Of a stretch of 64,000 nt of DNA, positions 1 to 64,000 are shown piece after piece (within the stretch, counting starts at the first letter, position 1; each line of letters starts with the position of its first letter). The position numbers and the translations under genes are program-made. The stretch spans positions 8,489,890 through 8,553,889 of the forward strand of contig JAJEKV010000030.1 in assembly GCA_021234155.1 (NCBI GenBank). The letters are read 5' to 3'. The DNA comes from Isoetes taiwanensis. Lineage: Eukaryota > Streptophyta > Lycopodiopsida > Isoetales > Isoetaceae. The notes under the pieces are model-generated. The model had not been told where the DNA came from, searched no databases, and worked only from the letters and a program-made list of their open reading frames with translations.

Positions 1-320
1 TTTTTTTTTTTTTTTTTTTTTTTTTGAAGGACGAAAGCCAAAAAGTTTATTAATCAGAGAAAAAGTACAAAATTTACATGTCTCATCTAACTGTGTAAGC
101 ACACAGAGATGCCACAGGAGCACGAGCCTGGAGCACAATGTACTTACTCCAGAATAGGAGACTAATGATAAGAATCAATTCGAAGATACTGAATCCAGAT
201 TGTGCTGCTTAGCCACCTAAATTTCCAATGCCTTAGACCACTCGGCCAAACCGTCCTAGTACTATTCCGGCCCAAGCACGCTTAACTTCGGAGTTCTGAT
301 GGGATCCGGTGTGGTAGGCA
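1..320 (-). mobile_element. SINE-like retroposon with 5S-like and tRNA-like head, poly-A tail
   Basis: Read on the minus strand, this stretch starts near 320 with a 5S-rRNA-like piece. It runs into a tRNA-Leu/Ser-like A box (minus strand of about 230-250, TGGCCGAGTGGTCTAAGGC), then a roughly 200-bp body, and ends in a pure A run (25 T at 1-25 on the plus strand). A Pol III-type head plus a unique body plus poly-A is the architecture of a SINE. The window edge cuts the tail, so no target-site duplication can be checked. A degenerate B-box-like stretch lies near 173-190. It could also be the 3' end of a LINE carrying a 5S fragment. Confidence 0.5.
254..312 (-). other. 5S rRNA-derived fragment
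   Basis: The minus strand reads GGATCCCATCAGAACTCCG, then AAGTTAAGCGTGCTTGGGC, then an intermediate-element-like GGAATAGTACTAGGA. This matches the central part of plant 5S rRNA (internal A box and intermediate element). The C box expected next (a GGGTGACCTCC-type sequence) is absent and is replaced by a tRNA-like A box. It is a fragment inside a retroposon, not a functional 5S gene: both ends of the 120-nt molecule are missing. Confidence 0.8.
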
Positions 321-698
321 TACATAGGATTTATCCACAACTTTATCACTTATCATGCAACCTTTACTGTAAGATCCTCTCCAAGCACATGATTGTTACA
401 TGAGCATACCACCATGTTACAGTTGCATGGGGTTACATATATTAAAAAAAAGGGGTTTAATAAAAAAGCTAATCATGTAAGCTCACTGATTGTATTGATT
501 AAAGCATTCTTATTTAGACATTGGATTATTTTGAATTGGTTTGGTAGACATTCGAGTCCCATATTTCAAATTCCAAAACTTTAGGCGAACTTGTATTTAA
601 TATTTCAAAATTATAGGCGCCCTCAGTGAAATGGGAGGTGCCCAAAGGCCCCAACATATGTTTTGGGTTATAGGATCGACAGATCCAATGACTAAGGT

Positions 699-904
699 AG
701 CCAAGGGTGCATCTGTATGTATTACATATGCTCTGGGCTATAAGATCGACAGATCCGATGATCGCAGTAGCCAAGGGCGCATCTCATTTCTATTATTGAA
801 AAAGCCAAGGGTGCATCTGTATGTATTACATATGCTCTGGGCTATAAGATCGACAGATCCGATGATCGCAGTAGCCAAGGGCGCATCTCATTTCTATTAT
901 TGAG
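699..904. repeat. 104-bp tandem duplication
   Basis: Two near-identical copies, 699-802 and 803-904, each running from AGCCAAGGGTGCATCTG to TTCTATTATTGA. A more diverged partial copy precedes them at about 669-698. The internal phrase ATCGACAGATCC recurs in each unit. No coding potential is evident; the overlapping short frames simply follow the repeat. Confidence 0.85.
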
Positions 905-1103
905 AATATTGATTTAGGTGATCTCTTACTAAAGGCGATTAAAATTCGTATAGATTTGATTTTTACCATCCATAAAGACAAATAGCTATGAGATCTAATG
1001 TATAACAAATATGCACATAGTAGGTCATTATTGTACATAATAATCCATCCACATAAGTAAGGTTTTTATTATCTTTTTAGCAACATTTAAATGTCATGGT
1101 TCA

Positions 1104-4100
1104 TTAAAAAAGACAATATGCAAAGAGAGAATCACCATAGGTTCCATTAAGGGCTCGTGCCGTGAAAGAAGTATTATAACCCGATCCAATAAAAGCACAA
1201 CCATGTGCTATCGAAAATCCTCCATAAACGGTTGAATTTGTTGTTGAAGTCCATATAATTGATCCAGTTTTCGCATCTAGCGCATAAATATGGCCTAACT
1301 TATCAAATGACCCTGCAAAAATGACTCCATTTGCTATTGTAACAGGTCCAAAAGACGATGCTCCAGTTGGATTGGCAGTAGACCATATAATTTGACCTGT
1401 TGAGGAATTCACAGCCACCCAACCACCAGATGTCGTTATTATAGATGAAGGAACTAATGTAAAATTCTTCTTTTGACTATTAGCTATATTTGTATATATA
1501 ACAGGTCCATCCGTTGCAGAACCCCATGTTGCTCCACCTCCAATCCCCCCAGGCCCTGCTACCTATATGAGGTTATTTAGAAGATTGAAAAAATAGAATA
1601 GAATATAAAACATGCATAGAGTGTCTTACTGTATTCCAAAGCACATCACCAGTATTCCTATCAAGTGCCCATACAACTCCACTCTTTTGTCCAGTCACAA
1701 GGATATCATGAGATTTGGTTCCATTAGGGATGCTTAATAACATTGGTGCCTCGCCAAAGTCGTAGTCAGGTCCAGGGGTAGATGGACAATTTGGAGATGG
1801 ATTTATAAGGCATGTATATGTCCATACATCAAATTCTCCAAGCCTCTTTGACCATTTTATCTCTCCTGTATCAAGATGAAGTGCAAGAATCGACTCTTGA
1901 TGGACACTAGGAGGAAGACATGGATCTGGTGTTATTGGTACAGTTCTATTTGCGTTAGCATCCTCACATGATTGTATTCCAGCTGGTGTTTTATAAAGAT
2001 TTCCAGTAGCTATATATACTAGGCCTCTTTGGGTGTCGATCGATGGGCAACTGCCCCAAACTGCTGCTCCTGAATATCCATTCATTGTCCCATTATTATC
2101 AGGCAACATTAGAGTACGCCAAATTCTTTTGCCAGTTTTTAAATCAATCTTTTGAAAGCTTCCTTGAAAAGTACAACATGTAGCCGACGTATCTAGTACT
2201 TCTTGCAACGATGACACGCCAACATAGAATTCCCTAGAATTTCATTTAAACTTAGACACTTGACTTGATGTACATATAACAAATACCAAAAAATCTAAAG
2301 AAAACAATGAGAAACTTAAATAGAAGGAGAATGTAATCTATCATAATGAAGTAAGAAATATAGTGATGACTAAGCATGATGACTACCATGCACGATGATT
2401 GAAGAAAATAAAAATGCAACTAGGTTCAGCCGATAAATGTTAGCTCAATGTTCACCATATTAATTTATTTAAGGGAAAAACTACAAAATGCCCTTATGTT
2501 TTGCTAAATTTCGCCAGATTCCCCCGAGTTTTTATCATTTCACCAAATGCCCTTGGGTCAACGTACAATGTATTTTGTATTTTTGAAAATTATACCCTTA
2601 AGATTTACGTTAATTCTTCAAATGCCCTTATGTTTCTTTCACTACTACAAAAATAGGTAGAAATGGCACAAAAGTGACATTTATCCTCCGCCTTTTTACC
2701 GGGCATAAACGTCACTTTTGTGCCATTTGGGGAGCACAAACGTCATAAATGGCACAAAAGTGACGTTTATACCCGGTAAAAAGGCGGAGGATAAATGTCA
2801 CTTTTGTGCCATTTCTACCTATTTTTGTAGTAGTGTTTCAAATTCCCAAAATGCCTTTATGTTTCAGTATTGCATGGTCTTTTATGGCTAGTCTCAATTC
2901 TTCAGTAAAGCAAAGGTTGAACCTTGTTGCAGTTCCATAGTTGAACTAATAGATATGGGAAATCCCTATAGGAATTAAGAACCATTTGTAAGTAGAAGAG
3001 ATTTCATTGACAAAACAGAAATTCTTCATATAAGATCCAAAAAATCAAGCATTGCCAGATGAATCGTGGCTTCAAAAGAAAACTAACCTCAAAACTCTAA
3101 GAATGTTCTTTTGTAGAATTGCAGACGAGAACTGCTGCAAAATCGACCTGTTGTTTAGAGCATGGGCAACAAAACGATTCAAGAGGATTCCAGTGGCAGA
3201 GGATTTCGGTTTCAGAGGATTACTGTGGCAGAGCAAATTCGTTGGCAAAAGATTCTTGTGCCTTGCTTTTTGCTTTCAGAAGCAATTTCGTTGAAGCAAT
3301 TTAAATGCCCTGTAGTTCTTGGAGCAATTGGAGCAATTCCGATGCCTTGCAAAACAATTCCGATGACTTGCGACTGGATTTCGGTGCTTATTTCGGTGCT
3401 TAGAAGGGCATTATATTAATATTAAAAACTGAAGGGCATTTTGTAAAAGTTAAAATTCTACAGGAAGATATATGTTGACCAAGGGCATTTGGTGAAATGA
3501 TAAAAACTCAGGGGCATTTGGTGAAATTCAGCAAAACATAAGGGCATTTTGTAGTTTTTCCCTTTAGTTAAGTCATGTGAGTTCTACCAATATAATGTGC
3601 TTGTATAAATAATGTATGATCATGGAAGAGAATAGACTCAAAAAAAAAAAAAAAAAAAAAAGAGAGAGAGAAAGAGAGTCGCTTACCCCATGAACGAGGT
3701 GCCAGACATGGTAATCACAGATCGGGATCTACGATCTAGCTCTTGAGATATCCATTTGAGCTCGCCAGTAAATTGATCGAATGCGACCAAGATTGCAAGC
3801 CCATATATGGCAACATGAGTAGATTTTCAGTCACAACGGGCGTGGCTCGAGATACAACTTGACTATTCCACGAGATAACATGAGTGAGATTTACCTTCCA
3901 AAGCAGAGATCCATCGTGGAATCTAAGGGCATAGAGGAAGCCATTCCAGCTGGGAAAGTAGACACCATGATGGTCGATGGAAGGAGTGGCGGAGATGTCG
4001 AGGCCAGCATAGAATTTCCACTTGAGGGCTAGATTGGGGACAGAAGAAGGGCTAATTTTATGCTCGCAGACTGCGTTTCTTTGATTCTTCAATCCTCCGC

Positions 4101-4209
4101 CATGGTTTGGCCATATATTGCATGCCAAAGAATCTGGACAGGAGCTTGCCCTAGTCAGGCTTGCCACTACAAAAAGCACAATAATCACTACCATCTGACT
4201 CCTCATCAT
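1104..4209 (-). CDS. Secreted PQQ-repeat quinoprotein (polyvinylalcohol dehydrogenase-like), three exons, one frameshift
   Basis: Exons on the minus strand: 4209-3687, 2233-1630 and 1562-1104 (stop TAA at 1104-1106). The junctions have good sites: donor GGG|GTAAGC and acceptor CTAG|GG for intron 1; donor ACA|GTAAGA and acceptor ATAG|GT for intron 2. Joined, they give about 529 codons, the usual size of the plant family annotated as polyvinylalcohol dehydrogenase-like. Residues 1-23 look like a signal peptide (hydrophobic VVIIVLFVVASL). Beta-propeller PQQ-type repeats follow, with family phrases such as WNGFLYAL, GAAVWGSCPSID, DFGEAPMLL, SGVVWALDRNTGDVLW, GPVTIANGVIFAGS and a C-terminal GDSLFAYC. 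Near 3815 the frame breaks by one missing base (ATN-GTT); the family sequence AIYGLAILVAFDQ continues in the next frame up to the donor. This is either a pseudogenising deletion or a base error. Substrate is unknown for plant members; secretion is inferred from the signal peptide. A/AG-rich low-complexity DNA lies just inside intron 1 (3640-3678). Confidence 0.85.
2471..3565. mobile_element. Fold-back (long-TIR) element in intron 1 of the PQQ gene
   Basis: The outer arms, about 2471-2563 and 3475-3565, are inverted copies of each other. Both read AAGGGAAAAACTACAAAATG at the tip, followed by a segment rich in AAATGCCCTT and TTTTTATCATTTCACC. About 900 bp of unrelated DNA, including a CACTA-type MITE, sits between them. 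No transposase frame is visible. I could not define a clean target-site duplication, so superfamily is unassigned. It enlarges intron 1 to about 1.45 kb. Confidence 0.65.
2640..2835. mobile_element. CACTA-like MITE
   Basis: A 196-bp near-perfect palindrome that begins CACTACTACAAAAATAGG and ends CCTATTTTTGTAGTAGTG, flanked on both sides by TTT (2637-2639 and 2836-2838). The terminal CACTA motif and 3-bp duplication are the hallmarks of CACTA (En/Spm) elements. Each arm (about 85 bp) itself holds a smaller inverted repeat (AAATGGCACAAAAGTGAC and its complement), so the RNA would fold into a nested hairpin. It is non-autonomous and is nested inside the fold-back element in intron 1. Confidence 0.85.
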
Positions 4210-4238
4210 TACAGACTTACCTTCTAATCCATGACATG

Positions 4239-4245
4239 TTATATA
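4239..4245 (-). promoter_or_regulatory. Candidate TATA box of the PQQ gene
   Basis: The minus strand reads TATATAA about 30 bp upstream of the ATG at 4209, which would leave a very short 5' UTR. A perfect donor-like AAG|GTAAGT at about 4213-4222 lies between TATA box and ATG; a 5' UTR intron is possible but unproven. Confidence 0.4.
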
Positions 4246-4313
4246 GCTGATACAAATAGTGTCCCTTTCATCTCAAATTCTTTTTTCCCTTTGATCTTGC
4301 CAATCTTTGCGTT

Positions 4314-4551
4314 GAATTTTAATTTCTGCAGCACGTAATTATTGACTTATATGATCATGGGACCTTTTTTTAGTTGTTGACAAATCATATCTGCCTCAAT
4401 GCAAATGAGGAAATTGAAGGAGGGACATCTTTTGAATTTTAATTTCTGCAGCACGTAATTGTTGACTTATATGATCATGGGATCTTTGTTAGTTGTTGAC
4501 TAATCATATCTGCCTCAATGCAAATGAGGAAATTGAAGGAGGGATATCTGA
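4314..4551. repeat. 120-bp tandem duplication upstream of the PQQ gene
   Basis: Two copies, 4314-4433 and 4434-4551, each starting GAATTTTAATTTCTGCAGC and ending with GAAGGAGGGAYATCT. They differ at only a handful of bases. They lie about 100-340 bp upstream of the start codon of the divergently read PQQ gene, where promoter elements would be expected. Confidence 0.85.
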
Positions 4552-5590
4552 TGGCGCTTTAAGAGTTGACCTCAACGATACGGATATATAAAATTGGTGA
4601 AACATAGCATTTTCACGATATATCATACCTTAAAGCCATCACTGCTCATCTATTGATTAGAGATTTATTGAAAAATCCATACTCCTATGCACTTTTTTGC
4701 AATAAAGTCCATTTCACAAGATAAAACATACCTATCCAAATAATACCACCACGACTTCTTAACACCCTTTTGTTCAGTTGGTGGCAACTTACTTGCATTT
4801 TTTTATCTCCAAAGTAGGACTAGTGGCAAGTGGCATAAAAGGGGCCCTCTATGTAGATTAAAATCCATTGTCATAATCAAGGGACCCTCTATGTCCCTCT
4901 ATGTTGATTAAAACCCATTGTCACACTCTCATCCACGCATCATCATTGTTTTCCATGTTAGATTATAGAGTGAAGAGAGGCTTTGATCTTTGTGTGATAT
5001 AATTAATAGCTAATATTTGATTTGCTTTGCTCTAACCTCCATCAATGTTATGGCACACATAAAAGAAGAGTACATTATTGAGTTAAACTTGGATGACTTT
5101 TATGGATGGTGGATTAAACAAGGTTGCAAATTAAATGGGAGTATTGCAGCACTCCCGTTTTCAAGATTCCCTTTAAAAAAACAGCATGCTCTTAAAATTG
5201 GCCCTTTTGGATAAACTTGAGAATTTCAAAAGGTTCAGCCCCCATTTTGACCCCTTGTTAAGTGACAAGTTTGTTTTGTGCAAACTCTTGAAAATGGCAA
5301 AAATGTAGACATGAATACATAATCTCTGAAAGTGAGATATCAAAATCATCAAAATAGAGAAGAAAAAATAATAATTATTTCTTTAAATTTTTTCAATACA
5401 TCAATTTCACACCCTCTAAATTTGGTGCATATTGAACAATATGCTTGTCAGATGTTGCAACTAGATATCTGTCCCAAATTTGCATATTTAGTTGTTCCAT
5501 CAAATATGTTTGACGTTCCATTGGCGGAATAAAAAACAAAAAAATAATCAAGTAAATAAATGAACACTAGGACACATAAAACAAAAAATG
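4552..5590. other. AT-rich intergenic DNA
   Basis: No supported gene. A short imperfect duplication (GGGACCCTCTATG and related phrases) occurs around 4840-4920. The frames at 5017-5214 and 5332-5532 show no domain or codon signal that I can recognise. Confidence 0.6.
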
Positions 5591-5597
5591 TAAAAAT

Positions 5598-5775
5598 AAA
5601 AGTGTATTCTGGAATATACTTTTGCTTTTCTAAAAAAACAAATACACTTTGGATTTTCAGAGAAAGCAAAAGTGTATTATGGAGTACATTTTTGCTTTCC
5701 TGAGAGAGCAAATATGTATTCTGGAATAGATCTTTGCTTTCTAAGAAATCAAACGTGTATTCCGAAACAACATAT
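5598..5775. repeat. Degenerate minisatellite, about 42-70 bp units
   Basis: Four diverged units, each opening with a variant of AAAAGTGTATTCTGGAAT and containing TTTTGCTTTCT, begin near 5599, 5668, 5710 and 5750. An inverted echo of the core (ATTCCAGAATACA) follows at about 5840. Confidence 0.6.
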
Positions 5776-5922
5776 TGCCTATGTGTTAAGGTTTAGAGCT
5801 AGCTTACTTGTGCAATTCCATGGACATTTCTTATCCTATTCCAGAATACAAATCAAAAGCCATATTTTCGAATCACCTGCACCCCACACCTGTTAAAATT
5901 GTCATCTTGCATTACGAAATCC

Positions 5923-5998
5923 TTGAAGAATGGATGGAGACTTAATGTGAACTGAAGAATGGATTGAAGAATGGATGGAGACTTAATGTGAACCTGAG
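5923..5998. repeat. 41-bp tandem repeat
   Basis: TTGAAGAATGGATGGAGAC followed by TTAATGTGAAC occurs twice, starting at 5923 and 5964. It is non-coding and simple in origin. Confidence 0.75.
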
Positions 5999-8007
5999 AT
6001 ATTCAAAAGTTTGTGTCATTGTTGATTTTATTTTCTTCTCTTTGTGCAATGATATACATTATGAAGAAAACATGGTATGTGCGACATTCGATAAAGACAT
6101 GTGGCAGATCTGTATCTTGTATTAAGATGTAAACTATAAAAAGACGAAAAGGAGAAAAAGCAAATCAAAACATACTGATATTTTGTCAAAGTTGCATTCC
6201 ATCTAGGGTTGTACATTGAGTTTTAAGTTTTGCAAACTCATTTTCCATGGATTGGTCACTTTTTCATCTCTAAGTCTGGTCAAAGCACCTTACAAAGATA
6301 CAACTTAACTAGAAACGTGTGCCTGACGATGTCGGGCATATCTAGGGAGCTTATGAATGCAACTACATTAGAATTTATAGATAAAATCATCTCTGAAGAT
6401 GAAATAGGCAGAAAGGCATATTGCACGATTCTAATTAAATAGAAAAAGGAAATGTACATCTACATGAAGGATGAGAAGAAACCTTATTTCAAAATGCAAA
6501 CACACTTATGAAATAATCTTGTAGAAAACATGTATGCCTTTATCACCAAAAGAAACGATCTCTAAAAGCAACAGAGTTTATGAACACAATGAGAAACACT
6601 GATACGTGAGCGGTCGTCTGACATCTATTTGTTATCAAAGTTGTAGGATGCCCAGAAAATCATCAAAGCACAAAACATAACAATTTTAACCATATTTGGG
6701 CAAACATTTGAACCCACTCAATTCAAATTGAAAAACTCAATACATAATTCTTGTCAAGTTGATGTCCAAAGCTTTATATGTCTTCTTAATCATTTATTTT
6801 CTATCCATCAAGTACCTACATAAAACGAACAACTATAAATGAGCACGAATGAGCATAAAAACCAACCCAAACACCTTGAAAGAGGAAAATTAATTTTATT
6901 TTCACATTTGAAAATAAAGGGGGAATGATTATAAGGTTTCCTTACTTTATTGCAGCTTGACATCTTCGGATTTTCTCATTCTCTTTACTTGCTGCAAAAA
7001 CAAACATCTGATTGATTAGCTTTACTTCCACTTACCATCAAATGTGTATTATAAAAGTCTTATTACATTTAAGATGGTTATCCTGCTCCCATGTTGTAGG
7101 AAATGCCTGCAAATTTTGGCAACATTCTCATTGAATATCTCTCAACACTCGCTTCTCAATGCTCGGTAAGAATGGTAATTATTTTTCAGACTATGTGGGC
7201 AATGTCTATGCAACAGCTAGAACATCATCATTCATAAAAACATCTTGGATCTTAGCTTTTGATTCTAAGCAAATAATGAGAAACAATATAAGAATCTTAA
7301 ATAAAAAACATTCATCATCTTCGCAATGATAAACAAGAATACTCGTAAATACAGACAAACAATATATCAAAGAAGGTGCATCTAATGTAGCCCCATAGAG
7401 GAAAGGTGCCAAGATTTAAAATCTTACCAACATACGGAATAAGCAAATGAGTAGCTTGCACCTTAGAACCAATTTTCATGGTCAAGATAAATGGTCGAGA
7501 TCATGCCATGCTTAAAGCCATTTGAATCTTGCAGAATCAGATGCTCATCTTCTCAACTTCAAAGGTAAACTTGCAACCTATAGAAGCATGACACTTGTAA
7601 GCATGTAAAACAAAATATCGCAAAGTTATCAGGAAAAACTTTATATCATTTCCATGCCCAGTGCTTTGACAATATTTCTTCAGCGCAAATTTGTTCATCT
7701 TTTATCTTTGACCTTAAACTTTCATTCTAAGGTTCGATTATCTCTTCGTGAAAGACATTCTCAGGCACATGCAATACATGATTCACTTCGATGGTTGATT
7801 ATTGTACTTGCATAATGCAAACAATCTTCTTTGCCAGTGAAGTTCCCTAGTGAAGTTCCCTCTAATATCCCAAGACATATAATAGATTTAAGTGCAACAT
7901 TACCTCTGATGCAAGCAGAAGGTTATTCATATTAAATTGATCAAAAAGATAGTCCCAATAAAGCCGCCATAAGTTCCCTTCAAAGGCAGAGGCAGAAGAT
8001 GATGCCC
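5999..8007. other. AT-rich intergenic DNA with a dispersed gene-like fragment
   Basis: No gene is supported. About 7385-7420 contains AGCCCCATAGAGGAAAGGTG followed by CCAAGATTT, which recurs almost exactly at about 8879-8915. On the minus strand this reads LGT(F/L)PLWG, so both may be relics of one captured exon or of one dispersed repeat. Confidence 0.4.
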
Positions 8008-8563
8008 TTTCTGATATGGATGTTGCTTTGCATTTTTTCACTGATGTCGTGCATGTGAAGGCTGGTGGAGTTGTCTCCGCTACTAGGGTGGGAGCGGCAA
8101 GACCTGATCGTCCCCGCCATCTTTTGGTTCGGTTTCAAGACCCTCTTAGCCGCTTACACGTTCTTCAGCATGGAAACCATCTCAGAGGGACTAGTTTCTC
8201 AGTACAGGAGGACCTCTCCCCTCTTCAATTGTGTAACCGTAAGGAGGAGCTCTGCAAGGTGAGGGCAGCCCGCCTGCAAAAGAAATGGGCAGTGTACAGG
8301 GGAGGCGCAGCAATTATTCTAGATCAATGGCCTTCCAATCCTTGGATTGGCTATGTCTAGATAATTTTAGAAGCATAAATTTATCACTAGCATTAGCATT
8401 ATCTTCTTTTATTCTTGGTAGCCTTTTAATATTTGGTTATTGTATTTGGTGATGGGGCCTAGTCCCCAGGTTTTACATGGGCTGTTGCCCTTGCACGTGC
8501 CGTCCCATAACCCGTTGGGTTCCCGTGGACGTAAAAATTCTTATCTTATCTTATCTTATCTTC
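8008..8563 (+). mobile_element. L1-type LINE remnant: ORF1p C-terminal domain and TTATC-repeat 3' tail
   Basis: The frame 8016-8360 (114 aa) contains RPRHLLVRFQDPL, then LRGTSFSVQEDLSPL, then RKEELCKVRAARLQKK and AAIIL. This is the pattern of the L1 ORF1p (transposase_22-type) C-terminal nucleic-acid-binding domain: an R-P-hydrophobic strand, a GxxFxVxEDL motif, a basic helix and a final IIL strand. About 200 bp of 3' UTR follows, ending in a pentanucleotide array, (CTTAT)n, at about 8536-8563, as expected for a LINE 3' end. No reverse transcriptase is present, so this is either deletion-derived or an ORF1-only non-autonomous unit. Confidence 0.6.
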
Positions 8564-10540
8564 TTGATGAAGAGCTAACGACAGAAGGCATGGTAATCAA
8601 TCACCCTATAGTTTAATGCATTGCCTGAAAGAAATTGGCAAATCAAATTTTTAAGTTTTAAAGAAACTCAATACACAATCAAATAATGTTAATGGTCTGC
8701 AAAATGGTGGTAATACCTTTCGTTCTCTTTCCAAGACCAATCATCCATATTTACAATAAAATGGATTTGAGAAGGGATTGTCTATTCAATCTCAACTTCC
8801 ATAATGAAAGATCCACTACCCTGCAGCATCATGCCATGTGGGCTATTGTTCAATGCATCCAAAATCTGAACAGCAGTGCAGCCCCATAGAGGAAGGGTGC
8901 CAAGATTTGAAAACTTTTTATAAGAAAATCCCACATTTACTATACATGTTGATACCCTAAATTGAAAAACCAAAAAGACATTGCTGTCAAAATGCAAACC
9001 ATACTTGGGAAATGGCCTCCTCCACAGCAATTTGCTCAGTAATCCAATTTAAGACATTACATAAAACTTTACTATCAGCTCATGCCACAAAATTGTTTCT
9101 GCAACTTTGATAATTATAAGTTTATGCTTTGATAATTATAAGTTCCTGCCTAATAACGTAAAGTCACGTATAACAACTCGTATTAGCAAAAGAAGTACAG
9201 TGTCTGATGCCTCTTTTTTTTCTCTTTTAATGCCTTAGGAACCAACTGTTCATATCAAGTTTCAGATGGTCATTTGGGTCAAGCTTTAACAGATATCAGA
9301 TAGCCATTTGTTTCATATTAAAATTCCAGATGGCATTTCGTACTTAAATCCGATATAGGCTTAAGTTTTTATTTCGTGCCCACGCTCCTTCAGCAAGTGA
9401 TGAAGTAGTACATGACAACAATACATCCTTTTCAGATAGTGTTCAAGACCTGAGGAATCTATACCTATCACAAATTGTCTTTATTTTTGCATGCTGATGA
9501 TAGGAGACTATTGAACATTTTTTGACAGCTTGATCCACCTCCTTAACAATTAACTTAATATTAAATACGGAAGATGTGTCGTACTGCCCAGCAAAAGTTT
9601 AGCATCTCATGTTTCATATTAGATAGTTTTTCCTAAATCTATGATGGGCAGTAACATGAATATCCTTGCATGAATACATAATCCAAACAATATATGTTGA
9701 GAATGCATCTTCTCAGCACTCTAGTTCTAGGTTATAAAATGTATATGGGTACATCTAGAACAGACGCAAAATGTACATGTTTACACTGGTGGAAGGTGTA
9801 CCAGAATTAAACTGTGCAAATAAAACATACCAGGGCAAAAGATATACATGATCTCTTCCCATATTGCATAGGTTAAAGTCATGCATGATCTATCATGAAA
9901 GAGAACATACAGAGGGAGAGGCTAGAGGAGGAAAGGGAGAGGCTTGACAGTGCTATCAAGGCCACTCGTGCATTGACAATAGACAGTCATTATACTGGAC
10001 TGCCCAGCAGTGTCATGATTTTTCAAACTTTGTTATAAGTTCTACTATGGTTTCTACCTTCATATCTATAGCAACAAATATTCTAAATCAAGTAACTCAC
10101 TCTATTGACAGAGCATCAAGGTTATGAGTTCATTACTCTGAGGAAACAGACATGCAGGAGTAGCATTCTTGGCTTGAAGCAGATTTAGGTGCCATATTGA
10201 TTCTGAACTAGATCAAGTTGGAAAGAAAGAGGAAACCAGACTGAGCAATTCTGAACGAGATTAAGCCAGAAAGAGAAGGGAAATTTGTAACAAGTAAACA
10301 TATTCTGACTTTCCTTTTTTGTAATCTACCTTCTTGTAGACCGTTAGACAGAACATTGCCAGGGTTCTAGCCATTGTATGTTATTCTTGCCTATAATTAT
10401 TTTGATTATTCTCTCTGTAGCAGAAGCATCATGATTACGTCAAAGGGCTTTTTCATTGACATTGTCAAGTTTTTGTTGCATACATTCTTATCTCTTTTCT
10501 GCACAATTTCATTCATCTGGCCATTTGCTTATGTTTTTTA
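8564..10540. other. AT-rich intergenic DNA with an exon-like relic
   Basis: On the minus strand, 8782-8930 encodes SNLGTLPLWGCTAVQ, then ILDALNNSPHGMMLQGSG, then SFIMEVEIE and a stop. It looks gene-like but I cannot name it, and part of it recurs at about 7390. The rest (to 10540) shows no gene, RNA or transposon that I can recognise. Confidence 0.35.
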
Positions 10541-10773
10541 ATGGCTCCAAAGGAAAGCTCAAAAAAGAGAGGGGAAAGCTCATAAAGGAGACGTGAAGGC
10601 ATTAATGAAGATGATTCTACGGAGGTCACAAGAATGCTTGGAGGAATGGATCGAGACGAGCTGCTTAAATTCAAGGCGCGGCTTGATAAGCAGCTTGCGC
10701 ATATTGGTACTCCGTCACATACCTCCAATGGAAGGCGAGGCTCGAGCTCGTCTAAAAACCAGGGAAGATCAAG
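10541..10773 (+). pseudogene. Gene-like first exon fragment, unrecognised, one nonsense codon
   Basis: An ATG at 10541 opens a frame reading MAPKESSKKRGESS, then a TAA (10583-10585), then RRREGINEDDSTEV, TRMLGGMDRDELLKFKARL and DKQLAHIGTPSH, ending in a Ser/Arg-rich stretch before AAG|GTATGC, a plausible donor at 10774. The hydrophilic, nuclear-like composition and the sharp change to AT-rich DNA after the donor suggest a real exon of a host or transposon gene. I do not recognise the family. The nonsense codon and lack of downstream exons make it a relic here. Confidence 0.35.
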
Positions 10774-11156
10774 GTATGCATATATGCTCTTCTATTCTTC
10801 TAATTATTATATTGTGTACTTTTATAGTTATTGTTGTTCAAGAAAAAGTTGTCTAGCTGTTGTTGTTAGATTGTAGCCATGGGTGCCATAGTAGTTGGTG
10901 TGCTTGCTTGTGCTTAAATAGATTACTTATGCTTGTGCTTGCTTGTTATTTAGTAGGATGGTTCTTTTGAGGAAAACTTGCACATAGACTAGAGGCTGAT
11001 AATTTACTGGTCAATGGGTATGAATGAAAAATTATAGCTGGTTTGTGTACATTGCATTTGAAGTTGCTAGATATCTCAATATAGCTTGCTAGGATTTGTT
11101 GGTTCCTAGAAGGATGTATACTTTATAGCTTTTAAGCAAGTGGTTGAAATGTGCAT
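10774..11156. other. AT-rich intron-like or intergenic spacer
   Basis: No coding or repeat signal apart from the spacer between the exon-like fragment and the 3' tail of LINE A copy 1. Confidence 0.4.
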
Positions 11157-13919
11157 AGGAAGGAAGGAAGGAAGGTTCTTTTATCGTCCGCGGAGGCCAA
11201 TCGGCCTATGGGACCCAAATTACACGAGTGCAGCAAGCCCGTTGCTACCCGGATTAAAAAACCCCCTCTTACGAGCGAAAAAACGTCCAACAAGCCTGCT
11301 GGCAGCTGTACAAATATACATATACACATGAATTCCTGGCACCTCAGATAGGCGTCCGAGGGCAGAGGTGAGTCCGCAGATCCAAAACCTCCTGGAGGTA
11401 GGAGCCAAGGGATCGAACTGATGGCGTACTGAGTAGCTCGTGCAGGGCAGACCAGGTCGCACCAAGAGAATGTAGCGAGCCCAAATCTGACTATAGGCTG
11501 GACAGCTCTGGAAGGCATGGCTTTCATCCTCAACAACCCCCAGCGGGCAACACTGACAAAGCCTGTCCTGGCGCGGCTCTCCAACCCACCGACCTGTCTC
11601 AAGCCAAAGATGGTGGGTCCCTGTTCGAATGGACGCGATGATCCTGCGCTTCTTCATGGGCAACTGAGAACGCAGGTAGAGCTGTGGGCCTCGAACCAGG
11701 GTGGGGTTTATGTGCTATTTGTAGTGTGCCATCTTTACCTGTTCCAGAGCATGGTGGTCCCAGAGCTTCCCCAGGAAACAAGAGTCCAAGTAGCCCCTCA
11801 GCCTATCCCGGTCGGCGCCTGTGTGCACCTGGATGCACCTATGTGCATCTACGTTCCAGCGCGCCAGCCACTGGGCTCTCTTGTCCCTCCAACAAGCCCT
11901 GAGTCATTGCGGGCTCATCGCCACAGCATAAGCCAAGTGCGGGAGCCGAGTGTCACCCATGCTAGCCACCTTCTGGAAATAAACAATGTGTCTATCGAGG
12001 GCCGCATGCTGCAGGGGCATGAATCCTATCTCCTGCAACAAGATTTGATATGGAACTGAGGGCTTGACCCCAAGTGCCCGCGTAAAAAATGCCTTCTGGA
12101 CCTGCTCTAAGTCGTTCCAAGTCGCCAAAGACACCACTGGACCCCACACCTCGACCCCATACAGAAGAACTGGCTCCACCAGTGCCCGGAACAAATGTGA
12201 CTGGTGGCCCCAGTCATCTGAGCCTGGGTGTGACTTGTTTTGCATTAGCGCATGGTGCCTTCCAACCGCGGTCACCCAAGGCTTAATGGATGCATCCCAA
12301 TACATTGAGGACAGAAATTCCATCCCCAGGTACTTGTAGCTGGGTGTGACCTCTACCATCTGCCCCTGATAAGTGAGCGCCGGAGGTGCTGGATGACGTG
12401 AGGAGGATATGAGGACCAGCTTAGTCTTGGCCAGGTTGACATGCATGTCCATCGCCTGGCAGAATGTGTCCAGGGCATCTAGGTGTGCCTGCATGCCCTC
12501 TGGTGTATGGGCCAAGAGGTCCACATCATCTGCATAGATGAGCTGACCTGATGCAAGAGCTGTATACCGTCCCTCCCATTGGCAGCAAGCCAGGCTTCCA
12601 ACTGGTCAATGTAAAGTCCAAAGATTGTAGGTGAGAGAGGACAACCTTGCCTAACTCCAATGCTGCTGGCAAATGACTGTCCTTCCAGTTGCATGCGGCT
12701 GTGGCCCCTCTACAGATGCATAATAACCTGCTCGCGCAGATCCATAGGGAGCCCCGGATGGTGCAATCTTGCCCACAACTTTTCCCCGGTAATCGCGGTT
12801 TAAAGCTTTTGCAAAGTCCACAAAACAAAGAAGATAGTCCTCCCGGCGGTTCTGTTGTCCCCACTGTGGCCCCCGAGTGTGAAGATGTGATCAATGGTCG
12901 AATCGTCGGGTCGGAAGCCCGCCTGGGTAAGCAACCCGACTTCCGGCGCCTCGCCCATCCGTTACCTCATTGTTGAGAATGCTCGCGCACGGCTTGGCAA
13001 ACACCGAAAATGACCATGATGGTTCGGTAATTGGTGGACCGATTATTGGGTCCCCCGCCTTGTAGATCGGAACAACCCCGCTTGTGGTCCATGAATGGGG
13101 AAAACCCTCTTCTTGCGGCCTCGTTGAACGGGCGGCAGGGACGGGCACCATGGGCCGCCCCGCCCACTTGAGCAACTCCGCGCGCAGCCGCCTAAGTCTG
13201 CCGCCTTCCCATTAGCCAGTATTTGTAGCCCCTCTTCGACATCTTCTTACGTGATCACCGGTGATTGGGCCATGTTCGGGGGCACATCCGTCAGGTGTTC
13301 CCGCTCCCATTGCACCGTAGTGATGTTCCCCGTAGGTCGTGGCTGGCTCGGCAGAGTACCCCTGCCGTAAAAGCTCTCGTGGGCGCCTAGTAGGCCAAAC
13401 ATTTCTCCTTGGTGCCTTGCGGGTACCTTGCCTTTGTTTCCTTGAGGAAGGCGGGTGAATGGTCGGTGGCCTGAGCTCGCGTGTCCGATCCGCGATGAGG
13501 CGGAGGCGCGTTTTGCGTTCCTTACACTTTCGGCATCAAACCATCGTTGCAGCGAAAGGTTGTGGCCTCTCGATCTCGGGCGTGGGGGAGGTCTCCCAAA
13601 GCACTGTCGCCTCGTTCGGAGGAGCTCAACCAGCTGGTCGGTTTGCTGCTCCAGCGTGTGGGTCCGTAGAACTGTCGGGAGGGCTTCTGCGAGCATGTCA
13701 GCGTAACCCTCCGCCTGCTCATAATCCAAGTGCAACCGAGGTCGGCAAGGTGCTGCTACTGAGGGGCCGTAGCGGCTGGCCAGGCCAGCTTCACATAGAG
13801 TGGGAGGTGATCTGAGTCGGCCTCCTCGTCCCGACTGTCCGTGCCGATGTGAAAATGGCTGATAAGGTGTACATCCTGCGCAGCCATCATGGCATAATCC
13901 ACGACACTAGTTCCGTCGA
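11157..13919 (-). mobile_element. LINE A copy 1: 5'-truncated non-LTR retrotransposon
   Basis: Read on the minus strand, it begins at 13919 inside an APE-type endonuclease: SVVDYAMMAAQD (about 13910-13875), then SDHLPLYVKL with the catalytic SDH motif. The reverse transcriptase follows in several frames, with SIGVRQGCPLSPTIFGLYID (12660-12600), a YADD-type box across a frameshift (about 12540-12520, reading IYADDVDLLAH) and VNLAKTKLVLISS. A C-terminal cysteine knuckle (RLCQCC...EDESHAFQSCP, 11590-11505) comes next. The 3' end is the array (CCTT)n, AAGG on plus at 11157-11175. At least four frameshifts make it dead. A second copy with the same 3' end lies at 60.8-64 kb. Confidence 0.85.
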
Positions 13920-14144
13920 GGGATGCCACGTGGCACCACTAAGATGGGGCCGTGTGGCGGTTGCCCAATAGGAGAAGGCCATAAGGAAATGGGCCTTTCC
14001 TAAGGTTATCTAAGTTAAACAATTAACTTAGATGTGCACCCCTTGCCACTTTCTAAGGCATACAAGGCTACAAAGGTAGACTTGTATGGTGATGGGTCCA
14101 GGAATTATACGTATTTATAGCGTATATTCCCCTGGAACGTCACA
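13920..14144 (-). repeat. Truncated 3' LTR
   Basis: Matches 28032-28256 of the 5' LTR nearly base for base, including the TATA palindrome. The homology stops abruptly at 13920, where LINE A sequence begins. The remaining 1.4 kb of LTR is absent from the other side of the LINE, so it was lost by deletion or recombination rather than simply displaced by an insertion. Confidence 0.9.
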
Positions 14145-14157
14145 TTCTCCCCCCCTT
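14145..14157 (-). promoter_or_regulatory. Polypurine tract (plus-strand DNA primer site)
   Basis: The minus strand reads AAGGGGGGGAGAA immediately before the TGTGACG start of the 3' LTR, exactly where a retroelement polypurine tract must lie. Confidence 0.85.
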
Positions 14158-14545
14158 AGGACAATGCTGTCCTCAGCATTGCTCCGGTGCCGAATACCCC
14201 CTAGTGCATCATGCCCCAAGGGTTTTAAGCTAGGGAACGTCTCACGATCCCATCATCGCGCATGATCACTTTGACCTTCACCATGACCCCCCTATGGCCA
14301 GGTGTGCGAGCCCCGCATTGTGGCATAGAGAGCATCCGACCGATGTCTCGTCATCGCGCACCATGCCTCACTTCCTCTCTCGCATGACCCTATTGGTCAT
14401 GCGCACCTCTTGGTGCATGTTGGCCTAGAGAATGCCTTAAAGGCATATCCCATCATCGCCCACACGTTCCAAGATTCTGGCACATGCACTCTACTAACTA
14501 GAATACATGAGCCAGAACTTAAGGCTAACTAAGAAACATACTAAG

Positions 14546-17500
14546 CTAACCTCCTGGCAAGTCGGGGTCGACCAAGTCGGAGACGACTCGCCCATCAAAC
14601 TCCTTCATAAACTCTGGGTATTGCTTCTCCAAATCCTGCTTCAATACCCATGTTGCGTCTTCCACGGGCAAGTGCTTCCATTTGACCAAATACTGGAGGA
14701 ACTGAGACCTCCTAGTCTTCTTGAATGACTTATCGAGAAGTAACTCAGGCACAATTTCAACTTGCTCTTCTGTCATTTCCAACAAAGTTGGAGTATCCAA
14801 GACCTCATCAGGGTTAGGATTGTGCCTTTTCAATAAATTTACGTGGAAGACTTTATGAACTTTGAGATGGGCCGGAAGATCCAACTTGTAGGCTTGGGAG
14901 CCTACTCTCTCCCAAATCTTGAACGGACCAGCCCACCTAGGGGCAAGCTTCTTGCAATTCCCTATGCGAAGCTTAGCTTGCTTCACCTTGATCTTCAACC
15001 AAATGCTGTCGCCTACCTTGAACTCTCTTACGGTCCTGTGCCTGTCGACTACACTCTTCTGCCGACTTCTTGCTGCTAATAGGTACTCCCTTACTTCTTC
15101 CACCAGCTGCTGCATATCTCCTAGCATCTGTTGGGATACTTCAACCTTTGACACTGAATTGTGCCAAGTATCCGGGGTTAGGCACTGGTACCCGTAATTG
15201 ATCATGAATGGAGACATCTGGGATGACTCCTGCTTCGTACTGTTGTAGGCGAATTCTACCAAGTGAATGTACTCATCCCACTTGGATTGCTTATTCCACA
15301 CATAACTTCTTAGCATATCTTCGATGATGCGATTCGTCCGCTCCGTCTGGCCATCCGTCTGAGGATGGTATGCCGTGCTCATCGAGAGCTTGGTCTGAAT
15401 CGTAGCAAAAAGATCTTGCCAGAATGCGCTCATAAACTTCGAATCTCTGTCTGATATTATCTCTCGAGGCATGCCATGGAGTCTAAAAATCTCCTTCACA
15501 AAATGCTGGGCAGTGTCTAAGGCTGTGTCCGTAGTTTTGCAAGGCATAAAGTGTGCCATCTTAGATAATTTGTCTACGACAACCATTAATGCATCTTTGC
15601 CTCGTAGAGTTCTAGGAAGTCCTGTGATAAAATCCATGCTTACCACTTCCCATTTTGCATTCGGCACTGCTAAAGGTTCCAAGGCTCCCGGGATTCGAAG
15701 CTGCTCCGCTTTGGTCTGCTGGCACAACTGGCACTCTCGAATATATCTGGCTATCTGTTTCTTCATTCCTGGCCAGAAATAGCTACTCTGAATCTTGAAG
15801 TAGGTCTTCATAAACCCCGCATGCCCTGCTATTGGGCTGTTGTGTGTGTCATGAAGAATTAACTTCCTTATACTTGACGATTCGGGCACACACAACTTGT
15901 CCTTATGGTACAACATATTGCCTTCCTTCCTGTAATGCTTGAAGGCTTCCCGTTCCTTATCTGTTCTAGCCTCCTTAGAGAGGCTTTTCCATACCTCCTT
16001 GAAATCACCATCAGATGGTAATGTCTCCTCAATTTTCTTGCCATACCCACTCAAAAGAGTTGATATAGCATTACATTGTGTTCTCGTCTTAAGGGGTCTT
16101 CTAGAGAGAGCATCAGCAACCACTTTCAACTTATCCGGCTTATAGGCAATTTCAAAATCATACTCTTCGAGGAATTCCATCCACCTCCTTTGCCTTAGAT
16201 TAAGGAGTGGTTGGGTAAAAATGTATTGGAGGCTTTGGTGATCAGTATCTAACTGAAATTTCCTCCCAAGCAAATAGTGCCTCCAAATACGAAGAGCTCT
16301 CACACTAGCTAGAAGTTCCTGATCATGGGTTGGATAACGCTGCTTGGTGTCATTCAACTTCTTGGAATCATAGGCTACTACTCTTCCTTCTTGCATAAGG
16401 ACTCCACCTGTTGCTATCTTACTTGCATCTGTTGCTACTATCTTGTCTTTATCTGGATCTGGCAGAACTAGCACTGGAGCTGTTGTTAAGGCTTCCTTAA
16501 GCTTTTCAAATGAAGCTTGAACATTTTCTAGCCAATGTGTTCTCCAATCTTTCACCTTAACACTCTTAGTGAGATCCGTCAAGGGGGATGCCCACTTAGC
16601 GAAGTCCTTTACGAACTTCCTGTAGTATCCCGCCAGACCTAGAAAACTCCTCACCACTGCCACATTCTTTGGAGCTGGTCAATCAACTACTGCTTCAATC
16701 TTAGATGGATCTGTAGAAATCCCCTCAGCTGATACCACATGCCCCAAGTATTCCACTCGACCTGTTGCGAAGTGGCATTTGGAGAGCTTTCTATATAGTC
16801 GATGCCGTCTCAACTTTTCCAATACTCTTCCCAAGTGCTGACAATGATCTTCAAGGGACTTGCTGTAGACTAGAATGTCGTCGAAGAAAACAATGACAAA
16901 CTCATCTAGGAACTCCCTGAAGATGTCATTCATGAGACGCATGAAAGTTGCTGGGGCATTCGATAGTCCAAAAGGCATTACTGTAAACTCGAAGTGCCCA
17001 TACCGCGTTCTAAAGGCGGTCTTATGGATATCTTCTTCCTTTATCCTTATTTGATGGTAGCATGACCTTAAGTCGATCTTAGAGAATACTTTTGCTCCTT
17101 GGAGCTGGTCAATCAAATCATCTGCCCTTGGCAAAGCATACTTATTCTTTATCGTCTGTTTGTTAAGCTGGCGATAATCTATGCACATTCTTAGGCTCTC
17201 ATCTTTCTTCTTCACGAAGAGTATGGGTGCTCCAAAAGGAGACACACTTGCTCTAATAAATCTAAGTTCGAGCAATTCCTGCAGCTGCTTCTTGAGCTTT
17301 ATCAACTCCGGGGTGCTCATCCTGTATGGTGCCTTGCTGGTAGGCTTAGCATCTGGAGCTAATGTGATCTCACATTCTACACCCCTATAAGGTGGTAGCT
17401 GCCGGATTTCATCCGGGAATACATCCTTGAATTCTGTAATGAGCCTTGCTACTGGCTTGGGCAACTGATTCCCCTTCTGGTTACTTCCATCCTGTTTATT

Positions 17501-19502
17501 TGGCTCAATTGTCTCTAATCTCAAAATATAATCCACCTTATTTCTTTCTATACTTTTCCTTAGCTGCTTCAAAGAGATGCACTGCATGGGGGAAGCTACC
17601 TTCTTACCTTTCACTATGAATCTGGTGCCGTCCGGTGCAGTTATGGAGTTCTCATTACGATCGCAGTCAATCATCGCTTTAGCTGGCTTTAGGAACTCCA
17701 TTCCCACTATAAGGTCATACTTTCCAATATCCATGACCTCTGCCCCCATTGGCCACTTGCTTCCACTAAGGTCTATGTCAAATGTGATCCTCCTCCCCTT
17801 AGTGTGACGAATTGCACCATTGGCCATGCTAACTGGCCTTGGCTTAGACTTCAAAACTTTATTCTTCATTAGGGCAGCAAGCCTAGGAGAGGCAAAGTTG
17901 TGAGAGCTACCTGTGTCTATCAAGACTAGATATGGACTGCTATCTATGATTCCCTTAGCCGCAATGACTGTGGACTGATTTTCAACATCATCTGACTCAA
18001 TAGCTGCACAAATATGGCACTCACCCTCTATAAAATCGTGCGCCTCCTGCTGGTCGTCCTCTTCGTTGTCTCCTTCGGTTGGTGAGTCCCAATCTGCAAG
18101 TTCTGCCAAAGCTGCCTGCATGACGAATGGACAATCGTGTGTTCGGTGCCCTGGCTGGAAGCACCTAAAACATAACTTCTTCTCGATACATTCCTGCCTC
18201 TTTTCCTTTGGCAGGCTGTCTAGAAGGCGCTTCAGCGAACTGCCCCCTGATCCACTTTGTGTCTTATGATCCCCAAAGGCCTTACCCTGTACTTTCCCTT
18301 GCTGGTGACCCCCGGCTGGAGTAGTTGCTGACTGTTTATTCTGATACTGCCCTTGGTACTGCCCTGCTGATTTACCTTTGAAGGCCAACTGTTTCTCCCC
18401 TGGGGTTGCTGGTGCTTCTTCCAAACTTATGGCTTTATCCTCGGCCTTTGCTACTGTCTTTGGGTTGATTGCTCGGACTAGCCTTTTGATATTGTTGTTC
18501 AATCCCTCAATGTAGGTTTCAACCGCTTGTCTTTCAGAAACTCCGGGAACATGGAGCCTGAGCCGCATGAATTCCTCTGTGTACTTTGCTACTGACAAGG
18601 TACCCTGGTTCAATCTGTAGAATTGTTGGATCTGCCTGCTAGTATGTGATCTTGGCACATAATGTTTGCGAAAGGCCTTGCTGAAGGTCTTAAATCTGCA
18701 ACTGTTCCTTTTGAGCTTATTGGACTTTGCGTAGCCTTTCCACCAAATTCTAGCTGCTCCTATTAAGTTTGCTATAGCAACCTTTCCTATATCTTTGTCC
18801 TTCATGCCATAAGAATTTCCAAACTCTTCCATTTCATCAAGCCAAGCTTCTGCCTCCATACCTGACCTGTCCTTCCCTGAAAACTGACCCAACTTCCTAG
18901 TCTTCCACACATTGCTCATAGCGCTGTCAACTTTCTTCTAATAGTCATCTGTCTTCTTTGCCCTGGCTTTTACCTGTGATGTATCGGACTCACTCTCTGA
19001 GCTAGAACTGTCCTGGCTGTCAGAAGTGTCTGATGAACTGAAGCTAGGTGGCGATGGGGTCCTTCTGGCTCTCCTTTTTCTCTTCCTGTCTCTAACATTT
19101 CCCTGATTGTCTTGCCCTTCTGGCTGTGGGCCTTCCTCAATGCCTTGCTGAGGTAGTGGTGGAGGAGGTGGTGGTGCAGGTGCATATTCCTGGGCGTTCA
19201 TCAATGGGGTGGCCCAGTGAATCAGCTGATGCATCTGGTTCCTCATCTGGGTGAGCCTTGCGTTGATTGATTCCACCGTCATTTCCTCGTTGTTGTCATC
19301 TTGTTCACGCCCAAATAAGTTTCTAGGTACCCATTGGTGATGTCGGCCCTGGCCTTGAGAACTTGAGCCGGTGTTCCTGGCTGCAAGGATTGATCATCAA
19401 TGCTTGTTATTTAAATTATACATTAATCATCCTTATTACAATTGAATTATTGTTAGGTACAAAAGAAATCATGTGAAAATTCCACTTACAAGTCAAGGAC
19501 AT
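14546..19502 (-). CDS. gag-pol: gag-pol polyprotein (chromovirus) with two nonsense codons and a 109-bp intron
   Basis: The start ATG (19502-19500) lies in a 13-nt exon that splices to 19380 and stays in frame to the stop at 14546: 1615 codons. Numbering from that Met, the Gag core is about 165-330, with a CCHC zinc knuckle ([14 protein letters not shown]) at 408-421. The aspartic protease motif [10 protein letters not shown] is at about 491-500. Reverse transcriptase follows ([27 protein letters not shown]), with active site FFDD at 836-839. RNase H D is near 989. Integrase has an HHCC zinc region and D1254, D1315, E1351 (DD35E), then a GPF/VFHV module. A chromodomain ([17 protein letters not shown]) lies within about 1545-1615. 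In-frame stops sit at codons 152 (TAG at 18940) and 905 (TGA at 16681, replacing the conserved Trp before PAP..VRSFLGL), so this copy is inactive. Both stops are explained by a single transition. Confidence 0.93.
19381..19489 (-). other. Predicted small intron near the 5' end of gag
   Basis: The minus strand has donor CTT|GTAAGT (19489) and acceptor TTGCAG|CC (19381), enclosing 109 AT-rich bases. Splicing joins the 13-nt ATG exon (MSLT-) to a frame that is open through [16 protein letters not shown] into the downstream Gag Met at 19282. Without splicing, the upstream frame has a stop (TGA) just before the acceptor. Internal introns are uncommon in LTR retrotransposons. Confidence 0.6.
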
Positions 19503-19606
19503 AATGAAGTCATTAATACTTAGGAATACATCTCATGAATTACATGATAATATTTGAAAGGAAATATTCAATACAATTTAAATGACAACAAAGCAAATTT
19601 TTTCCA

Positions 19607-21111
19607 TCATCGATGCCCCCTCATGGACTTGAAGAAGTTCTTGACGTTCTTGAGTCGTAGCCCTTTGCCGACGTTCTGCAAGATCCTTGCGGCCGATCCT
19701 CCTTCAAGTGCTCTTGCCATCTGGGGTGCAGGGAGTTCGGGTGCCGTCGCCGCCACTACTGACAATGTTGCGTCCCTGAGGTGGCCCCTGGCGAAGTCGA
19801 GGCAATGAAGAGCTACCGATCTCTTAAAGAGGATAACATGATCTGTTATGTAATCTATTTTGGCGTGCTGCCCGAAGCCTGAAAGTGCTACAAGGAGCGC
19901 CACCGACTCTTCCCCTCTTGGGCTGAACTCCTTATGGAAGACTATCATCTGCCCTTGACTAAGGGCCGGAAGATAGTACTTAAGTGCCTTGCCCTTCTCT
20001 GTGCCCCCGGTTCCCGTACCTTTTCTCTGAGCTGCTTCGCCGAAGACATCTAATGCAAAAAGGTCTTCGTGATCCCTCCACATTGTTATCGCGTTCTCCA
20101 AGTTGATGCTGTTGGATGCTTCGCGCATGCTCCTGGAACGCACTGGTCGGCTGGAGCTTGGGCCTCTTCCTGGCTTGTACAATCTACTTTGTATCTGCTG
20201 GAACTCTTCCTCTGGGATGATGGGTTCCTGTTGTTGATAGATTTCCCTTATCTGCTGATAAGCTGCTATATCTGACATTGTCTCCCTGGCATAGGAGTGC
20301 CGGTCTACTAGCTCCCTTGGAATTTCCTGATAGGAGTAGTCGATGAAGTCGTTGCCCTGCTCTTTTGCAATTAAGCCTAACCTTCTTCTTGGCAGTAAGG
20401 AAGGTTGAGGATGTCGTTAGCCAATATGTACTCCTCGCCGTCGATGATGACTGGAGACAGGGCCGTGATGTCGATTGGCGGTTCGAAATCTCGCCTTAAG
20501 GTGCCTTCTTGCCTAGCTATACGCCTCTCCATCCTCCTTGCTTCTCTCATCTCCCAACTTGGGTTCTCCTCCCCTTTCTACTCGTAGTCTTGCTCAATCT
20601 GCAGCATCGGTGTTCCTGAGGTCGCGCCATAATACTCGTACTCTGAAGACTCGATCTCATGGATGTTGATCTGCTCCCTTCGGGTGTCGAGAGGTACTAA
20701 ATCTAGAGGCTGAATTGAGGGCTCTCCTGCCTTGTTGATTGATTTATACTGCATAAATAGGGCTAGGGCTGCATGGGCTGAGAGATATCTATGCCTATTA
20801 TGTCTGCAGGTCATGTAATCGGGCATGGTTCTGGTCCTATCCCACAGCTTCTTCTTGCCCCTGGATCCTCCCCCTACAGCTTGGGTAAGCGAATCTAGGG
20901 ATACCCATTTCCCTCCCCTAGGTGGCAAGCTAACTTCCCAGGGTAGAATCTGCTGGTCATACTGGCAAATGATATCAGTGTAGAAGGGAGTTCTGGTCAA
21001 TGTTGCATGAAGATCAAAGAGGTGGTCAAAGACATGGAAGGCTTGCTCAGCAGGAAAATCACGGATATGATTGGCAGCATCATACCATCTGATGAAGCTA
21101 GAGGGCGCCAT
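19607..21111 (-). CDS. ORF2: unrecognised protein of about 500 residues, one stop and one frameshift
   Basis: ATG at 21111 in good context (CTTCATGGCG). The frame runs to a TAG at 20578-20580, continues open as KGEENPSWEMREARRMER and on to LANDILNLP. It then shifts frame near 20395 into RRRLGLIAKEQGNDFIDY and ends at 19607 after a basic tail (LKNVKNFFKSMRGHR). I read it as one broken frame of about 500 codons, because sequence character and spacing are continuous. There is no signal peptide or clear membrane segment. The N-terminal third is rich in aromatic and His residues (FIRWYDAANHIRDFP, HVFDHLFDLHATL); the middle is acidic and Gln-rich. I recognise no family and assign no function. It sits between the H3-like ORF and gag and has its own upstream TATA box. 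An ATG 11 codons earlier (21144) is the alternative start. Confidence 0.6.
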
Positions 21112-21220
21112 GAAGCAGAGATGGATGTAAAAAATGGCTTGCAAGGATCAATGGGAGACTGAAAAATCGCCTAGGATGCTAAGAGCAATTCTGATGAGGG
21201 GAAAATGACAAATGGGGTCC

Positions 21221-21229
21221 CCTTTTATA
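21221..21229 (-). promoter_or_regulatory. Internal TATA box for ORF2
   Basis: The minus strand reads TATAAAAGG, a near-ideal plant TATA box, 110 bp upstream of the ORF2 ATG. The same box is kept in the duplicated leader at 24206-24214. It suggests that ORF2 has its own transcript rather than relying only on the LTR. Confidence 0.55.
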
Positions 21230-21407
21230 GACTAAGGTCTGCCTTGGGTTCCGTGCACAAGGGGTTCTTGGTAGGAAAAACTTTTGTTCGAGGGCTATGG
21301 GTGTCCAAATGAGCTATCATGAAGTGCAAATCTAAGCAAAGCAAAGCAAGAAACACTACATGGCAGGTTGTTGGGTCAAAATTGGTCAAATTAGGCCAAA
21401 AATGGGC

Positions 21408-21480
21408 AAATCGGGTCGGTTCGCGCGAATAGCCTCTGCGTTGCGAACGCGGGCCGTTTTCGCGGGGTCTGACCCGATTA
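21408..21480. repeat. GC-rich hairpin repeat, copy 1
   Basis: A 73-bp unit bounded by AAATCGGGTC and GACCCGATT (inverted complements). It holds the palindrome TTCGCGCGAA and the near-palindrome GCGTTGCGAACGC. It lies in the non-coding gap between the H3-like ORF and ORF2; a duplicate-leader counterpart is at 24392-24463. Confidence 0.75.
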
Positions 21481-21608
21481 GGGTTATTTTGGGTTCAGAT
21501 GAGGGTTTCTAGGAATTTTAAGATGCTAACATGACTATTTGGCTCAATTCTGATCTAGCTAGCAACTTATTTCATGCAATTTGGACATGTCATGGTGCCA
21601 ATTTGGCC

Positions 21609-21680
21609 AAATCGGGTCGGTTCGCGCGAATAGCCTCTGCGTTGCGAACGCAGGCCGTTTTCGCGCGATCAGACCCGATT
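21609..21680. repeat. GC-rich hairpin repeat, copy 2
   Basis: A second copy of the 72-73-bp hairpin unit, 201 bp from the first and differing at a few bases, with the same terminal inverted arms. The matching copy in the duplicated leader is at 24593-24664. The surrounding DNA is AT-rich, so the GC peaks stand out sharply. Confidence 0.75.
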
Positions 21681-21907
21681 TCGCCAATTTTGGCTTAGGG
21701 TTCCATTTTTTTTGCTAGGATGTCTATTGCTTAAACTATTACGGGCATTTTGATCATGATACACAAAAACTATACTATAATTCGAGCTACTTAGCCACAT
21801 TTTCATGTGAAAATTGAATCAATTTACAAAAACAAAAGAGCTATATATTTATAGAAAACGATTTAATTACATTAAAACTTTTAATAAACGTACAAAATTA
21901 GGAGAAC

Positions 21908-23053
21908 TCAAGGGTACTCCTTGCGGATTCTCCGCGCCAAATGGATATCTTTGGGCATGACAGTTACCCTTTTGGCGTGGATGGCACAGAGATTGCCTTC
22001 TTCAAAAAGCTGCGTCAGCTCTGCTTCGGAAGCTACTTGCAAGACTCGTGTGGTTAAGGAAGTTACCCTGTAACCAGTCACGAATTCTTGCATCACCTCC
22101 CGCATCAGGCGCTCGAAAGGCGCCTTCCTAATCAGGAGATTAGTACACTGTTGGAAGTGCCTAATCTCCCGGAAGACCCGCGCGTGCCGAGAGTTAGACC
22201 CATGATGGACCTTCTTTGGCTTCTCCGGCCGTGGAGGTGGCGGCTTCGGCTGGTTCTTCGGCCAGCCGCCTTGGACAAACCTCTCCACATTCTGCTTGCA
22301 GTACCAGTCATTGTACCTCGTTCAGCGACAAAGGTACTCCTGGTACGCCTTCAGGCGGCGCTTAAATTCGCGTTCCTCACGGAGCGCGAATGGCCGCTCG
22401 CCCACCTTCTGCTTCTTCACTACCTTCGGTGGCTTGGGCCACTTTGGGTAGGGTGGGCGTGCTTTGGGGTCTGAAGATTCCCCAACGACTTCGTGCTCCT
22501 CCTCCTCCTGGACTTCTTCCTCCTCATCACCTCCTCCTTCCTCCTCTTCCTCCTCACGCGGGCGAGGTTCTTCAATTACGACAGTCCCGCGAGGCCTGTC
22601 ATTTCTCCTCTTCGTTCTCCGCTCCTTCTCCCTAAGCTCCCTCTCCCTCTTCCTTCTCGCAGCTGCTTCTTCCGGCCACTCCGCCACCTTCTTCTTGCCC
22701 TTCTTCTTTGCTGACGAAGGGCCCGCCTCCTGGATTTGAGTCTGGGTCTGGTGCTGCTCTTGGTCCTCCTCCTGCTCTTCCTCTTGATGCTCCACCTCTG
22801 TGTCAGACGGGGGTCCAAAATGGCGAGACTCGTCGGTTCGCTGAGTGCCTGCCGACGAAGACCCGCTGCTGCTACTGGGGACCTCCTCCTGGGAGATGTG
22901 GAAGGTATCATCGGATGACGACGGCGCCTCCTCCTCTTGTCTCGGCCGAAGGTGTGGCGGAATCTGCTTACCGTGACGACCTGCTGCTAGGTGTGCCATC
23001 GAAGATGTGGGTCTCTCACCAAACTTCCTTGCTGTCTGCTTGGTGCGTGCCAT
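21908..23053 (-). CDS. Retrotransposon-encoded histone H3-like protein (H3 tail, acidic linker, H3 fold)
   Basis: A 381-codon frame from ATG 23053 (TTAAATGGC context) to the stop at 21908, interrupted by one TGA at codon 244 (22322-22324). Residues 1-10 are [10 protein letters not shown], identical to the start of histone H3 including K4 and K9. Residues about 11-280 are a low-complexity, disordered-looking region: Ser/Gln/Glu-rich, then Lys/Arg-rich (KKKGKKK), then a long Glu run and Pro/Lys. Residues about 282-381 are an H3 core: [65 protein letters not shown]. By hand alignment about 55 of 91 core residues match canonical H3, with no gaps in helices or loop 1. The H3 K56 position is Gln. 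No CENH3-type longer loop is seen, and the C-terminal MPKDI..ARRIR is canonical. The TGA looks like a CGA-to-TGA transition and is shared by both leader copies. Likely nuclear; its role in the element is unknown. Confidence 0.88.
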
Positions 23054-23624
23054 ATTTAACGGTCTAGGAAATGGATGACGTAAGGCTGAGCAAGAGAGAT
23101 AAGGTGGAGGAAAAGGTTGGGGGGAAATGAGGTGGCAAAGATATTTAAAAGGAGGTGTTCTAGGGAATATTCTCCTACCATTAATAGGCCTACTTATTAG
23201 CCCCCTTATTAATTACTCCAATATAACTTAATTATTAATATATATTTAATTCTTAGTATGTATTTTTAATTTCGTATTATACTTTCAAAATTTTAGATTT
23301 TTCCTAATAGTTTGGAGTCTTAATTATGAATTTGCACCATTTTTCACTCAGATCTCGGATTGGCATGATTCTTCGACCCATTTTAGGTGAAATTTCATGC
23401 AGATGCATAATTTTCACTTCAAATTTACTAGAAGGTGAATTTGACTCGTTCTTTTTCGTCATCTAACACTTAGCCTGCTCTTACGGACCCACTACCTAGG
23501 GAAAAAATTTTCCCCCTATTTTCGAGGTTCCATGGTGGAAATTTTTCATTTCGCACCCTATCAGGCCTGTTAGACTACTTTCAAGGATATGGTCAGTGCT
23601 AGTTCTTGGTCAACCAAGAACATC

Positions 23625-23636
23625 GCTTTGATACCA
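23625..23636 (-). promoter_or_regulatory. Primer-binding site, inner copy
   Basis: The minus strand reads TGGTATCAAAGC one base after the CGTCACA end of the partial LTR. It is identical to the outer PBS and was carried along by the tandem duplication. Confidence 0.8.
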
Positions 23637-23637
23637 T

Positions 23638-23865
23638 TGTGACGCTCCCTGCTAAATATACGGCACACAGCCGTACACTCGGCAGGAAATCCCCCATCCG
23701 GTCCTTCAACCGCACGGGCCCTCCGTCTATTCCGCACTCTGAGATGATCGTAATGCGGGAAGGGGACACGAAGGTGTCTTGCGTGCCCTTCCCCTATGGG
23801 CTCCTATCACAGTGGAAGCACAAACATCGTCAGAACTAGCAATAACAATACAACATACTACCTCG
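23638..23865 (-). repeat. Partial LTR (inner)
   Basis: Matches 26615-26842, the 3' end of the 5' LTR, including the terminal CGTCACA. It lacks the LTR start and TATA palindrome, so it should not act as a normal promoter. Confidence 0.85.
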
Positions 23866-23870
23866 AAGAG

Positions 23871-24096
23871 TAAGCGAATCTAGGGATACCCATTTCCCTC
23901 CCCTAGGTGGCAAGCTAACTTCCCAGGGTAGAATCTGCTGGTCATACTGGCAAATGATATCAGTGTAGAAGGGAGTTCTGGTCAATGTTGCATGAAGATC
24001 AAAGAGGTGGTCAAAGACATGGAAGGCTTGCTCAGCAGGAAAATCACGGATATGATTGGCAGCATCATACCATCTGATGAAGCTAGAGGGCGCCAT
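23871..24096 (-). pseudogene. Truncated ORF2 copy
   Basis: Begins with the same MAPSSFIRWYDAANH start as the full ORF2. After about 75 codons (WVSLDSLT) it runs across the duplication junction into LTR DNA and stops. The TATA box and leader upstream are intact. Confidence 0.8.
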
Positions 24097-24892
24097 GAAG
24101 CAGAGATGGATGTAAAAAATGGCTTGCAAGGATCAATGGGAGACTGAAAAATCGCCTAGGATGCTAAGAGCAATTCTGATGAGGGGAAAATGACAAATGG
24201 GGTCCCCTTTTATAGACTAAGGTCTGCCTTGGGTTCCGTGCACAGGGGTTCTTGGTAGGAAAAACTTTTGTTCGAGGGCTATGGGTGTCCAAATGAGCTA
24301 TCATGAAGTGCAAATCTAAGGAAAGCAAAGCAAGAAACACTACATGGCAGGTTGTTGGGTCAAAATTGGTCAAATTAGGCCAAAAATGGGCAAATCGGGT
24401 CGGTTCGCGCGAATAGCCTCTGCGTTGCGAACGCGGGCCGTTTTCGCGGGGTCTGACCCGATTAGGGTTATTTTGGGTTCAGATGAGGGTTTCTAGGAAT
24501 TTTAAGATGCTAACATGACTATTTGGCTCAATTCTGATCTAGCTAGCAATTTATTTCATGCAATTTGGACATGTCATGGTGCCAATTTGGCCAAATCGGG
24601 TCGGTTCGTGCGAATAGCCTCTGCGTTGCGAACGCAGGCCGTTTTCGCGCGGTCAGACCCGATTTCGCCAATTTTGGCTTAGGGTTCCATTTTTTTTTGC
24701 TAGGATGTCTATTGCTTAAACTATTATGGGCATTTTGATCATGATACACAAAAACTATACTATAATTCGAGCTACTTAGCCACATTTTCATGTGAAAATT
24801 GAATCAATTTACAAAAACAAAAGAGCTATATATTTATAGAAAACGATTTAATTACATTAAAACTTTTAATAAACGTACAAAATTAGGAGAAC

Positions 24893-26032
24893 TCAAGTGT
24901 ACTCCTTGCGGATTCTCCGCGCCAAATGGATATCTTTGGGCATGACAGTTACCCTTTTGGCGTGGATGGCATAGAGATTGCCTTCTTCAAAAAGCTGCGT
25001 CAGCTCTGCTTCGGCAGCTACTTGCAAAACTCGTGTGGTTAAGGAAGTTACCCTGTAACCAGTCACGAATTCTTGCATCACCTCCCGCATCAGGCGCTCG
25101 AAAGGCGCCTTCCTAATCAGGAGATTAGTACACTGTTGGAAGTGCCTAATCTCCCGGAAGACCCGCGCGTGCCGAGAGTTAGGCCCATGATGGACCTTCT
25201 TTGGCTTCTCCGGCCGTGGAGGTGGCGGCTTCGGCTGGTTCTTCGGCCAGCAGCCTTGGACAAACCTCTCCACATTCTGCTTGCAGTACCAGTCATTGTA
25301 CCTCGTTCAGCGACAAAGGTACTCTGATGCATGCCGGTGGCGCTTAAACCAGCGTTCCTCACGGGAATGGAATGGCCTTCGCCCACCTATACGCTTCTTC
25401 ACTACCTTCGGTGGCTTGGGCCACTTTGGGTAGGGTGGGCGTGCTTTGGGGTCTAAAGATTCCCCAACGACTTCGTGCTCCTCCTCCTCCTGGACTTCTT
25501 CCTCCTCATCACCTCCTCCTTCCTCCTCTTCCTCCTCACGCGGGCGAGGTTCTTCAATTACGACAATCCCGCGAGGCCTGTCATTTCTCCTCTTCGTTCT
25601 CCGCTCCTTCTCCCTAAGCTCCCTCTCCCTCTTCCTTCTCGCAGCTGCTTCTTCCGGCCACTCCGCCACCTTCTTCTTGCCCTTCTTCTTTGCTGACGAA
25701 GGGCCCGCCTCCTGGGTTTGAGTCTGGGTCTGGTGCTGCTCTTGGTCCTCCTCCTGCTCTTCCTCTTGATGCTCCACCTCTGTGTCAGATGGGGGTCCAA
25801 AATGGCGAGACTCGTCGGGTTATTTGAGTGCCCGCCGACGAAGACCCGCGCTGCTATGGGGACCTCCTCCGGGAGATGTGGAAGGTATCATCGGATGACG
25901 ACGGCGCCTCCTCCTCTTGTCTCGGCGAAGGTGTGGCGGAATCGCTACCGTGGCGACGACTGGCGCTAGGTGTGCCATCGAAGATGTGGGTCTCTCACCA
26001 AACTTCCTTGCTGTCTGCTTGGTGCGTGCCAT
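24893..26032 (-). pseudogene. Second, damaged copy of the histone H3-like ORF
   Basis: Starts with [18 protein letters not shown] like the inner copy, then loses frame through several small indels at about 25830-25960. It regains the frame through the acidic linker (25777-25307), shows a diverged patch at 25320-25400, carries the same TGA, and ends with an intact H3 core to 24893 ([16 protein letters not shown] is [16 protein letters not shown] here). The H3 tail start and the histone fold are better preserved than parts of the linker. Confidence 0.85.
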
Positions 26033-26601
26033 ATTTAACGGTCTAGGAAATGGATGACGTAAGGCTGAGCAAGAGAGATAAGGTGGAGGAAAAGGTTGGG
26101 GGGAAATGAGGTGGCAAAGATATTTAAAAGGAGGTGTTCTAGGGAATATTCTCCTACCATTAATAGGCCTACTTATTAGCCCCCCTTATTAATTACTCCA
26201 ATATAACTTAATTATTAATATATATTTAATTCTTAGTATGTATTTTTAATTTCGTATTATACTTTCAAAATTTTAGATTTTTCCTAATAGTTTGGAGTCT
26301 TAATTATGAATTTGCACCATTTTTCACTCAGTCGGATTGGCATGATTCTTCGACCCATTTTAGGTGAAATTTGATGCAGATGCATAATTTTCACTTCAAA
26401 TTTACTAGAAGGTGAATTTGACTCGTTCTTTTTCGTCATCTAACACTTAGCCTGCTCTTACGGACCCACTACCTAGGGAAAAAATTTTCCCCCTATTTTC
26501 GAGGTTCCATGGTGGAAATTTTTCATTTCGCACCCTATCAGGCCTGTTAGACTACTTTCAAGGATATGGTCAGTGCTAGTTCTTGGTCAACCAAGAACAT
26601 C

Positions 26602-26613
26602 GCTTTGATACCA
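26602..26613 (-). promoter_or_regulatory. Primer-binding site (initiator tRNA-Met type)
   Basis: The minus strand reads TGGTATCAAAGC, one base inside the 5' LTR. Plant Ty3/gypsy elements commonly have TGGTATCAGAGC complementary to initiator tRNA-Met; there is one mismatch here. Confidence 0.8.
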
Positions 26614-26614
26614 T

Positions 26615-28256
26615 TGTGACGCTCCCTGCTAAATATACGGCACACAGCCGTACACTCGGCAGGAAATCCCCCATCCGGTCCTTCAACCGCACGGGCCCTC
26701 CGTGTATTCCGCACTCTGAGATGATCGTAGTGCAGGAAGGGGACACGAAGGTGTCTTGCGTGCCCTTCCCCTATGGGCTCCTATCACAGTGGAAGCACAA
26801 ACATCGTCAGAACTAGCAATAACAATACAATATACTACCTCGGTAGCTCATCCACATATCCATAGCTGCAAAGAACATAATCATATGCCACAAAACATGA
26901 GAGCTCCTACCCATGGCTCTGACTCATAAGGAGGTAGACTGACTGGATAGGTCTCAAGATAGAGCAGACCGAGTCATAACAATGGCGGGGCTGGCTATAG
27001 ACAATGGCTAGGGTTGACCACTCCATCCGCCCCTCCTGTGCATACTTTGCAGATGGGCTAGATCAGGCTGTGGCATGACTCTAAACTTCCGGATACACAA
27101 TCCCATGGTATCATCCATCGGGACTACTCCAGGTTGCATCTGCCTGGTCTGTCGAGGCAGGAAGGGTTGCATCTCCCCTTCCCGGGGTCTAGAGGTTCCA
27201 CGGGCGGCTAGAGAATCGGGGCGACACACGATTCATATCCGACTGAACCCCCCAAAACAAGAGCCAAGCTGACACTTGCAACTCTTGAGAGGCAGGGCGA
27301 CACCATCGCCCCAGGAGGTGTCGGACCCATGCTTGGCCCACACGAAGTGACCGACCATAAGCCTAGCCCACTATGGGATCCCCCGTAGCCCCCATTCGGC
27401 AGGGATCCTCCCTCCGCCTTGCCTCTAGCCCCGTTGTGTAGTGTTGAGTCACATCATAGCCTCCATAGCCCGGTGGGTTCCTATGCACAGGCCGCAATAA
27501 TAATAGGAACTAAGGGATCTACATTAGGAGAATACTACATATGGCCCTGGGTCTCTACCCCCCTTCCCAATACAAGAGGAGCAACATGATCAACCAATAT
27601 CACATATGTCATATCATGATAAATATCATAAGAATATCTTAACCTAATCATACATATCTAACTTACAGTTAGGGTTCCTTGATTAGGGTTCAAGATGTTC
27701 ATCAAAGGTTCTAGGATGGCTCTACTCTAGATACAACACACAGACCCATCTGGAGTACTAAGTTCCAGACGAACCACTATGAACTCTACTCCACCTACCT
27801 GCCCCAGATGCACTTCCTCCCATCCCTGGTGTCTCCATTGCTCCTTGAGGTTGTCGAAGTCGTGCTCCCTCCACGATCATGCGCACACTTCGGGGGCTGC
27901 TGCACCAGGCTATGCTACAACGAACGATGCTCAAAACGGGGTTTCGAGTGCGTAGAGGAGTGTTCAGGTGCTAGAGCCAGAAAAAGGGGTCTAGGGTTAG
28001 GGTTTGAGCCAATATAGGTGAGGGTCCACGTGGGATGCCACGTGGCACCACTAAGATGGGGCCGTGTGGCGGTTGCCCAATAGGATAAGGCCATAGGGAA
28101 ATGGGCCTTATCCTAAGGTTATCTAAGTTAAACAATTAACTTAGATGTGCACCCCTTGCCACTTTCTAAGGCATACAAGGCTACATAGGTAGACTTGTAT
28201 GGTGACGGGTCCAGGAATATACGTATTTATAGCGTATATTCCCCTGGAACGTCACA
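26615..28256 (-). repeat. 5' LTR, 1642 bp
   Basis: Begins TGTGACGTTCC at 28256 and ends GCGTCACA at 26615 (minus strand), defined by the match to the 3' LTR start, the polypurine tract and the PBS. It contains a TATA palindrome within the first 45 bases and no convincing ORF. The right-hand flank begins GGTAATTCG; the matching target duplication cannot be checked because the 3' LTR is truncated. Confidence 0.85.
28211..28247 (-). promoter_or_regulatory. TATA box inside an LTR palindrome
   Basis: The minus strand reads CCAGGGGAATATACGC, TATAAATA, CGTATATTCCTGG. A TATA box is framed by inverted arms (GAATATACG and CGTATATTC). The same structure is at 14098-14135 in the 3' LTR with one extra base. 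Confidence 0.6.
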
Positions 28257-31200
28257 GGTAATTCGATCTTCTAATTTTTTTCCAAAAAAGAAAATCCATC
28301 GCCCTCTATTCTATTCTATCCTCAAAATCATAGTTTAGATCAAATTTTTTGGATTACCGACAAGTTTTCCAGCATAAAAGAATTTCCACAACTGCTACCA
28401 TCAAAACTAACCATCGATTGCATCCTCCATAGCCGGCACTAAGAAAACCTCCAGCTTCTTAGCTGTTTCTTAACCAAACAAAAACAAATACCACAGAGGG
28501 CAAATATGTAACAAATCTTTATTTAAGCGTGATGCCCACCAAAGAAAGTCTAGGATCTTAAAGGCATCTACACACCACTAACGATCTTGAATCAACCAAC
28601 CATCTGTGCATTGCATGTCGATGCAAATTACCTGGCTGAAATACCTTGAAGATAAAAGATCTTGACCTATAACTGCAAGATCCACGCAAGTGTTGTAGGC
28701 ATGCCGAGGATAAGGCATCCGAGTTAGGAATTCACGAAAACTGGAGATGATAACCCACCGACCCCAAAAATTCACATTTCGAAATCATGCTATCTGATTT
28801 TTGGAGAACCGAGAACTTTTAACGACGGCCGAAGCTCCCATAACCTTAGAAAACAAAGCTGAAAATAAAATCCAAAAAGTTTTTGGAATGTCGAGAAAAC
28901 TAAATTAAAAAAAGAGACATATACGCTTATATGCAAAAATATATGATCCACCTAAACAACCTTTAAGGTAATGAATTTGAAACACTTTATGGACCTAGCA
29001 AATTAGACACCATCCAACCATTGACAAAATTTGTATGCCAAGATTAGCTTCGTCCTGACATCTACTTTCTGTGATGCAAGAATGGCCTGTCCCAAGAAAA
29101 TTGGCAGTAGGCGGCAGAGCAGAGCGCGTACGACGAGTAACCAGCAGCTTCCTTCAGAATTTAGACTAAATTCTTTTCAATCTCATCGACCTGCCATTGC
29201 TATGAAATCGGTTAGGGAACAATAGCTTGCATCGGCCAGGAATTGCCAATGAATTGGCCATGAATCAGCAGGGAATTGGCCATGAAATCGGCCAAGGAAT
29301 TCCATCTTGCATCGATTTAGATTCAAGAGCCCCCTTGGGCTTACTGCTCTTCAAACAGCTATGGGGTTCTTGGGCTTATGCTACAACCTATGCTTGGGCT
29401 CACTGCTGCACCAAGATTTTTGAAGCCACAGAATATTTAATTCAGACCCATAGAATATTTAAGAACAAACAATCAGATTTCTAAATCCATTACTTCAACA
29501 AACCCACAAAATATTTAGATTTAGGCCATTGTTGGGCTCATACTTGGGCTTATGCTTGGCAAACAACACTGCCATTCTTGGGCTCACATTAAAGCTTAAC
29601 TTAGGCTCGAAGATTGTTCTGCACCAAGAGTTTTGAAACCACTACTTCTACAAACACATCTCATCTATTCATTCATGAAGCAAGATAAAGGCAAAGTAAG
29701 TAAGTTCAGACTTAGATCATTTGGTCTGTATTATTGTGGTTTCTTGCTTTTTCTTGCTCCTTGCATTTCCGTCGATTTTAAATTTCTTCTATAGCAGTGG
29801 TTTCTTTAAGCTACAAAAAAGAAAGGTCAATCAATCTAGATCTATGCTTTCTTTCTACAAATTCTCTAATAGCACAGTTGCAAACTCGGGCTCTCAAACG
29901 CAGCAGCAGCCCGACATAGTTCTTGAGGAGACCATAGAAATTATAGAAGGTTCTTGTGATGTACAGGAGAACATACCTATTGTTGGTGTACATTTGAAAC
30001 TTGGTTATATTACTACGAGTTTATATCAGACTTTATAACTTGTTCTATTTTTTTCTACATAAAAAATGGTTTTTGTCATTTGGGATATTTGTCTTGCATT
30101 TGAAACGTTAAAATTGAAACTTCTTATCACGCGAAAGGCATAAATTTATTTTTACCTGTTACGAGAAAATTAGAGGTAGCTTTTAAATTTGAGCATTGTT
30201 CCCCGCTGCTAGTAGGCTTCCCAATGACTCTTCACGGTAGCTCTCTTGCTTTCTTTTTGGTTAAAATTATTTTGGCCGTTGGATGGGGCTTTTGTTTGCC
30301 TAGAGGGTCACACGCAACGGGCTGCTTGAGGTCGTGTGGAGCAGTGTGCTTCAACATATTACAGCTTTCTATTTCCAAGTTCTTTCTATTTTGTGCTTCT
30401 TCGGCTAAGGCATGTAGTGAGGCTTTGTTTGTGGAGTATAGATTGTCATGAGAGCAGCACGGTTGGCCATAGTTGTTTGTCCTAACAGCCATAGTTGTTG
30501 TCCTGAGGCGTTTCCTCTTCTACGGCTATTCGGAAGTTTTCATGTTTACTTTTGATCTTCTTCTCTCCGAAAGAGGCTGACTATTTTAATATATAGTAAC
30601 GGACATCTCTTTTTAAATATGAAATCTTTTCCCATTCTGTCATTCAAAACCTACGACTATCTGGAAGCTATCCGGCTGGCCCTTTTCATGTTTTACTTGT
30701 CCGGATGAACATGACATCCTACCTGGGTTCTTTGTACCGGTTTTATGCTTGCCACATGATGCCGGTTTGAATCAGGGTTCAATCAGTCGGTGCTCATTTG
30801 TCTATGATCGCTCCTCTCTCCCTTTTGGGTCTTGCTCCCCTTGCCACGTATACGGCTCCAACTTTTTGTTGGGATTAAATGGTTCTCTTGGACGGCCTTT
30901 GTTTTTTTATTTTGTTAAAAAATAGTGATTAGGATGGGTATAGCGATTAAGATGCTATAAATAAGACATGTCGCATCCTCTTAATCAAGCGTGGGGCATG
31001 ATTTGAGGCAAAAATGAAGGATGCAAAGTGAAAATGGTTGATGGAAGAATGGTGTCTTATTTTATGGTGGGAGGTTTCCTCCAGAAGAAAATAAGACTGC
31101 TCTGTTGTACAACAGCCTCATGAGATATGTCTTAAACCTAGTTAGAGAAAAAAGATTTTCGTTTAAGACCTTATCCACGATCCATTTGCTGAAATATAAG

Positions 31201-31720
31201 ACTTGTAGCTTGCGGAAAAAGGGCCTTATATGTCTATTCTGAATCCAGTCTTAGATAGGATGGATTAGATTTCATCATTTAATCTAAGGGGCTGAAATTT
31301 GTAAATCCAGCTATAGATCGGACGACTTAAATTCATCATCCAATCTGAGGGCTGAGATTTGATTTAATGTATTAAGGTTCATGTGTCACCTATCACTCCA
31401 CCATCTTCATCCAGCCTCTTTGTATAGTGCGAGTGAACCCTTAAAGCTTCTGTCTTCATCCAATCCATGCTTCAACTAGAAGCAATAATTTTACTGATAA
31501 TTTTACTGTCACTAGAAGCAAAACATTTTATCTGATGTATGCTTTCCGAAGTAGAATCAGATAGTAAGGATTAAGTGATTTCTTTGAGTTTAGAATCTGC
31601 AAAGCAGTTGTTTATTTCTTCACGAAGCGTTCACATGCATATTACAAGAAAACAACAACCACAAGGAGTGGATCCAAAAATACTCTAAAAAGACAAGACG
31701 ACCTTTCTTCTTCTGTGGCT
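28257..31720. other. Intergenic DNA, no supported gene
   Basis: A faint relic at 29800-29990 (plus) reads KRKVNQSRSMLSFYKFSNS, then a Gln-rich stretch, resembling the N-terminus of TTF/ZMYM-type hAT transposases; I rate it weak. Around 29220-29300 short phrases (GGAATTGGCCATGAA) repeat. At about 31245-31370 a 67-bp segment (GGATGGATTAGATTTCATC, AATCTAAGGGGCTGA) is repeated with divergence. Otherwise I see nothing. Confidence 0.4.
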
Positions 31721-31879
31721 ATGTCTATCGCAGCAAAGGCCCTTTCTTGCTCCCAGATCTCCTTCTCCTCCGGCAGTTATGGCACCTCACAATCAATGCC
31801 TCCGCGTTTTTATCCTGTCACATGCTCAGTAGCCACCGACTTGAAGGAGGACGATGCTGCCATATATAAGAATCCATGA
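31721..31879 (+). CDS. Small ORF resembling a plastid transit peptide
   Basis: A 52-codon frame: MSIAAKALSCSQISFSSG, then SYGTSQSMPPRFYPVTC, then SVATDLKEDDAAIYKNP and a stop. It is Ser/Ala-rich with few acidic residues at first, a VTCSVA-like processing region and then an acidic mature start. This is typical of the first exon of a nuclear gene for a plastid protein. No downstream exon is visible, so it may be a captured or decayed gene start. Chance is possible at this length. Confidence 0.3.
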   Translation: MSIAAKALSCSQISFSSGSYGTSQSMPPRFYPVTCSVATDLKEDDAAIYKNP

Positions 31880-32739
31880 GGAAAATTTTCCCTTCGCCGC
31901 ATTTAGCTTCTACCAGCAGATCCGGATCTTTTAACTATATCCATTTCTTCCTGATCTACTGAGCGGATTACAATTAGGGGCTACGACAAGAGTATACATG
32001 GAAGGACACATGTATTAAACATGTAGGTAGTGAGGAACGTACAATACGGCATGCAACTATGAGCACCGCTATGTGGCTATATGAAAGAATGACATATGAT
32101 TTTGGACTTAGAATTGGTTTACACATGTTATTATATCACATAATAACAAGGTAGCGGTCATGAATGTTGGAAAGTAGTATCAAATGCTGCATTAGTAATG
32201 ATATTAAGGATGTCGACTGTGACATTCAGATTAATGTCATACAGGATGATAAACATCTTAGAGAGGTAATCCATGCAGTGATATGGGGAGAGAAGGACGA
32301 GTGTACCCCAAACTTACCAATGAAGGGTCTGGCGTATGTCTGGAATGTGCAAACAACAGTCAATCTGTTGCATGAAGGTACGATGCTATAGTTGGCACTT
32401 GAAATAAATGTCAACGGGCAATAGGGTTTGAATCGTACAATAGTACAATTCCTGCCTGGGTGACAAATAACAGTTATCTGTTGTAAGTCAAATGTGGTTG
32501 TGGAGACATGAAAGGGTAGATATCCAACATGACACCTGCCTGCTTGGCTGAGGAAGAGTCGAAGTCAATGGATTACGCAGTTATAATTTTAAACATCTAG
32601 GGCTAGAGCATCAATCCAAGCCAGAGTGGTAGGAAATTAACTATCTGGGGAATACCAGACGTGGGGATTTAGATAGAATTAGAAAATGCAAGGCAGGCAC
32701 CGTGATGACTTTAGATAATTACAAATCTCACAAAGGCTC

Positions 32740-33770
<1,031 letters not shown>

Positions 33771-35143
33771 AGGCAACAAGGGGTTTGAAAAACTGACGAA
33801 GACTTAATACGGGCCTTAGGGATGAAAGGATTTCAATTTCTAGGATAACATGGCGAACAATAATTTTACAAGCAACCTAAGAATAGAAGGAGTCGTTGTA
33901 GAAGGGTGCCTGATTGGTACTAACATTTAGGACTATTGTTCTGATTTTTTCTAAGATATGTAGGTTATTTTTTAAATTTAGCGACCCCACAATAAGACAA
34001 TGGTTGGAAGGAGTTTGCTCTAATCAAATTTAGGTATTCTTGAAGGTGTTGATGAGTCGATAATGGTGGCATACCTTCAAGTGTTAGTGTAGAAAAACTT
34101 GGAAAGCGGTTTGGCGATTGCAAGTTGACAGGCATGTGACGCGAAGATATAATCTCTGTGATATAAGCAGTGAAGAGTGTACAAACTGATACCAAAGTTT
34201 ATGCTCTAGATAGACTCGAGTGAGGTGTTGACATGGCTGTGGGAGTTCGAACTCAAGCAATCACTATGTGTTACAGAGTATGTGTCGTGACCTGGGAAAG
34301 GGATTTTTTATTTTATTTTTTTTTTATTTTTTAAAGAAGCACGAACATAAAGAAAAGTAGTGAAGGATGATGGTACAATTTACAAACCCAAGCCCTAGAG
34401 GGTTGCTGCATGGCAGTGTCTAGTTGATTGGGTCAAGAGAGGTCTATTCTCCGAGAAGTAAGGTGAGTCAAGGCTTAGAAACTAAAAGAAACAGGACACA
34501 CTGACCCCAATTTTTGGTCCACTGTTGTTTTTAAGTGTTGTTTTATGTCAAAAACAACACCAAAATGTCCCCAAAAGTCCATATGGCCCATTTATCCAGA
34601 TTTACACAGAGAGACAGTGGTTTTTTGGCAGAAATTTCCCACGGTGGTCTTTTGGCAAAAAAATCCACGCGTAGAAAAAATTGACATAGTTTTCGTAATT
34701 TTTTGTCATGTATATTTTCCTTCACTGTTGTTTTTAGTGGAACCACGCGTTGTTTATCTTCAGAATTACATGCGTAGGTCTCGATATTACCACACGTGAA
34801 TGTGGTTTTATGTGGTTCCACTGGTTGTTTGTCTCAAAAATAGGACAGTGGGTTTACAAATAAATACATGTGAAAAAGAATTACAACATATAAATAAAAG
34901 GCTAAACAAATAACCACATATAGGAGAAGAGAAAAAACCCCATTGCTTAGCATAAACCATGTATTGACATATTCTAGAATGGGGTTCGCATGAAAACCAC
35001 AAACACCTCCCGATAGATAGGCTTCTCATTCATCTCAGCAGATTTTCTACAATGGTGGATAGTGGGTAGCCGCACACATGCGAACTACCCACGAAAAAAT
35101 AAAGGGAATGTCCAATTATATAATTTGGACCCCATAAAATACA
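33771..35143. other. Intergenic DNA
   Basis: A T-rich run is at about 34307-34335. At 34500-34860 the phrases CACTGTTGTTTTTAGTGGAA and TTTTATGTGGTTCCACTGG suggest an old inverted-repeat element, but I could not define its ends. No gene is supported. Confidence 0.35.
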
Positions 35144-36026
35144 ATGCTAATAGATGTTTGGCTTGTGTACCAGCATTACAGCCCTGGGGTGAGTGCTCGG
35201 TCCTTGTCGGCCCTGAAGATCCCGTGTTGGTTTCAGGTGATGGATCTACCCGCGGATATGTTGTTGCCAGAGTTCATGATTGCGATTGTTAATGGGCTCG
35301 GTGGCCATATTGCTCACTCCATAGTTCAAGAGCCTAAGATTTGTGTGGCTTTACCCGCGGATAGTCCATTGCCTCCCTCAGTGACTGTTAGGAGTGGAGA
35401 CTGGTACTTTCGGTTTTCCCTCAGACTGTTAAATGGGGCAGAGATCCAGAGAATGTTTCCCGCCCTCCAGGTCTTCGCAGGCTCGCTTCCAGAGTTCAGG
35501 CCCGCGTAAGTACCGGGGGCTCCACGGGAAGGAGGTTCCGCAGGGCGGGGACCAGGTTCTGTCCCAAACTCGGCCGGTGGAGGAGGCCCCTCCAGCCAGG
35601 ACCCAGCCGGTCCCAGTGCCGGATAGACCACTTCGGTCTATCACGAATAATGGGCTGGCAACCACGCCAGTGGGGCAGGGATCGATGTCTCCGCAGATGG
35701 TGGCCCAGAAGTTGTTTCACATCCAGCGGCTTCAGGAACGGGCAAAGCAGCGGCAATCCCTACAGATGGGCTCGAGATTGGTTGAGGAGCGGCTGGTGCA
35801 GTCGTCGAACTCTGATGATGTATCCACCCAAGCCTCCTCGGAGGGGATGGAGCTGGATAAGGTGGCTCGGGTGCGCTCGTGGGCGGACGAGGTGGATTTG
35901 GATGCTGAGGTTGCACTCACAGATAACCCGCTCGCTCTTTTTCTGTATGACTCAGATCAGGGGCCTGCTTCACTGGCAAGACGGGGGCGGAAAAAGAAGC
36001 ATCGTAAAAATCCTTCTTCTCAGTAG
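35144..36026 (+). pseudogene. LINE B ORF1 (gag-like), 5'-truncated and frameshifted
   Basis: The first part (35144-35509) reads IPCWFQVMDLPADMLLPEF, then KICVALPADSPLPPSVTV, then DWYFRFSLRL, the pattern of the region after DUF4283 in plant LINE ORF1 proteins (L-P-x-x-x-W/L, then K-x-x-V-x-x-D/P-x-S-x-P-L-P). The frame then changes near 35440 to one that reads to 36026 and ends in a basic tail (RRGRKKKHRKNPSSQ). The stop is 5 bases before the ORF2 ATG, a spacing usual for L1-type elements. Confidence 0.7.
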
Positions 36027-36031
36027 TAGTT

Positions 36032-39000
36032 ATGGACAAGAAGACCGTGAGCTGGAACGTTCGTGGGGTGCGCTCGTCATTTGCGAAGAGAACGAGAGTG
36101 GCATTGGCCGTCCGCAAGTTGGATCCAGATATCTTGTGCCTTCAGGAACATAAGTGTCACAGGGGGGACGCTCGGGCACTGTTGGACATGTTTGGGCCGC
36201 AATACGCTGCTGCGGTTGCCACCTCTGGGGCCTCTAAGGGTGGGACTGCCATTGCGTGGAAGATGCACATGCAGGTGACTTTTACCATGGCTGACCGTTG
36301 GGGCAGGTGGGTCATCATCAGGTGGCGTGAGGGTCCGCACGAGTGGGGGATTGTGAATGTCTACGCCCATAATAGCGTGTGACAGAGAGGGGCATTGTGA
36401 GCGTCGTTAAGACATAAGGTCGCATCCTTGGGGGGCGGATGTGGCTTGACTGCTGTTGGGCGACTTCAACATGGTCGAGTCCATTCATGATAGGTGTGGC
36501 AGAGAAGCGGAAGTCGTGCAGGGTTTTGAGCGGCAGTAGTGGGTGATGTTGCTGGACTCCTTGCATCTGGCAGAGGCGGCAGGCGACTCTTCATTTACGT
36601 GGTGTAATCAGTAGACGGGGGCCGGTCGGGCGTATGCTCGACACGACAGATGCTATGCTAATACCCTAGCAGCGGACCAAGTGCCTCAGCTCAGGCGGAC
36701 GAACATTTTGTCTACCGCGGTCTCTGACCATTTTTCTCAGTTAATCTCCCAGGGAGCGACGGCAGCCAGGCCGAGCTGCACTATGTTCAAGTTAAATACC
36801 GCCTACCTGAAGGATGCTGATTTCTCTTGGGGATGCCAGCAGATTTGGTTTCGTGCCTTTGGGGATAATTTCGGGATGGCGGGAATGGTGCAGGCCTTAG
36901 CTGAGGTCAAGGCATTCGCCAAGTCGTGGGGAAGTCAGAGAGCACGGCAAGAGGGGGAGGTGTTAGAGGCGTTGTATCGCGAATTAAAAGCCCTTAGGTC
37001 TCAGTCGTCTGATGGGGTGCGAGAGAATGAGATTTTGTGCTACATTGCAGCAGATGAATCCAGGAGGGCTGCTCAGGCAAGGGTGAAAGAAGGGATCACC
37101 TGGCTGCGAGAAGGGAACACTAATTCTCGAATGTTCTTCAGGGCTGCGCGACAGAAGAAGTATGCGGCCTCGGCATTAGCTGATGGTCGTATTCTGAATT
37201 CGCCGGTGGACATCAAACAGGCTACTTTTCAGCACTTCTCTCAGTTCTTTCAGGAAAAGAGATACCCCTACATAGACGTGATGGAGGAGATTGTGCTCAT
37301 TAAAGTGATGCAAGGTGTCGGCAGATAGGAGGCAGGTGTTGCAGCGCCCGCTCACAAAGCAGGAGCTTGAGGAGGCTTGCCGTGCCTTGGCCCTCCATAA
37401 GTGCCCTGGTCTGGACGGCATTCCGGTCGAGTTCTTTCAAGAATATTGGGATTGGGTGGGGGACTCGGTGTTGCAGACCTATCAAGATCTGCTTCAGCAG
37501 AAGCGTTGGACTATAGGCTGAACACGGGCTGCATCTCGTTGATACCGAAGGTGAAGGAGCCAGCTGTCATTTTTGATTGGCGCCCCATCACGCTTCTGTC
37601 GGCAGTATATAAAATTATTGTGAAGGCACTTTCGCTTAGACTGCAAGTTGTCTTGAAAGAGACTATTAGTCCCATGCAGTCTGGTTTCATTCCGGGCAGG
37701 CAGATTCTTAGCAATGTAGCAGCGGCATTCGAGGGCATTCACTGGGCATGCAGAACAGGTCAGCAGATTGTGTACTTGAAGCTGGACTTCACAAAGGCCT
37801 ATGATAGTGTTCGGTGGACGTTCTTGAAAAGGATGATGTTAGCCTTTGGATGTGGGGAGAGCTTTACGGCAGTGGCTATGAAGCTCTTAATGTCCGCCAG
37901 AGCCAACCCTCTGTGTCACGGCGAGTCATCTCCGATCTTTAGTGTGGGGCGTGGAGTTTGCCAGGGATGCCCTTTGGCGCCCTTCCTCTTTACCATTGTA
38001 GCGGAGGCCCTCTCGCAGTTGTTGACTTCCGCAGTGGAGGCGGGTGTTGTGGAGGGGTCGAGGATGGTAGACGGGTCGCAGCTGATTGGGAGTCAGTACA
38101 TTGATGATTCATTCCTCTTCCTGCAGGCTGATGAGAGGAATCTGTTAAACACGAAGGAGCTGCCGGATACATTCTACATTGCTTCTGGCTGCCTCATGAA
38201 TTGGACGAAGTGCTCGGCATTGTGGCCGGCAGCTGACCCCATGCCTGTGGTCGTGTCCCAATTCCCTGGCGAACGCAGCCGCAGGGCACGTGCTCTAGGC
38301 TTTTGGGTATCCCGTTCGACATCGACATCTCAGCCGTCAGCTGTGTGGGAGGACATTCTGGTGGGACTGCGTCGGCACCTTAATTGGTGGAAGGGGGGAA
38401 AGCTATCCATGGCTGGCAGGGTCACAGTGGCAAAGTCCGTCCTATGTTCGACTCATATTTGTATGGCCTCTATCATCCTGGTGCTAGAAAGCAAGGTGCG
38501 GAAAATCTCCTCTATGGTTCGTAACTTTGTATGGGGAGGCAATGAGGAAGGGGCAGTCGATAAGGTGGCCAGGTGGAAGTGCGTGTGCCCCAAGGCTGTG
38601 GGTGGACTCGGATTCTTCGACCTCGCTGCATGGCAAGGTCCTCTTATCTAAGTTTGTCTTTGCCATTCTTGAGAATGCGCTCGACTCCCCGGGCATGGTC
38701 TTGCTTCATCAGTCGCTGTCTCACTCCATAGTTTTCCACAAGCCGTTCGTGCCTGCGCGGCTCTCCTGGGCGTTGTTCGTGGATATCAGGCCGTATGCTC
38801 ATGCCTCTCTATTTCTGAAGGGGCTCCTGCGAGCCTGGGAGCAGGTACGTCCGCTGTTTGCAATTGACGCCACCAGGTGCATTTAGTTGGAGGCATCGCC
38901 TTGGTGGATCCCGCTCGGACCACGCACACCTTTGGTTCTGGCAGCCTCCGTCGATCCTCGAGTTCAGCGCAGATGGGCGCAGTGTGGGGTATTGACGGTG

Positions 39001-39437
39001 GCAGAGTGGTATATCGACGGGCAACTGGCACCCTGGCAGCTTTTTTGCCATAGATTTCGGCTTCAAGAACGGGATTGTGCTATCTGGGCGCGGGTGGCTA
39101 ATGCTCTGTCGCTGAATCCTCTGCAAGCATCAGGATGTGTGTGGAAGTGTCACCCGAAAGTAGATCCCTCAAATTTCGTGAAATCCTGTTATGGGCTTTT
39201 GGCAATCCAGGATGAGCTGCCGCCTTCAGACAGTTGGAGTCTTCAGGTGCCGGGAGATGATTGGGCCTACATTTGGAGATGGATGTGGAACCCAATCTCG
39301 CCCCCCAAGATTCGGGTATTGCTGTGGCAGATTGTGCACTGTTCTCTGAGGGTGAACACATGGATTTACAGGATCAACCCGCGGATCAGCGACCTATGTC
39401 CTATGTGTGGTGCCTATGTGGAGCAGGGAAAAAATTA
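36032..39437 (+). pseudogene. LINE B ORF2: endonuclease and reverse transcriptase, broken
   Basis: The APE endonuclease begins at the ATG (36032): SWNVRGV, LCLQEHK, KGGTAIAW, WGIVNVYAHN, then a TGA and, in the same frame further on, LLLGDFNMVES. Reverse transcriptase follows after a frameshift near 37320: ISLIPKVKEP, FDWRPITLLSAVYKI, SGFIPGRQI, LDFTKAYDSVRW, CQGCPLAPFLFTIVAEAL and the catalytic SQYIDDSFLF (38094-38123; YIDD instead of the usual FADD). The last piece (to 39437) contains WNPISPPKIRVLLWQ and CPMCGAY, the start of a zf-RVT knuckle, which is cut by the insertion. The distal remainder is at 42254-42517 (LAFHLCKAWLFWLIWKRRR). Confidence 0.85.
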
Positions 39438-42144
39438 AGCACAATATATATTTTTTTATAAAAAACTAGAAATGGAGCTCAGCGTTGCTGGACATAGCTA
39501 GGAACTGTAAATGATACACTCTGGAGCAAATTGTTAAGTTTTTACGTCTTTAAATCACACAATTAAGAGGATTTGGCCACATTTTCACTTTTGTTTCCTT
39601 ATTTTCTTTTCCTTTTCCTTTTCCATGCTTTTATATTTTATTTTTTTATTTTCCCCTTTTCCACCATTTACCTTTTTTCTTTTTCCACTATTCTATTTCT
39701 ACCATCTTCCTTTTCCCTTTTTTCGTTTTCCCCTTCAATGTTTTTATTTTTCTAATTTCACATCCTCTTTTTTTCTCATTTTTGTATGCCCTTTCCTTTT
39801 TTCTCTTTCACATTTCTCTACCCCTTTTTCCTTTTTTTCTTCCTTCTCTATTTTTATATTCTCTGCTTTTCCCTTTTTCCTTTTTCTATTTTTCTCTTCC
39901 TTTTTGTTCCCCTCCCATTCCTATTTTACCATTATTTTTCTCTCATTCCCTTTATTCTCCTCCTTATTTCCCTTTTTCTTTTCTTCCCACCTCTCTCCTC
40001 CCCTCCCCTTCGCTCCACTTCCCTTTCCCTTTATCTTTCTGTTTCCCCTTCCCCTTTCATTTTCCGATGGCCATTTTCCCCTTCCCCTCTCGTCCTTTCC
40101 CAACCCTTTCTCTCTTCCACTTTTTCTCGTACCATTTTTCCCTTCTATTTCCCCCTCTTCCTCTCCCTTTTTCTTCTCCTTTTCCTTTTCTCTTTCCTTT
40201 TTCCCATATCCCTTTTCCCCACCTTTTTTTCCTTCTCCTTTTTTCCAGTGTGCCTTTTTTCCTTCCCTTTCCCCCTCCTTTGTTTTTTTCCCTTTCCTTT
40301 TTTCCGTAACTTCCCTTTTTTCCTTTCCTTGCACTTTCCCTCTTACTTTTTTCTTCCGTTCTCTTTTCCCCCCATTCCGTCCTCTAGTTTTTCTATGCCC
40401 TTTTTTCTTCCCTTCCTTGCTTCCCCTTCCCTTTTTCTTTTCCCTTTCTTTTTCCCTTTTTCTCTTCCTCTTTTTTCATGTCCTTCTTCCCTTCATTTTT
40501 TCTCCTTTCCCCACCTTTTTCCTCTTCCCCTTTCCCAATGTCCCTTTTCGCTCCCTCGTCCTCTACCTTTCTTTTCCCTTTCCCTTTTCTCCACCCTTTT
40601 TTCTTCTCCTTTTTTCCAATGCCCTTTTTTCCTTTCCTTTTATTTTTGTGCCTTTTTTCCTTCTCTTTCCCCCTTCTTTGTTCTTTTCTCTTTCCTTTTT
40701 TCCGTATCTTCCCTTTTCCCCTTTCGTCGCACTTTCCCTCTTCCTTTTTTTTCCCCTTCTCTTTTCCCCCATTCCCTCTTCTAGTTTTCTCTATGCCCTT
40801 TTTCCTTCCCTTACTCGATTCCCCCTCCTTTTTTCTTTTCCCTTTCGCTTTCTCTTCTCCCCTCCCTTTTTCTCTTCCCATTTTTTCGCGTCCTTTTTCC
40901 CTTTCTTTTTTCTCCTTTCCCCTCACCTTTTTCCTCTTCCCCTTTTCCAGTATCCCTTTTTGCTCCCTCGTCGTCCCCCTTTCTTTTCCCTTTCCCTTTT
41001 CCTTTCCTTCTCCCTTTTCCTTTTCCCTTCTCTTCTCTCAACCCTTTTCCTCATCCCCTTTCTCCCTTCCCTTTTACTCCTGTCCTCAATCTTTCCATTT
41101 TCTCCTTTTCATAGTGTCCTTTTTTCCTTTTTTTTGTCTCCCTTTCTTTTCCTTTCCCTTTTTTTGTGCTCTTTTCCCTTTCCTTTTTCCTTTTTCTTCT
41201 TTCCCTTTTACCCGTGCTTTTTTACCTTTCACTTTGCCCTTTTCTCCTCCCTTTTCCTTTTTCCTTTTCTCTTCAGAGGTTAGAGCATGGCCAATCATGG
41301 TGGTGGGAATCGTGCAATAATCTCGGCCTTCGGATGCAATCAGATGATCTCAACCGTCCAAATTAGGGTTTGCTTCATGACATACGCTAAAACTTTATAA
41401 TATAAGATGCTTTGGCTATTTTTTAAAATCTTACAGTATTTTATGATATATATCTGGCTAAAGTTATTATTATCATGACGTTTATATGTATATGGATTTG
41501 GAGAAGCTTTTGAATTAAGTATTCCTTTAAGCTTTCACTTGACTATTTTTTTTAATTAGGAAAAGCAAAAAATGTAAATTCTATAGTTTTAGACATATTG
41601 TAATCAATAATCAAGAAACATGCGATGATATTAGAAAACTTTTAACAGAAGCTCACATCATAGCTTGAAACATCTATAGTCTAAACTACATTCAATGCAA
41701 CGGGGTCCTTCTAGATTTATCTCTAACCCTTGAAGAAAGTTATGCAACCAACTCGGGCATCTAGATGGATATTAGCCATCTCTTACAACTCCTTTTTTAA
41801 GATGCATATGTGATACATGTAATAAAAATTTATAATTTGAAAAAGTACTATCACCAATGATGGTAGGTGGCGATCCGTAAAAATCTTTAATAAGAATTCA
41901 TTTTGTTTGACTATTAATGATCTAATATATAAATATTGTAATATAAAGAAAGGCTAATCCCTTTTTCTTTAAGGACAAGGGGGAAAATAGTTTGGCTGAT
42001 TTAAAAAAAAAAATGTACTTGTTTTAACTATGGCTATTTTTTATTTTTTGAAAAAAAATCTCTCTTCATAAAATTCGCCGCAAAAATTACCTAAACCCCC
42101 TGAAAAATCGCCATTTGGCTAATAATAGCCACTAATTTTTTCTA
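39438..42144 (-). mobile_element. Helitron-like insertion carrying a pyrimidine tract
   Basis: This segment interrupts LINE B. Near its left end the minus strand reads a hairpin (CCAGCAACGCTG), ten bases, then CTAG followed by T (CTAG at 39466-39469). This is the 3' end pattern of Helitrons and closely matches the end at 60481-60509. The 5' TC end was not located. The outer limits also show short inverted tips (GAAAAAATTA on both sides), so another element type is possible. About 41280-42140 is AT-rich without a gene; no Rep/helicase is present. Confidence 0.45.
39590..41275. repeat. 1.7-kb pyrimidine tract with about 400-bp tandem units
   Basis: Almost every base on the plus strand is C or T. 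Rare purine landmarks recur in register: TTTTTTCCGTAACTTCCC (40303) and TTTTTTCCGTATCTTCCC (40697); CTAGTTTTTCTATGCCC and CTAGTTTTCTCTATGCCC about 400 bases apart; CGCTCCCTCGTC and TGCTCCCTCGTC about 409 bases apart. The long open frames in all three forward frames (Phe/Leu/Ser/Pro only) result from composition and are not genes. Confidence 0.85.
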
Positions 42145-42641
42145 TGGTGTGGGGACCCGGGAACACTACATGTTTCTTTGCTCATATATCTAGCCGGCAT
42201 GGCAGTGGGTCCAGTGCCTCTTCCATACCTCGCTCCGTAGTCAAGAGCTTCTTTTGGGGGTGTACCCTAACAGGTGGTCCCAGCTTCAGAGTCTGGCCTT
42301 TCATTTGTGTAAAGCCTGGTTGTTCTGGCTCATTTGGAAGCGACGACGCATGAAGGTGTTCAGGAATGTGGAGATGCAGCCTGAGGCTTTGGTCCCACAG
42401 TTGAGGTACAAACTATATCTTTCTTACCTGGCGTTCCCTCGGAAAGAGCAGTTCAAAGCAGTGGTCTGGGAAAGAACCCTCCACATTGTAGACAGTCTGG
42501 GCAGATTTGTGGCATGAGTCATAGATAGGTACACATGTTCGGTGGGTACTCGCTCTAGTATGGGCAGGGGTACTTTAATATCGCTCATCTTGTATTTATT
42601 GCAGATTAATATTAGTTAACTTGATCTTTCAAAAAAAAAAA

Positions 42642-43841
42642 GAATACTCATATGCAATTCAATATGTTAGCTTGTTTTTCTTACTAATAAGTTAATTACA
42701 TAACTTAGCATTTTATTTGGCCAACAATACTTCATGCCATTGCCATACTGCAGAAGCCCCCATAAGCTTCTTTAGGCCGCTTTGGCATACATTCTCTTAC
42801 TATCTAATTGAAAGATTAACATATTGCACATAACCTCCATGGTTGTTTCTTAGCGGTGCAGTTCCCTATCATAGTTTATTTTAGCATCTTACTTCAATCT
42901 AATCACCAAAGGTATATATACATCTTTGTCTACCTTCTAAATTAGCTTCTTGTCTCATGGAGATGATGGCGCCTTTCGTGCCCTTGTTAGAACCTCTATG
43001 CAGCCCCCATAAGCTACATGATCTCAAGGTTCCAATGGAGTTCTGGCTTCTCCAAGCAGAACGATCTCTATATTATTGTTGTCAGGATCCCTTTTACAAT
43101 ATACAAGGTATGCCCTACTATCTACAATTCTAAGGACTATTCCCAGACTTCTTACAATAAGCTTAGCTTAGTTCTTACTTCTTCTTATATATCAATGTGG
43201 CAAAAGACATTCAATCTCAAATTATCACATTCAGGATCACCCAGATTCCTTTATACTCTTAATTCAAATTATTAAATCATGATTCTCTTTCAACAAGAAT
43301 GATCCAAGCAATCTAAACTTCCCCTGGTGTAAGCGGAAAACCACCCACCAGAGAACCACTTTAATGACAATTCTTTGACTCCTTGTACCTATTTTCTTCT
43401 CAAAATATCCCCTCCTTTCAGCTCCTAGCTCCAGGAAGCAAGCTGCACAAAGAGATACAATGGTGCAGTCAATTCTGATACAACTTTACTCTTTCCGCCA
43501 TATCTCCCTCATAGGGATTAATTTCGGCCTTATCAGAACCAATCCGGAAAGCTGATTTGAAGATCTTTCCAACAAAGTAATAATTACCTGAATTGGATCT
43601 CGGGTTGCCGAGATATGATGCTCCAAATTTCGGCCAGCAAAACTGCCCAAAAATTGCGCCTTCTGCCTCCTTCCAGAAACCCTCATAGAAATTGATGCTT
43701 TTTTGTTTTATCACATGAATTTAGTATAAACTCCTCATACATAATATGTATTTCTCATGTAATGATCAATTGGAATATTTTCCGTAAGCATCAACAATAA
43801 AATGTAAACTACATGTATGCTAACGGGCCAAGCTCGTTACA
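42642..43841 (-). mobile_element. Gypsy-type LTR D (start defined, far end not)
   Basis: The minus strand starts TGTAACGAGCTTGGCCCG at 43841, directly after a polypurine tract (AGAAGGAGAGAA at 43853-43842). It runs toward LINE B's poly-A tail. I could not see a matching CA end, so its length, up to 1.2 kb, is uncertain. A second fragment of the same LTR is at 60673-60840. Confidence 0.65.
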
Positions 43842-44155
43842 TTCTCTCCTTCTAAAATTTAAAACCCATGTCCTCATGGGTCGTTCCAAAATAATGGAGT
43901 ATCCAATCGATAATAGAATTAAACCTTCACGACCAACTATATAATAACGCCAACTTATCACCATAATTATTCTTTCTTCCCTTGCTAGTTGTCATGAATA
44001 TAATAATTTCTTCCTACATAATCAATGAGTTGACCGGGCTTGCTTATACTGCCCCAATCTTCTTCAAACATTAAAATCTTTATCCCAAGGAATCAAATCC
44101 ATCTAGACTTCCATTTTCCCATTGGAGCACCACACTTCCTCGGTTGAATGAAAAG
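43842..44155 (-). mobile_element. Short internal remnant of the LTR D element
   Basis: Contains the polypurine tract and the phrase CCCATGAGGACATGGGTTTT (minus) common at gypsy 3' ends; the same phrase occurs beside LTR E at 56970. No domain is readable and the remainder is lost at the edge of LINE C. Confidence 0.45.
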
Positions 44156-44239
44156 CATACATGCATTGTAACAAATGAAATTACAAGCTTGAAGACCTTC
44201 AGACTCCTTCAGCTGTACCATTCTTGTTAGCAGGTTTGC

Positions 44240-46020
44240 CATAATAAGGAAAAGGTATGGGGCCAATGGGCAGCCTTGCCTGATGCCCTTCCTAAGGTTG
44301 AATATTCATGTTGGTTGGCCATTGACTAGCACCGAAGTTGAAGCTAGATTGTTCATCCCCAAGGCTAATTGAACAAACTGCAGATCAAATCCCATCTGAC
44401 TCATTACTTCCCGCAACCCCTCCCATCTTAAAGAGTCATAGGCTTTTCTGAAGTCCATTTTGATTAGAACACAATTTTTCTTAGAGGCTTGACACCAGTG
44501 CATCCCTTCCCTCGCAGCCAAGTAGTTATCCAAAATGTATCTGCCGGTCCCTCAGGGGTGCAAAGCAGAAGCTGATTTTCTTCCCGGGAGATCCCACCAT
44601 CCCAGGCAATTTTGTTCATCCATGAGGCAGTATGATGAAGATAAGAGGAGGGAAGAGGGTCCTCTTTGAATTGATTCTCAAAACTTCCCCTGACAAACGA
44701 TGAGATCTCTTGGGGATCTTCCAAAACGTTTGAACTATTATCTTTAATTGAAGAAATGCTGTTACCTGCCAATCTCGCCCCGGCCATTCTGAAGAAACAC
44801 TTTGAATTTTCATGGTCCACCTCAGCATACCATTTGGTTTTAGAGCGAATTGCCGCTCCCCTAGCTTCAACCTCTTCAATCGCTTTTGCTTTCCGTTCCA
44901 GTTCCTCCTCCAATAGCTGCAAGTCAGTACTATAAGGATGCACTAGTAATTCTTGCTTGATCACTCTCAACTGATTGTACACCTCGTTTTTTTCTCTTTT
45001 GAATTCCAAGGCTCGATTCTTACCCCATGTCTTTGCCCAAGCTTTCATCAAACCAAGTTTCTTGATCCATGCCTTCATACTAGGGCAGTTATCAGCAGTA
45101 TTAAGGGAAGACACATACAATCTAAAGGGTTTGCAGAATGCCTCCTTCCCTAGCCAGGAGGAATTGAATTTGAACGGCACATTCCCGGTCTTCCTAGCAG
45201 TTGGAATGCTTTCAAATATCAAACTTTGGGGGACATGATCAGAATGGGAGAAGGCGAGTTCTCCTTCAACATAGCATTTATCCATAAAAGTAGCTGATTT
45301 ATTGGCCATATAAAATCTATCCAACAAGCAATATACTCTGTCCTGCCCCTTTTGCGTGTTTGACCAGGAGAAGGTGGCATTTGAGGGCGGAATAAGAGCA
45401 AGGCCAACATTGTTTAACAACGCGTATCAAGCGGAATCCTCAGCATCTGACAAGTTCTTGTGCAATCCAATCTTCTGGTCCCACACATCAGTCATATTTA
45501 GATCTCCCCCTAGGATCCAATTGTCAATACCGTTCCCATGCTGACTAATCCACCTTTCAATTTCCTGCCACATGATAGCTCTTTCTACAGGCTTATTTGA
45601 CGCATATACATTGATCAGTCCCCACGAGCAATCACTAGCTTTAAATGAAACTACTTGCCAACGCCCGTCTCTTCCTGTATATTGTAATTGGGATACAAGA
45701 CTTTTCCAGAGTATGCAGGTACCTCCTTTGGTTCCTCTGACCGCACATGTAAATGAAGAGCAGTTGTTGCCTATCCAGTTGCCGATTGATCTTGCCTCAA
45801 ATTCAGGAAGCCGATGCTCCTGTATGAGCACAATATCTGCCTTCATTGATCTAATGGCTGCTAGCACCCTTCCACGTTTCAAAACACCCTTTATTCCACG
45901 AAGGTTCCATGAGACGATCTTCATGTAGTAAAAAGGGTCGTTGTCCTTTGTATCCTCCCAAAAGCTTGATTTTTTATGTGGGATAGGGACCTCAGCCTCC
46001 ATTCTGACAAGAGGTCCCAC
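44240..46020 (-). pseudogene. LINE C ORF2: endonuclease and partial reverse transcriptase
   Basis: The endonuclease reads SWNLRGIKGVLKRGRV, VLIQEHRLPEFEA, KGGTCILWKS, WGLINVYASN and LGGDLNMTD, then after one stop/frameshift (45425) FSWSNTQKG, DRFYM and SDHVPQSL. The RT linker domain is continuous to about 44530. An internal deletion then joins CTPEGPAD directly to AAREGMHWCQ, followed by KMDFRKAYDSLRWEGL and GIRQGCPLAP, where it ends. The fingers/palm segment with LIPK..RPI is therefore missing. Confidence 0.8.
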
Positions 46021-47206
46021 CTCAAGATAAACCCCATCTCAAACGAACAACTAGAGCAAATTTGCCTGGAGGATGAGTGCCTTAGCCTTCGTGGGGATCC
46101 ATGCAATGAAATAGTATATCCAGAAAGTCTTTTTTCTATTCATGTGAGGCCGCTTTTATGAACCCCCAACATTGTAGCCATTGACAATGTCATTATACTT
46201 GCTAAAAGTACAAAGCTTTCACTTTTAAAAATTAGCAAACTCCTTTGAATGACCCCATGTTTTCTTATACCAACATGTCCTTTGAATGGACCATATTTAA
46301 AGTTGCCCCTCTCGATGATACCACCCCCCTCAAGAATACCACCAATGTTCCATCTAAGGTCTAGGGAGCACAACCCCCTTCCCCTAAGCCACCCATCAAA
46401 TCCATTTCCCCTAAATTGAAAACCACACGTCCCCCCATGTAGCAGATCCAGTTCGACTCCAACAGCTTCACTGTTATCTTTTTCTTTAGCCATTAAAGGG
46501 CGTCTTGTTCCCCATTTGTAGGAGGCAACAATTAAAATCCGTGCTCCAACGACTCCACGGTTAGCTTTATCTTTAGCCATTAAAGGACACCTTGTTCCCC
46601 ATTTGTAGAAGGCATCAGTTAAAAATTGTGCACAGATAAGAGACATGTAACTATAAATTCCGAGATCTATTATATCAGCAATGTCATAACAAAAATATGA
46701 TGTGGCCAACCGACCAGCTTGAAAATGGGTCGGTGCTAACATTTAGATATTTCGCATATGGGCAGGGCCCTTACTGATAAAAAGATTAAATGGCATAGGA
46801 GCCATTGCCATCCCAAGGATGCAAAACTGGGAGGCCATATTTCCACTTTCAGATTCTTCATCTTTCAAACTTCCAATGATACTTGCCACCCCTTTTATAG
46901 AGATGTCTTTTCAAATTCCAGAACTGGCTTTCTCCAAACTAGCCTTTCCAATTTCTATAAAAGGATTATAGACCTGCATCTGCATGCTAAGCATCTGCCT
47001 CCTATATTTCAGTCGAAACCAGGACCATAAAATGGACATTCTAATCATTAGATTTGGATCCTTCCTCCATGGAGTGATCCAGCAATGCCGTTGCTACCAC
47101 CGATTCGAATCCATGCTTGTTATCCTTTTTCCCATTGCCTTTTTCTTGTTCTTAGAGACGTTGGCAAGTAAAGGAGTCACAGGTATCAGATCTCCAGATT
47201 TAAGTA
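46021..47206 (-). other. LINE C inter-ORF spacer or inserted DNA
   Basis: Contains an 82-bp tandem duplication (TTAGCCATTAAAGG, then CTTGTTCCCCATTTGTAG, at about 46487 and 46569). The minus frame 46742-46140 mostly follows this repeat and resembles no family. I see no gene. Confidence 0.4.
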
Positions 47207-47562
47207 GGGTTCACATGTAGCATTTTTTTCCGGGCTGAATCAACCTTGCTGTATCAGGGCTGACTCTTTTGATCAGCAGTCCGTTCACATGGCATACAGT
47301 GCTTTCTGCTGAAATGTTTTCAGCCGGATATAAGAGCTGGTCGATATGCCCAACCAAATTCAACCTGCGTGAGGCTTCATCCATGTGAATAGAATCCGGC
47401 TGATTAAGCGCTGATCCAAAATTAGATCAGCTGGAGGATTAAATAGAGGTCAGCTCACGCGGGATAGAACACGCGGGGCGGAATCAGCCGGAGTGAATTT
47501 GGGCAGCACGGAATCAGCCGCTGAGCTCCGCTGATGCAAAAATTATGCATGTGAACGGGCCA
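47207..47562. mobile_element. MITE-like element in LINE C
   Basis: The left end GGGTTCACATGTAGCATTTTT and right end AAAAATTATGCATGTGAACG are inverted relatives; about 355 bp, rich in CAGCCG and CTGAATCAGC phrases, no ORF. It lies at the end of the ORF1 coding stretch. The superfamily is unclear because no clean target duplication is visible. Confidence 0.5.
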
Positions 47563-48780
47563 TTAAGAGCACTTGATTCAACTAAAACAGGCTGAATTTC
47601 TTGAACAGCCGTAGAGACAGCATGGTATTGCTCCTGAAGCAGGAGCAACTGTTCCATTTGCTTACTTTTGGGAGAGAGAGGCGGTGATGTTAGTTTAGCT
47701 TCCTCTAGTGCCGCAGCCCCAAGCTGTTTTTTCAGAGCCTCGGCCCCAGGAGCTGCAGTGCTGCCATGTAACTTCGTGCCAAAGCTGCCTTGGTGCTTCT
47801 CCACTACCTCAACCGGTTCACCTGGGATCTGCAGTAAGTGCTCCAAAGATGATGACTCCAGGATCTCTGGGCTACCAAGGATCAAAGCCGAAGCTAAACT
47901 TTCTTGCTGCTCCCCCTGGGCTTCAGGCTGCAACTCTAGCCTCAACGCACAGATCAAACCGCCTCCTTCATCCACCAAGTCGTCTCCTACATCGTTGGCG
48001 TCTACTTTGTTGCCAGTAAGAGAAAGAGAGGATGAGGGGCCCGGGCAGGAGACCCTGCTTGGATTTTCTTTACAGAGAAGGGCAGTGGATCCTCTCATTT
48101 TCTTGGAGACCTTTGTAAAACCATCTGCATCACAGTCAAGGGACAAAGCTTTCCCTTGTGTCTCCTGAGATCTCATTTTCGTTAGCACAGATGGGACCAG
48201 CATGCACCAGAGTATCACAACGTTGACATGGCAGAGGGAGACCCGACACCTGAAGTTTGAACTCAATCAATTCATCATCGAAGCCGTTGAAGAACAGAGA
48301 GCCAGGAATAGGATTGAACAGATTGACCGAGACACAAATCTTTGGGGCTTCCTCCGGGCATCTGCCCATGGATACAAACTCTCCAAGAGGAGATACAATG
48401 ATACTCGGAACTCAAGTTGGATAGCGAGATCCAGATTGGATAGAACAGCGCATCCGGCTTCTTGGATTCAAACTTAGGCCTCCATCTTTGGAACAAGACT
48501 TGTCCATTCTGACAGGTAATAACCCCTTTTCTGAAGATGAAATCGGCGTCTCTTTCCGAGGAGAAAGAGACAAGAGCATATAAGTTCCCAAGTGGCAGCA
48601 CCCTGAGCTGGGTTTGGCCTCTGCAAACCCGCTGAATAACTTCTTAACTTCACCCAGAGAAGGGTTTCCTCTGATAATCTTGGCTATTAGCCCAAGGTTA
48701 TTGAGGTGGCGGGTTTTGTTTGCCACCTCTGGGATGCGAACATAGAGGGAGAACAGCTTTCCTTCATGACTAATGCTGCA
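47563..48780 (-). pseudogene. LINE C ORF1: DUF4283 and CCHC knuckle
   Basis: Across frames the minus strand reads NKTRHLNNLGLIAKIIRG, then GNLYALVSFSSERDADFIF, then FQRWRPKFESKK and PIWISLSNLS, the DUF4283 pattern. The zinc knuckle CQRCDTLVHAGPIC follows at 48260-48215, then a Ser/Glu-rich tail to about 47570. Three or more frameshifts. Confidence 0.7.
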
Positions 48781-48814
48781 GGACCAGGAGCAGACTGATC
48801 CATAACACCACTGC

Positions 48815-49576
48815 CTAATAGGTCTCCAACCAATAAAATCCTTCTTGCAACCAAGGGCAAGAGACTAAGAAAGATTGAGTATGGGTAGCCTCAGTATCAC
48901 GAAATACAAGGAGCCTAACTAGGCTTCTTACAAAGAAGGGATCTCCTGCTGCTATGGAAAAACTGCCTGCACAGATGAACTGGTCTTGGTATACAATTCT
49001 GCTGTCAATAATAGATGCCCAGAGCTGATCCAAAGGCCCGTGAATTGTACCCCACCAGATAAACTCTGTATTAACCAGGATCACAGAGCGGGTGATGGAG
49101 GGAACTTCAAATATAGAAGGCAAAGACTCTGGAGGTGATAGTGATTCGTCCGAGATTTGTGGGCTAGAATCTGTGGAAAATACCAGATACTCCATCTTGA
49201 GACCACATTAGACAGGCATGTAAAGCTCCAGGGTTACAAAGTCCACAGAATAGAGCATAAACTTAGCGAGAGGAGGTTGATCAGCACCCAAATATGCAAT
49301 CCTTAGTTCAATAGCAGATGCAAGGGGATCAATGGTAGGCCTTGATTGTTCACCGACAAAATAAATGTCGGGAAAGTTGCTCTCGTCCACCAAGAAGGCC
49401 CACAAGTCACCAGAATCCCCTTCTAGCCAACTACAGCAGATTTGCTCACGACTGTAGAAGATAATAAAATATTTTGAAGTTTCTGCAACTGAGGCAGCTG
49501 GAGAAGCTGGAGAGACAATAGTAGATGAACTAGCCTCAGTCGAGCAGGCTATAGCCAACGGAAGTGGTAAGCCCAT
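48815..49576 (-). pseudogene. LINE C upstream ORF, unrecognised, one stop
   Basis: A frame of about 254 codons broken by TAG at 49208-49210. Before the stop: MGLPLPLAIACSTEAS, YFIIFYSREQICCSWLEGD, then PDIYFVGEQSRPTIDP. After it: MEYLVFSTDSS, then WWGTIHGPLDQLWASIID and FFVRSLVRLLVFRDTEA. The two halves look like two repeats of one domain (an aromatic, Leu-rich fold around LW-AF/ASI-D). It sits where the ORF1 N-terminus of LINE C should be. I know no such domain in plant LINE ORF1. Confidence 0.45.
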
Positions 49577-49949
49577 TTGGATGGGTCATTTGATCAAAGG
49601 AAGAGACAAATGATTTTTTATTTTTCCAAGAACTTCTTAAGATAAAGATAAATCAAAAGCTGAAAATAAGACGGTTAAGACTAAGCCAAGCCTTCGAAAC
49701 AGATGAAGCAAAGCACTGGAGGTAGAGTTATAAACAGTCTTTGCACTGGAAATAATTAGGAAGGCTAAAACAACCGGGATTTGCACTGGAGATATGTGCT
49801 TATGGAAAAACAAACAAATTTTATAGAAAAAACCCTTCGTAGCCTGTCATAGAAATGCAAACCCTATGTCTACCAAATCATATCGAATCCAGCATGCAAT
49901 GATAAAAAAGTCACGGTCAAAGGGGGCCTTTGTCTGAAAAGCAGAAGAA

Positions 49950-50080
49950 TGCCCCCCCCTCTACAAGGGGGCGACCACAGCAGAGTAGCAGACGATATAA
50001 ACCAGTCTTGGATTTGTCCCCCTCTATAAGGGGGGCGACTGCAGCAGAGAAGCAGACGATTCAATCCAGCCTAGGATCTG
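49950..50080. repeat. Two hairpin-bearing 67-bp repeats upstream of LINE C
   Basis: CCCCCTCTACAAGGGGGCGA, then CAGCAGAGTAGCAGACGAT, recurs as CCCCTCTATAAGGGGGGCGA, then CAGCAGAGAAGCAGACGAT, 64-67 bases on. Each starts with a CCCCCT...AGGGGG hairpin. The position just upstream of LINE C (minus) fits promoter monomers of a LINE 5' UTR. Confidence 0.55.
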
Positions 50081-50494
50081 GAGAAAAAAACAGAAAGGGA
50101 GAAAGGCTCGCACTAACGGTCGTTAGCGGCCCTTAGTTGCGCCCATAGTTGCGCCCAAACTTGACTTAGGTCGATTGCACAATCTTCAAACATTGACTGC
50201 CAGGTTGAGTCAAAATACTCCTTGGAAGACGGTCTTCCTTTGAGGTGTGGGTTTCGTGTCGTGGGTCTGACGTTGGATACTGTGAAGTGAGATTACTCCA
50301 TCTAGTGTTTTCCAGCCTTGGATTCGCACCTGCTTCCTTAGAATATCCTATAAGCTCTCGTCCACCCTCCCTTGATTCTCGTATGGAACTTCGACGTAAC
50401 ATATACATAGTGAGCTTGCTCCTTTGCAGATATACATCTTTCTTTAGTTCGTGTAATCAAGGAGTCTCATCAACAGACATTGTCAACCAAGCTA
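50081..50494. other. Spacer between LINE C and the hAT element
   Basis: No gene or repeat recognised; it may hold the 5' part of the hAT element, but no terminal inverted repeat could be defined. Confidence 0.35.
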
Positions 50495-53160
50495 GCAGCA
50501 ATGGCAGCTGGTCATGCATCTACCTCAAGAGGTGCAGGCAGCGGTCATACATCCTCTTCTAGGGGTGCGAGGACTGCGCGCACTCGTGGCAGGGTAGGGG
50601 AACTGCACCAAGTGCACGTGGTCGCGTTACTGGGGTTGCCGGTCGGAAAAGAGGCCCAGAATGGGATTTTGTGAAGGAGTTTGGCATAAATGAGTGGGAA
50701 TATGTGTTTTGTGGATACTCATCGGTAAATGGTTCCGCAACAAGAATTCGAGCTCACATCTTATGGGAAAGAGACATTGGTGTCGCAACTTGTACTGCAT
50801 CTGCTGACTTGCAAAGAGATGCCATTGAAAGATTGTCTCGACTAGATGTGATACGCAAAACGAAGAATAATATGAAAAAAGACGGGTTACGGATACTCAA
50901 GAGCAGTGCCGAGCAGAAGTAGATGAAAATAACTATATCATCCCCCCTATTAGGGCGGCATACCAATCAGACGGTGGATTAAGGTCAATAGGTATAAGTA
51001 TGGGCGAGCAGAGAATGATAGAGACAATTGAAATAGTGGAAAGACAGACGAAGCAATAGAGGGTTGATCAATGCTTAACATTAGAGCAACTGAAGAAGAC
51101 ACAATTGAAGGTTGTATAGGCATTTTTATATGCCAGGTTGTCTCCACATATTTTGGAACACAAAGCAATGAAAGAAGCCTTCCAGGAAGTTGCCAAAACA
51201 GGGCCGGCTTTCAAGCTGCCTTCACACAAGCATGCCAACAACAAAATGGTCGATGAAACACATGGCAAAATGGCCGAGAGGGTGGAGATGAAGTTGTGTC
51301 GTGTTACTGAAGCCAGGCCGGCTTCACTAGTGACTGATGGTTGGAGCAATGTAAACAAGAACCATCTTCTAAACTTCATGATCGTGTATCCAGGGGACGA
51401 AGTATTTTTGAAGACTGTAGAAACCAAAACTGACCAAGTGACAGGAGATTGGATTTTTCAGAAAACAAAGGCTGCGATAGAGAGTTTTGGATATTTCAAG
51501 TTGTAATGGATAATGCATCTAATTGTAAGTTAGCGGGTGAATTGTTGGAGTCCGAATTTCCAGGATTGCACGCCACTAGCTGCCAATGCCATTGCCTGAA
51601 CCTATTGCTCAAGGATTGGTTCTCACAGCACACTTGGTTCAAAGATCCCATTCGAAAAGTGCGCCGTCTTGTAAAATTCATCACAAAAAAGCCGGCAATT
51701 CATGCCATTTACAAGTCATTGCATCAAAAGGCCCTAGCACTCATGAACCCTGGGCAAACGCTATTTGGTTCCAATTACATCTGTCTCGAAAGAGTGCTTA
51801 GGTGTCGTGATTGGATTATCTTGACCTTCAATCATACAGAGTTCTTTGAATGGGAGAGGAGGCAGAAGGGCAAAAATACCTCCAAACACTGACAACAAAT
51901 CGCTGCCCTTCAAGAAATGCTTAGACGGGAGATGTTTTGGAAAGGCATAAAGAATGTTGTGAGGTGCATGCAACCCTGTTTGTCATGCCATCAAAATCCT
52001 TGACTCTTTGAGGGCAAGCACTGTTAAGGTCTAGGGGTGTTGGCACTCAATTCAATCATTCCTAGAACGTGATGAGCCCAACGTGCCCTTTGACAATGCC
52101 AAGTGCGTAGCACTGCTTAGGGACTTCATTGAACGATGGAAGAAGTCGTACAACGACCTTCATGGTGCCGAACATGCCTTAGACCTGCACAACCATGATA
52201 TGGACCAACATACAGATAAAGACGTTATGGGTTCGTTGAAGAAAGTTGCAAAATTGTACTATCCTAATAGCTCGGACTACAAGCTTGTCATTGCGGAGTT
52301 AACCGAGTATCAAAACTTGAGTGGAAAGTGGGCAAATGAAGAGTTTCATGACGCGTTGGAGAGTCATAAGAAGGAGCCCAATATGGAATCCTATGCATGG
52401 TGGCAAGTTTATGGGCAAGTTACTGATACCTTATAGGCAATTGTAATGACTATCCCCTTCCTGGTATCCTCCAATAGTGCAAGTGAGAGGAATTGAGGTT
52501 CCTATAAGTACATACACAGTGTCATCCGTAATCGCTTGCTGCATAAGAAGGCTGACAAACTTGTATATAACTTCTCAAACTGGCAGCTCTTGAATCGCAA
52601 CAGTGGTGCATCCGCAATCGATAAGCTACAGCTTCCTTTCATGGATGCAGATTCTGAAGTGGAAGAGGACAGCTTCGAAGACAGTGAGGATGAGCTACTT
52701 GCAGTAAATGCCGCAAACCATGTTGACGAAGACATTCAGCGTACCCAATTCGTTGATGAGCAAGATGACAAGTCAACTGACAGTAGGATACTGGGAATCT
52801 GATATAGAAAGGCCAGGTCCGAGCAATGCAGGAGTTCCGTTTGAGGATTTAACTACCCCACATGATCCATCGGACTCTCCAATGCCAATTACCTTGACAA
52901 ACAGAGAACGTGCTAGAAGAAACATACCTCGAGGACCTTGTAGTAAGAAGAAGAAGAAGAAGAAGAAGAGATTTTAACGTCACGCCACAAGGCAGCGTCC
53001 TATCGGACATGTGACACTGTACAACACACCCAGATGGGTCCTGCCCCCACCACTTTACATTGCTGAAGTGGGAAAAGGCCATAGGAGGTTGAACCTAGGC
53101 CAGCAGGCAAAAGAGGATGGAACTCCGAATGATAAAACTGATGAAGATGGTGCTGCCTAA
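50495..53160 (+). pseudogene. hAT-superfamily transposase (BED, DUF659, dimerisation domain), broken
   Basis: The ATG at 50495 opens a Ser/Arg/Gly-rich start. After a frameshift near 50600 comes a BED-type zinc finger (VFCGYSSVNGSATRIRAHIL, then GVATC). The DUF659 region (51140-51500) has FKLPSHKH, SLVTDGWSNVNKNHLLNF and GDEVFLKTVE. Then MDNASNCKLAGELLES, CQCHCLNLLLKDW and LFGSNYICLERVL (51500-51800) match the catalytic core context (D, C-x2-H). The C-terminal hAT dimerisation domain (52430-52600) reads SSNSASERN, IHSVIRNRLLHKKADKLVY. The tail has an acidic patch, a Lys run (52950-52972) and stays open to the TAA at 53158-53160. At least five stops or frameshifts. Its length (about 800 codons) fits the family. 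No terminal inverted repeats found. Confidence 0.8.
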
Positions 53161-55170
53161 AAAGATGAGGCTTTTAGTATCTTCGAACTATTGTAGCCAT
53201 GGATGAGGATCTTCAAACTTTTGTTCAGGCACTATTAATAAAAAAAGTTTTTGTCATTTTAACAATTTGTTACGGTGTTTCATGTATAATATTTTTTGTC
53301 ATTTTAATAATTTGCCATTGTGTTCCATGTTTCATATATCTTATCTTATATTATAATGTTATTGTGTAAGTGTTGGACCCAGCCCTAATTTTAACGGCCC
53401 AGATTCGACCAAACCAATGGCGATGATGATGCCACGTCACAAAGTTTTGCGTTTTTTTTAGGGTTCGCGAGGGCGCCTATGGTGCCTGCTGCATTCCTCC
53501 AGTGGTATCCACATGCACGCCACAGGTGGAACGGCACTGCTAGGTTCGACAGCTTCTTCAGTAGTCAAGAATGGTTAGCAGAATCGAGGCAGTCGACAAC
53601 GCTTGGTGATGTTGGCGAGGGAAAATAAAGGAGCAACGATGTTGTGGAATCCCTCCTATCATGTCTTGATCTTAGGGTTTAGTTTTAGCTGTATTGTGTA
53701 AGGACGAGGCTTTTTCCAGAGATTGGAACCGGTGAAAGATAAATTTGGAGCACCTGACTGAAGAGCCGGTCCTGGAACAGCTAAAATCAATCGTTGAGTT
53801 TGCTGCTGACTTTCGTTTCTTGAACCTGGAATTAAATTGAATTGGAATAGATTGACAAAGATGCAATGCATTCTATTGCAAGCGGATGCAAGTATGCATG
53901 AAAGCAGTTCATATTTTCTTCCTTAAGTTATAGGATTTTTTGATCCGGTGAAACTTTCTGATACGATAGGTAGCTGTTCAAAGATGAGCTATCATATTGC
54001 TGACAAACTAGATGCATCAGGTAAACAGGTAAACGATTGGACTTTCTCTTTCTGTGCTGTTGCTCTTACTCGGGTATAGTCATTTTTTTCAAAAGACAAA
54101 GATAGCAATTGTTGCCTTGCCTATAGATCTCATAGCGTGCGGTTGGATTTTTCTCAGAATTAATAAACTGTTTTCTTTTTTCCTTTGCTCAGGGAGATTC
54201 AAAGTAGACTGGCCAGTTCATGATTTACACAGGCCAGTTGAAGCCCGAAGCTTATGGATTCACATTCTGATCTTTAACCTTTGTAACAATGCTGGTTATG
54301 AGGACTTCATTTCTCATACCAGCCCCTCAGCATGAAGTATTGAGGGGTAAACACAAGAGGCATTGCCTGGGTTTCATAAATGTAGGTAAGAAATCTGCTG
54401 AAAAAAGTTTGTATTTAACATAGCCAGAATATGGGAGCATCGATCGTGTGAACGCACTCTCTGTGAACGCACTGCTTCATGCTACAAGCCAAGTAACGTC
54501 TCAGGTGCCTTTCTTCTGCACTATTTTTTTTTTTTTTTTGTCATTCCTTATAGCTATCTTGAATAGCGAGTTGCTTCATGAAGGATTGTATCTATGCAGC
54601 CTTCTCATCCTTATCTGCATCAGTGTTGGATGTCTAACTAGACTTAAGAACACATTAGTTGAATTTCCTTCTACAGCTGTGTTTCTTACTGGGGCGTCAA
54701 TGGAAATTGAGCATGCATATTGGATCTTTTCTGCAGATGTATATTAGAGCATTTAAAAGGTATCTGCGCAGCTATTTGTTCTCTTTGCAACTGTTTTTCT
54801 TGCTCGGGCATCAAGCCTGAGTAACAACACAAAAGCATCCAAAGCATCCAGAGATAAATTTCCTAGAGACATAATTACTTCATGGATCTGATTGTTGTTC
54901 ATATTGATTAATGCTGCTGTGGTTAATTTGTCCTTGGGTTGCATAGAAGCTTCCTATGATCCTTTATCCAGATTCTCTTGGCAGCTTGCGAGTTTATCTA
55001 ACTGTTACACTGCCAAGTTTTTCTTTAAAAGATGAGATTGATGATTGATACTTTTTGATTGACTTCTAACCTGAGAACAAGGCGCAAAAAATCAATTCAG
55101 TTCCATTCTTTTTGGGAATAAATATGTTTGTTGCTCCCATGCTTATATTAAATAGCACGGTCAGGTCAAG
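53161..55170. other. AT-rich intergenic DNA
   Basis: No gene, RNA or defined repeat. GAACGCACTCTCTGTGAACGCACTGC near 54450 is a short duplication. The frames at 54054-54335 and 54448-54747 have no recognisable signal. Confidence 0.4.
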
Positions 55171-55198
55171 CACTTACTGTGCATGACGTTGTACCATA

Positions 55199-56952
55199 CG
55201 GTACCAACGCCCGATGTTCAAATATTACCATTTGCATAGCATTGTGCAAAACCGTGAGTCCAGACCATCGCACCTAGACTCCGGCCCCAGAGGTCTATAT
55301 CAAAGAATTACATCATACATAATTACTTACAATTCACTATCATCATAACACATGCCTTAACAAGCTCAACATCAATTAATTCCATACACACTCTATGTAA
55401 CAAGAAAAAGTTCAACCATGACTCAATAATTATGATAGCCTCAATAATGCAATATGCAACCATCGTTATTAAAAAAAAGATAAATGTCGACACCTTTCCA
55501 AGATTCATTAACACAAGGTTAATATCTACATTTAAGACTTCAATAATGTTTAATCTATAACATTCAATTATCGTTGTGCTTCCATTCCCAACTTCCTCCA
55601 TACATACACATGTGCTTTGCATTTTACCCCTCTTTAGATTAACTAATTTCAAAGGCTTTCACTATATAGCTAGATAACTTGTTAGGCTACCCATTTCGTA
55701 TTGACAATTAACTTATATCTATTAACATACCCCTCCGTAACCTAGTCCTTAATCTTAACAAATTCCTCGCCCAGCTATTTGTTCCAGCTAACCCTTACTA
55801 TTTTAATTTAACTTATAACTTAGCTTAAATCTTACATTTATTATACTACTACCTTACTAACAAAGTAACTAGCTGTTAACATTTTTTTGTTATTTCTAAC
55901 CTAACCCTAACGTGCATATACAGGAACGATCTCGGCCTGCAGCTGCCGGATATGGCCTCCAGGCCATCGAATCCACCTGAAGATCTCACCAAGCTTCCCG
56001 ATTATGCTGGTAAGGAAGGTTTCTGGCCATTTCGGCCATGGCGCAAATCAGGTGGTTCCAGGCCAGTTCCTAGCCGCCAAGATTATGATATTCCCAGCCA
56101 AATCTTACTCCAAACTTCCTGATTCTTCATTATTTCTGCATTTCGGCCTCATTAAGGCCCAAATCGGCCCATTTCAGGGCAATTCATATGCTTTTACAGC
56201 ATGCCAAATCGGCAAGATCATGCCGTTCTTCCAGCAGCATACAAGAAAAATACTGCCTGTCTTTGCCAGTTTTGGACTCATCACTTTAATTCTAATCCAT
56301 TTCACATAACTTTTTATGATTTCTGATCATTACAGTTTGTCAGGTTCATGCCATGCAAACGGCAGCATGCAAGAGAAACTTTTACAGTTTAACTGTTTTC
56401 TGCCATACTTTTATCTTAATCCATCCCTCAGGTTCTAATCTGCTATTCCAATCACTTCTGGCATGGTTTAAATAATCCGCTCCCTAGAAATCATTAGATC
56501 TATGATGCTTTTGCAAGCTTTTTATATGCCATCATAAAATATTTACATATACAATCATGCAAGTTTATTCATATTCACGCACTTATAATTTAACTCTAAA
56601 TTTATGCCAAGTTCCAGAACATTTCTACTGCATCAACACAATTTTTCTACGCTAGAAAAACCCCAGGTGTACGGCTTGATCCCCACCTGGAATCCCGCTT
56701 GCTTCTTCTGCGCTCCAACACGCTCCCAAAACTCTGCATGCAATTCGCTCCTTCAGCAATCCCTCTGCGATCTATCTTTTTCCAAATGCTTTTCTCTGTA
56801 CTTATATTTATTTTTAACCACCAGTATTCCGTCCATATAATCTCTACATATACGACGTATTACTCTGCATGCGTAATATTTTGATTAATATTCCTTTGCA
56901 TCCTTTAATAAAATAATTCCACAATATACCTCAAAATCCTAGGTCCGTTACA
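55199..56952 (-). mobile_element. Probable LTR E of another gypsy element
   Basis: The minus strand starts TGTAACGGACCTAGG at 56952, right after a polypurine tract (GGAGGAGAGAC). The left limit is uncertain; the repeated phrase at 55171-55198 may mark it. It is pyrimidine/AT-rich without ORFs; 55920-56340 carries repeated AAATCGGCC and TTTCGGCC phrases. Confidence 0.5.
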
Positions 56953-57290
56953 GTCTCTCCTCCAAAAAATCAACCCATGTCCTCATGGGCGCATCTCCGG
57001 AAACTCACGAAGAATCTAATTAGGATCTTCCCAGGTGGCATCTTCCTCAGGACAACCCGCCCATTGAACCAAAAATCTCCGTATTGTTCGCCTCCTTAAG
57101 CGACGGGTTTCCTCTCGCAGAATACGTTCTGGTGGGGGGTACAAAAAGTTCTCCCTGCTTACCAAATCATCGTCCCCCAAATATGGGAAGGATAAAAAAC
57201 ATACTTCCTTAAGTTACTCACGTGAAAGACATTATGTACGTTCAAATGCGAGGGCAACTCCAACCTATAAGCCACCTACTGTGATGGGCC
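56953..57290 (-). pseudogene. 3' end of gypsy pol with chromodomain, fragment
   Basis: The minus strand reads, across small frameshifts, LTFE/NVHN-VFHV-like remnants, then PPPERILREETRRLRRR, then TIRRFLVQWAGCPEEDATWED and EFPEMRP. The QW..P.EDATWE core is a chromodomain. The polypurine tract follows. It is a different family from the 14-28 kb element. Confidence 0.7.
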
Positions 57291-58017
57291 TGGCCAGTTA
57301 ACCTCTCGGTAACTGGAGATCCCATCGATCTCTACCGTTGGATCTACTTAACTCTTGGAACTCGGAAAATTGATACTTGCATGCTTAGGTAAAGAATTTA
57401 ATCTTTATACTTGCTCTAAGGTCCCAAAAATACTATACTTGCCATTGCTTAGCAAAAACCCCACACAACAACCAAAGTTTTAAATAATGATAGCTTCAAG
57501 CCGATACATAATAAGAATAATAGCAATAATAGTCAAGTTAATTGAATAGCAATCCACACACTTCGACTCTCGCCTTTCTGAAGCCTGACTACTTTCCGGA
57601 GCATCTCGTACCTCTGCTTACACCATCAACCACGGGGTTAGTCACACAGACTAAGTGGGGATCGGGGAATCTAGGACATATCTAGCATCAACCACCACAA
57701 AGCATTAACTAGAACAATAACTTAGCCTTACTGTAGCCTCGCCCCTGCAATCTAGGTTACTTAGTCCGACAAGCATAACCACAATGCATAATTATACCAA
57801 GCATGACCATTGCAACTTAATTTCAACATTAAAACACATATACAATAGCCAAGCAACCATAGCATCAATATTGCAACCAATATTCCTCTGGGTCTGAGCA
57901 GGTCAACTCGGCTGATCAGGCCAGTGACATAGAGGCGGGGTAACCACGTGTGTACACACCCTTCCACGCTGCGTCCAGCATTGGAGGACCACTTACTGTG
58001 CATGACGTTGTACCATA
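57291..58017. other. Repeat-derived DNA before the TRIM
   Basis: AT-rich, no ORF. It ends with ACTTACTGTGCATGACGTTG, TACCATA, the same 27-28 bases found at 55172-55198, so both points probably belong to one repeat family or flank the same insertion. Confidence 0.4.
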
Positions 58018-58487
58018 TGTAACGTTCCTAACCGACATGCCCTTAGCCAACTCGGCAAAACCGTCTAGACGTTTATGAATAGTCGCTTCTACCCATTTAT
58101 GCAGGTGTCTCGGGAACGCCCCACAGGCACATTCAAGGTTTGAATACTCGAGCGGTCTACCATGGGCCCGTTACAGTCTCTCCCACTAGAACTATGCTCG
58201 TCCTCGAGCATCCAAGGCTATACCATGTCTATGCCATACCATGTTACAATGATTACCAAGTCTTTGCAAATTACCCATGCATATAGGCACCCATGGAGAC
58301 TTGAACTCGAGACCTGCTCTGATACCAACTGTAACATTCATAACCGACATGCCCTTAGCCGCTGGGCAAAACCGTCTAGACGTTTATGAATAGTCGCTTC
58401 TACCCATTTATGCCGATGTCTCGGGAACGCCCCACAGGCACATTCAAGGTTTGAATACTCGAGCGAGTCTACCATGGGCCCGTTATA
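58018..58487 (-). mobile_element. TRIM (miniature LTR element)
   Basis: Two 158-bp LTRs (58018-58175 and 58330-58487) begin or end TGTAAC...GTTACA (the second has one change) and are about 95 percent alike by eye. Only 154 bp lies between them. On the minus strand it opens with PBS TGGTATCAGAGC (58327-58316) and closes with a purine tract AGTGGGAGAGAC before the 3' LTR. There is no coding capacity: the definition of a terminal-repeat retrotransposon in miniature. The LTR carries a tRNA-like A-box string (TTTTGCCGAGTTGGCTAAGG on minus). Confidence 0.88.
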
Positions 58488-58552
58488 GTACTCGGCTGCA
58501 GCTCCAAATTTCGCTAACTGTTTCTTCAATTCGGCCATCTCTAATGCATGAA

Positions 58553-58791
58553 ATCTATATGGTGCCTATATGCATGGGTAATTTGCAAAGACTTGGTAAT
58601 CATTGTGACATGGTATAACCTTGGATGCTCGAGGACGAGCATAGTTCTAGTGGGAGAGACTGTAACGGGCCCATGGTAGACCGCTCGAGTATTCAAACCT
58701 TGAATGTGCCTGTGGGGCGTTCCCGAGACACCGGAATAAATGGGTAGGAGCGACTACTCATAAACGTCTAGACGGTTTTGCCTAGTTGGCT
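58553..58791 (+). mobile_element. Partial second TRIM copy, opposite orientation
   Basis: Internal region, purine tract (AGTGGGAGAGAC) and 131 bp of LTR (from TGTAACGGGCCC at 58661), matching the TRIM at 58018-58487 in reverse. It stops at the tRNA-like GTTGGCT, where organellar DNA begins. Confidence 0.85.
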
Positions 58792-58793
58792 CC

Positions 58794-58872
58794 ATGTTTT
58801 AGTGGTGAAATGGCGGACACACGAGATTCGGAATCCCGTGAGAGCACGGGATCCGAGTCCACTTCAAGTAAG
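58794..58872 (+). pseudogene. Organellar tRNA-Leu-like sequence, altered anticodon
   Basis: AGTGGTGAAATGGCGGACAC, ACGAGA, loop TTCGGAA, TCCCGTG, then ATCCGAGTCCACTTCAAG resemble plastid trnL(CAA), including the long variable arm. The anticodon position reads CGG and the acceptor ends do not pair well, so it looks degenerate. Confidence 0.5.
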
Positions 58873-58950
58873 TGAGGTTTTGCTAAATGGCGAAACTTAT
58901 CCTAGTTCCTTTTTAATAAATGAATTCTGAATCAAATTAATTTGGTTATT

Positions 58951-59024
58951 CGGGATTGGCGGGGCTCGAACCCGCAACTTCCGTCTTGACAGGGCGGTAC
59001 TCTAACCGATTGAACTACAATCCC
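58951..59024 (-). tRNA. trnD-GUC: Organelle-type tRNA-Asp (GUC)
   Basis: The minus strand reads GGGATTG, TAGTTCAATCGGTTAGAGTA, CCGCC, CTGTCAA, GACGG, AAGTT, GCGGG, TTCGAGC, CCCGC, CAATCCC, G. All four stems pair perfectly and the anticodon is GTC. The sequence is the plastid trnD, also common as a plastid-derived copy in plant mitochondria. In this context it is an organellar insertion into nuclear DNA; the encoded CCA is absent. Expression in the nucleus is not implied. Confidence 0.93.
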
Positions 59025-60480
59025 ATTAAAAACAGTTTAATTAATCTGCTAGATAGCGTTGCTATGGTGAAAGAGCAATTTGCATCCACCGGTACCAAGG
59101 CACATCTCATGTATATTACATGAACTCACGATTTTCCTTTGCAATCTTCGCTTAATGCCTTGCAAGAGAAATTCTGCAGGCTAATATATATGGTTAATAT
59201 GATATACATGGGCTCTAATACTGTCTCTCTGCCAGAATGCACCATTGAAATTCTGTATCGAGGTGCAGGAAATTTAGGGGAGATGACACACAGTCAGGTA
59301 TTACGTGTTACGTCTCCATGTCTGTGCCCACAAAAAGAATATTGACATTTGTGTTTTTGTTTGTGGGACGTTGGATATGCGTCCTATAGACATTTGGTCT
59401 TTGTGCATGCTAGAGATAAATTCAATTTATAGACACATAGATGCTAGGACGATTGGATTGTTGGTATATGGAAGAAAGACTAGCTTGAGGAATCAAAAGC
59501 ATATTGGCGAAAATTGGTTGAGAAGATCCAATGGTAGGATATTCGTAAAGCAAAAAATTAGAATGTGGCCAAATTTGCAAGGCACGAATAGAATGCACAA
59601 CTTATGTCAATGTGGGCATAGGCTTGTGGGTTAGTATTATTGGAGCAAATTGAATTGTTTTTTGCAGCAAGATCATAAAGCAATGCCGCTGTTGCATTTT
59701 AGTGAACATTAAATCTCCCCCACCAAGGACACATAAAGATTCTACTTGCCTTTTCAAGATCACTAACATAGTAAGGTGCAAAGCAGTACGCATAATGTGG
59801 CCACGTCGTAGCATATGCTAATAGATTGGATTCTTGGTAGATGGTATTTCATAAAGAAAAACTAGCTTGAGATGGGATGGAACTGTCTTCTAGAGCAAAC
59901 AAGGCATGAAAGTGCACTTGATAACATTCCTTTCGCTAAGCTACTAATATCCTTTTGCTCGATATTGAATAAGTGTGAATTGTAAATCTACCATATCAAT
60001 TTAAATAAAACTTCTGTTTAGCTATGCTTTCCAGACTTCTGTTTCCACACATCCATCTACATTGTTGGTGCATGTTAAAAAGTGTCCTTTCTCCTTTGCA
60101 TTTTGAAAATCAAATTCAATTAGTGCTTTTATTTGTGTAATAGCCATCAAATAAGTCCAACGTATCTAAGAAAGCAAATTTGTAAAAATTACATTATAAA
60201 CCACTAACAAATAAGTCCAACATTTTTAAGAACATAATCTATAAAATTACATCGACGCAAACTACTCTTAAGAGCCAAATCCCATTGGATATGGACAAAA
60301 AAATTATTGAACATAGAAAATAATGTAGGAAATTGGCTATAGATCACATTGAAAATTTCATCAATTGACAGGTTTGTAACTTTAGTCCAGTAACACTTAG
60401 GCTCTGAATTTAATAATATATTCCAAGTGAAGTTACATCAAGATTACAAAGTATATCTAGCTCTTCTCTTCCCAACTTAT
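59025..60480. other. Probable non-autonomous Helitron body
   Basis: AT-rich, no supported gene. It ends in the Helitron-like 3' structure at 60481. The phrases GATTGGATTGTTGGTATATGG and GATTGGATTCTTGGTAGATGG (about 59450 and 59824) form an internal duplication. I could not find the 5' TC end. Confidence 0.35.
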
Positions 60481-60508
60481 GCCCAGCAACGCTGGGCACC
60501 ATTACTAG
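60481..60508 (+). mobile_element. Helitron-type 3' terminus
   Basis: A perfect hairpin GCCCAGCAACGCTGGGC (60481-60497), seven bases, then CTAG (60505-60508) followed by T. This is the Helitron end rule (hairpin, short spacer, CTRR, inserted 5' of T). The same hairpin sequence lies in the LINE B insertion at 39.47 kb. Confidence 0.65.
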
Positions 60509-60672
60509 TACTATATGTATTGTATATGTAATTTGGGTTCAATATTCAACCTTCTATTGATCATTATTATCACCTCAGTTGATCGTAGAGCCTTGAGAAC
60601 CTTCTGTGGATCGTTGTTTTCCCTTTCGCATGCCACAGAATCTTGCTGATGAGAAGTAATCCACACATGCCA

Positions 60673-60840
60673 TGTAACGAGCTTGGCCCGTTAGCAGGCA
60701 TGTAGTTTACATTTTATTGTTGATGCTTACGGAAAATATTCCAATTGATCATTACATGAGAAATACATATTATGTATGAGGAGTTTATACTAAATTCATG
60801 TGATAAAACCAAAAAGCATCAGTTTCTATGAGGGTTTCTG
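60673..60840 (+). mobile_element. LTR D fragment interrupted by LINE A copy 2
   Basis: Starts TGTAACGAGCTTGGCCCG and follows the LTR at 43841-43680 nearly base for base up to GAGGGTTTCTG, where the LINE's AAGG tail starts. In LTR D the next bases are GAAGGAGG, similar to the tail. Confidence 0.8.
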
Positions 60841-63800
60841 AAAGGAAGGAAGGAAGGAAGGAAGGTACTTTTATCGTCCACGGAGACCAATCGGTCTATG
60901 GGACCCAATACAAAAAACGCAGCAAACGGATTACTGCCCGGATTAAAAACCCCCTTGGGAAGGGTTTTCGAGGAAAAACCGTGCGACAAGAATCACTGGC
61001 CGACAAACCGTGCTAATCATATAAAATGCGTAAACACCCAAATATATACTGATCATGCACCACACCGTAGTGCCTAGTCGTGAAGGCACAAGGCAAAGGG
61101 GGCAAAGGTGACCCCGCAGCCCAGTACCTCCGAATGTATGACCCCGTGGCACGCATCGACGGTGTGTTCATCGGCAAATGCAAGGGCACGTCCGCCGCAT
61201 ACTAAGGGGCGTGATCGCCCGGCCCCGACTGACCAACGCCGGGCAACTCACGGAAAGTGTGAGACTCATCCTCAATGGCACCCGCTTGACAAAGACCGAC
61301 AGAGCCTCTGCCCCGGCGGGGCTCCCCAATCCACCGCCTCGCCTCGATCGCGAAGATGGTGGGCACCTGTGCGAATGGAGGCAATGAGTCTGCGCTTTTT
61401 CAGGGGCAGCTGGGAACGCAGGTAGAGCTGTGGGCCCCGGGCTAACACGGGGTTGATGTGCTCCTTGTAATGGGCCATTTTGACCTGCTCTAGAGCGCCG
61501 GGGTCCCAGAGCTTGCCAAGGAAACAAGCATCTAGGTACTCCCCCGCAACATCCGTCACGACGCCTTTGTGCCCGGTACGCGATCTGTGCTCTCCCGCAG
61601 ACGTTCCATCTGGCGAACCACCGCTCTCTCTTACCCCTCCAACAGGCCCTAAGCCGCTGCGGACCCATGGCCACAGTGTAAGCTAGGTGCGGGAGCCGAG
61701 CATCACCCATAGTAACCACTTTCTGAAAATAGACGATGTGTCTATCAAGGGCTGCCCGCTGAAGCGGCAAGAATCCAGTTTCGGCAGCGAGAATCGATGG
61801 GGGTGAAGGTTTCACCCAAGTGCCCGTGCAAAAATGCCTTCGTACTGCTCCAAGTCATTCCAGTGTCGCCAAAAAGAGACGACCGGGCCCCAAACCTCGA
61901 CCCGCATGAAGGACGAGGGCTCGACCCGGCCCGAAGCAGATGTGTTGATGGCCCCAATCATAGAGCTCACGGTGGTGATGTTGTTACGCATGGCATAAAG
62001 CGCTTTCCAAATTGGGCTGTCACCCATAAGCGGATAGACGCCTCCCCGCCAGAGCGAGGAGGGGAACTCCACCCCTAGGTACTTGTAGGTGGGTGGACGC
62101 CCACAGGCCGCCCCCGATATGTGAGTGCGGGGAGGCATGGGGTGACGGAAGAGGATATGAGAACCACGGTCTTGGCTAGATTGACGCCGCATGTTCGTAG
62201 CGACAAAATGTGTCTAGGGCATTTAGGTGAGACTGCATAGCTTCGGGTGTGGGCGTGAGGCCAACATCGTCCGCGATAGATGAGCCGGGGGACACTGGTG
62301 CAAAAGCCGTATGCCATCCCCCCATGCTCGCGAAGCCGGGGCTCTAACTGATCAATGTAAAGGCCAAAAAGTGTTGGCGAGAGGGGGCAACCCTGTCGAA
62401 CCCCGATACTACTGGTGAATGCTTGGCCCGTCGGCTGCATCCCCGCCAAAACAACTCTCATACAACCTGTATATGGCATTTCGCGCATGCGCGGGAGCCC
62501 CGGTTGACCTTGATCTAGCCTACAACTTTTCCAGGGGACCGTATCAAAAGCCTTCGCGAAGTCCACAAAGCAGCAATACAAGTCCAGCCGATTATTCCGG
62601 CTGTCTTCAATCGCGTGCCCGCAAAGGTGTAAAGATATGGTCAATTGTTGAGTGGCGGGTCTAAAGCCCGCTTTGTGTCAACCGCTGCTTTCGAGAATGC
62701 CGACCAACGGTTTGGCAAATACTTGGCCCGACCATGATCGCCCCGGAAATTGGCGGACAGTGTGGGTCGCCCGCCTTGTGAATGGGAACAACCCCGCTTG
62801 TGGTCCATTGTCGGGGAGACCTTCCCGCAATGCTCGTTGAGCGAGGGGTAGTGAGGACGGCACAAGCGGCCGCCACGCCCATTTGAGTAACTTCGGCACG
62901 CATACCATCGAGGTCATTTGCCTTCCCATTAGCTAGCCGTTGCAGGCCCTCCTCAACATCCTCGGCCCACGAGAACCAATGGGGGGCCATCCTGTGGGGG
63001 TATGGGCGTCTCGCGTCCCCCTGGGCGGGTCATAGAGTCAGCTGCAAGTCTTCGTCCCACCGCCCGGGTGTGATGTCCCCAGAGGTCGGGCTGGCCTTGA
63101 AGCACTCTGCGCCAAAAGGTTCGAGGATGAGTGTCCAGCAGGCCGAACATCTCCCCGATGCACGGCAAGGTACCGCCTTTGTGTCGCCGGATGGGCACGC
63201 GATGCTGGCGTGGTGGCCTCGCAAGGGTACACGGATCCGAATGTGGCCGGAGCTGCCGCTATGCGTTCTTTCTGACCGCATCAAACCATCGGGTTCGCGG
63301 GAATGTTGCTGACCCCGAGCGGCGACGCGGGGTCTCAGCCAAAGCACCTCGGCCCGCGCATCCCGTAATAGCGAAGTCACCGGTCCTGTCTGCCGCTGCT
63401 CTAGTGTGGAGGTCCGCAGAATTACCGGGAGGGCGTGCATGAGCATCTCGGCAGTCCTCCTGCACGCTCATAATCTAGTCTCAACCGAGGACGGCGAGGG
63501 GGCTGGCATAGTGGGGGTTTCGGCGGCTCGCCAAACCAGGTCCAAATAAAGTGGGAGGTGATCCGAGTCGACCTCCTCATCCCGGACCGCCTCCGTGCCC
63601 ACCCAGGAAACGACCGATGAGATGCATATCTTGGCGCAACTACGAGCACATAGTCCACCACACTAGACCCTCCCCCGATTGTCCCGTGCGCATGTGCACT
63701 TGCGAGAATCGGCCACCGTGAAAGGCCATTGCAAATTATGAAGTCAAAATGCCACACGCCAGAGCAATGCGCTCGCCAAAGCGAAAGTGACCTGGCCGTC

Positions 63801-64000
63801 ATCCGACCTTCGTGGGCCGGGCTATTGCCGGGCGAGGCTGCAGGACATCGTCGTGAGGGGTCAAGTCGCATGGGCTACTCTACTCTGCCCGGGTGCATTG
63901 AAATCTCCAAGAAGGACGACCCTACCCAACCGCTGGTGCTGCCGTATGTCATCATATAGATCGACATAAGGGTCCATCCTATCCCAGATCGGGTGGCTGC
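60841..64000 (-). mobile_element. LINE A copy 2 (continues past window end)
   Basis: Read on the minus strand from 64000: APE endonuclease (IICNGLSRWPIL, GGGSSVVDYVLV, SDHLP-type region at about 63560), then a linker, then the reverse transcriptase (WTTSGVVPIHKAGDP, CCFVDFAKAFDTVPW at 62590, SIGVRQGCPLSPTLFGLYID at 62420, VLISS at 62140). The C-terminal EDESHTF knuckle is at 61270-61240 and the (CCTT)n tail at 60841-60865. Many frameshifts. It is the same family as 11157-13919, with moderate divergence, and more GC-rich than its surroundings. Confidence 0.85.

Follow-up and report, generated by a model that had tools for sequence, protein, structure and literature searches.

The question raised by this locus is whether an LTR retrotransposon has captured a histone H3 gene and uses it, as a sequence-only reading had proposed, or carries it without use. 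The window, which is the whole stretch of 64,000 nucleotides that was analyzed, contains on its minus strand an element arranged in the order 5' LTR, primer-binding site (PBS), duplicated H3 unit, H3, ORF2 (in two pieces), gag-protease (PR)-reverse transcriptase (RT), RNase H (RH)-integrase (IN)-chromodomain, polypurine tract (PPT) and 3' LTR remnant. Its features are as follows; L032 is another copy of the element in the same genome.

28256 to 13917, minus strand: chromovirus element with tandem-duplicated H3 unit
26615..28256, minus strand: 5' LTR, about 1.64 kb, TGTGACG...GTCACA; length and ends match those of L032
26600..26613, minus strand: primer-binding site TGGTATCAAAGCGA, read from the sequence; second copy at 23623-23636
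23870..26842, minus strand: tandem unit 2, 97.9% identical to 20885-23865
24893..26032, minus strand: H3-like frame copy 2, broken, within the tandem duplicate
20885..23865, minus strand: tandem unit 1, with LTR end, PBS, leader, H3 and start of ORF2
23140..23152, minus strand: TATA-like stretch in a conserved non-coding block directly before the H3 ATG
21908..23053, minus strand: H3-like frame copy 1, with H3 start, acidic and basic tail, linker and H3 fold (about 21911-22177)
22322..22324, minus strand: in-frame TGA breaking copy 1, also present in copy 2, where the ORF 25777-25307 ends
20578..21144, minus strand: ORF2 first piece, 188 aa, no known family
19607..20278, minus strand: ORF2 second piece, 223 aa
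16679..18919, minus strand: gag, protease and reverse transcriptase (Retrotrans_gag 3e-17, RVP_2 6e-9, RVT_1 2e-38)
14546..16663, minus strand: RNase H, integrase and chromodomain (RT_RNaseH 4e-32, Chromo 5e-11)
14145..14157, minus strand: polypurine tract, by sequence; L032 has the same tract beside its 3' LTR
13917..14144, minus strand: 3' LTR remnant, 96.9% identical to 28029-28256

The gag-PR-RT-RH-IN order with a chromodomain at the IN end, as detected with Pfam, is that of a Ty3/gypsy chromovirus, and the H3-bearing family is a high-copy family of this class. The tandem duplication is 2.98 kb long, and therefore the H3 unit is present twice in the window. The H3 frame had been placed between the PBS and gag. 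It is located downstream of the PBS, but a second extra frame, ORF2, lies between it and gag. ORF2 (19607-21144 in the window; 5740-7260 in L032) is whole in L032, where it encodes 507 aa between H3 and gag. It gives no significant match in Pfam, the PDB or the protein database, with none at E 0.001 among 8,000 candidates scored, and its AlphaFold model has a pLDDT of 35.4. Two copies of a 93-bp repeat, 88% identical to each other, are located between H3 and ORF2 in both tandem units (21403-21696 and 24387-24680). Outside the element, LINE-like reverse transcriptase ORFs, named by eye, are found at 11132-13735, where they adjoin the cut 3' LTR below 13917, and at 36681-38651. Two minus-strand ORFs at 1573-4209 resemble, by eye, parts of a PQQ-type dehydrogenase and are perhaps exons of a host gene, ORFs at 51138-51892 resemble, by eye, a hAT-type transposase, and long overlapping ORFs on both strands at 39625-41320, which are of low complexity and rich in F, P, S and L, are probably simple-repeat DNA.

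The H3-like frame of copy 1 appears as two minus-strand ORFs, 23053..22322 (243 aa, with the H3-like start) and 22288..21908 (126 aa, with the H3 fold), which form one frame, their starts being 765 bases apart. The first ten residues of this frame are H3-like, as had been claimed, and the claim of a gap-free H3 fold at its C-terminal end also holds. The Pfam Histone family is matched with E=2.2e-30, and the best solved H3 chain is matched with E of about 1e-29 in a gap-free alignment over residues 38-124. At 56 of the 89 fold positions the commonest residue among 20 copies is that of canonical H3, again with no gaps. The fold is thus matched across its length, and the frame belongs to the histone H3 family. 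The sequence-only reading was right about the frame and its place, but the frame is interrupted by one TGA, so that the window holds no intact H3 gene. This stop is probably older than the duplication, because it is common to both duplicates. The H3 frame may have its own promoter, a possibility suggested by the TATA-like stretch before its ATG. A stop is present within 40 codons before this ATG in 9 of 18 copies, and translation from further upstream is therefore unlikely in those copies. The AlphaFold model of the H3 protein is poor (pLDDT 49.6). When the full H3 frame was used as a database query, the best 120 rows covered 22-51% of the frame, histone domain included; the element tail is absent from the three of these rows that were read, which are tandem or fused H3s. 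A scan of viral contigs gave no relative.

A one-off capture is rejected by the number of further copies. The genome (1.66 Gb in 1,110 contigs) contains at least 150 scored places that match the 126-aa fold stretch, with identities of 85-99% in the rows listed (the best 150 of 9,619 first-look candidates), and H3 is also found upstream in copies that were picked by ORF2. Twenty long copies were selected for long open H3 frames, and 9.9 kb was fetched around each. H3 is covered to at least 90% in all 20 of them, ORF2 to at least 59% in 18 and not at all in two, gag-PR-RT to at least 18% in 18, and pol to at least 32% in 16. A MARTK or MAQTK start is recognizable in 18 copies, 15 of which have a frame of 362-385 aa open from start to stop, and a PBS-like match is located within the first 400 bases in 15 of the 20. 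L032 combines an open H3 frame of 378 aa with the open ORF2. Its LTRs are whole (1.64 kb, 97.3% identical), and it has a PBS, a PPT and the sequence GCCTG on both flanks, a 5-bp target duplication. Thus, L032 is a bounded insertion carrying an open H3 frame. It is the one copy, among four whose ends were read, with the complete set of LTR pair, PBS, PPT and target duplication; the LTR match is in two pieces in L024 and covers part of the LTR in L040, and no LTR pair is seen within the stretches read for L029.

The arrangement of H3 and ORF2 is conserved. Among the best 150 ORF2 matches, 44 are preceded on their own strand, at 0.5-6 kb, by one of the listed H3 folds, the distance being 2.10-2.21 kb in 37 of these 44 linked pairs; in one H3-ORF2 pair the order or strand is wrong. 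The proportion of 44 in 150 is a lower bound, because the H3 and ORF2 lists each comprise the best 150 matches. Six plus-strand copies with no listed H3 were also drawn at random from the ORF2 matches, and the first three were read. The fold is present at the predicted place in all three, and the frame is broken in all three, indicating that decay of individual copies is common.

Broken copies exist, and LTR elements are known to capture genes, according to the available text of a review (PMC7264820); both points speak for passenger DNA carried without use by the element. Substitution in the fold argues otherwise. The fold has a dN/dS of 0.029 at a dS of 0.97 in 33 copies of the window lineage (40 loci minus seven that repeat a place, all found by fold similarity). 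By the Nei-Gojobori method applied region by region to the 20 long copies, dN/dS is 0.033 for the fold, 0.105 for the first 15 codons, 0.189 for the tail and 0.123 for the linker, and 0.316, 0.351 and 0.358 for ORF2, gag-PR-RT and pol respectively. The possibility that picking copies by H3 similarity had created the signal of selection was checked with the ORF2-picked copies and is rejected, since the fold dN/dS is 0.025 and 0.032 in the two of the three that were measured. In a second lineage, termed lineage A, the fold dN/dS is 0.032 at a dS of 0.64 (11 copies); synonymous sites are saturated between lineages. Stop codons in the 20 long copies number 3 in 7,395 codons for H3, 37 in 8,548 for ORF2, 102 in 11,097 for gag-PR-RT and 115 in 12,291 for pol, but the very low count for H3 is biased because these copies were selected for open H3 frames. 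With an RT segment of the same length as the fold stretch, identity among the best 150 matches is 92-97%, apart from the window's own place at 100%. The fold is therefore no more conserved than RT by identity among the best 150 matches, and the contrast rests on dN/dS. A dN/dS of about 0.03 at a dS of 0.6-1.4, far from the value near 1 that the sequence-only reading had named as the mark of passenger DNA, holds for two lineages and also for copies that were picked through ORF2. The H3 frame is thus not passenger DNA, and carriage without use is extremely improbable. Given selection this strong, the element probably depends on a chromatin protein of its own.

The lineages differ in the kind of H3 that they encode. 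In the window lineage, R49, R63, K64, R69, R72 and R83 are each kept in 19 or 20 of 20 copies, as are most of residues 108-131. At positions 108-118, 120-123, 126-128 and 130-131, which we take to be those of H3-H3 pairing and loop 2, 33 copies show four departures (C110Y, A111S, A111T and I112F). Nevertheless, 33 of the 89 fold positions deviate from canonical H3, with fixed or near-fixed changes at R40-T45, from K56 to Q, from K79 to V and at 87-90. The DNA contacts of alpha-N, R40, Y41, R42 and T45, are lost. Residues 87-90, which presumably decide chaperone choice, are LTTR in 33 of 33 copies, whereas both host genes that were read have (S/H)AVL. If these residues have their usual roles, the H3-H3 and loop-2 faces are kept, whereas the DNA entry contacts and the residues for chaperone choice differ. 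The H3 of the window lineage may not make a normal nucleosome, because the alpha-N contacts are lost and 33 of the 89 fold positions are changed. About 290 residues precede the fold (289 in L032). Residues at the extreme N-terminus are kept, but S10 and the canonical rest of the tail are absent in the 18 copies with a start, and neither a canonical short tail with ARKS sites nor the R40-T45 contacts of alpha-N are found in this lineage.

The long divergent tail is a likeness to CENH3, and the motif IRHFQ..TNLLI is shared with Arabidopsis CENH3. However, the element H3 has HAKRVT where Arabidopsis CENH3 has HARRVT. Loop 1 of CENH3 is longer than that of H3, and loop 1 of the element H3 is of canonical length in an ungapped alignment. 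By its loop length, the element H3 does not fit CENH3.

The kept N-terminus raises the possibility that the protein is a histone mimic or decoy, whose tail and hold on H4 or chaperones would divert H3-tail writers, readers and chaperones from host silencing, and which would not be built into nucleosomes of the element. The low dN/dS of about 0.1 over the first 15 codons of the window lineage and the invariant LTTR, given the presumed role of residues 87-90 in chaperone choice, speak for such a use. Lineage A bears on this reading. A canonical H3 query gave, as the best 150 of 9,064 candidates, 15 full-length frames that are 96-98% identical and 135 places that are 71-86% identical. Two of the former and 14 of the latter were read, and 11 of these 14 places are lineage A. 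The lineage A ORF is 409-425 aa long in four whole frames measured, and consists of an N-terminal domain joined to an H3 fold that is 88% identical to host H3. Because the H3 of lineage A lacks a free N-terminus and its fold is almost canonical, tail mimicry cannot be the shared function: it is compatible with the window lineage but conflicts with lineage A. As an account of the element H3 as a whole, a mimic or decoy is rather unlikely.

The N-terminal domain that is fused to H3 in lineages A and C (L051-L054 and L066) is an unrelated one of about 300 aa, starting with MANTK or MPRFK. Outside the histone part, the three proteins of lineage A that were tested give no Pfam family above the cut-off, and the domain shows no similarity to the tail of the window lineage. 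Used as a query, the domain matched 141 scored places, from 3,736 candidates, and 97 of these are in open frames of at least 400 aa, with room for an H3 part, though some have a stop inside the matched stretch. Downstream of L054, the sole lineage A copy examined there, are a relative of ORF2 (22% identical over 121 aa, E 1e-6) and a further ORF2 piece (31% identical in 61 aa), together with gag pieces that are 64% identical in 74 aa and 48% identical in 50 aa, and pol pieces at 73% and 72%. Lineage C consists of two folds, and the one N-terminal region read is 33% identical over 323 aa to the lineage A domain; one further place, L056, stands alone. In the folds of lineages A and C that were read, alpha-N retains its canonical sequence, HR(Y/F)RPGTVALREI. 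Two unlike kinds of N-terminal part thus precede the same fold, indicating that the fold is the part kept.

The origin of this fold was analyzed with a tree of 49 rows and 89 columns, which include 41 distinct non-host folds (31 of the window lineage, seven of lineage A, two of lineage C, and L056) along with two H3s of the host, five further H3s and a single CENH3. The branch that separates the 41 non-host folds from the H3 genes and CENH3 has a support of 97/92, with a bootstrap that is not settled. Of the 46 inner branches, 33 are open, and lineage A does not form one group. The non-host folds lie apart from CENH3, which is a single sequence on a long branch. One capture is the simplest reading of this grouping, and one old capture of a host H3 gene is likely from the sequences. 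Both host genes read have E77, as compared with D77 in reference H3, and E77 is also found in 30 of 33 copies of the window lineage and in six of 11 copies of lineage A, the other five having Q; L90 is common to lineage A and the host. These two residues fit a capture from this host's own lineage and give a weak hint of it.

The proposal that an H3 gene was captured and is being used by the element is supported by the number of copies, the conserved position, the strong purifying selection in each of two lineages and the grouping in the tree. With regard to the use, a histone that enters chromatin is favored, because the fold is common to the lineages and the N-terminal parts differ. An H3 gene of a host would have entered a chromovirus clade, probably in a single event long ago, and would have been retained as the first gene after the PBS. 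Its product would be a working H3 variant that folds as H3 and pairs with host H4, and the resulting (H3-H4) units would be placed on DNA, most likely the element's own cDNA or new copies, or alternatively on chosen host sites. The element-specific N-terminal part would serve as a tail or tether, and element DNA would thereby acquire chromatin controlled by the element and not by the host alone. We consider entry into chromatin with host H4, with the N-terminal part as tail or tether, to have a slightly better than even chance of being correct.

The first place after the PBS, the basic H3 fold and the basic stretches of the tail would also suit a protein that acts as an additional nucleocapsid, compacting the RNA or cDNA of the element inside the particle or the pre-integration complex and having no specific chromatin function. 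However, gag of the window element already has its own CCHC knuckle, although this match is weak (E 0.016), and packaging alone would not require such strict conservation of the fold. Packaging is accordingly an improbable explanation, more so than a mimic or decoy.

If the element H3 does enter chromatin, its integrase may be a reader of it. The integrase chromodomain has I and L at cage places 1 and 3, in an alignment to HP1, and the three aromatic cage residues of a type I chromodomain, the H3K9me reader, are not found in the window integrase. The chromodomain is therefore of type II. The partner of plant type II chromodomains is reported as not identified in the available text of two papers (PMC3350952, PMC6317226). 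The element H3 is a candidate for it: deposited on the element's own copies, it could be the missing partner of the element's own integrase and guide new copies to or away from self-marked chromatin. This idea is a long shot, but if it is true, a mobile element makes both a histone and its reader, a private nucleosome code.

Eukaryotic silencing of retrotransposons works through histones. A retrotransposon clade that has kept its own H3 through long divergence, at a dN/dS of about 0.03, would be a natural experiment on who controls the chromatin of mobile DNA. It is also a testable system for the specificity of H3 variants, with one near-canonical lineage and one that is 37% diverged in the fold.

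Among known systems, plant type II chromodomain chromoviruses share with the window element the gag-PR-RT-RH-IN-chromodomain order, the PBS and the lack of cage residues 1 and 3, but in the window element PBS and gag are separated by H3 and ORF2, two additional sense ORFs. In the best 120 rows of a search, identity goes up to 48% among those covering at least 88% of the query, which include entries of melon and PITA (read as pine), and identities of 55-59% are confined to 38-54% of the query. The H3 frame resembles the aORFs and eORF-5'Fs of plant LTR retrotransposons, which are likewise extra ORFs present in many copies of a family (PMC7264820, PMC6317226). It differs from them in that no histone-encoding one is named in the available text of the review, from which the word histone is absent (PMC7264820), or in the main text of the survey, where this word occurs once, on the chromodomain cage (PMC6317226); the eORF supplement of the survey could hold such an element. 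No histone-encoding LTR retrotransposon was found in the literature searched, the scope of which leaves out most subscription journals and bioRxiv preprints. The claim that no element with an H3 gene has been described is therefore sustained for LTR retrotransposons, as far as found, but fails for mobile elements at large, because fungal hAT DNA transposons with such a gene have been described (PMC3538342, PMC6710886). According to the available text of these papers, an H3-like gene is carried and multiplied by a mobile element in Pyrenophora tritici-repentis (PMC3538342) and in Pseudocercospora fijiensis and its relatives (PMC6710886). The Pyrenophora H3L, whose tail is altered, has been classed as neither H3 nor CenH3 and is present in 26 very similar, recent copies (PMC3538342), and the captured H3 copies of Pseudocercospora are inactivated by RIP (PMC6710886). 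The window element is not a hAT transposon with an H3L, since it has LTR, PBS, gag and pol instead of a hAT transposase and terminal inverted repeats. Thus, the fungal carriers are DNA transposons, whereas the carrier described here is an LTR retrotransposon, in which H3 is under long-term purifying selection in several diverged lineages.
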